Shown piece after piece: positions 1 through 64,000 of a stretch of 64,000 nt of DNA. The notes under the pieces were generated by a model. That model saw only the letters and a program-made list of their open reading frames with translations, was not told the DNA's origin and did no database searches. The stretch is from Zooshikella harenae. GTDB taxonomy: Bacteria > Pseudomonadota > Gammaproteobacteria > Pseudomonadales > Zooshikellaceae. The stretch is taken from positions 124,001-188,000 of the forward strand of contig NZ_JAGSOY010000003.1 of assembly GCF_018837975.1 (NCBI RefSeq), read 5' to 3'. Numbering within the stretch: position 1 is the stretch's first letter; each line of letters begins with the position of its first letter. The translations under genes were made by a program, and so were the position numbers.

Positions 1-2
1 GA

Positions 3-536
3 GATGAAAAAAATACAGACAGTCAACAATGGGTGTTTTTGCCTGCATTAAAGCGTGTTCGGAAGATTGCTTCAAGTCGAAAAGGTGGACGTTTTGTAGG
101 TTCTGATTTGTTCTATGAGGATCTACAAAATCGTATTTATACCAAAGATAATCATAAAATCTTGGGTAAAGAAGTAATTAATAAGCTGCCAACAATTATT
201 TTGGAAAGTATACCTAAAAATGCGCGTGATTCTGTGTATAGCAAACGACTTAGTTGGATTCACCGGCCCTCTCTTACAGCCCTTCGAATTGATTACTATC
301 AAGGTGGAAGTCAGCCTATAAAGCGGCTTATCGTCAATAAACTGGCCAAAAAACAAGGGTATTGGACTATTATGGAGTCTGTGGTAAAAGACTTAAAGTC
401 CGGTCACAGTACGATGATGCGTATAAAAAATATTGCGTATGACCAAAATTTACCTGATTCCTTATTTACAACTCAAACGCTGGAAGACCCTGCCAAGGAA
501 GTTGCCTTTAGACCATCATCGATAACGAAAAAATAA
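3..536 (+). CDS. Outer membrane lipoprotein-sorting (LolA-like) protein, 5' end missing
   Basis: The reading frame is open from the first complete codon (base 3), so this is the C-terminal part of a gene that begins before the window. The first visible residues, DEKNTDSQQWVFLPALKRVR, match the strand that LolA-like outer membrane lipoprotein-sorting proteins carry (a W-V-F/Y-x-P-x-x-K-R pattern), followed by a GSDLFYEDL segment typical of the same fold. Members are exported proteins of about 250 residues, so roughly 90 residues are missing. It is followed after 7 bases by a barrel gene and then an MMPL transporter; LolA-like, barrel and MMPL genes often travel together and are thought to move a lipid or hydrophobic cargo to the outer membrane. 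The cargo is unknown. Confidence 0.75.
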   Translation, partial: DEKNTDSQQWVFLPALKRVRKIASSRKGGRFVGSDLFYEDLQNRIYTKDNHKILGKEVINKLPTIILESIPKNARDSVYSKRLSWIHRPSLTALRIDYYQGGSQPIKRLIVNKLAKKQGYWTIMESVVKDLKSGHSTMMRIKNIAYDQNLPDSLFTTQTLEDPAKEVAFRPSSITKK

Positions 537-543
537 TGTTTTT

Positions 544-2727
544 ATGTTGTTGATTAAAACATGCCAAATTCTTTTAGGTTGTACTGTTTTTTTGGCTGGG
601 GGATTGCTCTGGGCTGAAGTTACATTACCACCTTATCGCGTCTTTTTAAATGAGGAAGAGGCGCTGGCTGAAGTTGAAAAGGTACGTGCAGGAGGTGTGC
701 GTGGGCATATCACAACGCAGCGGATGAAACGTGTGCAAACACAATTATTTATTGGACCTTATTATAATAAACGTAGTGCTCGACGTCATGCTGAAAAACT
801 ACAGCAACAAGGCATGCCAGCCATAGTAACATTTGATTTTTCATCAAGTCAGTTTTTAATTCGAGTCGGTGTTTATACTGATCAGCAGCGTTTGGAAGCT
901 TATACTTCGCAGTTGCATCGGCTAGGATACTCAAATCAAGTTCAACAACAGAAGACGTATTTTCAAACATTATATGTTGTAAAGCTGCATTCCCCCAAAC
1001 CACAAACGTCCACAACTAAAATAGCTGGTATTAATGAGCAATCGCCTATTGATGAGGTCATAACAAACCCTGCGGAAATATCAGATGATATTTCAGAAAT
1101 CGCTACGCCACCCATTTCAGAAGAAATAACTCAGGTGTCTTTGGAAGAGGAAAAAGCAGGATTAAGTGTTTCTCCTGAAGCGGCTGATGTTGCGGTGGCA
1201 GGTGAAGAGCAGATTATTATTGAGGAACAGACGACTGAATCAGCGTTAATCGTTGATACTACAGGTGAAGATGAAATTGTTATCGAAGGCGATGAGGAAA
1301 TTATCGTTAACATTGATGATGATTCGAGTGATTCTATAATGGCCAATGAAGACAGTCAGGAAATCATAATCACTGATGAACTTGGTGCAGCTGAGGATGA
1401 AGTGATTGATGTGACTGATAGTGATATGGAGATTGTACTTGATCAGGAAACGCTAGCTGATTTAGACATTGAAGCACCTAGTGCTTTTGATCCAAGTTTA
1501 AAGCTGGAAGTTTCTGGTGGGCGGTTGCCTCGTTCGAAGTCATTATCAGATTATTATTTTTATAGTTTGGCACTCGCTAGCCTTCAATATCAATGGTCAA
1601 ATCAATGGGAGTTTAAAACTGGCTTACGAGCAGATGTAAGTAAACAGGAAGATATTACACGTTCTGATGTCACATTGGATTATGGCGAAAACTACATTCG
1701 CTACAGAACAGACCGCTATCGGTTTACTTTGGGGTCACAAATTGTGCTGTGGGGGATTGCGGATGAAGTTGCCCCTACTGATCAAGTGAGTGTACAAGAT
1801 TTAACCCAGGGTATCGTGCCTCGCTGGCAGGATCGTCATCGTGCTTACCCAATGGTTCGTTGGGAGTACTTTAAGGGAGATAGTAAGTGGGACATGTTGT
1901 GGATGCCTTGGTTTAGGCCTGCAGAGCTTCCTGATGATGAGCACATTTGGGCTGTTATGAATAAGGCCAGAGGTACCGTCTTTGGGTTTGCCCCTGATCC
2001 TGTGCAGCAGGTACTTGTTCAAGAAGGTCATATTCACCGAGAAAAATCCGGCTCTGGTGGCGCGGGTGTACGCTTTAGCCAAAAAGCTGAAGGTTTTGAC
2101 TACTCACTCACTGCTCAGCGTATTCGTCGTTCTTTTCCTTATTACCAATTGGCAGAGCCGGTTCGACAGTCATTGTTAATAAATCCCTTTGATCCTTATT
2201 CTGCCATCGCAGAAAGTGAGGATACCTGGCTGGAAATACATCCTTATACCTGGGTTGTAGGTGGGGATATTGCATTTATTTATAAAGATATCACTTGGCG
2301 TTTTGAGGGGGGCTATTCTTCTGATCGACCTGCCACTGAACTTGATTTAAGCGTAAATAATTATCCCAGCTACGATTGGGTGTTTAGTGGCGAATTCTAT
2401 CCAGGAGATGGTGATGACCGGCTGAACTTACAGTTGGTCGGTAGCTATTTGGATACTGATGATAAGCTTATTGATCGTAAGCGGTTATATTATCTTAATG
2501 GACAGTATGAAGGTCTTTATGCCAACAACCGGTGGCGTTGGCGAATGCGCTTTAATCATGGACTAAATTTGCATGATGATTTTATTTCATCAGAGTTGGC
2601 CTTTTTAGGCTGGGAACCCCATGAGTTTTATTGGGCAGCCTATCTTTTTGAGGGTAGCCCTCGAAGTTATGGAGGGTACTATAAGGATAATACCCTTGTT
2701 AACTTTGGTTGGCGGGGTGAATTCTGA
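544..2727 (+). CDS. Outer-membrane beta-barrel protein with N-terminal SPOR domain and acidic linker
   Basis: 727 residues. Residues 1-24 form a Sec signal peptide with a likely cut after LLWA. Residues about 64-147 look like a SPOR repeat (TQLFIGPYYNKRSARRHAEKL, then FLIRVGVYTDQQRLEAY), the fold that binds denuded peptidoglycan glycans. Residues about 165-310 are strikingly rich in Glu, Asp and Ile/Val, with no obvious fold. From about 320 to the end the chain alternates polar and aromatic residues as in an outer-membrane barrel and finishes in Phe, the usual BAM recognition end; it resembles the DUF1302-like barrels found beside MMPL transporters. The gene overlaps the next by one base (TGATG), so the two are translationally coupled. 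I infer an outer-membrane partner for the downstream pump, anchored to the cell wall by SPOR. The family of the barrel is inferred, not certain. Confidence 0.7.
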   Translation: MLLIKTCQILLGCTVFLAGGLLWAEVTLPPYRVFLNEEEALAEVEKVRAGGVRGHITTQRMKRVQTQLFIGPYYNKRSARRHAEKLQQQGMPAIVTFDFSSSQFLIRVGVYTDQQRLEAYTSQLHRLGYSNQVQQQKTYFQTLYVVKLHSPKPQTSTTKIAGINEQSPIDEVITNPAEISDDISEIATPPISEEITQVSLEEEKAGLSVSPEAADVAVAGEEQIIIEEQTTESALIVDTTGEDEIVIEGDEEIIVNIDDDSSDSIMANEDSQEIIITDELGAAEDEVIDVTDSDMEIVLDQETLADLDIEAPSAFDPSLKLEVSGGRLPRSKSLSDYYFYSLALASLQYQWSNQWEFKTGLRADVSKQEDITRSDVTLDYGENYIRYRTDRYRFTLGSQIVLWGIADEVAPTDQVSVQDLTQGIVPRWQDRHRAYPMVRWEYFKGDSKWDMLWMPWFRPAELPDDEHIWAVMNKARGTVFGFAPDPVQQVLVQEGHIHREKSGSGGAGVRFSQKAEGFDYSLTAQRIRRSFPYYQLAEPVRQSLLINPFDPYSAIAESEDTWLEIHPYTWVVGGDIAFIYKDITWRFEGGYSSDRPATELDLSVNNYPSYDWVFSGEFYPGDGDDRLNLQLVGSYLDTDDKLIDRKRLYYLNGQYEGLYANNRWRWRMRFNHGLNLHDDFISSELAFLGWEPHEFYWAAYLFEGSPRSYGGYYKDNTLVNFGWRGEF

Positions 2728-4979
2728 TGAGTGTGCGTCGTTGGGCGCAGTTTAGTCTTCTATTGTTAGTGTTATTTAATTTTGTCCCCCCGTTATTTCT
2801 GCTTAAACTTTCTGTTAACAATGCCCCTGAGCAGTACTTACCAGCGAGTCAACCTAGTGTTCAATTTAGCCATGAGCTACGGGAAAACTTTCCTGAAGAT
2901 CAGGTGATGGTGGTGCTATTTGAGGGAAAACAGCTTACCTCGGATGCTTTTATTAAAGCGTTAGAAGAGGTGGTAAAGACGGTTAAAGCACACCCTTTGA
3001 TTGATAGAGTTATTTCTGTAACATCTGTTGATCATATCGCTGGTACTGCTGATGGCTTTGAAGTACTGCCACTAATGGACTCACAACGGTTGTTGTCTGT
3101 TCCTGTTGAACAACGAATGACGTATATGTTGGCAGACTCTTTTGCTCGAGGTGCTTTGGTGGCAGAGTCGAAGGATGCTTTAGCGATGATTGTGAGGCCA
3201 ATCAAGCTGAAAGATACTCGGCAGCGTATTGAGATGATGGATGTCGTTCAACAAACAGTATCACATTATCCTGTCCTTATGTCAGCTAAGCAATCAGTCG
3301 CAGGACCTATTCCCCTTGAGGTTTATCAGTTACGTTCTATGGTACGGGACACTATGTTATTTGTGCCCACTACCATGGGGATAGGCTTATTACTCATTTA
3401 CTTATTGTTTCGGCGTTGGCTTGCGGTTGTTATTTCTGCATTGGTTATGGGGGCTGTTGTAAACTTCACGCTGCTTCTATTTTTAATCTTTCAGTATCCT
3501 TATACGCTGATTGCAAGTATGGTTCCTTCGCTGCTTTCTGCATTAATCATTGCAGTGTTGATGCACTTTTTTAATGGATTACGTATTGCTGCAGGCTATG
3601 GCAATTCTGGACAACAAAGAGTACGACAAGCGTTACATGAAATTCGAAAACCTGCGTTATTTACTGTGATTACCACAGCCGCAGGCTTGTCTTCCCTTGG
3701 CTTAAGTCCTATACCCCCCATTACCTTTTTTGGCATTTTTGCGGCGATTGGTCTGGTCTGGGGGTTTATTATTGTTATTTTTATGTTACCTCCCATTTTT
3801 ATAGAATATGACACGCACGCTTGGCCTTCTCAACATGGTTTAATGCGCTTTTTACGTCAACTGGTTATGGCTTTTGCGCGTCTTTCCATTCGAAGAGCAG
3901 GATGGGTGATAGCAACATTTATTATCATTATGGCGCTAGGTTTTCCATTTTTATGGGATGTAAAGGTTGAAACCAATTTATTAAAATTTTTTGCCGAAGA
4001 TCATCCGATCACTGTTGCAACAGAGCGAGTTGAAAACAAGCTGTCGGGAGTGACACCTTTAGAAGTGGTATTTGATGGAGCTAAAAGAGATGCAATAAAA
4101 AAAGTTGAGTTTTTACAACAGTTAGCCAGCGTTCAAAAGATCATTGAAGCGTTACCTGAAGTGGATAAAGTGCAGTCAGTGGTTGACTTTATTCAACAGA
4201 TGCACTGGGGGTTTAATGAGGAAAAGCCAGAGTTTTTGGTGATTCCTGATTCACAGGCACTGATAAATCAGTACTTACTTCTATATGATGGCAATGATTT
4301 ATATGAAATTGTGAACCGGGAGTTTGACCGCACCCGTGTGCTGCTTAATTTGAATGTTCATAGTTCGGGTAATATTCGTCGTGTAGTTAATAAGGTTGAA
4401 GAGATTATGCGACAGCATATGTCTGATGACTATCAATGGACAATCAGTGGTTATGGAAAACTATTTGAAGACCAGGAAGTATTACTTATAGATGGACAAT
4501 TTTATAGCTTAATTGGTGCGCTGCTACTGATTATGCTGATGATGGCTATATTGTGGAAAACCTGGTATGCCACAGGTTTAACCTTATTATTAAACGCTTC
4601 TCCTGCGCTTATCATGTTTATTGTGATGGGAATGACACAGTTGTGGCTAGATATGGCCACTGCGATGATTGCAAGCGTGGTGGTAGGGATTGCGGTGGAT
4701 GATACTATACACCTTTATTATGGTTATCAGCGTCGTCGTCAAGCAGGGATAGGTAAGGTTTTAGCAATTTATCGTAGCTATCAATATTCTGGTAGTGCTG
4801 TTTTTGTCACAACCATTATTTTGAGCTTTCAATTTTTAGTACTAACGTTTTCTTATTTCCAGCCAACCATTCATTTTGGTTTTTTGACGGCTGTAGGTCT
4901 AATTACTGCGTTATTTTTTGACCTACTGCTCATGCCTGCACTTCTTATTATGACAGAATACACTAAACACTGGCATTGA
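2727..4979 (+). CDS. MMPL/RND-superfamily transporter
   Basis: 750 residues, an inner-membrane RND-like permease. A first membrane helix lies at about 5-25, then a periplasmic domain, a helix block at about 210-360, a second periplasmic domain starting near 415 (WDVKVETNLLKFFAEDHP), and a final block at about 590-745. The second block contains the MMPL hallmark SVVVGIAVDDTIH, with the paired Asp expected to carry protons. The two-fold repeat and overall length fit MMPL family exporters rather than the larger AcrB type. The start overlaps the stop of the barrel gene. The cluster probably exports a lipid-like substrate, but nothing here identifies it. The gene ends 162 bases before the exopolysaccharide operon, and no clear terminator is visible between them. 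Confidence 0.88.
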   Translation: MSVRRWAQFSLLLLVLFNFVPPLFLLKLSVNNAPEQYLPASQPSVQFSHELRENFPEDQVMVVLFEGKQLTSDAFIKALEEVVKTVKAHPLIDRVISVTSVDHIAGTADGFEVLPLMDSQRLLSVPVEQRMTYMLADSFARGALVAESKDALAMIVRPIKLKDTRQRIEMMDVVQQTVSHYPVLMSAKQSVAGPIPLEVYQLRSMVRDTMLFVPTTMGIGLLLIYLLFRRWLAVVISALVMGAVVNFTLLLFLIFQYPYTLIASMVPSLLSALIIAVLMHFFNGLRIAAGYGNSGQQRVRQALHEIRKPALFTVITTAAGLSSLGLSPIPPITFFGIFAAIGLVWGFIIVIFMLPPIFIEYDTHAWPSQHGLMRFLRQLVMAFARLSIRRAGWVIATFIIIMALGFPFLWDVKVETNLLKFFAEDHPITVATERVENKLSGVTPLEVVFDGAKRDAIKKVEFLQQLASVQKIIEALPEVDKVQSVVDFIQQMHWGFNEEKPEFLVIPDSQALINQYLLLYDGNDLYEIVNREFDRTRVLLNLNVHSSGNIRRVVNKVEEIMRQHMSDDYQWTISGYGKLFEDQEVLLIDGQFYSLIGALLLIMLMMAILWKTWYATGLTLLLNASPALIMFIVMGMTQLWLDMATAMIASVVVGIAVDDTIHLYYGYQRRRQAGIGKVLAIYRSYQYSGSAVFVTTIILSFQFLVLTFSYFQPTIHFGFLTAVGLITALFFDLLLMPALLIMTEYTKHWH

Positions 4980-5046
4980 AGTTGTTAACGACTATAGTTA
5001 TTTAGTGTTCCTTCTTAGCTAATGTGTTATGCCGCATGAAATTTTA

Positions 5047-5066
5047 GTGAATATGCATTAATTCAC
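5047..5066. promoter_or_regulatory. Inverted repeat upstream of the exopolysaccharide operon
   Basis: GTGAAT and ATTCAC face each other across 8 bases, 76 bases before the start of the polysaccharide export gene. Size and place fit a dimeric repressor or activator site for the operon, but no regulator is known and this is inferred from symmetry alone. Confidence 0.3.
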
Positions 5067-5141
5067 GGATTTTGGCGTGCATAATAATGAGTTTTGAATA
5101 CAATGTGTTCACCTTGTCCCACTGGTATGGAGCTTAACTAA

Positions 5142-5771
5142 ATGGTCAAGGATGTAAAAGCAGCGGTTTTTTTATCTATGCTGGCGATGGCTGGCTGCGC
5201 ATCCCATGATTATCCACCGTTACCGACATCAGCCGTACAAATTCCTGTAACGACTGATCCGGCCACTTACAACTATCGTATTGGCCCTGGCGACCAACTG
5301 GATATTTTTGTTTGGCGTAATCCTGACTTGTCTACTGAGGTTCAAGTCAGACCTGATGGAAAAATAACAACACCCCTGGTAGAAGATATATCTGTAAGTG
5401 GTAAAACACCTGCTTCAGTTGCTCGTGAGCTGGAACAGGAATTATCAAAGTATATACGTGATCCTATAGTCACTATTCTGGTTAAGGGATTTGTTGGTCC
5501 TTATAGTGAGCAAGTGCGTATTGTTGGCGAAGCTTCTTCACCTCAAGCAATTGCTTATCGCGAAAACATGACACTTCTGGATGTTATGATTGCAGTTGGT
5601 GGTCTTACCGAGTTTGCTGATGGTAATAAAGCAACATTAATTCGTGTTGTAGAAGGTAAGCACAAGCAATATAACATTAAGCTAGAAAAGTTGATTAAAG
5701 ATGGAGAGATTACGGCCAATGCAGATGTTTTACCTGGTGACGTTATCATCATCCCTGAAGCAATCTTTTGA
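5142..5771 (+). CDS. XrtA-type polysaccharide export lipoprotein (Wza-like, SLBB domain)
   Basis: 209 residues, first gene of the core exosortase A operon. A lipobox (LAMAGC) places the lipidated Cys at residue 19. A Poly_export domain follows (YRIGPGDQLDIFVWRNPDLSTEVQVRPDGKI, from about 45), then a SLBB segment (VRIVGEASSPQAIAYRENMTLLDVMIAVGG). At about 200 residues it is much shorter than E. coli Wza (379) and matches the PEP-CTERM-sector export proteins (TIGR03027 type). It is expected to form the outer-membrane or periplasmic exit for the polymer. A GGAG Shine-Dalgarno lies 9 bases before the ATG. The neighbour 25 bases downstream is its chain-length partner. Confidence 0.93.
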   Translation: MVKDVKAAVFLSMLAMAGCASHDYPPLPTSAVQIPVTTDPATYNYRIGPGDQLDIFVWRNPDLSTEVQVRPDGKITTPLVEDISVSGKTPASVARELEQELSKYIRDPIVTILVKGFVGPYSEQVRIVGEASSPQAIAYRENMTLLDVMIAVGGLTEFADGNKATLIRVVEGKHKQYNIKLEKLIKDGEITANADVLPGDVIIIPEAIF

Positions 5772-5796
5772 TAAAGCGTAAGACAGGAAGTCAGCT

Positions 5797-7353
5797 ATGC
5801 AAGACATTATTGGTTTGGTTATCTTTTATCTCAGGGAAGTATGGTTACGACGATGGATTGTTTTGCTTATAGCTGCCGTAATTTGCGTTATAGGCTGGGC
5901 AGCTGTGTTTATGTTGCCAGATCAGTATCGGGCAACAGCAAGGTTTTATGTTGATACACAAACCTTGTTAAAACCTTTACTACGAGGTTTGACTGTTCAA
6001 ACGAATATGGATAACCAGGTCAACTTGATGGTAAGGACTTTGTTAAGTCGTCCAAACACCAAAAAAATTGCTGAGATGGCTGACCTGGACTTTGATCTGG
6101 ATGAGACAAACCCAGAAGCACTGGACTTATTAGTTGATCGTTTGCGTAAAGAGATAGAAATTAAAGGATCGCAACGAGAGAATGTTTACTCCATAGAGTA
6201 TCAGAGTTCAGACCAATTATCTGCTAAGCGAGTTGTTCAGGCTGTACTAGATGTGCTTAAAGAGGGCTCGTTAGGTGAAACGCGTGAAGAGTCTATCAAA
6301 GCACAAAAATTCATAGATCAGCAGATTCGTGAATATGAGCAGCGCTTAGTGGAAGGTGAAAACCGTCTTAAAGATTTTAAACGTAAGTATGCCGGTATGA
6401 TGCCTTCATCTGAAGGTGACTACTTTCAACGTTTGGAAACTGCGAAATCACAATATGAGTCCGCTAAGCTTGAACTGGAAGAATTGAAAAATAAGCTGGA
6501 TTCCTTACAAAAGCAGTTAAAAGGTGAAGAGCCTGGATTTGGCATGGGCAGTAACAGTCGTGCGCTTGGGTTTGTGTCAAGTTATGATGCTCGCATTGAT
6601 AACTTAGAAGCACAGCTTGATAACCTGTTGTTAAAATATACTGCTCAGCATCCTGATGTTGCTGCTGCCCGAGAGCAATTAGCCATGCTGAAAAGTAAAC
6701 GTGCTAGTGAAATTGCAGCACTTAAGCAGAAGAGAGCAGGTTCTGATAATACACCCTTAGAAGGTAATCGTGTTTACCAGCAGTTAAAAATTCAGGTGTC
6801 TGAAATAGAAGCAGATGTGTCTGCTAAGCAAGTTCGAGTTGACTCTTATAAAGAAAAGGTTGATGAGTTGAACAAGCTGGTAAATACCATACCTGAAATT
6901 GAAGCTGAGTTGATTGCTCTTAACAGAGACTATCAAGTAACAAAACGTAAGTATGAAGATTTGTTATCGCGTCGTGAATCTGCTCAGATATCACGAAAAG
7001 CATCTCAGTCTACAGATGATGTCCAGTTTAAAGAAATAGATCCTCCTCATGTTCCTGCTGAACCATCAGGGCCTAACAGACCACTGTTGTCTTCAGCTAT
7101 TTTTGTTCTCGCATTGGGACTGAGTGCAGGGTTTACTATTTTTATTGCCATGCTTGGGCCAACATTCACCAATAAAAAAATATTGGCTGATGTAACTGGG
7201 TTACCAGTGCTGGGTAGTGTGACCTACTTAGTAAGTGAAGGTGAGCAACGTGTTTATCGCAATCACACCATTATGTATATGGGGTTGTGGGTGGCACTTG
7301 TTGTAAGCTTTGTGCTTGTACTGGTTCTACAAATGAACATCTTGTCTAGTTAA
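5797..7353 (+). CDS. XrtA system polysaccharide chain-length determinant (Wzz/GumC-like)
   Basis: 518 residues. The N-terminal membrane helix spans about 19-40, and the periplasmic part contains long coiled-coil stretches (about 155-235 and 320-360). A proline-rich motif (HVPAEPSGPNRPLL) leads into C-terminal membrane helices at about 428-452 and 492-514. This is the architecture of PCP-type co-polymerases that set polymer length, and the sequence fits the PEP-CTERM-locus form (TIGR03007 type). It has no fused kinase domain; the kinase is the next gene, 11 bases downstream, as in other split Wzz/Wzc systems. An AGGA motif precedes the ATG. Confidence 0.93.
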   Translation: MQDIIGLVIFYLREVWLRRWIVLLIAAVICVIGWAAVFMLPDQYRATARFYVDTQTLLKPLLRGLTVQTNMDNQVNLMVRTLLSRPNTKKIAEMADLDFDLDETNPEALDLLVDRLRKEIEIKGSQRENVYSIEYQSSDQLSAKRVVQAVLDVLKEGSLGETREESIKAQKFIDQQIREYEQRLVEGENRLKDFKRKYAGMMPSSEGDYFQRLETAKSQYESAKLELEELKNKLDSLQKQLKGEEPGFGMGSNSRALGFVSSYDARIDNLEAQLDNLLLKYTAQHPDVAAAREQLAMLKSKRASEIAALKQKRAGSDNTPLEGNRVYQQLKIQVSEIEADVSAKQVRVDSYKEKVDELNKLVNTIPEIEAELIALNRDYQVTKRKYEDLLSRRESAQISRKASQSTDDVQFKEIDPPHVPAEPSGPNRPLLSSAIFVLALGLSAGFTIFIAMLGPTFTNKKILADVTGLPVLGSVTYLVSEGEQRVYRNHTIMYMGLWVALVVSFVLVLVLQMNILSS

Positions 7354-7364
7354 GGGCGGATGGT

Positions 7365-8243
7365 ATGGACACCATACAGAAAGCGTTAGAAAAACATCAG
7401 CAAAAGTTTCAAGAAGAGTATAGTGAAACGTTAAAAAAGCAAGAGGGTGACGCAAGCGATCAGCAGCGTGATCCTTTTGATAATACGCCAGAAGATGATC
7501 CTTCTGTTAAAAAAACGACGTATAAAGAAATTGAAATTTCTTTCGATCACTTGGCATTGCAAGGTTATATCTTACCTAATGAAGATCGTTCATTAATTAA
7601 AGAGCAATTTCGGCAAATTAAGCGCCCATTGCTTAATAAAGCATTTGGTCGAGAAGATGAACAAATAAAAAATGGTAATCTAATCATGGTTACCAGTAGT
7701 ACTCCGGCTGAAGGCAAAACGTTTAATGCGATTAATCTGGCATTAAGTATTGCATTGGAGCGGGACCGAAATGTCGTGCTGGTTGATGCCGATGTGATAA
7801 ATCCATCACTAAATCAAGCATTGAGTGTAACGACAGATGTTGGATTGTTGGATTATCTGAATAATGAAGTTAATGATGTTGCAGATATTCTTTATAAGAC
7901 AAATATTGAAAACTTGAATATCATTCCTGCAGGGACTGCTCACCATCTAACAAATGAATTACTGGCTAGTGACAGTATGTCAAATTTGATGACTGAAATG
8001 GCCAGCCGCTATTCTGATCGAGTGATTATTCTCGATGCGCCTCCTTTGCTTCATACAACAGAAGCTCCTATCTTAGCTACTTTGGCGGGTCAAATTGTGA
8101 TGGTAGTTAAAGAAGGAGTAACTAAACAACAGACTGTGAAGGATGCACTTTCACTTTTAGATCCATCAATGAATATAGGGCTAGTTCTTAATAAAAGTAG
8201 GCAGAAACAAGATGGGAATTATTATGGGTACTATGGAACATAA
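7365..8243 (+). CDS. XrtA-associated tyrosine autokinase
   Basis: 292 residues, a cytoplasmic BY-kinase of the CpsD/CapB type. The Walker A motif is SSTPAEGKT with Lys118, Walker A' is VVLVDADV at about 137-144, and a Walker B-like strand is VIILDAPP. The extreme C terminus is GNYYGYYGT, with Tyr286, 287, 289 and 290 forming the autophosphorylated cluster. It is expected to work with the chain-length protein encoded just upstream to control polymerisation and export. The last codons, including the tyrosine cluster, overlap the start of the next gene, so they are read in two frames. Length and context fit the TIGR03018 type. Confidence 0.93.
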   Translation: MDTIQKALEKHQQKFQEEYSETLKKQEGDASDQQRDPFDNTPEDDPSVKKTTYKEIEISFDHLALQGYILPNEDRSLIKEQFRQIKRPLLNKAFGREDEQIKNGNLIMVTSSTPAEGKTFNAINLALSIALERDRNVVLVDADVINPSLNQALSVTTDVGLLDYLNNEVNDVADILYKTNIENLNIIPAGTAHHLTNELLASDSMSNLMTEMASRYSDRVIILDAPPLLHTTEAPILATLAGQIVMVVKEGVTKQQTVKDALSLLDPSMNIGLVLNKSRQKQDGNYYGYYGT

Positions 8244-9738
8244 GTCCCATAACCTAGTCCGTTATAGATGTGTTTTTACAGTTTCTCTGGTTGTTACGCT
8301 CTCTACTTCAATGTCTGTATTTGGGGCACAGTGGACTATTCAGCCTACTGTTACAGTTCAGGATACTTATTCAGACAATATTGATTTATCCAATGATAAC
8401 GAGGAGAGTGATCAAGTCCTGGAAATAAGGCCATCTGTGCGGGTTGTTGGTGATGGCAGTCGATTAAAGCTTAATTTTGATTATGCATTGCAAAGTTTGC
8501 ATTATTTAGAAAATACAAACTCAGATGAAACACGACATCAAATGTCTGGTTTTTTACAGTCTGAGCTGTTAGAAAATCATTTATTTTTTGATGCGCGTAG
8601 TTCAATTTCTCAACAGCTTAAAAATGAAAGTCGTGGTGGTTCAAGTGACAATATCAGCGGCTCTAGCAATATTGACGATGTTTATACATACGAGTTGAGT
8701 CCTTATTGGGTTCAACGAATTGGTGATGTGGCTCAAGCCCAGCTTCGCTATACGTTTAACTCTGTTGAATATGATGACTCGGGGGACACAAGTAGCTCAA
8801 GTGATAGTACACAGAGTGGTGTTTCTGCTGTTATTGCTAGTCAGCCTTCGCAAAAAAGAGTCTTTTGGTCTTTAAATTATGATTACTCGAGTACTGACTA
8901 CAAAACCGAGAATGATACAGAGTTAATGAGTTATTCAGGCACACTAGGGTATCGGTGGACACGAAAGATTAGTAGTTATTTAACTTTGGGCTATGAAAGC
9001 CAAGATAATGATATTGAAAGTGTTCGTCATGACACGGATGGAACATTTTGGATTTTAGGTGGTGACTGGCAACCAAGTGCATTAACGTCCATATCTGCTT
9101 CATTTGGTGAGCGTTATTATGGAAATACCTATGGATTTAGAGCTAGTCACAGGCGGAAGCGCTCCCTTTTTGTGCTCAGCTACAATGAGTCTCAACAAAG
9201 TACGCGAGACCAGCTGTTGCTAGATGAAGGGGTTTTCATCTGTAAACAGGGAACGCGTGATGCCAGTGAATGTCGTGAGCGTAATCCAGGTGAGCAGCCA
9301 GGACCTGATGAAGAAGTGAGAGATCTTGCACAAAACCCAGTATCTTCACTGACAGATGATTACTTTATTAATAAGGTTGGACGACTTGACTGGATTTATA
9401 CGCGAGGCAAAAGTCAGTTTACACTTGGCGGTTATCAACAGCGGCGTCAGTATCAGAGCCGCGATATTGATGAAGATACTAAAGGTGTGAACTTTGATTG
9501 GCAGTGGACATTAAATAGGCGAACAACAGCCAATTTTGGTGTTGACTGGTCTGAGTCTCATTTTGACACAGATGACTCAGATAATGATACCATTGGCGCA
9601 TCCATAGGATTACATAGGCGATTAAGTCGTGATCTTGATGGTTCAATTCGATTTTCTTCGACTCATCGGTCAAGTAATGTTGATGAAAATGAGTATACAG
9701 AAAATCGTATAAGCGTGAGTGTTAGGAAAACATTCTAA
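8212..9738 (+). CDS. XrtA/PEP-CTERM-associated outer-membrane beta-barrel protein
   Basis: Up to 508 residues. Three in-frame ATG codons (8212, 8224, 8233) lie inside the end of the kinase gene. The third gives a standard signal peptide (MEHKSHNLVRYRCVFTVSLVV, cut near SVFG-A) and only an 11-base overlap, so 8233 may be the true start. The mature part is Ser/Asp/Tyr-rich with alternating strands, and the chain ends in VSVRKTF with a terminal Phe. This matches the TIGR03016 barrel of PEP-CTERM loci. Its role is unproven; an outer-membrane export conduit for the polymer is the common guess, given the short Wza-like protein of this locus. Confidence 0.87.
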   Translation: MGIIMGTMEHKSHNLVRYRCVFTVSLVVTLSTSMSVFGAQWTIQPTVTVQDTYSDNIDLSNDNEESDQVLEIRPSVRVVGDGSRLKLNFDYALQSLHYLENTNSDETRHQMSGFLQSELLENHLFFDARSSISQQLKNESRGGSSDNISGSSNIDDVYTYELSPYWVQRIGDVAQAQLRYTFNSVEYDDSGDTSSSSDSTQSGVSAVIASQPSQKRVFWSLNYDYSSTDYKTENDTELMSYSGTLGYRWTRKISSYLTLGYESQDNDIESVRHDTDGTFWILGGDWQPSALTSISASFGERYYGNTYGFRASHRRKRSLFVLSYNESQQSTRDQLLLDEGVFICKQGTRDASECRERNPGEQPGPDEEVRDLAQNPVSSLTDDYFINKVGRLDWIYTRGKSQFTLGGYQQRRQYQSRDIDEDTKGVNFDWQWTLNRRTTANFGVDWSESHFDTDDSDNDTIGASIGLHRRLSRDLDGSIRFSSTHRSSNVDENEYTENRISVSVRKTF

Positions 9739-9750
9739 ATTGGCAGCACG

Positions 9751-10806
9751 ATGTACGAATCATTTTATAACCTATCAGGGAAGCCTTTCCAGTTAAGCCC
9801 AGATCCTCGGTTCTTCTTCAGTAGCCGAGGACACAGTCGGGCGATGTCTTATTTACGTTATGGATTAGGTCAAGGAGAAGGCTTCATTATTATTACTGGG
9901 GATATTGGTACGGGTAAAACCACGCTTATTCGCAATTTATTTTCGGAATTAGATCAAAGCCGAATAATTGCTGCCAATATTGTCACAACAACGCTTGAGG
10001 CAGATGACTTATTAAAGATGATCTCATCAGCCTTTAATTTACCCTATGAGGGTATGAGTAAGGCTGCATTATTACGACAGTTTGAAGACTTTTTACGGGA
10101 GTGTGGACGTTTAGGAAAACGAGTTTTACTCGTTGTTGATGAAGCGCAGAATTTACCCAAATCTTCTGTTGAAGAACTTCGAATGCTCTCCAACTTTCAA
10201 GTTAACAACCAGCCTCTATTGCAAAGCTTTTTGTTAGGGCAGCAGGAGTTTAGGAAAACTATTCAGTCGCCAGGTATGGAGCAGTTACGGCAGCGTGTTA
10301 TTGCCTCCTGTCATTTAAGTGGCTTAGATGAAAAAGAAACAGAGGCTTATATTCTTCATCGATTGAAGTATGTGGGTTGGGATAATGATCCTGTTCTCCC
10401 TGAAGAAAGTTTCCATGAAATTTTTCAAGCAACAAATGGCGTGCCTCGAAGAATCAATGTGTTTTGTGATCGGCTTTTGTTGTTTGGATATCTTGAAGAG
10501 TTACATGAGTTATCACCTGATATTGTTAAATCGGTTGCAGCGGAAATGCAGCAGGACATTACTCCTGATGAGCCAGATCAGGAGACGGTGAAGCAAATAC
10601 AACAGGAAGCGCATGGTTTATTGCAAGCAACAGGGCAAATACTGCAGTCTGCACCTTCTGAGTTACAGGCAGGGCGTCCTATGCGGATGCCCACAATTTC
10701 CGACAATAATATTCAAAATATTCGTTATACCATTGAGTCATTGGAAATTGCGATAGCCAGCCGGTTAAATACGTTAAAACAATTAGTTAATAACCTCGAA
10801 AAATAA
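9751..10806 (+). CDS. XrtA/PEP-CTERM-associated AAA ATPase (ExeA-like)
   Basis: 351 residues. It opens with MYESFYNLSGKPFQLSPDPRF, the standard start of ExeA/GspA-type ATPases. Walker A is GDIGTGKTT (Lys56), Walker B is LLVVDEAQNL at about 127-136, and an arginine-rich sensor segment (GVPRRINVFCDRLLLF) follows. There is no C-terminal peptidoglycan-binding domain, unlike ExeA of type II secretion, and the length fits the TIGR03015 type. It is likely a cytoplasmic accessory ATPase for assembly of the export complex, but its function is not established. Confidence 0.9.
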   Translation: MYESFYNLSGKPFQLSPDPRFFFSSRGHSRAMSYLRYGLGQGEGFIIITGDIGTGKTTLIRNLFSELDQSRIIAANIVTTTLEADDLLKMISSAFNLPYEGMSKAALLRQFEDFLRECGRLGKRVLLVVDEAQNLPKSSVEELRMLSNFQVNNQPLLQSFLLGQQEFRKTIQSPGMEQLRQRVIASCHLSGLDEKETEAYILHRLKYVGWDNDPVLPEESFHEIFQATNGVPRRINVFCDRLLLFGYLEELHELSPDIVKSVAAEMQQDITPDEPDQETVKQIQQEAHGLLQATGQILQSAPSELQAGRPMRMPTISDNNIQNIRYTIESLEIAIASRLNTLKQLVNNLEK

Positions 10807-10810
10807 ATTT

Positions 10811-11941
10811 ATGGTAACTCAACAGCCAGTCAAAACCCTTATCTGTGTGGTTGGGGCAAGACCCAACTTTATGAAAATTGCACCTGTTATTCGTGCATTG
10901 CGGGAACATAGCAACTCACTAAATGTTGTGCTTATTCATACAGGACAGCATTATGATGAGACTATGAAAACTCAGTTCTTTGAACAGCTAGGCATTCCAG
11001 AACCTGATAAAGATTTGGAAGTGGGGGCTGGCAGCCAAACAGAGCAAACAGCAGAAATCATGAAACGCTTTGAGCGTGAAGTTGATGAATACCATCCTGT
11101 TGCAGTGCTTGTAGTTGGTGACGTTACTTCAACACTGGCTACAGCGTTAGTAGCGGCAAAAAAGCACATTCCTGTCATTCATGTTGAAGCGGGATTACGC
11201 AGCCGTGACCGACAAATGCCAGAAGAAATTAATCGAGTGTTAACAGACCAGTTATCTGACCGGCTGTATATTACAGAACGTAGTGCAGAACAAAATTTGC
11301 AGGCAGAAGGTATTTCATCTGATCGGGTGGTTTTTGTGGGCAATGTGATGATCGATACTTTACATCATAACCTTCCCCATGCTGTGAAGCCTCAGCAGAC
11401 AGTTCCTGATAATAAGTGGTCTGTCATTGAACAAGTTGGTCAGTTTTGTTTATTGACCTTACATAGACCTTCAAATGTAGATCATCCAGAAATACTAGGT
11501 AAGTTGTTGGATGCAGTGGGTGTAATTGCACAACAAATTCCAGTGGTATTTCCAGTGCACCCAAGGACCAAAGGTAAAATTGAGGCATTTGGTTTTACAG
11601 AAAAGCTACAACGTCCTGGTATTATTTGTTTAGAGCCTTTGGGCTACTTACAAATGTTAGGCATGATGGCTCATGCAAAACTGGTGATGACTGACTCAGG
11701 AGGGGTACAGGAAGAAACCACCGCGTTAGGTGTGCCTTGTATCACGCTAAGAGAAAATACTGAACGTCCAATTACAATCACAGAAGGCACTAATACAATT
11801 GTTGGTAGAGATACTGAAAAATTGAAGCTGTTGGTGAGTGAAATACTTGGTTCAGGTGGTAAACAAGGAAGAATTCCTGAATATTGGGACGGTAAGGCTG
11901 CTGAGCGTATTGCAGCTGATTTAATTGATTGGTTGATGTGA
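10811..11941 (+). CDS. wecB: UDP-N-acetylglucosamine 2-epimerase (non-hydrolysing)
   Basis: 376 residues, the same length as E. coli WecB. It interconverts UDP-GlcNAc and UDP-ManNAc in the cytoplasm. Visible family motifs include the N-terminal GARPNFMKIAPV, HTGQHYDETM, VEAGLRSRDRQMPEEINR, LLTLHRPSNVD and MTDSGGVQEETTALGVPC. The start lies 4 bases after the ATPase stop, inside the operon. Its presence suggests ManNAc, or a sugar derived from it, in the repeat unit. No UDP-ManNAc dehydrogenase (WecC) is encoded in the window, so the acid form is not supported here. Confidence 0.95.
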   Translation: MVTQQPVKTLICVVGARPNFMKIAPVIRALREHSNSLNVVLIHTGQHYDETMKTQFFEQLGIPEPDKDLEVGAGSQTEQTAEIMKRFEREVDEYHPVAVLVVGDVTSTLATALVAAKKHIPVIHVEAGLRSRDRQMPEEINRVLTDQLSDRLYITERSAEQNLQAEGISSDRVVFVGNVMIDTLHHNLPHAVKPQQTVPDNKWSVIEQVGQFCLLTLHRPSNVDHPEILGKLLDAVGVIAQQIPVVFPVHPRTKGKIEAFGFTEKLQRPGIICLEPLGYLQMLGMMAHAKLVMTDSGGVQEETTALGVPCITLRENTERPITITEGTNTIVGRDTEKLKLLVSEILGSGGKQGRIPEYWDGKAAERIAADLIDWLM

Positions 11942-11980
11942 TCTCTGATCATTAAACTCTCTGACAGGTAGTAACGAATT

Positions 11981-12868
11981 ATGAGCCAACCAACAGCTGT
12001 TGATGAAGCTAAGTCGAGTATGCTTATTACAAACGCGATGTCGGTTGATGTTGAGGATTATTTTCAGGTCGCAGCCTTTGAGAATAATATTAAGCCGGAA
12101 GACTGGGATTCGTTACCTGTCAGGGTTGAGCATAATACACAGCGTATTTTAGCGTTGTTTGCCGAATATAATATTAAAGCAACATTTTTTACGTTGGGGT
12201 GGGTGGCTGAACGTTATCCTGGTCTTGTAAAGGATATCGTTGCTCAGGGACATGAATTGGCAAGTCATGGGTACGGACATCAGCGGGCTACGACTCAGAC
12301 GCCAGAGGTTTTTAAGGCAGACATTTGTAAAGCTAAACATCTGTTAGAAGATATTTCAGGGGTTGAAGTTAAAGGCTATCGGGCACCAAGCTATTCAATT
12401 GACCATAGTAATCCTTGGGCTCATGATGAGTTGCTGGCTGCGGGACATAGTTATAGCTCAAGTGTTTATCCGGTTAAACATGATTTGTATGGTGTCCCTG
12501 ATGCTCCGCGTTTTCCCTATCACTGTGAAAATGGTTTATTGGAAATTCCCATAACGACAGTAAGAATTAGAAATAAAAATATTCCATTTGGTGGTGGTGG
12601 TTATTTTCGTTTTTTCCCCTACTGGATATCTAAGTGGGGTATTAACCGTGTAAACCAACAAGATCAAGCACCTGCCATTTTTTATTTTCATCCTTGGGAA
12701 ATAGATCCTGGTCAGCCAAGGCAGGAAGGTATTAGTTTTAAAAGCCGGTTTCGTCATTATTTAAACCTTGAAACAATGGAAAAAAGATTACGTACACTGA
12801 TTCAGGACTTTAAATGGCATACGATGGAATCCGTATTTCTACATCACTCAGCAAACTTAAACCAATAG
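11981..12868 (+). CDS. XrtA-associated polysaccharide deacetylase (NodB domain)
   Basis: 295 residues. The metal-binding motif 1 is SVDVEDYF (residues about 23-30), motif 2 is HELASHGYGH, and motif 3 is RAPSYS; all three are intact. This is the DUF3473-containing deacetylase of PEP-CTERM loci (TIGR03006 type), which would remove acetyl groups from a GlcNAc-like sugar of the growing polymer. No signal peptide is seen, so it should act in the cytoplasm or at the inner face. The first 22 residues before NAMSVDVEDYF are poorly conserved in character, and an in-frame ATG at 12041 is an alternative start. Confidence 0.92.
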   Translation: MSQPTAVDEAKSSMLITNAMSVDVEDYFQVAAFENNIKPEDWDSLPVRVEHNTQRILALFAEYNIKATFFTLGWVAERYPGLVKDIVAQGHELASHGYGHQRATTQTPEVFKADICKAKHLLEDISGVEVKGYRAPSYSIDHSNPWAHDELLAAGHSYSSSVYPVKHDLYGVPDAPRFPYHCENGLLEIPITTVRIRNKNIPFGGGGYFRFFPYWISKWGINRVNQQDQAPAIFYFHPWEIDPGQPRQEGISFKSRFRHYLNLETMEKRLRTLIQDFKWHTMESVFLHHSANLNQ

Positions 12869-12877
12869 GGAAAGACT

Positions 12878-13915
12878 GTGAGTCAGGTTGTTGTTAAACC
12901 GCTTACCGAGGCATCCGTTAATGCGTGGAATCATTATGTTGATAATGCAGAAAATTCAACATTTTTTCATCGTGCAGAATGGCGAGATGTAATAAAGCAA
13001 GCTTTTGGACATGATTCGCATTATTTGTATGCAGAGCGAGACGATAAGATAACAGGTGTTTTACCTTTGGGGCAGGTAAAGAGTTGGTTGTTTGGAAATG
13101 CACTTATTTCCGTGCCTTTTAGTGTCTATGGTGGTGTTGTTGCGAATGATGATGACAGTAGACAGGCATTACTCAATGCAGCCTGCTCATTGGCTCAAAA
13201 GTTACAAGTTGATTATCTAGAGCTGAGAAATCTAAATCAAGAAACGCTTCCAGAAAAATGGCAGCGTAAAGAGTTGTATGTCACTTTTCGTAAGCCATTA
13301 TGCGCCACAGATGACGAAAATATGAAGGCCATTCCTCGAAAACAACGAGCTATGGTTAGAAAAGGTATTAAAGCTGGTTTATCAACGGTTGTTGAAAATG
13401 ATACAAATAATTTTTTCTATGCTTATTCCAGCAGTGTGAGGAATTTAGGAACTCCCGTATTTAATCAGCATTATTTTGATATTTTATTACAAGCTTTTCC
13501 TGAGCATGCGGATATTTTAACCATTAAGAATAATGACGAAGTGGTTGCCAGTGTTTTAAGTTTTTATTTTAAAGATCAGGTTCTACCTTATTATGGCGGT
13601 GGGACAGAAAACGCTAGGCAGTGTGCTGGTAATGATTTTATGTACTGGGAATTAATGCGTCATGCGTTAAAGAAAGGCGCAGCATTTTTTGACTTTGGGC
13701 GAAGTAAACAAAATACGGGTGCGTTTAGTTTTAAAAAGAATTGGGGGTTTTCACCAGAACCACTTTACTATGATTATTTCTTAGTCAAAGCTGACCATTT
13801 ACCAAATATAAGTCCCAATAATCCAAAATATAAACTGTTTATTCAGATTTGGTCTAAGTTACCTTTGAAGTTAAGTCAACTGATTGGGCCTATGGTTTCT
13901 AAATATCTAGGATGA
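12878..13915 (+). CDS. FemAB-family XrtA/PEP-CTERM-associated protein
   Basis: 345 residues, GTG start. It carries the acyl-transfer fold of FemAB/peptidoglycan-bridge enzymes: an N-terminal segment TFFHRAEWRDVIKQAFGHDSHYLYAERD, then a middle segment MVRKGIKAGLSTVVE, then the C-terminal half with YYGGGTENARQCAGNDFMYWELMRHALKKGAAFFDFGRSK. These features match the TIGR03019 type. Enzymes of this fold move aminoacyl or acyl groups onto sugars or peptides, so an N-acyl or aminoacyl decoration of the repeat unit is likely; the donor is unknown. The stop is followed by the next gene's ATG within 6 bases. Confidence 0.9.
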   Translation: MSQVVVKPLTEASVNAWNHYVDNAENSTFFHRAEWRDVIKQAFGHDSHYLYAERDDKITGVLPLGQVKSWLFGNALISVPFSVYGGVVANDDDSRQALLNAACSLAQKLQVDYLELRNLNQETLPEKWQRKELYVTFRKPLCATDDENMKAIPRKQRAMVRKGIKAGLSTVVENDTNNFFYAYSSSVRNLGTPVFNQHYFDILLQAFPEHADILTIKNNDEVVASVLSFYFKDQVLPYYGGGTENARQCAGNDFMYWELMRHALKKGAAFFDFGRSKQNTGAFSFKKNWGFSPEPLYYDYFLVKADHLPNISPNNPKYKLFIQIWSKLPLKLSQLIGPMVSKYLG

Positions 13916-13918
13916 TGT

Positions 13919-15115
13919 ATGAAAAACCTGTTGTATTTGGTTCATCGTATACCTTTCCCTCCGAACAAAGGTGATAAGATTCGTTCTTATCACTTACTAC
14001 GTTTTTTAGCTGAACACTATAATGTTTACTTGGGAACATTTATTGATGACCCAAATGACAAACAGTATATCGATACAGTTAAGCAGTGGTGTACCGAGTT
14101 AAATGTCGAAATACTGAATCCATCGTTGGCTAAGTTAAAATCGTTAATGGGTATCGCTAAGGGTCAACCTTTGACATTACCTTATTATACAAATGCAAGC
14201 ATGCATCAGTGGGTGAGTCGTGTGACACAAGCCCATGAGTTTGCAGGCTGTGTTATTTTTTCTTCATCAATGGCGCAATATTTTGAGGGGCATTTTCAGG
14301 CGTTGCCAACTGTTGTTGATTTTGTTGATGTCGACTCTGATAAATGGCGGCAATATAGTCAGTCTAAGTCTGGTGTTATGGGCTGGGTGTATCGCCGGGA
14401 AGCAAATTACTTGGAAAAATATGAGTGTTCTGTGGCAAACCAAGTAAATGCATCAGTGTTTGTTTCTGATAAGGAAGCCAGTTTATTTAAGACATTGGCA
14501 CCTAATGCTGCGAATGTGGTTGGTATTCCAAACGGTGTTGATTTTGATTTCTTTGATCCTTCGCTAACAATGCCATCACCGTATGGACGCAATGGTCCTG
14601 TAATCGCATTTACAGGGGCAATGGATTATTGGGCAAATGTTGATGCTGTTCGCTGGTTTTCAGATGAAGTATTCCCGCATTGCCGCGCCGCTCAGCCTGA
14701 TGTGCAATTTTATATTGTTGGTGGAAATCCTACTCAAGAAGTTCAAGAGCTTGCAAAACAAGAGGGGATTACCGTCACTGGGCGAGTAGAAGATATACGA
14801 CCTTATATTTTACATGCGAATGTAATCGTTGCCCCGTTACGTATAGCCAGGGGAATACAAAATAAAGTACTGGAAGCAATGGCGTTAGGTAAATGGGTGA
14901 TTGCCACAGAGCAAGCAATGGAAGGTATAGATGCACCTGCTGAGCTTGCAACGACAACACCTTTGGATCCCAACTTGTTTTATGAGGCTATACAAGCTCG
15001 CTTAGCGATGTCAGCAATGGCACCTGCTGATGGTATCAGGCAATGGATTCAGCAAAATTTTAGCTGGCAAACCAGTTTGATGCGCTTTCAAACATTATTA
15101 TCGGGTAGTCCCTAA
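13919..15115 (+). CDS. GT4 glycosyltransferase, XrtA-associated (TIGR03087 type)
   Basis: 398 residues. It starts MKNLLYLVHRIPFPPNKGDKIRSYHLLRFLA, the signature opening of the PEP-CTERM-locus TIGR03087 transferases. The C-terminal Rossmann half contains FTGAMDYWANVDAVRWF, YIVGGNP and a nucleotide-sugar binding stretch IVAPLRIARGIQNKVLEAMALGKWVI with the acidic E-x7-E-like pattern of GT4 enzymes. It should add one sugar to the lipid-linked repeat unit on the cytoplasmic face. Donor and linkage cannot be read from sequence. Confidence 0.92.
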   Translation: MKNLLYLVHRIPFPPNKGDKIRSYHLLRFLAEHYNVYLGTFIDDPNDKQYIDTVKQWCTELNVEILNPSLAKLKSLMGIAKGQPLTLPYYTNASMHQWVSRVTQAHEFAGCVIFSSSMAQYFEGHFQALPTVVDFVDVDSDKWRQYSQSKSGVMGWVYRREANYLEKYECSVANQVNASVFVSDKEASLFKTLAPNAANVVGIPNGVDFDFFDPSLTMPSPYGRNGPVIAFTGAMDYWANVDAVRWFSDEVFPHCRAAQPDVQFYIVGGNPTQEVQELAKQEGITVTGRVEDIRPYILHANVIVAPLRIARGIQNKVLEAMALGKWVIATEQAMEGIDAPAELATTTPLDPNLFYEAIQARLAMSAMAPADGIRQWIQQNFSWQTSLMRFQTLLSGSP

Positions 15116-15126
15116 AGGAGTAATGT

Positions 15127-16689
15127 ATGACGTCAAGGATTGCTAATAACACAATGACTCTACCCTACCTGTTAATTCCTTTATTGGTTATCTGGCTACT
15201 GGCGTTTTTTCCAACGCATCAAGCGATGGTCCATGTATGGATTAACTCTGTGACATTTGCTCATGGATTTTTAATTGTTCCCATGGCGCTTTATTTATTT
15301 TGGCAGCGACGACAGCTTATTAGTTTGAGCAATGCTCAGCCTAGCTGGTTGGCGTCACTGGTCTTATTAGGATTAGCTGTAATCTGGTTTGTGGCTAATG
15401 CAGCAGGAGTGAATGTCGTTCAGCAACTTGCTGTAGTACTTATGATTCCAGTGATTATATGGGGGCTACTAGGCTTTCAGGTTCTGAAGCAGGTGGCATT
15501 CCCTGTCGGTTATTTACTGTTTGCTGTACCTATGGGGGAAAACTTAGTACCTCTATTACAGGAAATCACAGCTTGGTTTTCAGTGAAAGGATTACAGTTA
15601 GTGGGTATCCCTGTTTACTGGGAAGGGTATTACATTTCAATTCCTTCTGGTGATTTTCTGGTTGCAGAGGCGTGTAGCGGTATTCGCTATTTAATTGCTT
15701 CAGCCGCACTTGGTGCATTTTACGCTTACATTACATTTAATAGTCTGAAAAAACGTATTTTATTTATTGGTATTAGTTTGGTTTTACCAATTGTCGCCAA
15801 TGGTATTAGAGCATGGGGCATTATCATGATTGCTTACTACTCTGATATGAAGTATGCCGTTGGCGTTGATCATATTCTTTATGGCTGGGTATTTTTTGGC
15901 ATAGTCATGCTTCTTTTGTTTTGGATCGGCGGTAAGTTTGCGGATAATCCTATTACCCTGCAAAGTACAACAAACACAACAGGTGCTGATCAAACCTTAT
16001 CGAAAGGTGATAGCCGCTTTTCAGTAAATCAAGGTGTAGTGCAGCCTATTGAGAAGCAGCACTGGCGGATGCTAGTCTGGCTGACCGTGATTATTATTTG
16101 TATTCCTATACTTACGTTGCTAAATCAACCTTCAGCCGTCAGTCAGGTTGCTTTTACGTTACCAGAAAAAGTAGCTAACTGGCAGTTAACAAAAAAACAG
16201 CCCGTTAATTGGAAGCCAACTTTTTCGACACCTCATACAACACATGTATCATATCAAAATGATGTGGTGGATCAGTCTTTGTTTCTTTTTGCAGCACATT
16301 ATACAGGGGGAGAGCGTGATATTGAGTTAGTCAGTTACGCAAACCAACTGTTTGATGATGATAATTGGAAGATATTATCGCAACAAGTGCGCAACATTGA
16401 AATTGCCGAAAAGACTTACTCTTTTTATGAGTATGTCGTTGAGCATGATGGTCAACGAAGGCTATTGTGGTCGTGGTATGTGCTAAATAATAAAGTAATG
16501 ACAAATACATATTTAATTAAATTATACCAGGCTTACGGCAAATTAACTGGGCAATTCTATGGTGGGAGCTTTTTGGCGATTGCCACTGATTTTGATATTA
16601 AACCGAGTGAAGCGCGAGAAAAGTTGCAGCGCTTTTTGACTGAGGCTATGCCTTTGTTAACAGAGTCTTTGGTGAGTTATAAGCCTTAA
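15127..16689 (+). CDS. xrtA: Exosortase A with fused EpsI domain
   Basis: 520 residues, polytopic inner-membrane protease/transpeptidase. The exosortase core occupies about residues 10-275. The predicted catalytic residues are Cys183 in EACSGIRYL, Arg228 in ANGIRAW and His249 in VGVDHILYG. A C-terminal extracytoplasmic EpsI domain (DUF3485) follows a membrane helix at about 315-335 and includes TGGERDIELVSYANQLF. The fused form is the usual XrtA architecture. It recognises C-terminal PEP-CTERM signals and is thought to cleave and transfer substrate proteins in concert with polysaccharide production. No PEP-CTERM protein is encoded in this window. The start follows an AAAGGAG Shine-Dalgarno by 6 bases. 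Confidence 0.96.
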   Translation: MTSRIANNTMTLPYLLIPLLVIWLLAFFPTHQAMVHVWINSVTFAHGFLIVPMALYLFWQRRQLISLSNAQPSWLASLVLLGLAVIWFVANAAGVNVVQQLAVVLMIPVIIWGLLGFQVLKQVAFPVGYLLFAVPMGENLVPLLQEITAWFSVKGLQLVGIPVYWEGYYISIPSGDFLVAEACSGIRYLIASAALGAFYAYITFNSLKKRILFIGISLVLPIVANGIRAWGIIMIAYYSDMKYAVGVDHILYGWVFFGIVMLLLFWIGGKFADNPITLQSTTNTTGADQTLSKGDSRFSVNQGVVQPIEKQHWRMLVWLTVIIICIPILTLLNQPSAVSQVAFTLPEKVANWQLTKKQPVNWKPTFSTPHTTHVSYQNDVVDQSLFLFAAHYTGGERDIELVSYANQLFDDDNWKILSQQVRNIEIAEKTYSFYEYVVEHDGQRRLLWSWYVLNNKVMTNTYLIKLYQAYGKLTGQFYGGSFLAIATDFDIKPSEAREKLQRFLTEAMPLLTESLVSYKP

Positions 16690-16806
16690 ACCTGTTGTGA
16701 AAAATACCTATTACAGCAAATCACTTTAAATAAGCAGCCATTAGTGCTGTCTCTTACAGGAGATGATGTTGTCTGGGTGTAAAAGGCTGTTTTATTAAGT
16801 ATTTAT

Positions 16807-17958
16807 ATGATGACGTTAACCAGTGCTGAACATATACCATTAATTGCCCACTTGGTCTTTCGCTTAGATGTTGGTGGCTTGGAGAATGGTTTAGTCAATT
16901 TGATTAACCGCATTCCTGAATCTCGCTACCGTCATGCTATTATTTGTATGACGGATTATTCTGATTTTGCTCAACGTATAAAAAGACCTGATGTACAAAT
17001 TATTGCGCTGCATAAGAAAGAGGGACAGGACTGGAAACTTTATTACCGGTTGTGGAAGGTTTTACAACAGTTAAAACCTGATTATGTTCATACCCGCAAT
17101 ATCGCGACACTTGAGGGACAGTTTATTGCCTGGTTAGCAGGTGTTCACAACCGTATTCATGGTGAACATGGCTGGGATGTTTATGATGTAGCAGGCAGTA
17201 ATAAAAAATACCAATGGTTGCGCCGACTAATGAATCCTTTTGTGAAGCATTACGTCGCATTATCTTCTGAAAGCCGCGATTATCTAATTAACAGTGTAGG
17301 TGTTGCAGCGAATAAAGTAGCGCATATTTATAATGGTGTTGATACTGACAAGTTTTCACCCCAAGCCCCATTTGCATCAGATGTTCCTGAGTCCTTTATT
17401 CAACCAGGACAGCTTATTATTGGCACAGTGGGTCGTTTGGCCAAAATAAAGCACCAACAAAGTTTATTATCAGCATTTATTGAATTGAAAAAAGATAAGG
17501 TTATTGCCGACACGATAAAGCTAGTATTGGTGGGTGATGGTCCCGAAAAAGCGCATTTGCAGTCGATGGCGGAGAAGGCTGGTGTTGCCTCATCTGTTTG
17601 GTTTGCAGGCGTAAGGCAGGATATTCCTCAAATTATGCGTCGGTTTGCTATTTTTGTATTACCCTCGTTAGCTGAAGGTATTTCTAACACAATACTGGAA
17701 GCGATGGCCTCTGGTTTACCCGTGGTAGCGACAGATGTCGGAGGGAACAGTGAACTTATTCAACATCAACAAAACGGCATGATTGTACCTGTAGATAATG
17801 TGACAGCTTTAGCAGAGGCAATTCATCAGTATCTTAAGGATGCTGAGCGTCGAAAGCAGCATGGTATTGCAGCACGACAACATGTTGTAGAAACATTCAG
17901 TATGGACGCTATGGTTAATCGTTACACGTCAATTTACGATCAGTTGCAACTGAATTAA
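16807..17958 (+). CDS. GT4 glycosyltransferase, XrtA-associated (TIGR03088 type)
   Basis: 383 residues. The opening HLVFRLDVGGLENGLVNLINRIP is the family signature (a short loop rich in Gly followed by ENG). The C-terminal donor-binding half carries IGTVGRLAKIKHQ, LVGDGPEKAHLQ and LPSLAEGISNTILEAMASGLPVVATDVGGNSELI, with the E-x7-E motif intact. The gene is set 117 bases from xrtA, the largest gap in the core operon, so a secondary promoter is possible, and the ATG lacks a clear Shine-Dalgarno. It acts on the cytoplasmic side in repeat-unit assembly. Confidence 0.93.
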   Translation: MMTLTSAEHIPLIAHLVFRLDVGGLENGLVNLINRIPESRYRHAIICMTDYSDFAQRIKRPDVQIIALHKKEGQDWKLYYRLWKVLQQLKPDYVHTRNIATLEGQFIAWLAGVHNRIHGEHGWDVYDVAGSNKKYQWLRRLMNPFVKHYVALSSESRDYLINSVGVAANKVAHIYNGVDTDKFSPQAPFASDVPESFIQPGQLIIGTVGRLAKIKHQQSLLSAFIELKKDKVIADTIKLVLVGDGPEKAHLQSMAEKAGVASSVWFAGVRQDIPQIMRRFAIFVLPSLAEGISNTILEAMASGLPVVATDVGGNSELIQHQQNGMIVPVDNVTALAEAIHQYLKDAERRKQHGIAARQHVVETFSMDAMVNRYTSIYDQLQLN

Positions 17959-17987
17959 TCCCCCCTTTAGTAAAGGTATCTATTTAT

Positions 17988-19910
17988 ATGTGTGGCATTG
18001 CAGGGATTTTTCATATTAAAGAGTCAGCAGGGGTGGTTGATCGCGCATTATTGACAGCGATGAATAATACCCAGTTTCACCGTGGGCCTGATGAAGGTGG
18101 CGTGCATATTGAGCCAGGTGTAGGCTTAGCACACCGCAGATTGTCTATCATCGATATTTCTACGGGGCAGCAGCCTTTATTTAACGATGATGGCTCAGTT
18201 GCAATTGTGTTTAATGGTGAAATTTATAATTTTCAGGATTTACGCCAAGAGCTTATTGCCAAAGGCTATCAGTTTAAAACCCATTCAGATACAGAAACCA
18301 TAGTGTATGCCTGGATTGAATGGGGAGAGGAATGTGTTAAGCATTTGCGTGGTATGTTTGCCTTTGCTATATGGGATCGAAACCGCCAACAATTATTTAT
18401 TGCCCGTGACCGATTAGGCATCAAACCCCTATTTTTTGCCACCCTGGCAACTGGGGAGTTTATGTTTGCCTCTGAGCTAAAAGTGTTGTTGGCCCACCCG
18501 CGCTTAAAACGAGATATTTATTTACCCGCTATCGAAGACTACTTTACCTTTGGTTATATTCCTGAGCCCAATACGATTTTTAAGGATGTTTTTAAGTTAT
18601 CACCTGGACATACTTTAACGCTGACACGTGGTATGGTTGAACCTGTAATCAAAGCCTATTGGGATGTACCTTTTACTCAGCACCCTGACTTTATTAAAGA
18701 AAATACTGAAGCACAGCTAGTTGAACAGCTCCGTCAAGCAATTGATGTTCGGATGGTATCAGAAGTGCCTTTGGGTGCTTTTTTATCGGGTGGAGTAGAC
18801 TCCAGTGCTGTAGTTGCGATGATGGCAGGGTTACAGAAAGACCCAGTCAATACGTGTTCTATAGCCTTTAATGAAGCTGATTTTAATGAGTCTGAATTTG
18901 CGAAAGAGGTGGCTCAGCAGTATCACACTAATCATTGGGAAAAAACGGTTGCCGTTGATGACTTTGAGTTACTTGACAAATTAGCACTACTTTATGATGA
19001 ACCCTATGCAGATAGTTCAGCTATGCCGACTTATCGTGTATGTGAGCTGGCTAAGCAACGGGTTACGGTGGTGCTCTCTGGCGATGGTGGTGATGAGGTT
19101 TTTGCAGGTTACCGACGCTATCGCTGGCACATGAATGAAGAGCGTGTCCGCAGTAGAATTCCACTGGGCTTTCGAAAGCCCGTATTTGGCTTACTTGGAG
19201 AGCTTTATCCAAAAGCCGACTGGGCCCCCAGAATTTTCCGGGCAAAGACAACATTCCAGTCACTAGCACGGACATCTGTTGAAGCCTACCTGCATTCAGT
19301 TTCCATTTTAAATGATCAGCAGCGTAATGACTTATTCAGTGATCAGTTTAAGCGTGATCTACAAGGTTATCACTCAATAGAAGTTTTTAAACGGCATGCT
19401 GCTAACTGTCAGACGGATGATCCACTGTCACTGATTCAGTATTTGGATATGAAAACCTATTTGGTGGGTGACATTTTGACCAAGGTTGATCGAGCCAGTA
19501 TGGCCCACTCTTTAGAGGTCCGAGTACCCTTTCTTGACCATAAATTAATTGAATGGTCTATGAATGTTCCTTCTGCTCAGAAGTTACATGGTCAAGAAGG
19601 TAAATATGTGCTGAAGAAGGCACTGGAACCACATCTTTCCAATAATATTTTGTATCGTGACAAAATGGGCTTTGCAGTCCCAGTGGCTAAATGGTTCCGA
19701 GGGCCACTCAAAGAGCGTCTTAAACAGTCAGTATTAAGTGAGCAAATGCTTGATAGTGGCTATTTTAATGCTGATTACTTACGTCAGCTGGTCACTCAGC
19801 ACCAAAGTGGCTTACGTGATCACAGTGCTGCATTATGGACATTATCAATGTTTGAAGCATTTCTACGTCAAGTGTTGTCTGCCGATAGTGCTGTTTCTCA
19901 GGTGGCTTAA
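17988..19910 (+). CDS. XrtA/PEP-CTERM system amidotransferase (asparagine synthetase family)
   Basis: 640 residues. The N-terminal class II glutaminase domain has the catalytic Cys2 (MCGIAGIF), the RLSIID strand and NGEIYNF, all intact. The synthetase domain has the ATP-binding PP-loop FLSGGVDSSAV near residue 266 and the SGDGGDEVFAGYRRY segment. This is the TIGR03108 type, always found beside xrtA. It should use glutamine and ATP to amidate a carboxyl group, probably a uronic acid or sugar-acid substituent of the polymer, though its substrate is unproven. A homologue lacking the glutaminase residues lies at 32.5-34.3 kb. Confidence 0.94.
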   Translation: MCGIAGIFHIKESAGVVDRALLTAMNNTQFHRGPDEGGVHIEPGVGLAHRRLSIIDISTGQQPLFNDDGSVAIVFNGEIYNFQDLRQELIAKGYQFKTHSDTETIVYAWIEWGEECVKHLRGMFAFAIWDRNRQQLFIARDRLGIKPLFFATLATGEFMFASELKVLLAHPRLKRDIYLPAIEDYFTFGYIPEPNTIFKDVFKLSPGHTLTLTRGMVEPVIKAYWDVPFTQHPDFIKENTEAQLVEQLRQAIDVRMVSEVPLGAFLSGGVDSSAVVAMMAGLQKDPVNTCSIAFNEADFNESEFAKEVAQQYHTNHWEKTVAVDDFELLDKLALLYDEPYADSSAMPTYRVCELAKQRVTVVLSGDGGDEVFAGYRRYRWHMNEERVRSRIPLGFRKPVFGLLGELYPKADWAPRIFRAKTTFQSLARTSVEAYLHSVSILNDQQRNDLFSDQFKRDLQGYHSIEVFKRHAANCQTDDPLSLIQYLDMKTYLVGDILTKVDRASMAHSLEVRVPFLDHKLIEWSMNVPSAQKLHGQEGKYVLKKALEPHLSNNILYRDKMGFAVPVAKWFRGPLKERLKQSVLSEQMLDSGYFNADYLRQLVTQHQSGLRDHSAALWTLSMFEAFLRQVLSADSAVSQVA

Positions 19911-19913
19911 TGT

Positions 19914-21146
19914 ATGAAAGTGTTACATATTCTGGATCATTCTATTCCACTACACAGTGGTTACACATTTCGTACTCGCGCTATTTTGCAGCAACAGCAG
20001 AAACTAGGCTGGCAAACTTATCAGCTCACTGGTCCTAAGCAAGGTGTTACCCAGCAGTTATGTGAGACGGTTGATGACTTGGTATTTTATCGCACGTCAC
20101 CTTTGCCTCATTGGCTGCAAGCAATACCCGTTGTTAATCAGCTGGCGATAATTCCAGTGTTGGCAAAACGTATTGTGCAAGTAGCCAGAGAAATTAAACC
20201 CGATTTAATTCATGCACACTCGCCAGCACTCAATGGTATGGCGGCCTCTTTGGCTGCTAACAAGTTAAAACTCCCTTTGGTTTATGAAGTACGGGCATTT
20301 TGGGAGGATGCGGCAGTTGACCATGGTACGGCGCAGCAAGGCGATCTTCGCTACCGATTGACCCGTAAGCTGGAAACCATGGTACTGAAGCGTGCTCATG
20401 CTATTACCACAATTTGTGAAGGGCTTAAGTCAGAGATGTTAACCCGTGATGCATCAATTCAGGATGTTACGGTGATTCCAAATGCGGTTGATATTGAGCG
20501 TTTCCAGCCTCAGGACCAAAAGGATGCAGAGTTAGTTACTTCGCTTGGTTTAGAAGGGCGATTTGTTATTGGTTTTATTGGCTCTTTTTACGCTTATGAG
20601 GGGCTAGACTTACTCATTGAAGCGATGCCTGGGCTCCTAGAAAAAATCCCCAATGCATGTTTGCTGCTGATTGGTGGTGGGCCTGAAAATGAGCGGTTGC
20701 AACGTTTAGCTAAACAAAGCACTGCAGCAGAACGGATTATTATGACAGGGCGAGTACCTCATGATGAGGTACACCGTTACTACAGTGTTGTCGATATTTT
20801 AGCCTATCCTCGTAAGCCAATGCGGTTGACAGATTTGGTTACACCGTTAAAACCGTTAGAAGCAATGGCGCAACATAAGCTTGTTGTCGCATCTGATGTT
20901 GGTGGTCATAAGGAGCTTATTCAACATTGTGAAAATGGTTTGCTGTTTAGGCAGGGAGATGTGTCTAACTTAATTGTTCAGATTGAACAACTCGCAAAGG
21001 ATAAAAAACTCCAGCAACAGCTGTTGCATAGTGGACGTGAGTATGTGGAGCATGAGCGTAACTGGAAAAATAGCGTTAGCCGCTATCAGGATGTTTATCA
21101 GCGAGCGATTGCCAAAGCGTCTAGCCGAGGTGCAACAGTAAGTTAA
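19914..21146 (+). CDS. GT4 glycosyltransferase, exosortase A-associated (TIGR04063 type)
   Basis: 410 residues. It begins MKVLHILDHSIPLHSGYTFRTRAIL, the signature start of TIGR04063 transferases. The donor-binding half contains IGFIGSFYAYEGLDLLIEAMP, IGGGPENERLQ and LVTPLKPLEAMAQHKLVVASDVGGHKELI. It lies 3 bases after the amidotransferase stop and 3 bases before the next transferase, so expression is coupled. It should add a sugar to the lipid-linked unit; specificity is unknown. Confidence 0.92.
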   Translation: MKVLHILDHSIPLHSGYTFRTRAILQQQQKLGWQTYQLTGPKQGVTQQLCETVDDLVFYRTSPLPHWLQAIPVVNQLAIIPVLAKRIVQVAREIKPDLIHAHSPALNGMAASLAANKLKLPLVYEVRAFWEDAAVDHGTAQQGDLRYRLTRKLETMVLKRAHAITTICEGLKSEMLTRDASIQDVTVIPNAVDIERFQPQDQKDAELVTSLGLEGRFVIGFIGSFYAYEGLDLLIEAMPGLLEKIPNACLLLIGGGPENERLQRLAKQSTAAERIIMTGRVPHDEVHRYYSVVDILAYPRKPMRLTDLVTPLKPLEAMAQHKLVVASDVGGHKELIQHCENGLLFRQGDVSNLIVQIEQLAKDKKLQQQLLHSGREYVEHERNWKNSVSRYQDVYQRAIAKASSRGATVS

Positions 21147-21149
21147 ACC

Positions 21150-22346
21150 ATGAATATTTTGGTCTTTTCTACGTTATACCCTAACTGTATTCAATACCGT
21201 CATGGTATTTTTGTCGCTGCGCGAATGCGTAAGTTTGCCGAATTAACAGCGCATAAAGTAACAGTCGTAGCGCCTGTTCCATGGTTTCCTTCCAGTAATC
21301 CGCGCTTTGGTCGTTATAGTGAGTTCAACCAGGTACCAGCGGAAGAAGAAGTTAATGGTATTAAGGTTTATCATCCTCGTTACCCAGTGTTGCCAAAAGT
21401 GGGCATGAGTATCGCCCCAAAACTGATGTATTGGTGTTTGCGAAAGTTTATGGCGAACCTCCTAAAAGAGCAGCCATTTGATTTAATTGATGCACACTAT
21501 TTTTACCCTGATGGCGTTGCTGCCGTTGAGCTTGGCCGATATTTAAATCGACCTGTTGTTGTGTCAGCACGTGGTCAGGATATTAGTTTGATTCCAAACT
21601 ATACATTGCCTCGTTATCAAATCGTGCGAGCAGCGAATCAAGCCAGTCAACTGGTCAGTGTTGCCAAGCCCTTGAAACGCCGTATGGAAGAAATGGGTAT
21701 TACAACACCTATACACTTGCTGCAAAATGGTGTTGATCTAGCGTTGTTTAAACCCGCCGCTGACCGAGAACGTTTACGTCAAGCCTTAGGACTAAATGGC
21801 TTAACCCTGCTATCCGTTGGCAACACTATAGAACTAAAAGGACACCATTTAGTGATTGAGGCTTTAACTAAACTGCCTGAAGCTCAATTAGTTGTGATTG
21901 GTGAAGGGAGTGAGCGCATAAAATATCAGCAGTTAGCTGAACAGCTAGGCGTTGCTGATAGAGTAGCGTTTACTGGAAATATTCAACAGGGAGACTTGGT
22001 ACAATACTATAATGCTGCTGATGTATTGGTTTTAGCATCTCGTCGAGAAGGTTGTCCTAATGTTGTGCTGGAAGCCATGGCCTGTGGAACGCCTGTTATT
22101 GCGACAGCGGTAGGAGCTGTTCCAGATTTAATTGAACCACATGTGTCGGGTTATCTCTTACCTGAAAGGTCAGTAAAGAGTATTGTGACAATGGTTAAGC
22201 AGTGGCAGCAAAGTCCATTGGGTCGTGAGCAGGTCCGTAAACACACTGAGCAATTTGGTTGGGAAACCATTATTCAGTCGCTAGAGCAAGTTTTTTTAAA
22301 TGTGTTAACGACATATTCTCATGAGTCAATTATTGATATTCAATAA
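21150..22346 (+). CDS. GT4 glycosyltransferase (TuaC-like)
   Basis: 398 residues, last gene of the core operon. The opening MNILVFSTLYPNCIQYRHGIFVAARMRKF and DAHYFYPDGVAAVELGRYLNRPVVVSARGQDI resemble TuaC-like family 4 transferases. The donor site includes LLSVGNTIELKGHHLVIEAL, VVIGEGSERIKYQ and VLASRREGCPNVVLEAMACGTPVIATAVGAVPDLI, with the E-x7-E pattern intact. It ends 5 bases short of the convergent cbpM gene, with no room for a classical terminator between them. Confidence 0.92.
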   Translation: MNILVFSTLYPNCIQYRHGIFVAARMRKFAELTAHKVTVVAPVPWFPSSNPRFGRYSEFNQVPAEEEVNGIKVYHPRYPVLPKVGMSIAPKLMYWCLRKFMANLLKEQPFDLIDAHYFYPDGVAAVELGRYLNRPVVVSARGQDISLIPNYTLPRYQIVRAANQASQLVSVAKPLKRRMEEMGITTPIHLLQNGVDLALFKPAADRERLRQALGLNGLTLLSVGNTIELKGHHLVIEALTKLPEAQLVVIGEGSERIKYQQLAEQLGVADRVAFTGNIQQGDLVQYYNAADVLVLASRREGCPNVVLEAMACGTPVIATAVGAVPDLIEPHVSGYLLPERSVKSIVTMVKQWQQSPLGREQVRKHTEQFGWETIIQSLEQVFLNVLTTYSHESIIDIQ

Positions 22347-22351
22347 CAGCA

Positions 22352-22702
22352 CTACTCTTGTTGCATTGTTTTAATAAAATGCTGCAGTTGATTTATATCC
22401 TGGCGTAGGGTGTTAACCTCATCTAATAAATCCAGAGCAAAGGCCAGTCCTGATAGGTTGAGTGAAAGATCGCGTTTTAAACGTAGCGCTTTTTGTAGGC
22501 GTAATAAATCACTTGCTATAAATAACCATTGTTCGGGTACTTTATAGTCATTATGAGGCTCGACAATGCCATAGCTTACCATGGCAATAATCAGCGCCTG
22601 ATCCACGCCACACCGTTCACATATTTCGATAAGATCAAAGCGTGGAGATGCGTCAATAACTTCTACATCAGAAATGGTGATAGGGGGATGATGTGGACTC
22701 AT
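22352..22702 (-). CDS. cbpM: Chaperone modulator CbpM
   Basis: 116 residues, close to the length of E. coli CbpM (101). It is a small MerR-like HTH-fold protein (IEICERCGVDQALIIAMVSYGIVEPHN) with a C-terminal coiled segment (LLDEVNTLRQDINQLQHFIKTMQ). CbpM binds the J-domain of CbpA and blocks its work with DnaK. The ATG directly follows the cbpA stop codon, and its GGAG Shine-Dalgarno sits in the last codons of cbpA, so the pair is coupled. It converges on the last glycosyltransferase with a 5-base gap. Confidence 0.88.
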   Translation of the reverse strand: MSPHHPPITISDVEVIDASPRFDLIEICERCGVDQALIIAMVSYGIVEPHNDYKVPEQWLFIASDLLRLQKALRLKRDLSLNLSGLAFALDLLDEVNTLRQDINQLQHFIKTMQQE

Positions 22703-23662
22703 TTAAACTCCTAGTTTTTGTCGTGGGTTAAAGTGTGACTCTTCCTGTGCAAGTTGTTGATAAAGGGCTTTGGCTTTGTCGCTGTGATGTGCTGGCTGAG
22801 CTAATTGTAAAATCGCATATTGATTTCCAGGTGGTGTGCCAGGTAAACCTCGTTCTTTTAATCTAAACCGCTGCCCAGATTGAGCACCAGCAGGAATTAT
22901 AAGTGAAACTTTGCCGCCTAATGTTGGAATGGTTATAGCGCTACCCAGTGCAGCTTCCCAGGGGGTGACTGGCACACTCAGAAAAATATCCTTGCCCTCA
23001 GCATGAAATAATGGGTGGGGAGCAAGCTCTATTTCCAAGAACAGGTCACCGTTTGGACCGCCACCAATACCAGGAGCCCCTTGCCCTTTGAGGCGTATGT
23101 GTTGGCCTTGAGTAACGCCTGCCGGAATTTTAACATTTAATGTTTTTGTACGATGTGTAATGAGTCCTTGATTGTCTGCTTCTGGAACTTGAAACTGCAA
23201 AGTACGCAGACATCCTTTATAGGCTTCCTCTAAAAATAATCCGATACGGTGATGGACATCATCTCCGCGCATTTTAATGGTTTGTTGAAAGCCTTGTGAA
23301 GAATAGTGCCTTCGAGCGCTGCCTTGTTGGCCGAAAATGGCTTCAAAAAAGTCACTGAACTGACTGTCACCATTAAATGTTTCATGGAAGTGACTGGCAG
23401 ACTGCCAATTTGGTGGAGGTTGAAATGAACCATCACGTCCTCTGGCACCTAGTTGTTTTAGTTGATCATATTCTGCGCGTTTTCCCGGATCTTTTAACAC
23501 TTCATAAGCTTCACCAACTTCTTTGAAGCGGTTTTCTGCATTGTCTTCTTTACTCACATCTGGATGATATTTTCGAGCTAACTTTCGATAGGCTTTTTTT
23601 ATTTCATCGGTCGTTGCATTGTCTTTAATACCGAGGATTTTATAGTAATCTTTGAACTCCAT
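22703..23662 (-). CDS. cbpA: DnaJ-class curved-DNA-binding co-chaperone CbpA
   Basis: 319 residues (E. coli CbpA 306). The N-terminal J-domain (residues 5-70) has the HPD motif (KYHPDVSK). A Gly/Phe-poor linker follows, and then two C-terminal beta domains ([22 protein letters not shown] and [22 protein letters not shown]). No Cys-rich zinc finger is present, which separates it from DnaJ. It stimulates DnaK and binds curved DNA in stationary phase. It sits inside a polysaccharide region with which it has no known link; the insertion may simply reflect local rearrangement. Confidence 0.93.
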
Positions 23663-23713
23663 GGCTATTGCCTATGCCTAACAGTATTTGAATGGATCCT
23701 AAAAGTTTTTATC

Positions 23714-23764
23714 CGAAGCAGTAAACCAATACAATAGTCCTACCTCGTATTGGTTTGTGCTTCG
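23714..23764. repeat. Long imperfect hairpin between deacetylase and cbpA
   Basis: The arms CGAAGCA-GT-AAACCAATAC and GTATTGGTTT-G-TGCTTCG pair over 17 bases with one small internal mismatch (GT against C) and a 14-base loop. The flanks are a T-run on the left and an A-run on the right in plus orientation, which is the reverse of a bidirectional terminator, so the pairing may extend further instead. It may separate transcription of the deacetylase operon from cbpA, or be a regulatory or mobile repeat. Confidence 0.5.
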
Positions 23765-23790
23765 TTAAAAAAGTATCATTATGTCTTTTA

Positions 23791-24876
23791 TTACTTAGCG
23801 CGCCTTGCATGCAAAGAGTCCTCTGTGTGACGGACTTGCTTAATATAGTGCTTTATTTTGATGACAAAGCGTTTGAAATAACGATATAACTCACCAAAGC
23901 CATAAAGTTCTGCTTCAAACTCAACCTGACTAATGTATTCGCCATCTAATATTCTTTTTAATGCCATGAGTGAGGTATCAGGCCGATTAAGCCCAGCTTC
24001 ACAAGTGGTTGCCGATTGGACATTTGTCGCTCGTAACCAGGGCCAATGCTGTTTATGCCAAAAGCCGCTGGGATAACAAAAATGGTCGTAGGTTTTTGGT
24101 AAGAGCTGCTCTAGAGCATAACGGTTTTCTAGAATTTCCCGGGTAGTGAGCTGTTGATCAATGGGTAACTGATGACGGTGAGTATGAAGCTGAATATCAA
24201 TGTTTGGTGAAAAGCTGGATTGAATTTGTTGGTCATTCATTACTGTAAACAGCTTTTCTCGTGCAATAGTTTCATAATCGACTGCTAATGCTTTAGCTAT
24301 TTTTTGTGCGAGCTGTTCTCGGTCTTGTTGTGATAAATGGTCTTCCCCTAGCTCAATAAGGGCCCACATCAGTTGCTGTCTATCGAGGTGTTCTGCATGA
24401 GTAAGTTGCTGAGTATAGGGCTCTAACTCTGATAGAGAAGGGGTACGATTTCCAGCTTGCCAAAACATATACTGGACGGCGAGTGAAAAAATAGGTGTTT
24501 GTTTTTGCTGGTAATAGGTTGTGAGGTAAATGGTGGCTGGCATATTGAATTGATTAAGTATGGGAATACCCACATCCGCCACGCTATGAAAGCCATCATC
24601 AATAGTAATGACCGCATTGTAACCATGCAATTTATTACGCTTTAACAGGTCAACACCTGTATTCAAAGGTAATACGTTATAACCGGCTTTTCGCAGTGAG
24701 GTGAGCCGTTTTTGAAATGTTTCTGCTTTAATAAATAGCTTAGGAAATGCCTGACTCTCGTCTTTTAATTCGTAGGCATGATAACAAAGTATTAATAGCT
24801 TATTACGATTTAGAGGCTTTAATAGTTTAAAAACGCCGAATCCCCTGATGACACGTAACAGGAAGACTTTAAACAT
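23791..24876 (-). CDS. Polysaccharide deacetylase family protein
   Basis: 361 residues from the ATG at 24876, which lies 7 bases after the stop of the upstream gene; a longer frame reaching 24993 would overlap that gene by about 110 bases and gives an unlikely N-terminus. The NodB fold is visible: a LILCYHAYEL strand, the metal-binding segment AVITIDDGFHSVADVGIPILNQFNMPATIYL, and a histidine motif LHTHRHQLP. It is the membrane/GT-associated kind seen in exopolysaccharide loci and not the XrtA-type deacetylase at 12 kb. It is the last gene of a minus-strand operon with an acyltransferase and a flippase, so it probably modifies the same polymer. Confidence 0.85.
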   Translation of the reverse strand: MFKVFLLRVIRGFGVFKLLKPLNRNKLLILCYHAYELKDESQAFPKLFIKAETFQKRLTSLRKAGYNVLPLNTGVDLLKRNKLHGYNAVITIDDGFHSVADVGIPILNQFNMPATIYLTTYYQQKQTPIFSLAVQYMFWQAGNRTPSLSELEPYTQQLTHAEHLDRQQLMWALIELGEDHLSQQDREQLAQKIAKALAVDYETIAREKLFTVMNDQQIQSSFSPNIDIQLHTHRHQLPIDQQLTTREILENRYALEQLLPKTYDHFCYPSGFWHKQHWPWLRATNVQSATTCEAGLNRPDTSLMALKRILDGEYISQVEFEAELYGFGELYRYFKRFVIKIKHYIKQVRHTEDSLHARRAK

Positions 24877-24883
24877 AATTGTG

Positions 24884-26584
24884 TTACACCGGTTGTGAAT
24901 GGTAAATGCTCGGTAAACGGTTAATTTTTTCTTCTTTATTAAAACGACGGTGATAATACAGTGAGCCAATATACTCAAATCCGTATTTTTCAATCACATG
25001 TCGAGAAACATTATTCGTTGCGGTAACAACAATGAATAATTGTTTAGCATGATGAATAGAGAATGCATCGTGAATTCGTTGTTGCATACTTAATTGGTGT
25101 AGCCCTTGTCCTCGAGCCGGAGGATGAGTGTAAGAGTCATACAGCACAGCTGATTGAGGAGGGAAAAACATTCCCTGCTGTACTTCATTGAAAAAGGCTT
25201 GTTTAGCATTCGGAATTAACCAGGCATAAGACAGTAAAGTAGATTGATCAGCATACGTATAAGGAATTTCTCCTTGCTCTATGCGTTGTAAGGCCTCTCT
25301 TGTAAAGCGATAGCGATCTTGCCAGCTATAGCAAGGCACATATTTTAATAAGTCATCAAGGTCGTTTGTTTTAAAAGGTGCTTCAGTCAGTTCCGCCCCA
25401 GTATCTTCTGTTAATTGATAAATACGAAGCTCAGTATCTTGCAGCAAATGCTGTTTGACTTTTGTAATGATGGCTGGCGATGCAGCACGGCGAATTTTAT
25501 TGATCGTTTCCTTTGCCTGGTTAGGTGTAATGTTGAAGCGCGCAAGTCCTTGTTTTACGTGCCCTAGGCCTTTATCTAGATAGGCGGCAATCTGTTTGTC
25601 TCGCTGGTTTCGATAACGGTAGAGTTCATAAACAGTATCGAAAGTGTTTGCAAAGCGGTTTTTCCAAGGGTCTCCACCTGGTGTTAAATCAAAGCAGGTG
25701 ATGCCTTCTTGTGCTAACAATTCACATAGCATTAGTAAGTGAATTTTGCCTGGAGAGTGTGTGCTGTAAAATGGGGAATAACAAAAAATTGCCAAATGAA
25801 CTTTTTTATTGTGAATAAAGCCCAGATGTGCTGCAACTAATTCATTGTTAATCCACAGTCCAGTCAAGTGTAATAAGTGGTTGTGTTGTTGGCAAAGCGT
25901 TTGGTGAAAGTCATGTTTGGCATGGTCGTCAAAAAAAGGAAAGCTTTGGTTAGCAGCACCTTGACGAAAGTCATATAAGGGGATCATTTGTTTAAGTAAA
26001 GCGATTTGTTCTTCTGGTGCTGTTACTCGAGCAAAATGTAAATCACCTTGTCTTTTCAGGCGATTTATACGACTTTTGTTGCTTTTCTTTTTTAACGATT
26101 GGGCAATGGTTGTCGGGTCTAATGAATTTAATGGTCGCTGGTGTGATGTAAGCTGTATGCGATTTTTATCTGCAATATGCTGAAGCTGATCGGTCACTAG
26201 CTCAGCAGGCAAATATTTAAGGTGTAAAGCATGCTCAGCATAATGGTGATCGAGCAAATCCAATAATTTTTGAAAAAAATCTGTAGCACATTGTTCTTGG
26301 CAAAGCCAGCCTTGGTATTCTGCTTGATGGCTACCCGCCGCCACAATGTGTTGGTTACTGATAGCAAGACAGATAATTGCTTGTAATTGATCATGCTCAC
26401 GATGATAAACAATGAGTGGCGTATAGCTATGGGTATAGTGCTTGTACCATGGTTTTATATATTCGGGTGCTTGATAAGGTGTCGCATAGTCATTGAGCGC
26501 GTAAAGATTTTGCCACTGCTGGAAAAATTCTGGGTCATTGATAAGCTGCCAGGCATGTTGAGCCGATGCGTGTTTAAGATCCAT
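24884..26584 (-). CDS. Two-domain acyltransferase: CelD/BioF2-like plus C-terminal GNAT
   Basis: 566 residues. The N-terminal ~330 residues carry the CelD/BcsL-type (Acetyltransf_6) fold, with KSNKSRINRLKRQGDLHFARV, LWINNELVAAHLGFIHNKKVHLAIFCYSPFYS and FDLTPGGDPWKNRFAN. Residues about 395-560 form a separate GNAT domain with the acetyl-CoA loop PARGQGLHQLSM and the closing motif NNVSRHVIEKYGFEYIGSLYYHRRF. Both halves look intact. It is probably a cytoplasmic enzyme adding acyl groups to nucleotide sugars or lipid-linked intermediates; substrates are unknown. It sits 13 bases after the flippase gene and 7 before the deacetylase. Confidence 0.8.
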   Translation of the reverse strand: MDLKHASAQHAWQLINDPEFFQQWQNLYALNDYATPYQAPEYIKPWYKHYTHSYTPLIVYHREHDQLQAIICLAISNQHIVAAGSHQAEYQGWLCQEQCATDFFQKLLDLLDHHYAEHALHLKYLPAELVTDQLQHIADKNRIQLTSHQRPLNSLDPTTIAQSLKKKSNKSRINRLKRQGDLHFARVTAPEEQIALLKQMIPLYDFRQGAANQSFPFFDDHAKHDFHQTLCQQHNHLLHLTGLWINNELVAAHLGFIHNKKVHLAIFCYSPFYSTHSPGKIHLLMLCELLAQEGITCFDLTPGGDPWKNRFANTFDTVYELYRYRNQRDKQIAAYLDKGLGHVKQGLARFNITPNQAKETINKIRRAASPAIITKVKQHLLQDTELRIYQLTEDTGAELTEAPFKTNDLDDLLKYVPCYSWQDRYRFTREALQRIEQGEIPYTYADQSTLLSYAWLIPNAKQAFFNEVQQGMFFPPQSAVLYDSYTHPPARGQGLHQLSMQQRIHDAFSIHHAKQLFIVVTATNNVSRHVIEKYGFEYIGSLYYHRRFNKEEKINRLPSIYHSQPV

Positions 26585-26597
26585 GTCAGGTCCATTG

Positions 26598-28076
26598 CTA
26601 GTGGTTTAATTTACTTTTAACAAAATTCAGGATGATAGTTTCTGCACCTTTTGGTTTGGAAAAAATAAACCAAAACAGGTAGTGCATGATTAAATAAATA
26701 ACAGTACATAACAGTCCCATGCCAATGACACTGATTAAGTCAAGAAGGAGTTGTTCTTTTAATGGGAACCACTGAGTGAGTGTTACTATAGCAAACATTG
26801 TAATGGAGGCTGCGAGAAAGGTTCGTCCAATTGGCGCTAACATTTTTAATAGTGGAATAGCATGTATTCTGCCAATTGTGGTCAAACTAACGCATGTTCG
26901 TAACGCAGACGTGACAAGTAATGTGTATAACGCAGCTTCCAGTTCTTTATTGGCTATAAAGTAAAAGAAAATAGGAAGGCGAATAGTGGCTAAAAAGAGC
27001 GCAATCATTGAGACTACTTGTGGGCGTCCTGTAGCAAAAAAAACTGACGCCGTTGCAGCACCAATCAGGTTGAAGGCTCCAGCTAAACACATAATTCGCA
27101 GCATCCAGGCCGCCTCGAGCCATTGATCGCCAAGAATGATATACACCACGTATTCATTGAAGAAAGCAATCATCACTGCCAGTGGAACACCCACAAACGA
27201 AATAACGGACAGGCTTCCTAAAAAGTTATTGACTAGCGCTGTTGGATTGTTAGTCAGTTTGGAGTAGCCAGGAAAAAGGGCTCGTTGAATAGGCCAAACC
27301 AGCTCCGCCGTGGTCATTTCTGCAATATCTTTAATAACAGAAACATGACCTAACACTTTAGATGGATAATAGCTACCAATGATGAGATTCATAAGACGAG
27401 TGTTAACAAAAAATAAGACATTGTTCATTAATAGCCATTTAGAAAAATGCAGTAGCGTTGAAGCACCTTTTAAGCTGAGTTTTGGTCGAAAGGGATGCAT
27501 GATATAGCTAAGGGTAGTGCCTCCAAGCTGACCAATAACCATGCCTGTTAATAGTGCCCAATACGATCGAAAGTAAACTGCTGCGCTTACAGTGACAATA
27601 AATGCTAAGATTTTCTTACTAACTTCGTATTTGAATTCTTTACGGAGCTCGAGTTCCTTCCGAAAATCAACAACGCCAATATTCGTGAGCCCTTCGAGAA
27701 AAGACATGATCGCCATCATAGGAAAAACATACATAAGTCTCGGTTCGTTAAATAAAGCCGAAACATAAGACATGCTGGAGAGTAGGATGATCGCGATCCC
27801 AATAGTCATCAGCAGGTTCATGGTCCAGGCTGCATTGTAGTCATCGCGTGAAGCTTTTTGGTTTTGAATAAGCGCCATATCAAAGTTGAATGTCGTTAAT
27901 ACATCCAAAATGGCGTAAAAGCTCATGGCAAGGGCAACCAGACCAAAGTCTGCTGGAATTAATAAACGTGCAAGGATTACAGTACTGACTAACCCTATTG
28001 CACGAACACTCAGTTTGAGGCAAACCATCCAAACTGCCCCTGAAAACATTCGTTTACTAACTGTGGAAGCATCCAT
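26598..28076 (-). CDS. Oligosaccharide flippase (Wzx/WzxC-like)
   Basis: 492 residues with about 12-14 membrane helices, opening VSKRMFSGAVWMVCLKLSVRAIGLVSTVILARLLIPADFGLVALAMSF, the standard start of PST-type flippases of the MOP superfamily. It should flip undecaprenyl-linked repeat units to the periplasm, which the core operon otherwise lacks. It is the first gene of a minus-strand operon; an AGAGGA motif lies 11 bases before the ATG. A stem-loop at 28130-28148 lies in its upstream region. Confidence 0.92.
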   Translation of the reverse strand: MDASTVSKRMFSGAVWMVCLKLSVRAIGLVSTVILARLLIPADFGLVALAMSFYAILDVLTTFNFDMALIQNQKASRDDYNAAWTMNLLMTIGIAIILLSSMSYVSALFNEPRLMYVFPMMAIMSFLEGLTNIGVVDFRKELELRKEFKYEVSKKILAFIVTVSAAVYFRSYWALLTGMVIGQLGGTTLSYIMHPFRPKLSLKGASTLLHFSKWLLMNNVLFFVNTRLMNLIIGSYYPSKVLGHVSVIKDIAEMTTAELVWPIQRALFPGYSKLTNNPTALVNNFLGSLSVISFVGVPLAVMIAFFNEYVVYIILGDQWLEAAWMLRIMCLAGAFNLIGAATASVFFATGRPQVVSMIALFLATIRLPIFFYFIANKELEAALYTLLVTSALRTCVSLTTIGRIHAIPLLKMLAPIGRTFLAASITMFAIVTLTQWFPLKEQLLLDLISVIGMGLLCTVIYLIMHYLFWFIFSKPKGAETIILNFVKSKLNH

Positions 28077-28621
28077 CTAGCTAATGGTCCTCTAATAAAT
28101 CTACAACCTATTGTTAAGCGTATAAATTTAACGCTCAATTTGGGCGTTCATCGCCTACTTTGTTGGAGAAAAGCAGCGCATTATATGAAAAAAAGGGGGT
28201 TTTTTGTTATTCCCTTAAGTGTAGTCCTGCTATTTGTTGTGAGGTCTGTCACTGTAATTGAGCAGTATTGTTGCTTATTGGCAGGTAGCTAAGCTCGCCC
28301 AGTATTTTGTTGTTGCAATTATAACAGTTTGTTCTCAGCCTGCTCTAGCGGCGGTTTCTCATAGTTTTTCTTGCCTAGGAGCAGGGCGTGTTTTTTGTGA
28401 CCACTTTATTTGTCTCAAAAACTTCATATTGTCATTATGATACACGACGTTATATGTATATAAAGCCACCTTCTACTAGCATGTTATATGGATATAGTTC
28501 AGGTTGGTTTTATACATACCTTGGTATACGACCTCTAGTAACCTATTCGCGAAACCTTTTACACTGCATTATATTTGTTTATGTCAGGGTGGATATGTAA
28601 TGAGTTTCTCTACTGTCATTA

Positions 28622-28767
28622 TTTCACAAAAACAGGACTTTCGTTGATTTTGTGAAGGTAATAACACTTAACGTTGACTTTTTAGGGATGATATAAGCTA
28701 TATTCTCCTTCCTTCAATATAGTGTTATCACAGACTATTCGTTTGTGCTTATACAGTTTCACAAAAA
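28622..28767. repeat. Three copies of TTTCACAAAA around a promoter
   Basis: TTTCACAAAAA occurs at 28622-28632 and 28757-28767, and its reverse complement TTTTGTGAA at 28648-28656. The first two form a 9-bp inverted repeat with a 16-base loop just upstream of the -35 box, and the third lies about 55 bases past the -10. The placement fits a repressor or looping site, but no regulator is recognised and AT-richness raises the chance rate. Confidence 0.4.
28674..28704 (+). promoter_or_regulatory. Candidate sigma70 promoter for the ATP-grasp/O-ligase genes
   Basis: TTGACT at 28674-28679 and TATATT at 28699-28704 with a 19-base spacer (18 if read as CTATAT). The start of the ATP-grasp gene is about 155 bases downstream. 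Hexamers are close to consensus but the spacing is long. Confidence 0.4.
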
Positions 28768-28859
28768 GTTTTTATTTGAATTGCGTGCGAAAATTGTGAC
28801 AGTTAGGTATTAAAACGTGTGGAATGAAGGTGATCAGGTAATAGACAATGGAGTAATGT

Positions 28860-29990
28860 GTGATAATTATTAAATTTGTTTCCCGGTCATTGTCTTTACT
28901 TCGACAAGCTATGCATGATGTTGAAGTGCATAAACAAAAGCGCGCTCTTGTTGGTGGAACATGGTATCGACATTGGTGGCAACAGTGCAAGTTAATGTTT
29001 GTGAATGGTATTACAGCAGATGACTACTATTTGTATGGCCTGTTTAGGCCAGAAGTCAGTTGGGCTGAAAAACTGACATATATGGGATGTCATGAACGCT
29101 GGCGATGGGTTGCCCCTGTTTCTCCTGAGCATTATAAATTCCTGACAGAGAATAAACTGATCTTTTCTCATTTTTTGCGTGCTTCCCAGATTCCTGTTGC
29201 TCGTGTGTATGGAACCTATGGTCCCAAAGGATTGAGTGATGATGGACAATTATTAAGAACGCCGCAGCAGTTAGAAAAATGGTTAATGCAGCGTGATTTG
29301 GATAATCTTTTTATAAAGCCAGTAGCGGGTACCCGAGGTGTGGGGGTTTTAAGCTTGGGAGAAAAGATAGAACCTGGGCGTTGGCAGAAGTTACCACAAG
29401 GGGAGATTTCTTTACCTGAGATACTCGCGCATTTTCAGGCTCAGCCCCATTTAGATACTTATTTGATTGAAGAGCGACTTAACCCACACCAAGTGTTGGC
29501 GAAATTTGCGCCCAATGTTTTACATACTGCAAGAATAATCAGTAGCTATGATGAAGATGTTTGTATTCATGCTGCAATGATGCGTCTTGCATCGGCTGAC
29601 CAGGTTGCGGATAACACATCGTTAGGTAATATGTCAGCTGCAGTAGAGCTAGCAACAGGGCGCTTACAGCATGGCTCAGTACGTCTGAATGGTATTGCAC
29701 AACCACAAGCGATTCATGAGAGTAGTGGGCTGGCTGTTGAAGGTTTTCAATTACCTGATTGGCAAGAGACGTTATCCCTTGTGCGCCGGGCATCACGATG
29801 TGTTCATTTCAATGGCATTTTGGCCTGGGATGTGGCGCTGACTGACAAAGGTCCTGTTGTAATAGAGGCAAACTCACTGTTTGATTTGCATTGGCAGGCA
29901 ACGGCAAGTCGTGGTCTGTTAAGTACAACGTTATATGATTATATGTGTAAGCATCATTTGGAAAAAAGAATTGGTTTTCATCTTCACTGA
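28860..29990 (+). CDS. ATP-grasp protein (sugar-transfer-associated type)
   Basis: 376 residues, GTG start with TGGAG 6 bases upstream; an in-frame stop lies just before it. The chain has an N-terminal helical part (about 1-85), then the ATP-grasp fold: DLDNLFIKPVAGTRGVGVLSLG holds the glycine-rich ATP loop, and FNGILAWDVALTDKGPVVIEANSLFDLHWQAT holds the metal-binding Glu and Asn. This matches the sugar-transfer-associated ATP-grasp family (ATPgrasp_ST) common in exopolysaccharide loci. Such enzymes form carboxylate-amine or thioester-like bonds, so it may join an amino acid to a sugar acid; the substrate is unknown. Confidence 0.82.
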   Translation: MIIIKFVSRSLSLLRQAMHDVEVHKQKRALVGGTWYRHWWQQCKLMFVNGITADDYYLYGLFRPEVSWAEKLTYMGCHERWRWVAPVSPEHYKFLTENKLIFSHFLRASQIPVARVYGTYGPKGLSDDGQLLRTPQQLEKWLMQRDLDNLFIKPVAGTRGVGVLSLGEKIEPGRWQKLPQGEISLPEILAHFQAQPHLDTYLIEERLNPHQVLAKFAPNVLHTARIISSYDEDVCIHAAMMRLASADQVADNTSLGNMSAAVELATGRLQHGSVRLNGIAQPQAIHESSGLAVEGFQLPDWQETLSLVRRASRCVHFNGILAWDVALTDKGPVVIEANSLFDLHWQATASRGLLSTTLYDYMCKHHLEKRIGFHLH

Positions 29991-30043
29991 GTGGTTAAGA
30001 TTTTTGCAGGACGACTGCCACAGCTAAGGAAAACACAGGCAAA

Positions 30044-31357
30044 ATGCGTGATATACTTGTACTATTGATTGTGCTTGTGGGGATTCCAAAAATTCTGATG
30101 AATCCTCATATCGGTGTCTATTTTTGGTCATGGATTAGTTATATGAATCCTCACCGGTTAAGCTGGGGATTTAGTTATAGTTTTCCATATGCCATGTTAA
30201 TAGCCGTGTTAACGGTCATTTCTTTTGTGACTTCCAAAGAAACGAAAAAATTTCCAGTGACGCCTGTTACTATCACTTTAATTATTTTTGTTATTTGGAT
30301 GTCGATTACAACGTTTTTTGCGCTTTATCCTGAAGATGCAAAAATTGAGTATATCCGTGTCATAAAAATACAGTTTTTTACAATATTAACGTTAATTTTG
30401 ATTAATAACCAAGAGCGTATTAAGACGCTGGTTTGGGTTATTGCGCTTTCAGTTGGTTTTTTTGGTATTAAGGGTGGAGTATTTTCGATTCTCAGTGGTT
30501 TAAATTTCCGAGTATGGGGACCACCAGGATCTTATTTTGAGGGAAATAATGAGTTGGGTCTGGCCTTGCTAATGGTTTTGCCCATGTTTCGCTACATGCA
30601 AATGACAGTTGATAATAAGTGGATCAAGCGAGCCTTGTTGGGAGCGATGCTGCTCATTGGAATTTCTATTATTACAACTTATTCGCGTGGCGCCTTTTTA
30701 GGGGCGATGGCGATGATGTTTTTCTTTTGGTTAAAAAGTCCAAATAAACTGCCAATAGGTCTCGCTGCAGTGCTTGCGATAGCTGTGATTTTAATGGCTA
30801 TGCCAGGCAAATATTTTGAGCGTATGTCAACAATTCAAACATATGAACAAGATGAGTCTGCATTAGGAAGAATCAGTGCTTGGACAATGGCGTTTAATTT
30901 GGCAAAAGACCGAATTACGGCGGGAGGTTATGGACCATGGAAAGAGGAAGTATTTGCGGTTTACTCAGATCCGACACGGGTATTTGATGCGCACAGTATT
31001 TATTTTGAGGTACTGGGAGAACAAGGATTTATAGGGCTGTTTATATTTCTATTATTATTCTTTTTAGCCTGGCGAACAGGTAGCTGGATTATTAAAAATA
31101 CGAAGGATCGAGAAGATTTGGTATGGGCACTAAATTTGGCGCGGATGTTGCAGGTTGGTTTGGTAGCATATGCTACGGGTGGCGCCTTTTTAGGGTTAGC
31201 ATACTTTGATTTGCCTTATCATATGGTTGCATTACTTGTTTTAACGCGTGTTTGTGTTGAACAAGCTTTAGCTGAACCCAAAACAGTTAAAGAGGAAGTT
31301 GTAAAACAAAATGAACCAACAGGCTCAACAAAGGTAAAATGGCGCTGGGAGCAATAA
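30044..31357 (+). CDS. Exosortase A-associated putative O-glycosylation ligase / polymerase
   Basis: 437 residues with about 11-12 membrane helices and an O-antigen-ligase (Wzy_C) domain. The signature periplasmic loop includes RVWGPPGSYFEGNNELGLALLMVLP, the TYSRGAFLGAMAMM helix and RVFDAHSIYFEVLGEQGFIGL. This is the TIGR03097 type. In this locus it is the only Wzy/ligase candidate, so it should either polymerise the repeat unit or attach glycan to sorted proteins. It follows the ATP-grasp gene by 53 bases and precedes a deacetylase by 26. Confidence 0.92.
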   Translation: MRDILVLLIVLVGIPKILMNPHIGVYFWSWISYMNPHRLSWGFSYSFPYAMLIAVLTVISFVTSKETKKFPVTPVTITLIIFVIWMSITTFFALYPEDAKIEYIRVIKIQFFTILTLILINNQERIKTLVWVIALSVGFFGIKGGVFSILSGLNFRVWGPPGSYFEGNNELGLALLMVLPMFRYMQMTVDNKWIKRALLGAMLLIGISIITTYSRGAFLGAMAMMFFFWLKSPNKLPIGLAAVLAIAVILMAMPGKYFERMSTIQTYEQDESALGRISAWTMAFNLAKDRITAGGYGPWKEEVFAVYSDPTRVFDAHSIYFEVLGEQGFIGLFIFLLLFFLAWRTGSWIIKNTKDREDLVWALNLARMLQVGLVAYATGGAFLGLAYFDLPYHMVALLVLTRVCVEQALAEPKTVKEEVVKQNEPTGSTKVKWRWEQ

Positions 31358-31383
31358 ATTATGTAAAATAATTTAACAATTCA

Positions 31384-32385
31384 ATGAATTATCTGGCTGG
31401 GAAGTTTCGTCTGATGGTTATGCAAGGTTTAAAAACATTAGGAACATGGCTTTCACGGACAGATCAACAGAGTAAACTCGCAATTCTTATTTATCACCGA
31501 GTGCATCCTGAACCCTTTAATCGTATTGGTTTAGAAGTTGATGCACAACTTTTTGACCAGCAAATGGGACTAATGGCTAAGTACTTTAATGTATTGCCTC
31601 TAGCCGATGCTGTTCAGTCTTTAAAAAGTAATTCGCTACCACCTCGAGCTGTTTGTATTACCTTTGATGATGGGTATGCTGATAATTGTGAGGTTGCATT
31701 ACCTATACTTAAAAAGTGGCAGTTGCCTGCAACATTTTTTATTGCCTCGGACTTTTTAAACGGTGGTTGTATGTGGAATGATAAAGTGCTTGAAGCCGTT
31801 TTTCAGTCCCCTCTAAATGAGTTAACGCTTACGGATATTACTGAGCGTCCTCTTGCCATTGATACCAAAGATAATAAAGAGTGCACTGCAAACTATTTGT
31901 TAGGTAAACTAATCTATTTACCTCATGCTGAGCGTACTGAAAAAGTGGAGTATGTACTTCAGCAGGCGCAAGTAGAAGCACCTGATAATTTGATGATGAC
32001 TGTCGATCAATTGTGTCATATGAAGCAGCAGGGAATGGATATTGGTGGCCATACTTGTAGTCATCCAATTCTTGCCAGTCTTTCTGAATCTGCAGCTGAA
32101 CAAGAAATTACTAATAATAAAGCCTATTTGGAGAGTATTCTTGGTGAGCCTCTGAGAGTATTTGCTTACCCGAATGGTAAACCGGGCAAGGATTATCTAA
32201 CGACACATGTCAATATAGTAAAAAAATTAGGCTATGAGTGTGCTGTTTCCACTGCATGGGGTGTTTCTTCTCCTGAAGCTGATAGCTATCAGTTGGCTCG
32301 ATTCACACCTTGGGATACTTCTTCAGGAAAGTTTATGTTACGGCATGTCTTAAACTACCGTAATACGTTACCTGAAGTGGTTTAA
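31384..32385 (+). CDS. Polysaccharide deacetylase family protein
   Basis: 333 residues, third deacetylase of the region. LAILIYHRVHPEPFNRIG opens the fold, the metal motif is CITFDDGYADNCEVALPILKKWQLPATFFIASDFL, and the histidine motif is DIGGHTCSHPILASL. No signal peptide is apparent. It is most like PuuE/IcaB-type deacetylases seen next to O-ligases in exosortase loci. A strong terminator follows 18 bases after the stop. Confidence 0.9.
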   Translation: MNYLAGKFRLMVMQGLKTLGTWLSRTDQQSKLAILIYHRVHPEPFNRIGLEVDAQLFDQQMGLMAKYFNVLPLADAVQSLKSNSLPPRAVCITFDDGYADNCEVALPILKKWQLPATFFIASDFLNGGCMWNDKVLEAVFQSPLNELTLTDITERPLAIDTKDNKECTANYLLGKLIYLPHAERTEKVEYVLQQAQVEAPDNLMMTVDQLCHMKQQGMDIGGHTCSHPILASLSESAAEQEITNNKAYLESILGEPLRVFAYPNGKPGKDYLTTHVNIVKKLGYECAVSTAWGVSSPEADSYQLARFTPWDTSSGKFMLRHVLNYRNTLPEVV

Positions 32386-32393
32386 AACTATGT

Positions 32394-32450
32394 AAAAAGC
32401 GGCTTGATTACACAGTCATGATTAAGGTGTGTAATCAAGTTACTTTTTTA
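32394..32450. terminator. Bidirectional intrinsic terminator
   Basis: A perfect 11-bp stem (CTTGATTACAC, 32403-32413, against GTGTAATCAAG, 32429-32439) with a 15-base loop is followed by TTACTTTTTT and preceded by AAAAAGCGG. It lies between the convergent deacetylase and Asn-synthetase-like genes and can stop both. Confidence 0.85.
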
Positions 32451-32476
32451 TTTATTTCGAAAGAACGGCCCAGGAT

Positions 32477-34312
32477 TTATTCTTGTAAATGTTTCTTACA
32501 CCACTGGCCGAGTGTCATTAAAAGCCAAATTAATTCGCCATAATAATCACTATGCTGATGTTGATGCATGTGCTTAGCATTGGCTATGAATTCTGGTCGG
32601 AAAAATCCAAGTGATTCAACGTAGTCTAAAGATTGGTATGCATATTCTTGTAAAGGTTTATGCTCTTTGGTCCAAATACCAAAGGGTAAACCAAAGCCAT
32701 GTTTGGATTTATTGATGATCGCTTCAGGTAAAAAGTTACGCATAGCGTGCTTATAGATGTAGCGCAGCTTTTGAAAGTTAACTTTTTTATGGGAAGGAAT
32801 ACTGCAAGTGAGGGCAATCAAGTCATCATCTAGCATTGGGTACACAACATCTACACCCGCAAGATGGCACATGCGATTTACTTTGGGTAAGTCATTATCT
32901 GCTAGGGTACGCTTCCAATCCAGATATAACATGCGGTTGATATAGTCGCCTTGTTTAGGTCTATGGTAAACATCCCGTAGGTGGTTAATTGGGGCTTCAA
33001 TATCAACTTTTTGTAAAAACTCGGCAGAAAACACTTCACTGGCTGGATGTTGGTGTAAAAAGTTATAGGTCTCAAGCCGGTCGGGAAGTGGAGTAAGTGC
33101 TTGCTTAATGTAACTTTGAGCTTTACTAGCAAGTGGTAAACGTGAAAAAACGCCACGCATAAGAATGGGTTCTAGAAACTTTTGTCGGGCAAGCGATGGT
33201 ACTTTTTGGTAGTTTTCAAAAATTATTTGTTTTTGATAACGGGTATTTCCAGCAAAAATTTCATCACCACCATCACCTGCAAGCATGGTTGAAACGCCAT
33301 TTTCTTTAGCAAGTTTTGCACAAAAATAGGCGGGTAACACTGAAGAGTTACCAAAAGGTTCATCCAGTGCACCGATGATGAGGTCATAAGCCGCCAGAAT
33401 ATCTTCCGGTTGAATGAAATACTCATGTTGCTCCGTTTTGAAATGCTTTGAGGCAATACGCGCGTAATCAATTTCATTGTAGGCGGCAACAGGAAAGCCG
33501 ATAGAGAATGTTTTTACGGGATTGGCACTAACCTGGCTAAAAAAGCCTGCTACCGTTGAGCTATCAAGCCCTCCACTTAAAAATGCACCTGGGTTAGGTT
33601 GTTCACTGGCCCTGAGTACTGAGCTGCGCAGGGTGTCATATACTAAATTACCTAACTCATCATCATTAAAACTTGTGTAATCACTGAAATCGGGAAGCCA
33701 GTAAGTGTGGTGTGATAACTGACCATTTTGTATTTTGATATATTGAGCGGGTTCTAGCTTCCAGGTGTCTTTGTATACTGTGCCTGGACTTGGAATCATA
33801 TGGAAATATAGGTAATTGAAAATAGCCTGCTCAGATAATTGGCAATTGGAATGAGGGTGGCGTTTTACCATTGCTGCACTGGAGCCAAATGCCAATAAAT
33901 GTTGTTCTGGCTGCCACTGATAATAAACGGGTTGACTGCCAATTTTGTCTGTACCCAAATAAGTTGCTTGCTGGGTGTGGTCGATTATTAGGAAATAAAA
34001 TTGTCCTTGCAAGCGATGTAGACAGGCAATACCGTCGCGTTGGTAGGCATGCTGTAGGGTAAGTGCATGTGAGGATTTGGAGGCATGAAGCGCTAGTTGT
34101 TCATCATTCCACCGAGGATAACCACCGACGAGTACTGTCGTGTTACTGTCTTGAACAAAAAAGCAGTGATCTGTTTGGTTAACGGCTACCGCATGATGTG
34201 TGCCTAACTGTCGTTCACTGGGATCAGTGCCTAGCATATGGTGTAAGAGGTTGTCAGCTTCGTTGGCATTGAGTGGCACATTTTCTTGTATCCAACCACA
34301 AAATGGAATCAT
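32477..34312 (-). CDS. Asparagine synthetase-family protein lacking glutaminase residues
   Basis: 611 residues. The N-terminus is MIPFCGWIQENVP: the first Cys is residue 5, not the exposed residue 2 needed for an N-terminal nucleophile. The domain has neither an RLS(I) strand nor an NGEIYN segment (VGGYPRWNDEQ occupies that place). An AGGA motif just upstream makes this start secure. The synthetase domain is intact, with the PP-loop PGAFLSGGLDSSTV and MLAGDGGDEIFAGNTRYQ. It is therefore likely an ATP-dependent amide-forming enzyme that uses ammonia or another amine directly, as in beta-lactam or lasso-peptide synthetases. It may form an amide in the polysaccharide. The partner substrate is unknown. 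Confidence 0.85.
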   Translation of the reverse strand: MIPFCGWIQENVPLNANEADNLLHHMLGTDPSERQLGTHHAVAVNQTDHCFFVQDSNTTVLVGGYPRWNDEQLALHASKSSHALTLQHAYQRDGIACLHRLQGQFYFLIIDHTQQATYLGTDKIGSQPVYYQWQPEQHLLAFGSSAAMVKRHPHSNCQLSEQAIFNYLYFHMIPSPGTVYKDTWKLEPAQYIKIQNGQLSHHTYWLPDFSDYTSFNDDELGNLVYDTLRSSVLRASEQPNPGAFLSGGLDSSTVAGFFSQVSANPVKTFSIGFPVAAYNEIDYARIASKHFKTEQHEYFIQPEDILAAYDLIIGALDEPFGNSSVLPAYFCAKLAKENGVSTMLAGDGGDEIFAGNTRYQKQIIFENYQKVPSLARQKFLEPILMRGVFSRLPLASKAQSYIKQALTPLPDRLETYNFLHQHPASEVFSAEFLQKVDIEAPINHLRDVYHRPKQGDYINRMLYLDWKRTLADNDLPKVNRMCHLAGVDVVYPMLDDDLIALTCSIPSHKKVNFQKLRYIYKHAMRNFLPEAIINKSKHGFGLPFGIWTKEHKPLQEYAYQSLDYVESLGFFRPEFIANAKHMHQHQHSDYYGELIWLLMTLGQWCKKHLQE

Positions 34313-34913
34313 GGCTTATCCTTCATTCGTGACATTTTTGTGTTCAAAAAAACGACTGTTGCAAGTGTTAAAGCATCTGACAACGATACCTCAGTGTAGA
34401 GGTTTGCTGTTCCTTTAAACGCTAGATTATAGTGTTTTCCCAAGATTTACACATGTTTATAAAATGACATGCATTGTAGGCTTACTATAGAATGCGCCAA
34501 ATTTATATCAATGCTGTGAAGCACTGAGCGCATCAGTAACGTACTATATCTTCCGTTGTGGGATATCATGCATGAATCCCTGGAAAAAATCTTTGCAGTG
34601 TATAGAGTTATCAGATTTTTTCTGTTTATTGACCAATACTGATAAATAGTGATTGCTTTCCTTAGGCTTACTAGTTGTATGGAATGACTAAGCTGGTGTT
34701 TAATGATGAAAAGTATATAGGTTTTACTGGCAGGCTGGTATGAGTCTGCGTAAAAGTTGTATTAAGAAGAAGCTGGACGATTAGAAAGTAGTGCTGGTTA
34801 AAATTTAAGCTTCCTTGCTCTTAGGTATACTCGTTTTAAAAAGAATGGATTGATGTGAGTTTTGGTGTAATAGGTGATTTGATCGCTGCTATGGATTTTA
34901 TTGCCCATATAAA
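34313..34913. other. AT-rich intergenic region without recognised gene
   Basis: 601 bases between the Asn-synthetase-like gene and the first TPR gene (both minus). I see only a small inverted repeat (ACCTC-N6-GAGGT, 34388-34403) that may lie in the leader of the Asn-synthetase-like gene. No terminator with a clear T-run follows the TPR gene. Confidence 0.4.
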
Positions 34914-35594
34914 TTAGTCAGTTTGCTTCCCTTTATAGCTAACAGTTTCTGTTGTTCCTCCTAAATTGATATTTAATAACTGGTTTTTTAAGCCTTGCAA
35001 TGGATAATTTTTAGTATAGGCTTGTTGGGCATGACCATAAGCTTTATCGTACTGTTTTAATTTTAAGTATAATAAACCGATATTATAATGAAGTTCAGCA
35101 TTGTTAGGTTCATATTTCAGTGCTGTTTGGTATTTTTTAAGGGCTTCTGTATATTTTCCCTTTTTGTGTAAATAAATGCCATAGAGCATATGGACAATAC
35201 CATCGTCAGGTTTGAACTTAAGTGCTCTTTCTAGAAAACATTCTGCACTCCAGTAACGCTTTTCTCTATGTCTAGTATTCAGTAATGTGTAATATCGAAT
35301 TACGGTAAATAAGGCGCGATGATGATTGGGAAAAGCACGTAAAGTGTAGGTAAGGTCACCCATAATATTACTTGACATTCCGCCCTGAAGATATTCGATA
35401 TTATCATTAAAGTGATATTGCTCAACAATAGATAAGTTTTCTTGGTAGTGTTTCGGGTTTGTATAATCAAATGGGCCATAGAAATTTTTAAGATCACCAC
35501 AGAATGACGAAGCCATAATACTACTGCTCAAAATACTGTTATAGCCAATAAAGATAAATAAAACATTAATAATGGTTTCTCTTTTTTTAATCAT
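34914..35594 (-). CDS. Exported TPR protein, paralogue 1
   Basis: 226 residues. A signal peptide (about 1-28) is followed by FCGDLKNFYGPFDYTNPKHYQENLSIVEQYHF and a strongly conserved centre MGDLTYTLRAFPNHHRALFTVIRYY. Two TPR units follow (about 125-195: DGIVHMLYGIYLHKKGKYTEALKKYQTALKYEPNNAELHYNIGLLYLKLKQYDKA). AAGGA sits 8 bases before the ATG. Proteins with this N-terminal domain recur in exopolysaccharide loci of proteobacteria without assigned function. A close paralogue is encoded at 37.7-38.3 kb on the same strand. Confidence 0.83.
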   Translation of the reverse strand: MIKKRETIINVLFIFIGYNSILSSSIMASSFCGDLKNFYGPFDYTNPKHYQENLSIVEQYHFNDNIEYLQGGMSSNIMGDLTYTLRAFPNHHRALFTVIRYYTLLNTRHREKRYWSAECFLERALKFKPDDGIVHMLYGIYLHKKGKYTEALKKYQTALKYEPNNAELHYNIGLLYLKLKQYDKAYGHAQQAYTKNYPLQGLKNQLLNINLGGTTETVSYKGKQTD

Positions 35595-35658
35595 ATTGAT
35601 TGTCCTTAGCCTGTAAAAAGGGCTCTTCCCTCAAATAAACGAGATAGTTTTGTGAATC

Positions 35659-35865
35659 TTAAGGGCACCTCTAAAAATGCACTTTTTCTGTGATAGCTGT
35701 GTCTGTGCTGTACTCATGGCCCTGCTAGCATTAATACATAATTGAGGCTATCGCTAAACATGTAGTAACTGTTTAGTCCTTCATGTATTCCTTATACACT
35801 TTGGTCCTCTGTGTAGTACTTACTTGCTCTTATAAAAAAAACACTATTTTTAGAGATATCCTTAA
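35659..35865. mobile_element. MITE-like inverted-repeat element with TTAA ends
   Basis: The two ends are inverted repeats: TTAAGGGCACCTCTAAAAAT (35659-35678) and the reverse complement of 35846-35865, TTAAGGATATCTCTAAAAAT, agree at 17 of 20 positions. Both then run into T-rich stretches. TTAA at each outer edge may be the duplicated target. The 199-207 bp interior has no coding potential, as expected of a non-autonomous miniature element moved by a transposase elsewhere. It lies 65 bases upstream of the first TPR gene. No second copy was found in the window. Confidence 0.55.
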
Positions 35866-36101
35866 CTTATGGGTTGTTTTTATTATTTAAGAATATTTTG
35901 TTTTATGTCTGGTTTTGGTGTGTGTTAATTAGGTTTGTGAAATTTTACCTCCAATTTTTTTAAGGAAAACTTATAAATGTGTATGTTCTATATTTTTTTT
36001 ATAAAAACTGTTAATAATAATTTTTGGGCTGCAAAAATAAAGTAAAGACTGTCGAGTTAATATATATTTCGATAAGTGTTGAGGCTATGGGCGTATAACA
36101 G

Positions 36102-36181
36102 TGCTATATTAATGGTTATGTTGCTGTTGTATGTGCTTGTTTAAGGAAATTCAGCGAAGCTGAATTTATAGCTTTTTGTTT
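36102..36181 (+). ncRNA. Candidate small RNA ending at an orphan terminator
   Basis: An extended -10 (TG-C-TATATT, 36102-36110) lies about 37 bases before a textbook terminator hairpin. A transcript starting near 36117 would be roughly 65 nt. No -35 box of good quality and no conservation evidence is available, so this is a hypothesis built on the terminator. Confidence 0.3.
36147..36181 (+). terminator. Orphan intrinsic terminator
   Basis: A perfect 9-bp stem, AAATTCAGC (36147-36155) and GCTGAATTT (36159-36167), with a GAA loop, followed by ATAGCTTTTTGTTT. The T-run is on the plus side. No plus-strand gene lies within 3.7 kb upstream, so it must end an unrecognised transcript or be left over from a lost gene. 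Confidence 0.7.
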
Positions 36182-36575
36182 AGAACGCTGTTCTTTGATT
36201 AACTTCGCTCAATAAATCTTGAGTATTTTCGAAATACATATCTGTCTTGTCGTAAATTATCCCAAATAATATTTTTGGATCGAGTTGAGTACTGAAATTT
36301 TGTGATGAGATTCTTGTTTGGGTGAGGATTTTTTCATTAGCAAAGATGAATTGGTTAGTATTAATAATGTGAATGGTAACAAAGTGCTAGTTTGGTGTTG
36401 TTGGTAAATTACGGGTGATCAGCTAAATTAATTAGAATGATGAGATTGCTGTTATGTATTCAATAAAGCTGTTAATGGTAAAGCTGGCATTGTGAATGCG
36501 TTATTGTATGTTATGAAAAAGTATAAAAGCTGTTAGTAAGTATCTTTCGTCTTGTTAGTAATTGAGTAGTAATTT

Positions 36576-37637
36576 ATGAGTTTTACAGTTCAGGTTTTTT
36601 CAGCATTTGATGCTGTTCCCTCTAGCTTACGTGAGTCAACCTCTTTTCGTACTTCGTCTAGCTCATTGTTCTACTCTTGGGAATGGTTTGAAAATTTGTT
36701 CAATAATGCTTTGGTGCATGAAACGGAAGAGCCACGTTTTTATTTTGTAGTAGATAGTGATCAACGGCCGGTGGTTGCATTATTTTGTCTTGCTCAACCC
36801 TCGAACAGAATATTAAGGAGTATGACAAACTTTTACTCATTAACTTATGGAACAGTTGTTTTGCAAAATAATCTTGCTCAGCAAGCTATTTTGTCCTTGG
36901 CTGAGCATATCGCACAAGAACAGCCACGCTGGCAAGAAATTGACTTAATGTTGACTCAAGCACAAGATCAGGCAACGACATGGTTTGTAAAAGCATTAAA
37001 AGCACAGCAGTTTTATATTAATACATATTTTCAGTATGAAAATTGGTTTTTAAAATTAAACGGTGAAGATTTTTTTACTTATTATCAAAGTCTTTCTTCC
37101 AAGTTACGTAATACAATTAAACGTAAAGAAAAAAAGCTGGCAAAAGAACATAACTATGAAATAAAACTGATTATAGATGGAGAAGAGCTTGAACAAGGGA
37201 TTAATGATTTTGTTACTGTATATAATCAAAGCTGGAAAAAACCTGAGCCATTTCCTGATTTCATGCCGAGTTTTATCCAACTTTGTGCGGAATTGGGTAT
37301 TTTACGGTTAGGCATTTTATCTATTGACCAACAGCCCGTTGCGGCGCAATTGTGGATTACATTTCAGTCGACATCGATTATTTACAAACTGGCCTATGAT
37401 GAAAACTATAAAATTTACTCTGTAGGTTCAATACTTTCTCATTTTATGTTTAAGCACACGATTGATGTAGATAAGGTGACACTCATCGACTATGGCATTG
37501 GTAGTGAAGCTTATAAGCGGGATTGGATGACCGAAGTAGAGAAAATTCAAGGAGTAGAAGCATTTAATATGAAGACGATAAAAGGAATGGTTATGGCAGG
37601 TAAACAAAAAGTCGCCAGTTTGATAAAAAGCAGATAA
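36576..37637 (+). CDS. FemAB/CelD-like acyltransferase (GNAT fold)
   Basis: 353 residues. The N-terminal half contains SSSLFYSWEWFENLFNNALV and a strand FYFVVDSDQRPVVALFCLAQ. The second half contains the Acetyltransf_6-like core: LSSKLRNTIKRKEKKLAKEHNYEIKLI, LGILSIDQQPVAAQLWITFQSTSIIYKLAYDENYKIYSVGSILSHFMF and LIDYGIGSEAYKRDWM. This is the cellulose-biosynthesis CelD type often called BioF2-like. It likely transfers an acyl or aminoacyl group in polysaccharide decoration. It stands alone on the plus strand between the two minus-strand TPR paralogues. The start has no strong Shine-Dalgarno. Confidence 0.82.
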   Translation: MSFTVQVFSAFDAVPSSLRESTSFRTSSSSLFYSWEWFENLFNNALVHETEEPRFYFVVDSDQRPVVALFCLAQPSNRILRSMTNFYSLTYGTVVLQNNLAQQAILSLAEHIAQEQPRWQEIDLMLTQAQDQATTWFVKALKAQQFYINTYFQYENWFLKLNGEDFFTYYQSLSSKLRNTIKRKEKKLAKEHNYEIKLIIDGEELEQGINDFVTVYNQSWKKPEPFPDFMPSFIQLCAELGILRLGILSIDQQPVAAQLWITFQSTSIIYKLAYDENYKIYSVGSILSHFMFKHTIDVDKVTLIDYGIGSEAYKRDWMTEVEKIQGVEAFNMKTIKGMVMAGKQKVASLIKSR

Positions 37638-37664
37638 AAAATTATGGCGGAGTCAATGCTCCGC
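37633..37664 (-). terminator. Intrinsic terminator for TPR paralogue 2
   Basis: The stem GCGGAG (37647-37652) with CTCCGC (37659-37664) has a 6-base loop. Read on the minus strand it is followed by ATAATTTTTTAT. It lies between convergent genes and fits the TPR gene best. Confidence 0.65.
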
Positions 37665-37712
37665 TCATGACAAAAATTACTCGCCTGTATCTGTTCTATG
37701 TTTACAAACAGC

Positions 37713-38330
37713 TTATCGCCAGGCGTTAGCACGTACTAGTCGGTTTTTTAGGCCTTGCAGTGGATAGCCAAGTTCATAAGCTTCATGGGCATGAGCAAGT
37801 GCATTGTTATATTGTTGCATGTCAGCATAAAGCAGGCCCATATTGTAATGTACTTCAGCTTTATTCGTGCTTAGCTTCAAAGCAGTTTCATAAGACTTGA
37901 GGGCTTCATCGTATTTTTTAAGGCGGTGTAGATAAATACCGTAAAGCATATACACTGTTCCATCACTTGGTTTAAAGCGAATAGCGCGATCAAAGAAACA
38001 CTCAGCAGTCAAATAGTTGTGAGTCGTTTTCGGCCGATTTTTTTGTGTGTAGTAACGAATCGCAGTGAATAATGCTCGGTGATGGTTAGGAAATGCTCTT
38101 AGTGTGTAGGTTACATCACCCATTGCATCACCTGTAATCCCTTGCTTTAAAAACTCGACATCAGAGCTGAAGTGATGGCGCTCGACAATCGGCAAGCGTT
38201 TTTTGACATGGATGGGATTGGTATAGTCATAGGGACCATAATGGTTTTCTAAACTACCACAGTCAGCCTTGCCAAATGCTGTTATTGGAGTAATAAAAGC
38301 CGCATAAATGATAAACACAATGATGCGCAT
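37713..38330 (-). CDS. Exported TPR protein, paralogue 2
   Basis: 205 residues from the ATG at 38330, which has AGAGGG about 11 bases upstream and gives a clean signal peptide (MRIIVFIIYAAFITPITAFG); a TTG 45 bases further out is less likely. The mature start ADCGSLENHYGPYDYTNPIHVKKRLPIVERHHF and the centre MGDVTYTLRAFPNHHRALFTAIRYYTQK match paralogue 1 nearly word for word. Two TPR units follow. It lacks the short C-terminal tail of paralogue 1. The role is unknown; a periplasmic scaffold for polymer assembly is plausible. A perfect palindrome lies 69 bases upstream. Confidence 0.83.
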   Translation of the reverse strand: MRIIVFIIYAAFITPITAFGKADCGSLENHYGPYDYTNPIHVKKRLPIVERHHFSSDVEFLKQGITGDAMGDVTYTLRAFPNHHRALFTAIRYYTQKNRPKTTHNYLTAECFFDRAIRFKPSDGTVYMLYGIYLHRLKKYDEALKSYETALKLSTNKAEVHYNMGLLYADMQQYNNALAHAHEAYELGYPLQGLKNRLVRANAWR

Positions 38331-38398
38331 AGTGGTTATGCCCTCTGAGTATTGGATTACACAGTTAATGGGCAATATCTGGTAAGCATCTACTACTC

Positions 38399-38420
38399 AT
38401 TTGTAAGAATTCTTACAAAT
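38399..38420. promoter_or_regulatory. Perfect 22-bp palindrome upstream of TPR paralogue 2
   Basis: ATTTGTAAGAA is followed directly by its exact reverse complement, with no spacer. It starts 69 bases before the TPR start, within the 178-base gap to the GNAT gene. A 22-bp perfect dyad of this kind is the usual form of a dimeric repressor operator; no T-run follows, so a terminator is unlikely. It is absent upstream of paralogue 1. Confidence 0.5.
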
Positions 38421-38553
38421 ACCTCTTTCCTTAGGTTCATTAGCAGAGGGCGTTACTACAGCACCACAGATATCGCATGTGATTATGAGTTTAAAATAAC
38501 ACATTAAATCTCTTAGCGAATAGTTTTTCTGTGTTTACCTTGTGTCCTTGTAG

Positions 38554-39234
38554 TTAACTAGCTGATACACGTAGTCTTGGACCTTGTTTAAAAGAAATAT
38601 AAATCCACGGTGCGTGACTGGATAGCATTAATTGACATTTGCCTACACAAATAAACGTTGCAGAACCAACCCGTTTTGCGCCAAGCCGTTCATGGGCGCA
38701 TATTGATTCTTTGTTGAAGGCTGAAATACGACTTAACGTCCATTTTACATTATTGCTTCTGTGATGAGCGCATAAGGTATCCCATAGTTTGGGAAATGCT
38801 AAACTCATGCGGGCATGAGGAACGATATAAACATCAAAATCCCACACTGAAGTTTTTGATGGAAGTGGCTCAAAAAAACATCGTACTTCATCTTCCTGGT
38901 AGGTACCGGGGGTATACCAAATATAGCCTTGAAATTGATTATTTTTATAGGCTGCAAAGCATCGAGCATGTTGATTGAAACGATAATGTACGACACGCTC
39001 TGGACAGGGGAAGTCTGGCCAGTGCTGTTGATCTGAAGCGGTGATTTCTTGAATAATAAACTGTTTTCCTCTGCTCTCGGGAAGGAGAGCTTTGGTGCTT
39101 ATAGGTTGGCTGTAGAGGTAGTATTTAATAATTCTACAGCGGCGGTGAAGCTTATTGATACCGCGGTGGATACTATAAAGAAATGCATTTAGCCAACCTA
39201 ATTCATGGACTAAAAGCTGAAATTTGCTGTACAT
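38554..39234 (-). CDS. GNAT-family N-acetyltransferase
   Basis: 226 residues. The GNAT-like core is read from RCFAAYKNNQFQGYIWYTPGTYQEDEVRCFF (central strands), WDFDVYIVPHARMSLAFPKLWDTL and the closing SRISAFNKESICAHERLGAKRVGSATFICVG. The first 70 residues are basic and helical with no signal peptide. CAGGA lies about 6 bases before the ATG. Similar lone GNATs occur in exosortase loci; it may acylate a sugar intermediate. It lies upstream of TPR paralogue 2 and could share a transcript with it. Confidence 0.75.
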   Translation of the reverse strand: MYSKFQLLVHELGWLNAFLYSIHRGINKLHRRCRIIKYYLYSQPISTKALLPESRGKQFIIQEITASDQQHWPDFPCPERVVHYRFNQHARCFAAYKNNQFQGYIWYTPGTYQEDEVRCFFEPLPSKTSVWDFDVYIVPHARMSLAFPKLWDTLCAHHRSNNVKWTLSRISAFNKESICAHERLGAKRVGSATFICVGKCQLMLSSHAPWIYISFKQGPRLRVSAS

Positions 39235-39610
39235 ATCCCATCCTGGTCATTAATAGCAAGGGTTTGCCATGGTAAGGCACGTTTTTACACAGGAGTGTGT
39301 TATTATCTAACTTATATCTTGACATGTAATCCTGCGACTAAAGAAGCACATGCTTCACTAGGGTGTAATGCTTTAGCAACAGAAAGGCCATCTATCCTGT
39401 CGCAATGCTTTATTTTCAAAGCATCAGTTAGTACTGACTGTATCCTTGATAAAGCAAATGGAGTACCACGGTCATTTTTAATAGGGGTACTTAAGTACAT
39501 CGTGCTAAAAGTACGCTAGTTTATAATGAACAGACGTATAACTAGTATAGTTAGTCTGTAAGTATACGTTAGTTTAAGTATATGTTGGTAAGTTCAATGG
39601 AGCACAGTGA
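39235..39610. other. Divergent control region of the GNAT and ACP genes
   Basis: 376 bases. It contains TATAAT at 39522-39527 (a perfect -10, without a matching -35), the dyad at 39531-39558, and a segment 39295-39519 that is free of stops on both strands in overlapping frames, which may be a decayed gene or repeat. Neither frame is recognisable as a protein. Confidence 0.4.
39531..39558. promoter_or_regulatory. Dyad-symmetric element upstream of the ACP gene
   Basis: TAACTA and TAGTTA pair across GTA, and the outer CAGAC and GTCTG continue the symmetry after a 3-base bulge. It lies 52 bases before the ACP start, just after a TATAAT box, a typical place for an operator or a 5' leader hairpin. 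Confidence 0.4.
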
Positions 39611-39856
39611 ATGGATGTTTTAAACGAGGTCAAACAGTTATTAGCATCCCAATTGCAACTCGATCAGCAGTTGGCGGCTGCCGATGAAAATACACCTTTG
39701 TTAGGCGCAATTCCTGAATTTGATTCTATGGCAGTAGTGTCTGTGATTACTGCCTTGGAAGAGCATTTTGGATTTATGGTCGATGATGATGAGATAAGCG
39801 CTGAGGTGTTTGAAACGCTGGGCTCTTTAACTCAGTTTGTGCAACAAAAACTCTGA
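39611..39856 (+). CDS. Acyl carrier protein, exosortase A locus
   Basis: 81 residues, four-helix ACP. The phosphopantetheine attachment site is Ser39 in IPEFDSMAVVSVI; the usual DSL is DSM here, which is tolerated in specialised ACPs. The chain is acidic, as expected. It carries a thioester-bound acyl or amino acid for the locus. Its expected partners, an AMP-forming ligase and a PLP decarboxylase, are 5-8 kb away on the other strand, while the two hydrolases follow directly. Confidence 0.88.
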   Translation: MDVLNEVKQLLASQLQLDQQLAAADENTPLLGAIPEFDSMAVVSVITALEEHFGFMVDDDEISAEVFETLGSLTQFVQQKL

Positions 39857-39886
39857 TATTTTCCCAGGTATTATAAATCAAGCATC

Positions 39887-40726
39887 ATGGATATTATACC
39901 GGCATTTATTCCTGCTGAGTCAGGTGATTTATTTTCAGTATGCTACAAGCCTACAACAGTTGTTGGGCATGTTTTATGTGTTCCGCCATTTGCTGAGGAA
40001 ATGAATAAATCTCGGCATATGATCTCTATGCAGGCGCGAGCATTGGCTGAGGCAGGATGGCAAGTGTTGGTATTTGACTTCCATGGATGTGGAGATAGTC
40101 AGGGACTTTTGGAAGAAGCCGACTTGTCTTTATGGCGATCGAACTTATTAGCTGCATATAATCATTTGACTCAAGGTGATACACAGCTTCCGGTTATGCT
40201 CTGGGGGCTCCGGTTAGGTGTTCCTATCGCAGTTGATTGGATGATAAAGCATGTTGAGTGCCCTGTTGCTCGATTACTTGCTTGGCAGCCTGTAACTAAT
40301 GGTAAACAGTTTATGCAGCAGTTTCTTAGGCTCAGGTTGGCTGCAAGTATGGTAAGAAGTGATGCCCAGCGTCAGACCGTTCAGCAGTTAAAGGACATCA
40401 TCGCTAAAGAGGGAACGTTAGAGGTCGCAGGTTATAACTTACCTGTCTCATTACTCAATGATTTGGAAGGCTTAGACTTGTCAGCACTTATACCAGGCAC
40501 AGAGACAACAGTTGGTTGGATTGATGTGGTTAGGGATGAACAGGCTGATGCTGCACCAGCTACGCGTAAAGTAGTGGACATTTGGCGAAAACAAGCTATT
40601 GATATTGATTTACAGACAATGGTTTGTGAACCATTTTGGGCAACTCAAGAATTGGTTGATGTGCCTGATATTGTTGCTCTATCACTACAGTGGGTTTCGC
40701 GGGTTAAGGAGCAGGCAGTTGTATGA
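39887..40726 (+). CDS. Exosortase A system-associated hydrolase 2 (alpha/beta hydrolase)
   Basis: 279 residues. FVCVPPF-like opening VLCVPPFAEEMNKSRHMIS, then VLVFDFHGCGDSQG, and LWGLRLGVPIA at the nucleophile elbow, where Arg sits in place of the usual Ser or Cys. This matches the TIGR03101 type. The lack of a standard nucleophile means the enzyme may not be a simple esterase. The last four bases (ATGA) overlap the start of hydrolase 1, so the pair is coupled. It may release or transfer acyl groups from the ACP. Confidence 0.9.
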   Translation: MDIIPAFIPAESGDLFSVCYKPTTVVGHVLCVPPFAEEMNKSRHMISMQARALAEAGWQVLVFDFHGCGDSQGLLEEADLSLWRSNLLAAYNHLTQGDTQLPVMLWGLRLGVPIAVDWMIKHVECPVARLLAWQPVTNGKQFMQQFLRLRLAASMVRSDAQRQTVQQLKDIIAKEGTLEVAGYNLPVSLLNDLEGLDLSALIPGTETTVGWIDVVRDEQADAAPATRKVVDIWRKQAIDIDLQTMVCEPFWATQELVDVPDIVALSLQWVSRVKEQAVV

Positions 40727-41601
40727 GTGTGAGTAGTGAAGTTCCTGTTATTTTTACCTGCCATCAACAACGCTTGATGGGGATTGTGCATAAAACAGCT
40801 GATGAACGCGTTTCACGTGGGGTTCTCATCATTGTGGGAGGACCTCAAACCCGGGTAGGAAGCCACCGGCAATTTGTGTTATTAGCACGCTATTTAGCTG
40901 CGGCGGGTATACCTGTAATGCGCTTTGATTATCGGGGTTTAGGTGATAGTGAAGGTTCACGTCCTGGCTTTGAATATATCAATGACGACATTCAAGCAGC
41001 TATCGATGTTTTCTATCAACAGGTACCCCATTTAAAGGACATTGTGCTCTGGGGGTTATGTGACGCAGCCTCTGCAGCATTGCTGTATGGTTTTCAGGAT
41101 AAGCGTATTGCTGGATTAGTACTGCTTAATCCTTGGGTACGTTCTGAGGCCAGCCTGGCCAAAGTTTATGTCAAAAATTACTATTTAGCGAGATTGATAA
41201 ACCCTGATCTTTGGCGAAAAGTGTTTTCAGGAAAATTTGGTTTTACACAAGCTTTCAGTGACTTGTGGGACAATGTAAAACAAGTCTTATTTCCTGAACA
41301 GTCACCCCAACCCAGCAAGCAAAAAAGTAGTGGTCATTCTGAGGCTGCAGTTGACTTTGTGACAGGAATGAGACTGGGACTTGAGCGCTTTAAAGGGGAA
41401 ATCTTAATAATTCTTAGTGGTAATGATTTAACCGCTGATGAATTTCGTGAATTATTAAATGCTTCTAGCCCTTGGAAACAAGTGATTAATCAACATCACG
41501 TTGAGCGTTATGAGGTCAGTGGTGCTACCCATACTTTCTCCTCTGCTTCCTGGCGAGATGAAGTGGCTGAGAAAACACTTGCCTGGTTGAAGTCTTGGTA
41601 A
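40723..41601 (+). CDS. Exosortase A system-associated hydrolase 1 (alpha/beta hydrolase)
   Basis: 292 residues. GVLIIVGGPQTRVGSHRQFVLLARYLAAAGIPVMRFDYRGLGDSEG is the standard opening of the TIGR03100 type, and the elbow is LWGLCDAASAAL with Cys as the probable nucleophile. A C-terminal His (GATHTFSS) completes a possible triad. It is the last gene of the ACP operon. A thioesterase- or acyltransferase-like action on ACP-bound groups is inferred. Confidence 0.9.
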   Translation: MSVSSEVPVIFTCHQQRLMGIVHKTADERVSRGVLIIVGGPQTRVGSHRQFVLLARYLAAAGIPVMRFDYRGLGDSEGSRPGFEYINDDIQAAIDVFYQQVPHLKDIVLWGLCDAASAALLYGFQDKRIAGLVLLNPWVRSEASLAKVYVKNYYLARLINPDLWRKVFSGKFGFTQAFSDLWDNVKQVLFPEQSPQPSKQKSSGHSEAAVDFVTGMRLGLERFKGEILIILSGNDLTADEFRELLNASSPWKQVINQHHVERYEVSGATHTFSSASWRDEVAEKTLAWLKSW

Positions 41602-41659
41602 TGCTGGTTGAGACTTATTTTGATCAAAGGCTGATTAACCTCTTCTAACTCCTCATGCT

Positions 41660-41690
41660 AGCCCTTAATTCTATAAGGGTTAATATTCTA
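41660..41690 (+). terminator. Probable weak terminator after the ACP operon
   Basis: The stem CCCTTA (41662-41667) with TAAGGG (41674-41679), extended by a G-T and an A-T pair, has a 6-base loop. The tail TAATATTCTAT is only moderately T-rich. Confidence 0.4.
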
Positions 41691-41897
41691 TACATTACGT
41701 TTTGTGTTGATTGAGTTGGCAACTAATGTGTGTGTTTTGTCAGTTTTTTGCTTCTCTCTTTTTTGCTTTTTTGTTTTTTTGAATTAGCAGTTATAGCGTT
41801 GTAAATCTCCCTTTTAAAATAACCTACTTTGTAGCACTCATTTCATTTTGCATTGATTTTTTTAGCTGGTTGTTGTTAGGCCCTAGCAATAATAAGT

Positions 41898-41965
41898 CAA
41901 AGTGAAGGTATACAGAGTGTCATAGGTGTTTCACCAAAGTGAATTAAGTATGTCGTTACACTTTG
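41898..41965. repeat. Three CAAAGTG copies upstream of the heparinase-type gene
   Basis: CAAAGTGAA at 41898-41906 and 41935-41943, and CACTTTG (the reverse complement) at 41959-41965. The second copy also pairs with TTCAC at 41930-41934 to make a small hairpin. They lie 80-150 bases before the gene and may be regulator sites. Confidence 0.35.
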
Positions 41966-42046
41966 AATAACTGGGTAGTGCGGTAATCCAGATTGTTTTA
42001 TGAAAGGAATGTAGGGAACGACATGCTATGTATAAAAGGATAGGGA

Positions 42047-44512
42047 ATGGCTAGTGAAAAGAAACAGCGTGCTTTGCAGGAAAAACAGCCAAGAAAGGTT
42101 GTTAGAATTAGCTTAATTTTTACCTGTTTATTAACAACATTTGCAGTTATTGCCGATCAGCTGGCAAGCCACTGGCCTTTGGAGTTTTCACCAAAAGAAC
42201 TAAATAATGAGGTTGATCAGCGTAGTTTGTTGGCAGGAAATCTAGTACAGGGAAAAACAGTAACAAAACTTGATGGTAAATTAAAGCCGCAGCATCCTCG
42301 AATTTTTTTGCCTTTTTTAGCTGGCTGGGATCCTGCAACAGGCATTCACCCTACGTTAAAAACACGCTTAGCAACTTTTAAACAGCGTAAGGTATCTTCC
42401 GTTAATCCCTGTGTTTATCAACATGTTATGGCGCGTGCAGCCTGCTGGGTATTGAAGCCTACGAAGAAAAATGGTGATTTGATGGTTAAACGAATGTTTG
42501 ACTTTTATCTGAAATCACCTGCCGAGAGTGGTTACTATGGTAATGCCTGGGAGTTAGCGTTTGCTTATGATCTGGCGGCTTTATATTCTGGGTTTTCTGC
42601 TAAGCAGCGACAAGAAATCCAGGCACGCCTGAAAAGAGAGCTTAAAAAATATATTCGACTGTTGGAAGGTGATGATTTATCACTCTGGCATGGAAGAGCT
42701 TCCATGGCCGCTAATGCTTTTCTGATTGCAGTGATTCTGGACTCTAATACCGATGATCATAAGGAGCTGTTGCTGCAAAGTCAGCGTCATTTTTTGGATG
42801 TTATGGCAGCACTTGAGCTTACAGAAGGGTGGCCAGAAGGGTACAGCTATTGGATAAATAACCGGGCATTGGTATTGGCTCTTGCTGCAGGGGCTTACTT
42901 GAATGGGTTGAATGATACAAAAGAAGCCGATCGAATTAAAGAGATAATGCGACGTACAGGGCACTGGCATATTTATGCAACACGACCTGACCATCGTATT
43001 GAACATGTGGGTGATGAAGGCGCGCGCGTAGATTTAAAAGATATTACCCGCCCTTATATTGATTTTGTTGCTCAATTAACAGAAGACCCCTTTTTAGCGG
43101 CTTATTCTCAGTACTTATTTCAGGCATATGGTGGTTCTAGTTATCACGATAGTTACCGTTGGGCTTTTCGTTTATTCAATGCGCCTAAATTATTAACGCG
43201 TTTTATTGATAGCCCATCGTTGATGCATGTGGGGCAGGGGTTACCACGATTTGATATTTTTGGTAAAGGTGCGTTTAACTTAGGTTACATTCGTTCAGAC
43301 TGGACGAATAATGCAACCTACATCAGTTTTCGTGCAGGACATAACTTTACACATCACGGTCATTATGATGCTGGACATTTTACCTTATTTAAAGGTGAAC
43401 CTTTAGCCGTAAACAGTAGTAGTTATACGCTGTTTGATAAACCAAATCGTCTAAATTATGCATTACGTACTGTAGCCAAAAATAGCTTGTTAATTTTGCG
43501 TCCTGGAGAGCATGTTCAGCCCAATAGGCTTTTCAAGGACAATATTGCAGCAGGTGGTCAACGACTGACAATGCCTACTGGGAGTGCAGTACGAAATATT
43601 AAGCATTGGTATCAGAACCTTTACCAGGGAGAGCACTGGGAAGGTGGGGTTATCTTACAGCAAGATAGCCAGTCGGATTTTGATTATGTGTTAATGGATT
43701 TGACCGCTGCGTATAACAATACGCATTTTGATGATAATGGTAAGCAGGGAAAAGTATGGCGTGTTACACGGGAGCTGTTGTATTTACGTCCTCAGGATCG
43801 CTTATTAGTCCATGATTTTATTCATGCGGTTAAAGCTGACTATCGTAAAAAATGGCTTTTACACACTCTTGTGAAGCCTGAAGTGAGTTCAGTGAAGGTG
43901 ATTAAGGGAAATAAAAATGATGGCATTATGTTGAGTGATGATAGCCAGGTGTTGGTAAAAGGTAAGGACGCTCAACTAACCGTTGACCGTGTTTTTCCTG
44001 TTGATGCGAAGACAGAAGTCATTGGTGGTCTTCACTATCGGTTTTATGTTGATACAGATGGTGATGGCACTACCTATGATGGTAAAAACCAGGCTGATGG
44101 GGCTTCTGGTAAACCTTGGTTTGACCAGGCTCAGTGGAGGTTAGGATTTGTATCTTCTGGTCAGCAGCAAGTTGATCAGTTTTTAGTATCACTAACACCT
44201 CGTTTAAAACTTAAGCAAAATGATTATCCCACATTGAAACCACTGCTGGCTGTAGGCCAACAGGCAAGAGCGGTACTTTCTGGAGATCGAGCTGTGGTGT
44301 TTGTTGCGCATGAAATGGCTGATGTACTTGCAATCAAACAGGCTAGTCAGGCAAAACAGTTAATGATTGTGGGTTTGGCAATGGCGCAATCTGTTGATAT
44401 TCAAGTAGGTTCAGAGAAAATAACAGTGATGGCAAATAATGCTGGTGTTGTGACAACCAAATTACCTCAGTCATCAGAAAAGATTCTGATTCTTTTCAAG
44501 AAACAGAAGTAA
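42047..44512 (+). CDS. Heparinase II/III-family polysaccharide lyase
   Basis: 821 residues. An N-terminal membrane segment or signal anchor (RISLIFTCLLTTFAVIADQ) sends the protein out of the cytoplasm. An alpha-toroid part follows (SLWHGRASMAANAFLIAVIL, GWPEGYSYWINNRALVLALAAG), then the conserved active region FRAGHNFTHHGHYDAGHFTLFKGEPLAVNSSSY near residue 445 with the expected His/Tyr, and a C-terminal beta sandwich. Lyases of this family cut uronic-acid-containing glycans. In an exopolysaccharide locus it likely trims or releases the polymer, which suggests that the polymer contains a uronic acid. Confidence 0.88.
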   Translation: MASEKKQRALQEKQPRKVVRISLIFTCLLTTFAVIADQLASHWPLEFSPKELNNEVDQRSLLAGNLVQGKTVTKLDGKLKPQHPRIFLPFLAGWDPATGIHPTLKTRLATFKQRKVSSVNPCVYQHVMARAACWVLKPTKKNGDLMVKRMFDFYLKSPAESGYYGNAWELAFAYDLAALYSGFSAKQRQEIQARLKRELKKYIRLLEGDDLSLWHGRASMAANAFLIAVILDSNTDDHKELLLQSQRHFLDVMAALELTEGWPEGYSYWINNRALVLALAAGAYLNGLNDTKEADRIKEIMRRTGHWHIYATRPDHRIEHVGDEGARVDLKDITRPYIDFVAQLTEDPFLAAYSQYLFQAYGGSSYHDSYRWAFRLFNAPKLLTRFIDSPSLMHVGQGLPRFDIFGKGAFNLGYIRSDWTNNATYISFRAGHNFTHHGHYDAGHFTLFKGEPLAVNSSSYTLFDKPNRLNYALRTVAKNSLLILRPGEHVQPNRLFKDNIAAGGQRLTMPTGSAVRNIKHWYQNLYQGEHWEGGVILQQDSQSDFDYVLMDLTAAYNNTHFDDNGKQGKVWRVTRELLYLRPQDRLLVHDFIHAVKADYRKKWLLHTLVKPEVSSVKVIKGNKNDGIMLSDDSQVLVKGKDAQLTVDRVFPVDAKTEVIGGLHYRFYVDTDGDGTTYDGKNQADGASGKPWFDQAQWRLGFVSSGQQQVDQFLVSLTPRLKLKQNDYPTLKPLLAVGQQARAVLSGDRAVVFVAHEMADVLAIKQASQAKQLMIVGLAMAQSVDIQVGSEKITVMANNAGVVTTKLPQSSEKILILFKKQK

Positions 44513-44546
44513 TTAAGTTAAACAAATAGGTGCTTAGTGGACATGT

Positions 44547-44580
44547 CAGCACGGTCAAAGCCGTGCTGGTTTAGCGTTTT
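44547..44580 (+). terminator. Intrinsic terminator after the heparinase-type gene
   Basis: A perfect 8-bp GC-rich stem CAGCACGG (44547-44554) and CCGTGCTG (44561-44568), loop TCAAAG, followed by GTTTAGCGTTTT. It faces the plus strand. Confidence 0.8.
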
Positions 44581-44604
44581 ATTGTGTAGGCTAGAGTATG
44601 CGAA

Positions 44605-44638
44605 ACCTATGTTTTTACAATACCTATGCTTTTACAAT
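44605..44638. repeat. 17-bp tandem duplication across a stop codon
   Basis: ACCTATGTTTTTACAAT is followed immediately by a copy with one change. The second copy contains the stop codon of the PLP decarboxylase gene, so the duplication touched the gene end without changing its length materially. Confidence 0.7.
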
Positions 44639-45861
44639 AGTAACTCTGTAACTACTGGATGACTTAAAAATTGCTGTGGGCTTGCGGTGGGGCCGTAAGC
44701 ACCTGATTGGGTGATGGCTATAAAATCTCCTACTTGGGCTGCAGGAAGCATGATCTTGTCACCAAGAATATCAAGCGGGGTACACAGTGGACCAACAACT
44801 TGCACTGGCTGAAGAGTGGTGTCAGCCATTCTGTTAGCAAGATATACAGGGTAGTTTTTCCGAATAACCTGGCCAAAGTTGCCTGAGTTAGCCAAGTGGT
44901 GATGTAACCCCCCATCAACAATATAAAAAGTAGATCCTCTGGATTCTTTAATATCAATGATTCGACTGATATAAACGCCTGCTTCACCAACCAAGTAACG
45001 CCCAAGTTCAATAACAAGCTCACAGTGATTTAAGGCTTTATGGTGCTGTGTAATTAGTTTTTGTAGGTTGTCACGTATGGGGGCCAAATCAAGGCGATTT
45101 TCTCCAGGAAAATAAGGAATTCCCAAGCCACCTCCAATATTGAGAGTAGCGATGGGCGTAGGCGCAAACTGAGCCAGAGATTCAGCTAAGGCAAAAGTTT
45201 TTGTTTGAGCATCAATAATGGCTTCAGGGCGAAGATTTTGGGAGCCAGAAAAAATATGGAAACCACAAAACTGCACTGATTTAGGCCAGTTTTTCAAGAT
45301 ATCTGGTATTGATTCAGCATCGATTCCGAATTGTTTAGGGCCACCACTCATTTTCATACCAGACGTTTTTAACTCATAATCTGGGTTAACCCTTAAGGCA
45401 ACACGAGCAGTACATTGTAGCTGCTGACTAATTTTTACAATTCGCTGTAGCTCGTTGGTCGACTCTACATTAATTAAAATGCCAGCAGCTATGGCTGACT
45501 GTAATTCATGGTCTTGTTTTCCAGGACCTGCAAAGCTGATATTTTTTGCAGACATACCACTGTTAAGTGCTGTGTGCAGTTCTAGCTTAGAGGCGACATC
45601 CAAGCCATCGACAATGCTAGCCATATGATTAACAACCGCAGGCATGGGATTAGCCTTGATTGCATAATGTAACTTTAATGGACTAGGTAAAAATGCTTTT
45701 AGCTCATTGACTCGCTTAGACAGAAGCTGACGATCATAAAGGTAGAATGGCGTACGGCCCACAATAGCCGCCACTTCTGAGATAGGACGTTGGGCAACCA
45801 TCATTTCATTGTTATGTGTCGAAATGCCCCACAGTGGAGCATGTTGGGGTCTTTTATCCAT
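44632..45861 (-). CDS. PLP-dependent decarboxylase, exosortase A system-associated
   Basis: 409 residues of the fold III family (Orn/DAP/Arg decarboxylases). LKLHYAIKANPMPAVV carries the PLP-binding Lys; GGGLGIPYFPGE is the phosphate loop, ELGRYLVGEAGVYISRI and VVGPLCTPLDILGD are the C-terminal half with the conserved Cys. This matches the TIGR03099 type. It would decarboxylate an amino acid, perhaps one activated by the neighbouring ligase, to make an amine for the polymer. Its ATG overlaps the ligase stop by one base (TGATG). Confidence 0.93.
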   Translation of the reverse strand: MDKRPQHAPLWGISTHNNEMMVAQRPISEVAAIVGRTPFYLYDRQLLSKRVNELKAFLPSPLKLHYAIKANPMPAVVNHMASIVDGLDVASKLELHTALNSGMSAKNISFAGPGKQDHELQSAIAAGILINVESTNELQRIVKISQQLQCTARVALRVNPDYELKTSGMKMSGGPKQFGIDAESIPDILKNWPKSVQFCGFHIFSGSQNLRPEAIIDAQTKTFALAESLAQFAPTPIATLNIGGGLGIPYFPGENRLDLAPIRDNLQKLITQHHKALNHCELVIELGRYLVGEAGVYISRIIDIKESRGSTFYIVDGGLHHHLANSGNFGQVIRKNYPVYLANRMADTTLQPVQVVGPLCTPLDILGDKIMLPAAQVGDFIAITQSGAYGPTASPQQFLSHPVVTELLL

Positions 45862-47447
45862 CAGTCGTTAACTCCGAATAATGTTTGGAACTGACTGGTA
45901 AGTAGTTTGCGGTCAATTTTACCATTCGGATTCCTAGGAAGTGTTGCTAAGCATTGCAGCTTGAGTGGAACCATAAAACCTGGGAGTTGGGCTTTACAAG
46001 CATTGATGACTGCAGCCTCATCAATAGATGTATCAGGCTGGCTTGCAGTCACGACTAATATTATTGCCTGACCTAGTTGGGGGTGGGGAATACCTAAGGC
46101 CACAACTTCTCCTACAAGCCCTGAGGCATACACGACCTCTTCAACTTCAGAGGGGCTAACTCGATAGCCTGAGGTTTTGATCATGTCATCGTTGCGTCCA
46201 ATAAAGTAGAGAAAACCATCATCATCTTTTTTCACGATGTCCCCTGACCAAACGGCTAGTTCTTCTGTGGGAATGCCTGATAGTTTTGTTGGGGATGGAC
46301 GGAAACGGAGTTCTGTTTTTTCTGGATCATTCCAATACCCCATCGCAACAAGGCTGCCACGGTGAACAAGTTCACCTGGCTCATGGGGTTCACATTCTTC
46401 GCCTGCTTCATTAATAACGAGTAATTCGGCGTTGGGAATGGCTTTTCCCATAGAGGTTGGACGTTTATCCAGTTCATTTGGTGGCAAGTAACTTGAACGA
46501 AATGCTTCAGTTAAACCATACATCAAATACGGCTGGGTTTCTGGAAGCGAGCTTCTTAGTTTCGTCAACGTTGCCGTTGGCATAGCACCACCAGAGTTTG
46601 TGATGTAACGTAAAGTCTCTTTTGCTTCATCTGGCCACTCAAGTTCAGCAAGTTGAACCCATAGTGGTGGAACTGCAGCTAAGCCAGTAATTTGGTAGCG
46701 TTGAACAGCTCGAATGACATCTTTAGGTAGCAGGTAGTCCATGAGATAACAACTGGCACCACGACAAAATGCAGTGGTGATTTGGCTTAGTCCGTAGTCA
46801 AAACTCATGGGTAATACAGCTAATAAACGGTCTTTAGTGGTATTTTGTAAATATTGAGCAACACTGTGGGCACCTGTCACCATATTACGATGAGAAAGTA
46901 CGACACCTTTAGGGCGACCAGTGCTTCCTGATGTATATAAAATAGCCGCCATGTCAGTATCTATGGTCGCTGTAGTGATGAGTCTTGGGCTTGTATTAAG
47001 CCATTGCTGCCAACTGATGACAGTGCAGGATAAATGGTGCTCCTCAGGAACTTCATCAATACACACTACTAGGCGTAAATCATGGCAATGATGAAGTTCA
47101 TCCATCAACTGCTGTAAACGTGCGCGTTGGGTAATGAGCACTCTTACATTACAATCTTGTAGTATGTATTTTACCTGAGCGGGTTTGAGGATGGGATTGA
47201 TGGGTACAAATGTACCTCCAGCCATAGAGCAGCCAAAAAAGGTAAAAACAGCTTCAGGAAGTTTGGGCAAGTAAATAGCAACACGCTCAAATCGTCGGAG
47301 ATCTGCTTGATGTAATGCAGTTGCAGTGAGTTGAACGGCTGTCTCTAATGTTTTGTAGGTTATTGTTTGTGTTTTAAATCCCAAAGCGACATGATCAGGG
47401 TGTTGTGTTGCAGCGTGTTGATAGAGTTCGTGAAGTAGTTGCGTCAT
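45861..47447 (-). CDS. AMP-forming acyl-CoA/aminoacyl ligase, exosortase A system-associated
   Basis: 528 residues of the ANL superfamily. The phosphate loop is AILYTSGSTGRPKGVVLSHRN, the aromatic box is YLMYGLTEAFRSSY, the hinge is FIGRNDDMIKTSGYRVSPSEVEE, and the C-terminal catalytic Lys lies in RNPNGKIDRKLL. This is the TIGR03098 type. It should activate a carboxylic or amino acid as an adenylate and load it on the locus ACP. It is the first gene of a two-gene minus-strand operon. Confidence 0.93.
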   Translation of the reverse strand: MTQLLHELYQHAATQHPDHVALGFKTQTITYKTLETAVQLTATALHQADLRRFERVAIYLPKLPEAVFTFFGCSMAGGTFVPINPILKPAQVKYILQDCNVRVLITQRARLQQLMDELHHCHDLRLVVCIDEVPEEHHLSCTVISWQQWLNTSPRLITTATIDTDMAAILYTSGSTGRPKGVVLSHRNMVTGAHSVAQYLQNTTKDRLLAVLPMSFDYGLSQITTAFCRGASCYLMDYLLPKDVIRAVQRYQITGLAAVPPLWVQLAELEWPDEAKETLRYITNSGGAMPTATLTKLRSSLPETQPYLMYGLTEAFRSSYLPPNELDKRPTSMGKAIPNAELLVINEAGEECEPHEPGELVHRGSLVAMGYWNDPEKTELRFRPSPTKLSGIPTEELAVWSGDIVKKDDDGFLYFIGRNDDMIKTSGYRVSPSEVEEVVYASGLVGEVVALGIPHPQLGQAIILVVTASQPDTSIDEAAVINACKAQLPGFMVPLKLQCLATLPRNPNGKIDRKLLTSQFQTLFGVND

Positions 47448-47644
47448 TAGCAGTTGCTCATCCTTAAGTAATCAGTTTAAGGTAGGTGCTTTGAGTTTCA
47501 TGGTTAATAAATGGCTTTAGCGGCTTTATACTTTTGAGTGGTAAGCTTGCGATAAATATTGTGTTTCCATTACATGGGAGCCTATGTTAAATCACTTGCT
47601 TTGGGTATAAGCATAGCTAATTAGAGCACTTGGTTGGTTATAAA

Positions 47645-48439
47645 ATGAATGGAATCTTTTTGCAATTACAGCGAACCGCTTTTGTGGTGTTAGCCTATTT
47701 TCTGTTGGGGATAAGCCAACTAAGTTATGGTGCACACTTTCCTGATGTGGTTGCCAAGGTTAAACCATCGATAGTCGGTGTTGGAACCTATAATGTCACA
47801 GCATCACCTGCAGCACAGTTAATTGCTACAGGTTTTGTTGTCCATGATGGTTATCATGTTGTCACAAATGCGCATGCTATTCCTGAAATATACTCTGCTA
47901 AGTATCAAGGTAAGCGCAAGTTGGTTATCTTTGTTGGGCAGGGGCGTCGCCCAGAGCTGCGTGAAGCTCGTGTTTTACAAAAAGATACTGATCATGATTT
48001 GGTACTATTGAGAATTAAAGGCGCTCGTTTGCCTGCATTAACGTTAGGCCAAGCTAAACAGGCAAGGGAAGGGGAGTCCATAGCATTCACAGGATATCCT
48101 ATTGGTGCTGTGCTAGGTTTATATCCTGTCACTCATCAAGGCATTATTTCCAGTGTGACGCCAATTGTAATACCTGCAGCTAATGCAAGACAGTTGGATA
48201 TTCAGCAGATAAAGCGTTTAAGGCATCCTTATAATGTATTGCAGTTGGATGCGACTGCTTATCCAGGAAATAGCGGGAGTCCAGTTTATTTAAGACAAAG
48301 CGGGAAAGTTGTAGGCGTAATTAATAAGGTATTTGTGAAAGAAACAAAAGAGTCAGTTTTACAAAAACCGAGTGGGATTACCTATGCTATTCCTGTCAAC
48401 CATGTTAAAAATTTAATATCAAAGTTAACAAAGAAATAG
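47645..48439 (+). CDS. Secreted trypsin-like serine protease (S1 family)
   Basis: 264 residues from the ATG at 47645; a TTG 15 bases earlier is a weaker start. A signal peptide ends near LSYGA. The catalytic triad is seen as His77 (VTNAHAIPE), Asp118 (DTDHDLVLLRI) and Ser210 (YPGNSGSPVY). There is no PDZ domain, so it is not a DegP. A periplasmic or secreted protease, perhaps exported by the type II system downstream, is inferred. It converges on the next gene with a 7-base gap. Confidence 0.85.
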   Translation: MNGIFLQLQRTAFVVLAYFLLGISQLSYGAHFPDVVAKVKPSIVGVGTYNVTASPAAQLIATGFVVHDGYHVVTNAHAIPEIYSAKYQGKRKLVIFVGQGRRPELREARVLQKDTDHDLVLLRIKGARLPALTLGQAKQAREGESIAFTGYPIGAVLGLYPVTHQGIISSVTPIVIPAANARQLDIQQIKRLRHPYNVLQLDATAYPGNSGSPVYLRQSGKVVGVINKVFVKETKESVLQKPSGITYAIPVNHVKNLISKLTKK

Positions 48440-48446
48440 CATATTA

Positions 48447-48719
48447 TTAAAATGGTGTGCGTCGGTCAGCCTGAGAGCGGCGCTCTCCTGTCACCACAAT
48501 ACCACTTGAGTCTCTGAAAGGAAAAAACACAGACTGTGTATTTGTTCGACGATCACCTGCTTGCTGTCTTTTTGTAAAAGCTTGCTCCATTTTCCCTGGA
48601 GGTGGTGTGTTGTCCGATACCTGTTTAGAGACGTACTGTCTTGCAGCTGCTGCAAAAATGTAGGTTAGTAAAATACCTACAAATATAAAACCTAATAAGT
48701 AAAACCATACATGTGCCAT
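48447..48719 (-). CDS. Small single-pass membrane protein of unknown function
   Basis: 90 residues. One membrane helix (about 5-27, WFYLLGFIFVGILLTYIFAAA) is followed by a basic cytoplasmic or periplasmic tail with two related arginine pairs, AGDRRTN and QADRRTP. GGGAG lies 6 bases before the ATG, so it is probably real. No known family is recognised. It could be a small regulator or assembly factor. Confidence 0.65.
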   Translation of the reverse strand: MAHVWFYLLGFIFVGILLTYIFAAAARQYVSKQVSDNTPPPGKMEQAFTKRQQAGDRRTNTQSVFFPFRDSSGIVVTGERRSQADRRTPF

Positions 48720-49113
48720 TTTAAACTCCCTTATTAACAGATCAATAAGGTGATAGTGTTTAAATACTAAGCAAATGATAGGCCGCTTTTTTTAACCAAC
48801 TGAATAAAAAAGATTATTCTTATTTGTTTGAAGTAGTTGTAGTATTACTGTAATAATTTCTGACGTTTGTTTTAAAGGTATGTCTTGGTGAAGGCTAGGT
48901 TTTGGTACAATTCTTTCAGGAATTTTTGAGTGAGTTTCAATTATCTTCTATTAAAATATGGCATATGAACTATGCTGCTAGTGGTAATTTTTTGAGTAAG
49001 GCATTTTTAATGCTGAAGATAAACTAGAATTTTTTATCTTTATTTTCAACTTGTGAGTAACAAGTGTAAAAAATAATCAAATTCTTTAGGTGTTTGATGA
49101 ATCAGAGGATGTT
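48720..49113. other. Divergent intergenic region before the HAD-like gene
   Basis: About 390 AT-rich bases. A small hairpin (ACTTGT-GAGTA-ACAAGT, 49049-49065) lies about 50 bases before the HAD-like gene. No promoter of convincing quality was found. Confidence 0.4.
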
Positions 49114-49476
49114 ATGTCTGGTTGGATAGGAGTTGATCTTGACGGTACATTAGCACGTTATGATCACTGGAGAGGACCCGAACATATTGGTGAACCTATA
49201 AAGCCAATGTTAGAGAGAGTGAGAAGTTGGCTGATGCAAGGACAAGAGGTTCGTATTTTTACAGCAAGAGCCTCAATTCCAGAGTATATACCTTTTGTTG
49301 AGCGTTGGTTGGAAAAAAATGGGCTTACCGGGCTAGAAATAACGAATGTAAAAGACTTTAGAATGATTGAGTTATGGGATGATCGATGTATACAGGTTGT
49401 GACTAATAAAGGCAAGCCTATTCGAACGAAAGGTCCATGGATGAATGGATTAAGAAGATTTTTCGTAAAGTTGTAA
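49114..49476 (+). CDS. Small HAD-like hydrolase
   Basis: 120 residues from the ATG at 49114, which has AGAGGA 5 bases upstream; a GTG 24 bases earlier is less likely. GVDLDGTLARYDHW is the HAD motif I with the two Asp residues, IFTARAS is motif II, and LWDDR carries the acidic motif IV. It is a short HAD without a cap, of the kind that acts on phosphorylated small molecules, or an inactive relative. No operon partner is evident. Confidence 0.75.
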   Translation: MSGWIGVDLDGTLARYDHWRGPEHIGEPIKPMLERVRSWLMQGQEVRIFTARASIPEYIPFVERWLEKNGLTGLEITNVKDFRMIELWDDRCIQVVTNKGKPIRTKGPWMNGLRRFFVKL

Positions 49477-49547
49477 GCCAGATCAACAATACTGAGGTTA
49501 CAGATAGTTTATTGGACGCTATGCAGCTTATTTATATTTAAAAAAAG

Positions 49548-49574
49548 AAAAGGGCCTGTAATATCAACCCTTTT
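49548..49574. terminator. Probable intrinsic terminator between convergent genes
   Basis: AAAAGGG (49548-49554) pairs with CCCTTTT (49568-49574) over a 13-base loop, with A-rich and T-rich flanks. It can serve the HAD-like gene and the sugar transferase. Confidence 0.5.
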
Positions 49575-49630
49575 TATATGTTTGTGATAATTTCTTATGA
49601 TGCTGTTTAATGGTAAATATATTACAACAG

Positions 49631-51037
49631 TTAGCGTGCGCCTTTACCAAATAAAATCACTTCTACTGTTTGGATAAGGATTAAAATATCCAAAAACAAA
49701 CTGTGGTTTTTTACATAGTAAAGGTCATATTGTAACTTATGTAGAGCATCTTTATCGGATGCCCCATAGGGATAACACAACTGAGCCCAGCCTGCGATAC
49801 CTGGTTTGATGCGGTGGCGTTCATTATAGTAAGGAATCTTGTCAGTTAATTGGCTGACAAATTCAGGCCTTTCAGGTCTAGGTCCAACAAACCCCATATC
49901 TCCTCTTAAGACATTAAAGATTTGGGGTAGCTCGTCAACTCGATATTTGCGAATAATTTTGCCTACGCGAGTGACTCGTGGATCATTTTGTTGGGCCCAC
50001 TGTGGTTTTCCTTTTTTCTCCGCATCTACGCGCATACTTCTGAATTTAAGTACGTTAAATGTATTACCGTTTAGTCCGACGCGCTTTTGTTTATACATGA
50101 GAGGTACTTTGAACCCCTCTTCTAACCAGATGGCTAGGATGGTGATTGCAATGAATGGCCAAGCAAAGGCTAAAAGCGTTAGGCTAGCAAGGATATCAAA
50201 TGCGCGTTCGGAATATACGCGTAAGTTACTTTGACCAAAACCATCGGAAAAAATAATCCAGCTTGGGTGTAGTAAATCAAGCTCTATTTTGCCTGTTTCT
50301 CGTTCAAAAAAAGTTAAAACATCAACAACATCAATGCCACTTAGCTTACAGTCAAGTAATTCGTTGATTGGAAAGTTTCGGCGTCGATCATCAACAGCAA
50401 CTACTATTTCATCAATATTGTGAGTATTAGCAAACTCTACAAGTGATTGTTCAGTGTTCAATATAAAGTCTGGATTTACAACATCTTCTTCGTCAGCAAT
50501 ATGCATATAGCCAACTATATTGAAGCCTCTCCGGTCTGTTCTTCTGCGTAACCGTTGAGCAATATTATTGGCGCGATGCCCTGCACCAAGTACTAATACC
50601 TGTCGCTTTAAAATATTTTCATCCACTAATCGGGTAAAGAAAAAGCGAGTAACACCAATAGCAACAAATGTGAAAAGAACGGTGAGAATGAAGACACCAC
50701 GCCCTATTAAAAGGGTAGGAAATAAGAAGAAGCATAGTGACAAGATAATACTGCCGAAAATAAAGCTTATTGCTGCTCTGATGAGCATTCCTGTAAAGCC
50801 TTCTCTAAGCCTTGCTTGATAAAGCCCCATAGCAATCATGCTGATAATGAAAACTGCACCTAGTAATATGGCTCTGAATAATAGTGGGCTAGTAGGCTCT
50901 GTATGAATGGGATCAAAGGTCCCAAACCTAAAGTAGGTGCCAAGGTATGTTGCAAGTACAAAAAGGCATAGCTCAAATATACCTAAGAGGAGGTAGGGGA
51001 CTCGCACATGATGTTTGAAAATACGAATACTGCTCAC
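49631..51037 (-). CDS. XrtA-system sugar-phosphate transferase (EpsB/WcaJ-like)
   Basis: 468 residues, GTG start with GGGAG 5 bases before it. Four N-terminal helices (about 12-135) are followed by a CoA-binding-like domain (VLVLGAGHRANNIAQRLRR), then a fifth helix and the bacterial sugar transferase domain: FNVLKFRSMRVDAEKKG, YRVDELPQIFNVLRGDMGFVGPRPERPEF and KPGIAGWAQL. This is the TIGR03013 type, which loads the first sugar phosphate onto undecaprenyl phosphate. In most XrtA loci it lies with the export genes; here it is 27 kb from the core operon's end and reversed. Confidence 0.93.
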   Translation of the reverse strand: MSSIRIFKHHVRVPYLLLGIFELCLFVLATYLGTYFRFGTFDPIHTEPTSPLLFRAILLGAVFIISMIAMGLYQARLREGFTGMLIRAAISFIFGSIILSLCFFLFPTLLIGRGVFILTVLFTFVAIGVTRFFFTRLVDENILKRQVLVLGAGHRANNIAQRLRRRTDRRGFNIVGYMHIADEEDVVNPDFILNTEQSLVEFANTHNIDEIVVAVDDRRRNFPINELLDCKLSGIDVVDVLTFFERETGKIELDLLHPSWIIFSDGFGQSNLRVYSERAFDILASLTLLAFAWPFIAITILAIWLEEGFKVPLMYKQKRVGLNGNTFNVLKFRSMRVDAEKKGKPQWAQQNDPRVTRVGKIIRKYRVDELPQIFNVLRGDMGFVGPRPERPEFVSQLTDKIPYYNERHRIKPGIAGWAQLCYPYGASDKDALHKLQYDLYYVKNHSLFLDILILIQTVEVILFGKGAR

Positions 51038-51084
51038 CGAAACTCCCTTTTATTACACATGGTAGTTATCTTAACTTTGTTATA

Positions 51085-51116
51085 AATAAAGGCTTTTTAT
51101 AACAAAAGCCTTTATT
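51085..51116. terminator. Terminator-like 13-bp hairpin
   Basis: AATAAAGGCTTTT (51085-51097) and AAAAGCCTTTATT (51104-51116) are perfect complements over a 6-base loop. It lies after the EamA gene and before the sugar transferase start, so it probably ends the EamA transcript on the minus strand. Confidence 0.65.
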
Positions 51117-51269
51117 AACTTAACCAAAATTTATTGCAAATTCCCGCAAACTTGAGCTGAGTTATACAGCGATAAAAAGAAAGCGAGAATTTAATAGATA
51201 GTTAAGAAAAAATCAGTTAACAAATTCAATATTTTTAAATCCTTTTGTCACTTAAGCATTAAAAATAAG

Positions 51270-52193
51270 CTAACTGGGGCTTACTTCAACTTCTTCTATA
51301 GCGGCTGAAGGCGCAAACTGGCTAACAAGTAGGCCTGAAAATACGAGAAGTACAGCCATAAGTTGTTGGTGTGTTAACTGCTCTCCAAGAATTATAAAAG
51401 CCAATAATATAGTAAATACTGGAATTAGGTTAACAAATACTGATGCTTGTGTTGCAGAAACATAGCTTAGTGAAATGTTGTAGAGTCCGTAAGCACCCAG
51501 CGTCACGACAACCCCCAAGTAGACAATGGCAAGGGTAGGTGCATATGGAAACTCAGTTGGTAATTCAGTTAAAAACAGGGCAGGGGAGAAAAACAAGGTC
51601 CCAATAAATGCCTGTGTTGCTGTTAAGAATAAGGCTGAGTATCGTGAACTCAATTTCTTTACGACTAAGGTATAGCCTGTTGCGCAAATCATCGCAAGGA
51701 ATTCAAAAAAGTTTCCCAAAAGAGGATTTGGTGCATCTACAGATGACTTACCTGAAACACTTAACCAACAGGCACCCATAAGCGCGATCACTAACCCTAT
51801 ACCAACTTGCTTATTAATTTTTTCCTTCAAAAAAAAGGCTGCAGCGATAGCGATAAGAAGAGGAAGTAGTGCTGTGATCATTCCTGCTGCAGAGGCTGTA
51901 GTATTTTGTAACGCATAAGTCTCACAAAGAAAATATAAGCAAGGCTCAAATAACCCCATGAGCACTAAGTACTTCCAGTCACCTTTTTGATACTGATAAC
52001 GATTGGAATATTTCCATATAAACAAAAAGCACAAGCTGGCAATCAGCATACGAACGAAAATCACAAGTAGGGGAGGATAAGAGGTAAAGGCGATCTTGAG
52101 AGCGACAAAAGAGCTACCCCATAAAAACATCGCACAAACCAATAATATACTAGCCAGTAGGTTTGGCCTTAAACTCCAGTTGCGCATTGACAC
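51270..52193 (-). CDS. EamA/DMT-family permease
   Basis: 307 residues with ten membrane helices in two EamA repeats (about 15-145 and 160-295), including LLASILLVCAMFLWGSSFVALKIAF and GVVVTLGAYGLYNISLSYVSATQASVFVNLIPVFTILLAFIILGEQLT. The GTG at 52193 has AAGG spaced 6; an ATG two codons in is an alternative. It is a general metabolite exporter whose substrate cannot be told. It separates the polysaccharide and secretion regions. Confidence 0.88.
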   Translation of the reverse strand: MSMRNWSLRPNLLASILLVCAMFLWGSSFVALKIAFTSYPPLLVIFVRMLIASLCFLFIWKYSNRYQYQKGDWKYLVLMGLFEPCLYFLCETYALQNTTASAAGMITALLPLLIAIAAAFFLKEKINKQVGIGLVIALMGACWLSVSGKSSVDAPNPLLGNFFEFLAMICATGYTLVVKKLSSRYSALFLTATQAFIGTLFFSPALFLTELPTEFPYAPTLAIVYLGVVVTLGAYGLYNISLSYVSATQASVFVNLIPVFTILLAFIILGEQLTHQQLMAVLLVFSGLLVSQFAPSAAIEEVEVSPS

Positions 52194-52269
52194 TTCAACC
52201 TTATATTAATGGAGCTACTTGCATTATTAGAGGCGGTTAGTATAGCTGAAGTGAATTAGTGTGATAAGA

Positions 52270-52295
52270 GCACCAACAGAGAATACTGTTGGTGC
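52270..52295 (-). terminator. Terminator-like hairpin after gspD
   Basis: GCACCAACAG (52270-52279) and CTGTTGGTGC (52286-52295) form a perfect 10-bp stem with a 6-base loop, 28 bases past the gspD stop. No clear T-run follows on either strand, so it may also be an mRNA-end stabiliser. Confidence 0.55.
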
Positions 52296-52322
52296 ATTAT
52301 GGTAGCTGAATACTGTGTAAGA

Positions 52323-54656
52323 TTAGTTACGAATATCCAAGCAGCCTTGTTTAGCGGCTTGTAATTGCTTGCACAAGGATTGAGCCTGGTGACGGTCATT
52401 AAGTCCGCTAAAGACAACGCGGTAATAAACACCTTTGCTGCCCATATTTGACTCTTTCACTTCAGGTGTCAGGTTGCCCAGCAGTTGAGAATGCTGGGAT
52501 TGGATTTTGTTTGCAGCTTGTTGGGCTGCAGCAGAAGAGCGGTAAGAGGCTAACTGAATCCCCCAACCTGGACCACCAGTGGCAACAGGTGCATTGCCTT
52601 GAGTTTGAGCAGAAGGACTACCACGACGTGCTGCTGGTGCGGGTTCTTGCCAAATTGTTGGCTTATTACTTGAGCTGTTTTTACGCTTTTGAGGCGAATC
52701 AAACAAGCCGCTAGCATTTTGTGGAAGCACTCGGTCAAGATTAAATTTCTCTGACTTTTTATCAAGCTTATTGCGAACCATTTTAATTGAAGAAAACTTG
52801 TCATCTGTAAGCGCTGCATTTTCTTGTTCATTTAGCACAATAGAAGTCTTTATAAAGACCATCAGGTTTCTTTTAGTATGCGTATCAGCATCGTTCTCAA
52901 AAAGCCGCCCTAAAAGAGGAACAGAGCTAAGAAAAGGAACAGCACTTTCAGACTGATTTACATCATCTTGAACTAATCCTCCAAGTACAATAGTTTCATT
53001 ATTGTTAACTTGGATTGTACTTTTTATAGTTCGCTTATTGGTAACCAAACCATCAACACCACTTTCTGAGCTTGGTACCACAGCAGAAATTTCTTGATCG
53101 ACTTCTAAGCGAAGTGTTTCACCTTCGTTGATGTGAGGTGTAACTTTTAAACGAACACCAACATCTTTTCGTTCTGTGGTAGTAAAGGGATTGCTGGAGC
53201 CTGAGGAGTCTGTAGTATAAGAGCCTGTTTCAAAGGGGACTTCCTGACCTACCAGGATTTCAGCTTCCTCATTATCTAGCGTCATAATGCTGGGAGTTGA
53301 TAGTAAGTTACTATTAGCTGTAGTGGTTAGTGCATTAACAAGAACACCAAAGTTAGAGTTACGAAGCGCAATACTACCAATGTTTATTTTGCTGTTATCA
53401 AAAATAGCTCCAGTAATTGAGCTTTTTGCACCGTCTGTTCCTGATGAGGTTTTTGTTCCATCTATTCCCCACTGAATGCCAAGTGCTTCATTGATGCTGC
53501 CTGATACTTCAACAATCGCTGCTTCAATTAGTACTTGAGCACGTCTCACATCAAGTTTGCGTACGATATTTTCAATCTCACGAACAAGTTCTGGGGATGC
53601 AGCAATAATCAGTGCGTTGTTGTCGATATCAGCTTTGACAGCAACTTGTTTAGACTCTTTGCTATCTTTGCCTCCGGCAATACTTCCACTTAGTGATTTA
53701 GTTAAGTCTGCAAGAGTTTCTGCCAGCTTTTCTGCATCAGCATGACGTAGGTGAATTACACGTGTTAACGAAGTCGCTTCAGAGGCTATATCCATGGCTT
53801 TAGCCAGGCGGCGTACTTGTTGACGAAACTGGGACTTACCAGTAACTAAAAGGCGGTTGGTGCGTTCGTCAGCGATAAGCTCTCCACTAAGCTTACGATT
53901 TTGTTGTTTGCCAAGTAAGCTTTCTTTGATGACTTTAACCAAGTCGCCAACCCAGGCATTTTCAAGTTTTATGATGTCAAAGTTAGTGCTTTCTGCCATA
54001 TCCATTTCACGGATAAGTTTGGCTAGCCTCTTTACATTGCTGACATGGTCACTAATGATTATGGAGTTACTGGAAGCAATTGCTGCAGCGTGGCCATATT
54101 GAGGAATTAAAGGACGAATTACAGGGATTAACTCAACGGCAGATAGATTTACCAACTCCACTACGCGAGTGATCATTGTGCCTGAGTTAGGTTTAGTGTT
54201 GGGAGCGAACTCAGGAGCATCACTTTTAGCACGGTTGATAGGAACAATGTTCAGGGTTTTACCCTGAGGAACTGCAGTAAAACCATTGGCCTGTAATACG
54301 GACAGGAATACATCGTAAATTTCGTCTCTGGATAATGGAGTTGATGAAACTACGGTTACGTTGTTCATACTTTTTATTCGGGGGTCTATGATGATGGTTT
54401 GTCCCGTTATTGAGGCAACCTGAGCAATGAACTCACGAATATCTGCATTTTTCTGGTTTATGGTCCACTTTTTCTCTGTTTCAGCGCTTTCTTCTGCATA
54501 GCTGTGTATTGGCATTGATGCACAAAAACAGAGTAAAGAGGTATTAATTATAAGCCGGGTGAAGCGGCCAAGTTTAGTTTTTGGGTGTTGGTAAGGCATG
54601 AGTGTTTTCCAAAAGTCCCGACACTTTTCCTCGTTCTTGACAGTAAAAGGTTGCAT
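52323..54656 (-). CDS. gspD: Type II secretion secretin GspD with C-terminal SPOR domain
   Basis: 777 residues. A signal peptide ends near HSYA-E (residue 54); a start at the second ATG (54599) would remove 19 residues before it, but the first ATG has GAGGG 8 bases upstream. N0-N3 domains occupy about 62-370 (ADIREFIAQVASITGQTIIIDPRIK opens N0). The secretin domain spans about 380-612, with NNETIVLGGLVQDD, VPFLSSVPLLGRLFE and RNLMVFIKTSIV. Residues 697-777 are a SPOR domain (GWGIQLASYRSSAAAQQAANKI, then VYYRVVFSGLNDRHQAQSLCKQL) after a Pro/Ser/Gln linker. Secretins normally end in an S-domain bound by a pilotin, and a SPOR tail is unusual. It may anchor the channel to peptidoglycan. Confidence 0.94.
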   Translation of the reverse strand: MQPFTVKNEEKCRDFWKTLMPYQHPKTKLGRFTRLIINTSLLCFCASMPIHSYAEESAETEKKWTINQKNADIREFIAQVASITGQTIIIDPRIKSMNNVTVVSSTPLSRDEIYDVFLSVLQANGFTAVPQGKTLNIVPINRAKSDAPEFAPNTKPNSGTMITRVVELVNLSAVELIPVIRPLIPQYGHAAAIASSNSIIISDHVSNVKRLAKLIREMDMAESTNFDIIKLENAWVGDLVKVIKESLLGKQQNRKLSGELIADERTNRLLVTGKSQFRQQVRRLAKAMDIASEATSLTRVIHLRHADAEKLAETLADLTKSLSGSIAGGKDSKESKQVAVKADIDNNALIIAASPELVREIENIVRKLDVRRAQVLIEAAIVEVSGSINEALGIQWGIDGTKTSSGTDGAKSSITGAIFDNSKINIGSIALRNSNFGVLVNALTTTANSNLLSTPSIMTLDNEEAEILVGQEVPFETGSYTTDSSGSSNPFTTTERKDVGVRLKVTPHINEGETLRLEVDQEISAVVPSSESGVDGLVTNKRTIKSTIQVNNNETIVLGGLVQDDVNQSESAVPFLSSVPLLGRLFENDADTHTKRNLMVFIKTSIVLNEQENAALTDDKFSSIKMVRNKLDKKSEKFNLDRVLPQNASGLFDSPQKRKNSSSNKPTIWQEPAPAARRGSPSAQTQGNAPVATGGPGWGIQLASYRSSAAAQQAANKIQSQHSQLLGNLTPEVKESNMGSKGVYYRVVFSGLNDRHQAQSLCKQLQAAKQGCLDIRN

Positions 54657-54659
54657 GCT

Positions 54660-55385
54660 TTAACCCTCTGTGGAGTTGTTTTCGAGAGCACGCATCCTTT
54701 CTCTGAGCTCTTGCATTCGTTGTTTTATCTGAGATTGATCGTAACTCGGTGTATAAATGGGTGCTTTTTCCTTTTCACGTTTAACTGGTGTTGACGGCAG
54801 TAATGATGTGGGCTCTGGACGGGAAAAAGCGGAATCTTGAGTAGGTTGTGCAGGAGCTTTGGGTAATTGGGTGATGTTAACTTCAATTGCCTGAAAACGA
54901 CTTTGCCCATGAGCTTCTGGAAAGTAAAGAGTTTCAAGGACCCCATTTCGAGAAATAACCACATGATCAGAATGCACCTTATCAAGTTGTGCATTGCCTG
55001 GTAACGTATCACCTACATAGTAAAGCGCAGTTCGCCGGTCACTTCCTTCAATAATGGCACTGGATAACTTGTCATCCGCATTAGCAAAAGCGCCTTTAAG
55101 TATTAAGCGTAGATTAGTTTTAGGAATGTTCTTTTGGACCGTCTGAGCGTCCTCTCCACGGCCAAATAGGAGAGCGACATTTGCAGGATTAATAGCGGCC
55201 TTCTGATACTGAGAGGGATTTCGAACAATTTCTGGTTGGAGTGGCTCAGCAACAAGCAGGGTATAGATTGATAAACCTTGGGAAGCAACTGTCATCCCTA
55301 TTATGGTTAATAGGACGAAGGTGAGCACCGTGATATTTTTAGGGTGCCCCCAGATAAGGTAAGGAGGTAGCGAAGCTGCTTTCAT
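54660..55385 (-). CDS. gspC: Type II secretion inner-membrane protein GspC
   Basis: 241 residues. One N-terminal helix (about 18-40, ITVLTFVLLTIIGMTVASQG), then the HR domain (LRLILKGAFANADDKLSSAIIEGSDRRTALYYVGDTLPG, about 90-165) which contacts the secretin N0. The C-terminus is a Pro/Gln-rich and then coiled-coil segment (QIKQRMQELRERMRAL) rather than a PDZ domain, as in the Pseudomonas XcpP. It precedes gspD by 3 bases and is divergent from gspE-M, the xcpPQ/xcpR-Z arrangement. Confidence 0.93.
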   Translation of the reverse strand: MKAASLPPYLIWGHPKNITVLTFVLLTIIGMTVASQGLSIYTLLVAEPLQPEIVRNPSQYQKAAINPANVALLFGRGEDAQTVQKNIPKTNLRLILKGAFANADDKLSSAIIEGSDRRTALYYVGDTLPGNAQLDKVHSDHVVISRNGVLETLYFPEAHGQSRFQAIEVNITQLPKAPAQPTQDSAFSRPEPTSLLPSTPVKREKEKAPIYTPSYDQSQIKQRMQELRERMRALENNSTEG

Positions 55386-55832
55386 TGCTGATTATTCTAT
55401 ATTCTATAGTGAGCGTTTGTTTGGTAGATGTTGAGTAAGAAGAAAATGTACCACAACAAACGTATTATTAATGACATAATAACAGCAAATGCTTGAAACG
55501 GGTCAAGCAAGTAGCTGTAAGACTGTGAAATTTTTAAAAAATATTATTCCCTTAACGGTTTAGTACTCAAAAATAAAGTGACCAAACCTCCAAAATAGGT
55601 CTATGACTAAATAGTCTAGTTATAGATTGTTTGCACTTGGTTCACAACTGATGTAAACCATTGGGAACTGTTGGCTTTGTTTAAGACCTAAAAGGAAGCA
55701 AATGGTTCAAAGCAGCAGGTGCTCATACTGGCCTTCTCACTAACGATGTCAAGTTAGTGAAATTGGGCATAGATGCTAGTGGCTATCCCAGGCATAATCT
55801 TACTATTGATAATCATAATTTCGGGTGGGTAG
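55386..55832. promoter_or_regulatory. Divergent promoter region of the secretion operons
   Basis: 447 bases between gspC and gspE. It contains a perfect 8-bp stem (TCACTAAC 55737-55744 and GTTAGTGA 55753-55760), a palindromic GACTA-AA-TAGTC (55605-55616), and an ACCT-N7-AGGT pair (55586-55600). Any of these could be regulator sites, but I could not assign one and saw no convincing -35/-10 pair. Confidence 0.4.
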
Positions 55833-57404
55833 ATGACTGCGCAAGTACAAATCAAGTCAGTCCAAAAAGAGGCTGCGAATGGTGAAAACAAGGAAGTATC
55901 GTCGCAGCCAGAGCTAACAAATCAAGAAGTTTCTTTTGAGGAAAAGCGTCTACCTTTTGCGTTTGCTAAAAAATATGGCGTACTTTTTCAAATGCAGGAA
56001 GATGGTCATGTACGGGTGTTCCATAAAAAGGGCCTAACCCCCGTGATTGCCGCCGAGCTTAGGCGATATACTGCTTCCAGCATGAGTTATGAATTAGTTG
56101 ATGAAGACCGTTTTGGTGAGTTGCTTTCTGTCAGTTACCAGAGTGATAGTGGCGCACTGCAAAATGTTGCGGGTATTGGCGATGACATGGACTTGGCCAG
56201 TTTGGCTGATCAGGTACCAGAGTCAGAGGATCTGCTTGAGCAAGCGGATGATGCCCCCATTATACGATTGATCAATGCTATTTTATCTGAAGGAATCAAA
56301 GAAGAAACATCAGATATTCATATTGAAACTTTTGAAAAGCACCTAGCAGTGCGTTTCAGGGTTGATGGTGTGTTGCAAGAAAAACTTCGACTGAAAAGAC
56401 AGCTTGCGCCACTGTTGACTTCTCGTATCAAAGTCATGTCCAAATTGGACATTGCTGAAAAACGTGTGCCACAAGATGGACGAATTGCCTTACGGGTAGC
56501 GGGTAAAGAAGTAGATGTACGGGTATCTACATTGCCTTCTAACAGTGGTGAGCGAATTGTAATGCGTCTATTAGATAAGTCCGCTGGACGCTTAAACTTA
56601 ACCCACCTGGGTATGTCTGCAGATGATATGCAGCTAATGAAAACTGTACTGTCGCGTCCTCATGGTATTATCCTTGTCACAGGACCTACTGGGTCTGGTA
56701 AAACGACCTCTTTATATGCTTCGCTTTCAACACTTAATGATCAGACTCGCAATATCCTTACTGTAGAAGACCCTATTGAATATAACTTGGAAGGTATCGG
56801 TCAAACGCAAGTTAATACTAAAGTTGATATGACCTTTGCGCGAGGGTTGCGGGCTATTCTCCGACAAGACCCTGATGTGGTGATGGTGGGGGAGATTCGT
56901 GATACTGAAACGGCTGAGATTGCAGTTCAGGCCAGTTTAACAGGTCACCTTGTACTGTCCACTTTGCACACTAATAGTGCGGTTGGAGCTATTACTCGCT
57001 TACAGGATATGGGGGTTGAACCTTTTCTGTTATCCTCAAGTTTGGTGGGTGTTGTTGCGCAACGGCTGGTTCGTCGATTATGTCAAAACTGCAAAGAGCC
57101 TTATCGTCCTGATGAAGCTGAATGTTTGCGGCTGCATTTAAATGTTGATGTCCCTCCAGAAATATACCGAGCTAAAGGCTGTGCTGAGTGTAACTATACT
57201 GGCTATAAAGGCCGAAATGGGATTTATGAGATAATCCCTGTTGACAGCGAGGTGCGTCGGTTTATTCATAACCAGGCAGGAGAGCAGGAAATCATTGAAT
57301 ACATTCGTATAAGCAGGCCTAGTATTCGAGAAGATGGGCGACGTAAAGTGTTGGCCGGATTGACAACACTGGAAGAAGTTTTAAGGGTAACACAAGAAGA
57401 TTAA
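55833..57404 (+). CDS. gspE: Type II secretion ATPase GspE
   Basis: 523 residues, cytoplasmic hexameric ATPase that drives pseudopilus assembly. An N-terminal domain (about 40-130) binds GspL. Walker A is [10 protein letters not shown] (residues 284-293, Lys290), the Asp box is [10 protein letters not shown], Walker B is [15 protein letters not shown], and the His box is [14 protein letters not shown] zinc-binding pair of CxxC motifs (LCQNCKEPY and GCAECNYTG) is present. Length and motifs are standard. Confidence 0.97.
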
Positions 57405-57418
57405 CATAAGGTTTAAGT

Positions 57419-58636
57419 GTGGCCGCTTACGAATATACAGCCCTGAATGCCAAGGGAAAACAAGAACATGGTACATTGGAAGCAGATAGTGCTCGACAGG
57501 TTCGACAGCTGCTTAGAGAAAAAAGATTAACACCACTGACTGTTGAAATTGCGTCGCAACAAGAACGTAAAGCGAAGAGTGGTGGAAGCTTGTTAGCAGG
57601 AGGAATTTCTACCTCAGCGCTCGCACTGCTTATTCGTCAATTAGCAACACTCATTCAAGCAGCATTACCCATTGAAGAGGCTCTACGGGCTGTTGCTGAG
57701 CAGCAGGAAAAACAACGTATTAAAAATGTTGTGCTTTCGGTTCGTTCCAAAGTGTTAGAAGGTTATACCTTAGCACAAAGCATGGAGTGCTTCCCTGGCG
57801 TGTTTCCTTCAATGTATTGTGCGACAGTTTCTGCAGGAGAACATGCAGGGTTTTTGGATAAGGTACTTAATCAACTGGCTGATTACTCAGAGTCTCGTCA
57901 GCAATCTCAGCAAAAAATTAAAATGGCTTTAGTCTACCCAGCACTGTTAATTATAGCGTCGTTTGGGATTGTTGCGTTCTTATTAGGGTTTGTGGTTCCT
58001 GATATAGTTAAAGTCTTTATTGATAGTGGTCAGGAACTTCCTGCACTAACCACAATCTTGATATCATTGAGTGATGTCGTTAAGGACTTCTGGTATCTCA
58101 TTGTGCTTGCCATCATTGGTTTTGTGGTGGGTACCCGTTACCTGTTAAGCAAGCCACCCATTAAGCTTCGTTTTCACCGTTTTATTTTACGGGTGCCATT
58201 GGTTGGTCGCTTGAATCGGCAGATGAATACTGCACGTTTCGCTAGTACGTTGAGTATTTTGACACGAAGTGGAGTGCCCTTAGTTGATGCGTTAAAAATT
58301 GCCACAGAGGTGGTTTCTAACCTTTATATAAAACAGGCACTCAGTATTTTGCCTCAACAGGTGAGTGAAGGGGTGAGCTTAACAAAGGCGATGGAGCAGT
58401 CAGGTCACTTTTCTCCCATGATGCTGCATATGATTGCAAGTGGAGAGGCCAGTGGGGAACTTGATGATATGCTGGAGCGTACAGCGCGGAGTCAAGAAAA
58501 TGACTTGGAGAGCCGAATGGCCGTTATAGTTGGTTTATTTGAGCCGTTGACGCTGATGTTTATGGGTGGAATTGTATTGATCATTGTACTTGCAGTGTTA
58601 TTGCCCATCCTTAACATGAACCAGCTTCTAGGTTAA
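57419..58636 (+). CDS. gspF: Type II secretion inner-membrane platform GspF
   Basis: 405 residues, GTG start (MAAYEYTALNAKGKQEHGTLEADSARQVRQLLREKRLTP). Two T2SSF domains (about 70-195 and 270-395) with three membrane helices, near 170, 225 and 385, are visible. The signatures LIRQLATLIQAALPIEEAL and FASTLSILTRSGVPLVDAL are conserved. It links the ATPase and the pseudopilus. Confidence 0.96.
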   Translation: MAAYEYTALNAKGKQEHGTLEADSARQVRQLLREKRLTPLTVEIASQQERKAKSGGSLLAGGISTSALALLIRQLATLIQAALPIEEALRAVAEQQEKQRIKNVVLSVRSKVLEGYTLAQSMECFPGVFPSMYCATVSAGEHAGFLDKVLNQLADYSESRQQSQQKIKMALVYPALLIIASFGIVAFLLGFVVPDIVKVFIDSGQELPALTTILISLSDVVKDFWYLIVLAIIGFVVGTRYLLSKPPIKLRFHRFILRVPLVGRLNRQMNTARFASTLSILTRSGVPLVDALKIATEVVSNLYIKQALSILPQQVSEGVSLTKAMEQSGHFSPMMLHMIASGEASGELDDMLERTARSQENDLESRMAVIVGLFEPLTLMFMGGIVLIIVLAVLLPILNMNQLLG

Positions 58637-58663
58637 TACAACGAGAATGTAAGGAATGAAACT

Positions 58664-59104
58664 GTGAGAAGAAATGTTGCAAGGCCGAAGCAGTCAGGCT
58701 TTACCCTTATTGAAATTATGGTTGTTGTGGTAATTCTGGGTATTTTGGGTGCGCTTGTTGTACCTAAAATAATGAGCCGTCCTGATCAAGCCAAAGTGAC
58801 AGTTGCTCGTTCTGATATCGCAAGCATTAAAACAGCACTGGAAATGTATAAGCTTGACAACCATAACTATCCTAGCACTGACCAAGGTTTGGAGGCTCTC
58901 GTTAGTAAACCCAGTGGACAGCCTGAAGCGCGTAACTGGAATCCTGATGGTTATTTAGAAAAAATACCTGTTGATCCATGGGGACGTCCCTATCAGTTTC
59001 AGGCTCCAGGAAACCATGGCAAGTTTGATCTTTATTCTTTAGGTGCTGATGGTAAAAAAGGTGGTGAAGGTTTTGATACAGACATCACTAGCTGGGAAAG
59101 TTAA
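58664..59104 (+). CDS. gspG: Type II secretion major pseudopilin GspG
   Basis: 146 residues, GTG start. The prepilin site is QSG-FTLIE (Gly12/Phe13, Glu17) followed by a hydrophobic helix. The body carries the calcium-binding end DLYSLGADGKKGGEGFDTDITSW, typical of GspG. This is the main pseudopilus subunit. The prepilin peptidase is not in the window. Confidence 0.97.
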   Translation: MRRNVARPKQSGFTLIEIMVVVVILGILGALVVPKIMSRPDQAKVTVARSDIASIKTALEMYKLDNHNYPSTDQGLEALVSKPSGQPEARNWNPDGYLEKIPVDPWGRPYQFQAPGNHGKFDLYSLGADGKKGGEGFDTDITSWES

Positions 59105-59107
59105 CGA

Positions 59108-59668
59108 ATGAAGTTAATGCCCTCCAAAAAGCCGTTGTCCAAAGGGTTTACACTTGTTGAAATATTAGTAGTCATTGTCATTATTGGTACATTAGTTGGT
59201 ATAACAGTGGTGAGCCCATTAATGAGTGATGGGGGGCAAAAAGCTTTACAAGACGAGTCCCGACGGTTACAGCAGCTGTTTCAATTAGCTGCTGACCATG
59301 CGCTGTTAAAAGGCGTTGAGCTTGGTTTTAAAAGTGATGGTCGTCGTTATGAGTGGTTTCAGTTTAATGAGGATGAAAATGCCTGGCAGCCTATGGAAGA
59401 AGGACATTTTCAGCAGTATGAAATACCTGAAGGGCTGACTTTGGATGTAAAGCCTGAAGAGGATCCATTTCTAAACAGAAAATCAACCACGACTAAAGGC
59501 AAATCTAAGCAAAAAAAAGATAAAGGGAAAGTAACTCCTGATATCGTTGTTTATAGTGACTCTCAGGTTACACCCTTTCGTATGACTCTCTCCGATGACA
59601 GTTCCAAAACACCTTATTATTTAGTCTCTGATGGTTTCAATGGCATTGAAGTTAAAACGGAAAAGTAG
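59108..59668 (+). CDS. gspH: Type II secretion minor pseudopilin GspH
   Basis: 186 residues. Prepilin site SKG-FTLVE (Gly13/Phe14, Glu18). A Lys-rich stretch (TTTKGKSKQKKDKGK, about 122-138) is an unusual insertion in the C-terminal part. It lies 3 bases after gspG and overlaps gspI by 38 bases in another frame. Confidence 0.92.
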   Translation: MKLMPSKKPLSKGFTLVEILVVIVIIGTLVGITVVSPLMSDGGQKALQDESRRLQQLFQLAADHALLKGVELGFKSDGRRYEWFQFNEDENAWQPMEEGHFQQYEIPEGLTLDVKPEEDPFLNRKSTTTKGKSKQKKDKGKVTPDIVVYSDSQVTPFRMTLSDDSSKTPYYLVSDGFNGIEVKTEK

Positions 59669-60038
59669 GGGATTTACGCTGCTGGAAGTTATGATCGCAT
59701 TAGCGATTTTTGCTTCGGCTGCAGCTGTAGTTGCGATGTCAGGATCAACTGGGGTTAAGCAGGCAGCTTATCTTGAGGATAAGATCCTTGCTGGTTGGGT
59801 GGCTGAAAACTATCTAAACCAATTAAAACTTTCTCGTGAGTGGCCTGATACTGGAGAAAAGCAAACATCAGTACGCTTTGCTGAGCGAGACTGGCAAATC
59901 ATAGCAGAGACAAAAACAACAGGTCAGGAAGGATTTCGACGCATTGAAATCGCAGTGATTCCTGATCAGGGTGGCAGTGTTAATAAGGAACGAAGTCTTT
60001 ATCGCATGATTGGTTTCTTAAGGAAGCATAGCGAATGA
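59631..60038 (+). CDS. gspI: Type II secretion minor pseudopilin GspI
   Basis: 135 residues. Prepilin site SRG-FTLLE (Gly14/Phe15, Glu19). The start at 59631 or the ATG at 59640 both lie inside the end of gspH. The segment GWVAENYLNQLKLSREWP is typical of GspI. It overlaps gspJ by 4 bases (ATGA). Confidence 0.93.
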   Translation: MVSMALKLKRKSRGFTLLEVMIALAIFASAAAVVAMSGSTGVKQAAYLEDKILAGWVAENYLNQLKLSREWPDTGEKQTSVRFAERDWQIIAETKTTGQEGFRRIEIAVIPDQGGSVNKERSLYRMIGFLRKHSE

Positions 60039-60772
60039 CGACTTTGGTTGTAGCTAAAATAAAGAATATGACACGTAGTGATGGCTTTACTCTTTTAGAG
60101 TTGATGATAGCCATTGCTATTTTTTCGATTATGAGTATGGCTGCATACTCACTGTTTCATACAACTGCACGAACGCAAGCTGTTACAGAAAAAAGCCTTA
60201 GCCGTCTTAATGAAGTGCAACGTGCTTTTTTGATTATGGAAAAAGATTTTTCGCAGCTGGCACCTCGTCCAATTAAAAGTGAATTAGGGGAGCCACTCCC
60301 TGCTTTTGTCGCTAATCAAGGAGGTTACTTAGTTGAATTTACCCGGCAGGGGTGGCGTAATCCTGCCCTGGCTAAACGTAGCGAGTTTCAACGAGTAGCT
60401 TACACGCTTGAAGATGACAAGCTAATTCGGCGGTTTTGGTTAGTATTGGACCGCGCACCGAATGCACCTTATAAGGAACAAGTCATTTTAACTGGAGTTA
60501 ATGGCATTAGTTTTCGCTTTCTCAATCAAGAGCATAATTGGGTTGAAGACTGGGCTGTGGCAAATAATAATACTGGAGCCTCAAACCCCTTTGCAAATAA
60601 TAACGCTGATCCTAAAGAACTTGTGCCAGGTGGAGTTGAATTGTCTCTGGATGATCCTCGCTATGGCCGAATGGTGAGGTATTTTGTGGGTGTGAGTACG
60701 CCGAAACCGCAACAAAATAATCAGATTCCAAATGGAGGAGGTCAATCAGGCTTCTCTGGAGGAAGAGAATAA
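60035..60772 (+). CDS. gspJ: Type II secretion minor pseudopilin GspJ
   Basis: 245 residues. Prepilin site SDG-FTLLE (Gly17/Phe18, Glu22). The C-terminus is Asn/Gly/Gln-rich (NNNTGASNPFANNNAD and QQNNQIPNGGGQSG), longer than usual. It forms the tip with GspI and GspK. Its stop overlaps the gspK start by one base. Confidence 0.93.
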   Translation: MTTLVVAKIKNMTRSDGFTLLELMIAIAIFSIMSMAAYSLFHTTARTQAVTEKSLSRLNEVQRAFLIMEKDFSQLAPRPIKSELGEPLPAFVANQGGYLVEFTRQGWRNPALAKRSEFQRVAYTLEDDKLIRRFWLVLDRAPNAPYKEQVILTGVNGISFRFLNQEHNWVEDWAVANNNTGASNPFANNNADPKELVPGGVELSLDDPRYGRMVRYFVGVSTPKPQQNNQIPNGGGQSGFSGGRE

Positions 60773-61953
60773 TGTTCAGTAAAAAGCGTATCCCTCTGCC
60801 TCCTAAGCGCCAGCGCGGTGTTGCACTAATTTTTGTGATGGTTATTTTTAGCCTAATCAGTGTGATGGTAGCAAAAGTAGTTACAGAACTTCATTTTCAG
60901 ACTGATCGAACTTCTCACTTTTTAATGCGGAGTCAGGCTCGGGCCTATGCGTTGGCAGCAGAAGACTTGGTTGCTCAATTGCTGCTAGCTGATTTAGAAA
61001 AAGATAAAAAAAGCCAGCCTGCTGGAACAAATAACCCCAACCCTACTCCTTCAGGGCCAAATACATCAGCAACCTCTTCCACGGTTGATCACTTAAAAGA
61101 ACCTTGGAGTCTAATTGATCGATACTATCCTCTCGATGAAATTGAATCAGGCGTGATTGGCGAAAGTAAAGATAAAGACAAAATTAAAGAAGGTGATTAC
61201 ATTTATATTAATGTGATTGACTTGCAAGGCTATATCAATGTGAACTGGCTAGGCTCTGCAAATAAACAGTCTAATAACAATACAAATAATAATAGTACGT
61301 CAGGAAACACGAACCCTACACCTGGTAAGTCAAATAAATCAGGAGGGAAGGATTTATTCAATAATTTGATCACTAAACTGGGTCTTAAAGTGCCTTCTCC
61401 ACAGATAACTGACTGGGTTGATGAAGATGATCAAACCACTCCTGGTGGTGGCTTTGAGGATAACGAATACTTGTTAAATGAGCTACCTTATCGAGCTGCA
61501 GACAGGCCAATGAGGTCAATTTCTGAGTTAATGTTTCTTCCTAAAATGGATGCCAAGCTTTATAAGCAACTAGCACCGTATCTTGTGGCTTTACCTGCAG
61601 ATAGTAAGTTAAACATTAATACTGCCCCCAAAGAAGTTTTGATGTCATTGTTGCCGAATATGCAGGAAGCTCAAGCGGAAGAAATTATTCGCCAGCGAGG
61701 TGATAAAGGATTTGACTCAGTCAATAAGCTCACTTCATTGTCTATGTTTGCAGGGCAGGGAAATAAACTAAGTAGTGATGCACTCGTTGTTTCTAGTAAC
61801 TATTTTTTAGCCGTAATCACCGTTAAGTTTGCTGATGCACGTTATCATATGCTCAGCTATTACAAGCGGGCAGATAAACAAGTTGATATTATTGCCCGGG
61901 CAGAGGGCCGCTTGCCAGCACCTTTAATCCAAAATAAACCAAAAAAGACATAA
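60772..61953 (+). CDS. gspK: Type II secretion tip pseudopilin GspK
   Basis: 393 residues. The prepilin site is QRG-VALIF (Gly16/Val17), and the residue at +5 is Phe rather than Glu, as normal for GspK. Two low-complexity insertions are rich in Asn, Ser, Thr and Pro (about 82-105 and 162-195, e.g. NNTNNNSTSGNTNPTPG). The C-terminal part LNINTAPKEVLMSLLP is the family HhH-like segment. Confidence 0.94.
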   Translation: MFSKKRIPLPPKRQRGVALIFVMVIFSLISVMVAKVVTELHFQTDRTSHFLMRSQARAYALAAEDLVAQLLLADLEKDKKSQPAGTNNPNPTPSGPNTSATSSTVDHLKEPWSLIDRYYPLDEIESGVIGESKDKDKIKEGDYIYINVIDLQGYINVNWLGSANKQSNNNTNNNSTSGNTNPTPGKSNKSGGKDLFNNLITKLGLKVPSPQITDWVDEDDQTTPGGGFEDNEYLLNELPYRAADRPMRSISELMFLPKMDAKLYKQLAPYLVALPADSKLNINTAPKEVLMSLLPNMQEAQAEEIIRQRGDKGFDSVNKLTSLSMFAGQGNKLSSDALVVSSNYFLAVITVKFADARYHMLSYYKRADKQVDIIARAEGRLPAPLIQNKPKKT

Positions 61954-61971
61954 TTTAGGCTGTTAATTGGT

Positions 61972-63315
61972 ATGGAACATCACCTTTTTGTACGGATTTT
62001 ATCTCTACCTAGTGAAGACCCTGCAGATATTGATACTGAGTGGTTGCTGTGTTCCAGTGAAGGTGAGGTTATCAGTGGTCCAGCTAAAGGAAGCTTGTTA
62101 TCGGTTCAAGAAACGCTCACTGAAGAAAATGCTTTAGGTCAGGCCAAAACCGTGTTTATTTTACCAGGTGATCAGGCACTACTTGTTAAAGTACCTATCA
62201 GTGATGCTCAGATGAAACATATAAAGCAAGCATTGCCTTATATGTTAGAAGATCACTTGGTAAACGATGTGGATGATATGCACATTGTCACAAATAGCCA
62301 AGTGCATGAAAAGATGCTCCCTGTTGCAGCCATTGCGCATGAGTCAATGAGTAAGCTGTTTGTCGCTATTTCTGATTTAGCACTGAATCCTTATCTCTGT
62401 ATCTCTGAGGCTCAGTTAGTCAATACAACCTCTTCAGAGGTTATACAAGTAGTTGTTGAGGGTGATAAAGCCTTAATGGCGATTCCTGAAGAAAACTACT
62501 TTAGTGTAGATACCTCAATTCTTCCGATGACATTGCAAACTGTATTAGAAAACCCTGCTGAATATCGCATGATTGATGCAGAAGATGATCCGGCATTAGC
62601 GATGTCTGTGGGCTTTACAAGGTTAAAAGTAACAGTAGCTAAACCTGTTACCTTAGAAATAAAGCGGCTATTAAAACAATTAGAGCAACAACTGCAGCCA
62701 TACCAAATTGAGCTAGAGTTTTCTGCTTTAAAGGGCGCTACTTTTCACTACTTATGCCGTAGTTTTTTGCAAAGTCAGAACCGTAATAAATTTATTAACT
62801 TATTTCAAAGTCAATATGCTGTTAATGCAGACAGTAGTGCTGGGTTTGCGAAGTGGAAAAGTGTTATTTACTTGGCTGCGGGATGGGTTGTTGTTTCGTT
62901 GGGTCTGCATTTGGGGCAGGCAATATACTTTGGCCAGCAAAGTGAAGCCTTGCATCAACAAGCTGAAGAAATATTTCGCTCAATATACCCTAATGCACGA
63001 AATGTTTTTGATCTTAAAGACAGTATGACGAGTCGGATGAAACAGAATGCTTCTGTGGGGGGAGAAGGGGCTTTTATTAAACTACTGGTTGATGTTTCAT
63101 CTGTTACCCAGCAACTGGGAAGTCAGCAAATAAAACCTAAAAGTTTAGATTTTAATAGTTCTGGGAATTCTTTAATGCTTGAAGTGAATGCAAAGAACTA
63201 TGAAGTGTTGGATGCTTATGTCAATCAATTAAAGCAGCGTGGTATGAGTGCCAAACTAGAAACAGCGAATCAAGAAAAAGAGACTGTTTTAGCACGTATT
63301 AATATTCAAGCTTAA
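61972..63315 (+). CDS. gspL: Type II secretion inner-membrane protein GspL
   Basis: 447 residues. A cytoplasmic actin-like domain (about 1-280, VFILPGDQALLVKVPISDAQMKHIKQALPYMLEDHL) binds GspE. One membrane helix lies at about 300-322, and a periplasmic ferredoxin-like domain follows. It precedes gspM by 16 bases. Confidence 0.94.
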   Translation: MEHHLFVRILSLPSEDPADIDTEWLLCSSEGEVISGPAKGSLLSVQETLTEENALGQAKTVFILPGDQALLVKVPISDAQMKHIKQALPYMLEDHLVNDVDDMHIVTNSQVHEKMLPVAAIAHESMSKLFVAISDLALNPYLCISEAQLVNTTSSEVIQVVVEGDKALMAIPEENYFSVDTSILPMTLQTVLENPAEYRMIDAEDDPALAMSVGFTRLKVTVAKPVTLEIKRLLKQLEQQLQPYQIELEFSALKGATFHYLCRSFLQSQNRNKFINLFQSQYAVNADSSAGFAKWKSVIYLAAGWVVVSLGLHLGQAIYFGQQSEALHQQAEEIFRSIYPNARNVFDLKDSMTSRMKQNASVGGEGAFIKLLVDVSSVTQQLGSQQIKPKSLDFNSSGNSLMLEVNAKNYEVLDAYVNQLKQRGMSAKLETANQEKETVLARINIQA

Positions 63316-63331
63316 AAGGTAGATTGATAGC

Positions 63332-63820
63332 ATGGCATCACCTTTCGTGGAAAAAATAACTGCACAGATAAATGCAATGCCTGAACGAGATCGACGTGCT
63401 TTGTTGATTATGGTTGTTGCTGTCACTTTGACTGTTGTTTATATGTTAATTTGGGATCCTGTTATGCAGTGGTCTGAAGAGTCACGAAAGGAGTATCATT
63501 CAAACATGGATACGCTGGCTTTTATTCAGGCAAATGAGCAGGCTGCAAGACAAAGTGCAAGTCAGGGGGGGCTGCAAGTCTCACAGGATAAACTTTCTGC
63601 TATTGTAACTGGCGCAGCTAGACAGCAAGGTATTAAATTAAGCCGAGTGCAACCTTCTAATGAGGGGGTGACAGTATGGATGGATAAGGTTGCTTATCAG
63701 AAACTGTTGGCTTGGGTCATTAACTTACATAACCAATATCATTTTACTATCGAGAAAATTAGAGTTGATGCTCAGGATGAGGCTGGAATGGTAAGGGCAT
63801 ATCTGAGTATAAGGTTGTAA
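63332..63820 (+). CDS. gspM: Type II secretion inner-membrane protein GspM
   Basis: 162 residues. One membrane helix (about 24-42, LLIMVVAVTLTVVYMLIWDP) and a periplasmic coiled and ferredoxin-like domain (ARQQGIKLSRVQPSNEGVTVWMDKVAYQKLLAWVINLHNQY). It stabilises GspL. It is the last gene of the visible operon; gspN is not seen in the remaining 180 bases. Confidence 0.93.
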   Translation: MASPFVEKITAQINAMPERDRRALLIMVVAVTLTVVYMLIWDPVMQWSEESRKEYHSNMDTLAFIQANEQAARQSASQGGLQVSQDKLSAIVTGAARQQGIKLSRVQPSNEGVTVWMDKVAYQKLLAWVINLHNQYHFTIEKIRVDAQDEAGMVRAYLSIRL

Positions 63821-64000
63821 AACTTAGTAGGTATCTGTTTTTTCCATCAAGTTGGCTTTCTTTATAGGAATGATTATACAATCACTGTTGTTTGTATGTA
63901 AGGCAATTGTTTTATAATGTTGGGTATTAATCTTGCTGCATTGTTTAGTGACTTTTCTTACCAATGTTGGTTGTATCGCAACATATAAACTATTGACTCT

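Follow-up and report, generated by a model that had tools for sequence, protein, structure and literature searches.

The gspD gene and its surroundings

The window, i.e. the whole stretch of 64,000 nucleotides from Zooshikella harenae analyzed here, contains a type II secretin gene, gspD, directly preceded by gspC and facing a divergent set of type II secretion genes. The features of the locus, together with the domains of the secretin, are reported in Table 1; all coordinates refer to the window.

Table 1. Genes, protein domains and single residues at the gspD locus
Feature	Position	Strand	Evidence
gspD, type II secretin of 777 aa with C-terminal SPOR domain	52323..54656	-	single open frame; TIGR02517, 502.9 bits
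N0 domain, residues 66-134	54255..54461	-	PF21305, 85.9 bits
Secretin domain, residues 442-607	52836..53333	-	PF00263, 161.7 bits
S-domain region, residues ~608-655, borders by eye	52692..52835	-	alignment with SPOR-less L039; same junction in family f21
Pro/Ser/Gln/Ala-rich linker, residues ~656-695, borders by eye	52572..52691	-	sequence; omega 0.22, 0.15, 0.26 in three Zooshikellaceae pairs
SPOR domain, residues 696-777 (Pfam match 696-772)	52326..52571	-	PF05036; AlphaFold2 (AF2); Foldseek; VIA-align
Q701, aligned with RlpA Q270 and FtsN Q251	52554..52556	-	alignments; contacts in PMC6895207
R746, aligned with RlpA R309 and FtsN R285	52419..52421	-	alignments; PMC6895207
gspC, directly upstream of gspD, same strand	54660..55385	-	PF11356, 84.7 bits; under TIGR01713 cut-off
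Divergent gspE-F-G-H-I-J-K-L-M set	55833..63820	+	GspE, GspL over cut-off; GspM weak family match; others named by eye

The gspD frame closes with a stop codon at 52323-52325, and positions 52326-52568 encode residues 697-777. The NCBIfam model for GspD (TIGR02517, cut-off 351.35 bits) covers residues 67-617, and the Pfam domains follow each other in the order type_II_gspD_N0, Secretin_N, Secretin and SPOR. The tail had been read as SPOR in the first-pass annotation; in the Pfam search, PF05036 matches residues 696-772 with 44.3 bits, over a gathering cut-off of 21 (E 2.3e-11). This is the sole SPOR match in the protein, none being found by Pfam at the N-terminus. GspD does not fit a PilQ-type secretin: the PilQ model scores 197.9 bits against a cut-off of 284.35, and GspD features no AMIN match (Pfam, E up to 1). 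A lipobox, as found in HxcQ-type liposecretins, was not seen in the N-terminus when read by eye.

Genes associated with XrtA/PEP-CTERM systems are found near gspCD (44632-51037): a decarboxylase (TIGR03099, 44632-45861), an acyl-CoA ligase (TIGR03098, 45861-47447) and a glycosyltransferase (TIGR03013, 49631-51037). At the other end of the window, a further SPOR match (649-828, 26.1 bits, cut-off 21) falls within a 727-aa ORF at 544-2727.

The appended SPOR domain

When the window GspD is aligned with ten other GspDs, its S-domain is kept through the LFDS motif, approximately where the SPOR-less GspD of Parendozoicomonas (L039) stops; the linker, about 40 residues long and of the Pro/Ser/Gln composition already noted at first reading, and the SPOR domain come after this point. 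Family f21 has an equivalent junction: in genus g54, five GspDs stop soon after the LFD motif, and those of two genomes of genus g22, G270 and G024, continue past it into a linker and a SPOR domain. As judged from these alignments, the SPOR domain is appended behind the S-domain region, not set in its place. A frameshift joining two genes, raised at first reading as a possible objection, is an unlikely source of the tail, because the tail is found in frame in all five sampled Zooshikellaceae (G000, the window assembly, to G004) and the codon changes in its SPOR part are mostly synonymous.

The fold of residues 690-777, for which the first-pass annotation had asked a structure prediction, was modeled by AF2 from a two-sequence alignment; two larger alignments including the Acidovorax tail (A4, which also held the second SPOR match of the window, and A5) were misaligned and were excluded from folding. 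The model has a mean pLDDT of 82.6 and a pTM of 0.69; pLDDT is 79-83 in four of the five models and 46.6 in the fifth. Its elements succeed each other as strand, helix, strand, strand, helix and strand, with a short additional helix, in agreement with the SPOR topology. Foldseek places the SPOR domain of RlpA in the first two positions (6i09, solved with denuded glycan, and 6i05): for 6i09, E is 2.7e-3, probability 1.00 and TM 0.66/0.73, and E 1e-3 is not reached by any match to the model. VIA-align, which re-scores the list produced by Foldseek and is not an independent search, reports Z scores of 10.7 and 10.8 for the two RlpA entries, 9.0 for 6ozd (an exported protein), 8.7 for CwlC and at most 6.5 for the remaining rows, DedD reaching only 5.5.

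At the sequence level, a profile of eight SPOR domains, the window's included, recovers FtsN (7.3e-10), CwlC, RlpA and DedD among PDB sequences. Six of the 15 sequences found at E up to 1 are SPOR entries (1uta, 1x60, 6i05, 6i09, 6i0a, 6ztg); the other nine are non-SPOR, including 3jqh at 7e-7, in which no single stretch passes on its own. The tail alone, searched by phmmer against PDB sequences, finds no SPOR entry, its two matches being chains with E values of 0.67 and 0.77. The C-terminal region of GspD is a true SPOR domain.

The glycan contacts of RlpA, as listed in the available text of PMC6895207, involve Q270, R302, R309, R311 and F274, along with many main-chain contacts; the same text reports that changes of Q251, S254, W283, R285 and I313 in FtsN lower septal localization. 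By alignment, the first four of these FtsN residues correspond to Q701, S704, Y744 and R746 of GspD, and RlpA F274 to Y705. The SPOR profile positions 8 and 12, named in passages of the same paper, are occupied by a glutamine (Q701) and an aromatic residue (Y705), counting residue 696 as position 3. In the basic patch facing the muramic carboxylate, R746 is kept at the place of R309/R285, V748 is found at that of R311, and a loop with only K741 nearby lies at that of R302: the patch is therefore thinner than in RlpA.

Towards its end the domain contains two cysteines, C762 and C772 (codons within 52341-52373), which could form a disulfide, as judged by eye; C772 is close to the position of FtsN C312, and L702 is found at the position of its partner, C252.

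The strength of selection along the protein was compared by omega values, which are rough Nei-Gojobori estimates at high dS. When the window GspD is compared with that of Z. ganghwensis, omega amounts to 0.022 for the core, 0.095 for the S-domain, 0.22 for the linker and 0.044 for the SPOR domain, where 38.3 synonymous changes over 56.8 sites are found along with 13.7 non-synonymous ones over 189.2 sites. The corresponding values for one sister-genus pair are 0.015, 0.022, 0.153 and 0.025; for a second pair, where dS of the SPOR domain is saturated, pN is 0.041 in SPOR versus 0.245 in the linker. In Zooshikellaceae, purifying selection on the SPOR domain is stronger than on the linker. The f21/g22 pair, with saturated dS, features similar pN in SPOR (0.28) and linker (0.31), and its SPOR domain is not clearly better conserved: since it varies nearly like the linker, purifying selection is shown for Zooshikellaceae alone.

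Distribution and origin of SPOR-tailed secretins

All five sampled Zooshikellaceae carry the tail, their other four GspDs being 94% (Z. ganghwensis) and 62-65% identical to that of the window. Within the order, 322 of 390 genomes match GspD with an E value of at most 1e-60, and a search with the tail finds a match in 15 of the 390; for seven of these 15 the match spans both S-domain and SPOR, and these are the five Zooshikellaceae and the two genomes of g22. An eighth SPOR-tailed genome of the order, G230, was found by the phylum search, in which joined matches are present, among 398 genomes, in G000, G024, G270 and G230; the class search (369 genomes) reports them in G000 and G024 only. These surveys scored the best eight or nine candidates of each genome with models built on tails already found, so that divergent tails can have escaped.

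A set of 107 distinct GspD tails was also compared: it is a non-random set, composed of the best matches to the window GspD, with L192 (from G230) added for its tail, and omits the partial locus L004 as well as duplicates of tails already included. Eight of the 107 have a SPOR match; from the sequences and from single scans, they should be L008-L013, L093 (Acidovorax sp. Leaf78) and L192. Twelve GspDs with frames of at least 750 aa, among the matches listed, show no SPOR tail by eye. The G230 tail, which we take by eye to be DamX-like, scores 25.1 bits as SPOR. By eye, the key glutamine is replaced by Lys in this tail and by Asn in that of Acidovorax, so that glycan binding may differ there, or be absent.

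In G230 the SPOR-tailed gspD lies, as read by eye, in a small cluster with a gspC-like gene and a putative exported metalloprotease (L212:3029-8624); a second gspD match is located on another contig.

On a tree of GspD cores (38 rows), the SPOR label takes four changes, three of which are forced by well-supported branches, and a single change is found in 0% of 200 bootstrap trees. Zooshikellaceae form one clade, whose sister branch, composed of L039 and L208, has no SPOR tail; the named one of the two belongs to Endozoicomonadaceae. From the tree, SPOR tails have apparently been gained separately in several lineages; the tree alone would be compatible with losses as well, but the domains are of different kinds.

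For the g22 tails, which are 62% identical to each other, a source may be found close by. A SPOR gene lies 3.6 kb downstream of gspD in G024, and over 71 residues the G024 tail is 56% identical to its product; identity is 59% to the SPOR protein whose gene follows the G270 gspD at a distance of 3.8 kb, 53-56% to the equivalent proteins of four more f21 genomes, and at most 49%, among the matches listed, to SPOR proteins of other families. We take this neighboring gene to be dedD, as read by eye and from the usual order of genes, and the genes around it presumably correspond, on the same grounds, to metZ, purF, cvpA, folC and accD. Nothing was found in the open-licence literature on xcpQ together with metZ. 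The dedD-like gene is the likely donor of the g22 tail, as suggested by these identities. G341 (genus g54) likewise encodes a SPOR protein, about 4 kb away from a gspD with no SPOR tail, and the proximity may therefore predate the fusion.

The Zooshikella tail points elsewhere: among the loci compared, no other SPOR protein of G000 matches it at E up to 1e-3, and the nearest ones outside the family are SPOR proteins of three genomes from another class of the same phylum (40, 38 and 31% identity). Its plasmid matches amount to 11 records, all from Azospirillum, with 63-68% query coverage. An alphaproteobacterial source of this SPOR domain is possible on the basis of such similarities.

Possible role of the tail

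The cell-wall role assigned to the tail in the first-pass annotation is supported by the HMM match, the predicted fold and the aligned contact residues. In published structures, according to portions of PMC6882859, the pilotin is attached to the S-domain, on the exterior of the 15-mer secretin; as the S-domain occupies the periplasmic exterior of the channel, close to the outer membrane, a tail behind it should lie between the outer membrane and the wall. The linker would act as a flexible tether of about 40 residues carrying the SPOR domain behind the S-domain region, and each assembled 15-subunit channel would offer as many as 15 SPOR domains to peptidoglycan. These domains would attach to glycan strands devoid of stem peptides and so fasten the secretin to the wall, and the secretin would probably be enriched where denuded strands abound, as at division sites and new poles. 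We infer glycan binding, anchoring and cellular location from sequence and model, and consider it fairly probable that the SPOR tail is a peptidoglycan anchor of the secretin, holding the channel in the wall with probable enrichment at denuded strands. A placement of GspD at division sites, as first suggested, is possible.

A wider reading may be put forward tentatively, as one that is perhaps true but that we would not bet on: type II secretins would have repeatedly captured C-terminal SPOR domains from different donors, one of them the dedD-like gene nearby, giving rise to a self-anchoring channel in which a ring of as many as 15 SPOR domains ties the channel to denuded, division-derived wall and substitutes for missing GspA/GspB. 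The apparently repeated gain of one domain type at one place of the secretin is suggestive of selection for a link between channel and wall, and the dedD-like gene near gspD in one lineage suggests a route by which a SPOR fusion arises.

That the tail does the work of the wall-binding GspA/GspB assembly complex, which these bacteria appear to be without, is compatible with anchoring, and is in itself rather unlikely. GspB (PF16537) has a match in 27 of the 56 genomes of the order that were searched (24 over the cut-off) and in none of the five Zooshikellaceae; none of the 14 control genomes gave a match to this family. GspA is about 550 aa long; no frame longer than 400 aa with a PG_binding_1 match is found in the five Zooshikellaceae, whereas SPOR-tailed G024 and G270 feature such frames of 516, 556 and 574 aa, and G024 also has a GspB match, barely above the cut-off (29.8 bits versus 28.4). 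The pattern is comparable to the one hinted for Legionella LspD in the available text of PMC9239104. Yet a GspB match is also missing from 24 of the 51 non-Zooshikellaceae genomes, none of which has a SPOR tail; 18 of the 24 have a GspD match, indicating that a SPOR anchor is not generally required. Moreover, five genomes of one family represent one event. The resemblance of Zooshikellaceae, with their SPOR tail and no GspB match, to the LspD case is suggestive only, because it concerns one family, and because of the 18 genomes that have a GspD match but neither a GspB match nor a SPOR tail.

It is unlikely, although again compatible with anchoring, that the tail serves mainly to bring newly exported GspD monomers to where the cell divides, the channels then being assembled in the wall of the septum or pole. 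A precedent is given by the AMIN domains of PilQ, which, as described in parts of PMC5285504, take the pilus machinery to future division sites ahead of secretin oligomerization; sequence, however, cannot tell placing from holding.

A tolerated fusion with no role in the channel is improbable. Neutrality could account for fusions of patchy distribution and for rapidly changing linkers, a likely donor gene lies close by in one lineage, and SPOR conservation is weak in the g22 pair; purifying selection on the SPOR codons and the kept contact residues in the five Zooshikellaceae argue against it.

The first-pass annotation had also proposed that the tail may replace a pilotin, and had indicated a search for a GspS/AspS gene. 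AspS (PF16549) and PulS/OutS (PF09691) have no match in any of the 56 genomes of the order, G000 included, while the E. coli control is positive for both; being missing with or without a SPOR tail, both families appear to be generally absent from the order. The Ala-Phe pair in S-domain helix alpha-12, a proposed signature of pilotin dependence according to passages of PMC6532946, is not seen by eye in the S-domain region (residues 608-655), and further pilotin candidates, outside the two families searched, are the PA3611-like proteins mentioned in the accessible text of PMC3542185. Although the missing pilotins of G000 and the missing Ala-Phe pair would fit it, pilotin replacement is highly improbable, given the same absence in SPOR-less genomes, the retained S-domain region and the consideration that a wall-binding domain alone would confer no membrane targeting.

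Anchoring by the secretin's own SPOR domain would have a counterpart in LspD of Legionella, which, in the available portions of PMC9239104 and PMC6617341, has an N-terminal SPOR-like domain and no GspA/GspB; in the former (2022), as far as its available text goes, LspD is described as the only known T2SS secretin with a specialized SPOR domain. Both secretins feature a predicted wall-binding domain of SPOR type, no known pilotin and no GspB; the domain lies ahead of N0 in LspD, and behind the S-domain region in Zooshikella GspD. The open-licence literature, within the text available, yielded no report of a T2SS secretin with a SPOR domain at its C-terminus. The SPOR domains of RlpA, FtsN, DedD and CwlC (6i05/6i09, 1uta, 6ztg, 1x60) share fold and contact positions with that of GspD, DedD only weakly, but sit on division proteins or wall enzymes rather than on a secretion channel. 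PilQ, as described in PMC5285504, is likewise an outer-membrane secretin with wall-binding domains of its own, which are of another type, AMIN, and N-terminal. GspA/GspB and OutB also tie the T2SS secretin to peptidoglycan, as reported in sections of PMC9239104, but are separate inner-membrane proteins, OutB binding N0, while the Zooshikella secretin bears the domain itself.

If true, wall anchoring by a C-terminal SPOR domain would give T2SS secretins a second wall-bound architecture, beside the N-terminal SPOR of LspD. It would be relevant to how large channels are set in the wall, and kept there, in T2SSs without known pilotin or GspA/GspB, and a channel with its own glycan-binding domain would offer a direct test case.

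The window assembly, of 5.9 Mb, also encodes a SPOR-less GspD of 644 aa (L198, contig C290), next to a gene read as gspC; a fragment of GspD is present in another frame, of 254 aa (G000:C279:48261-48833).
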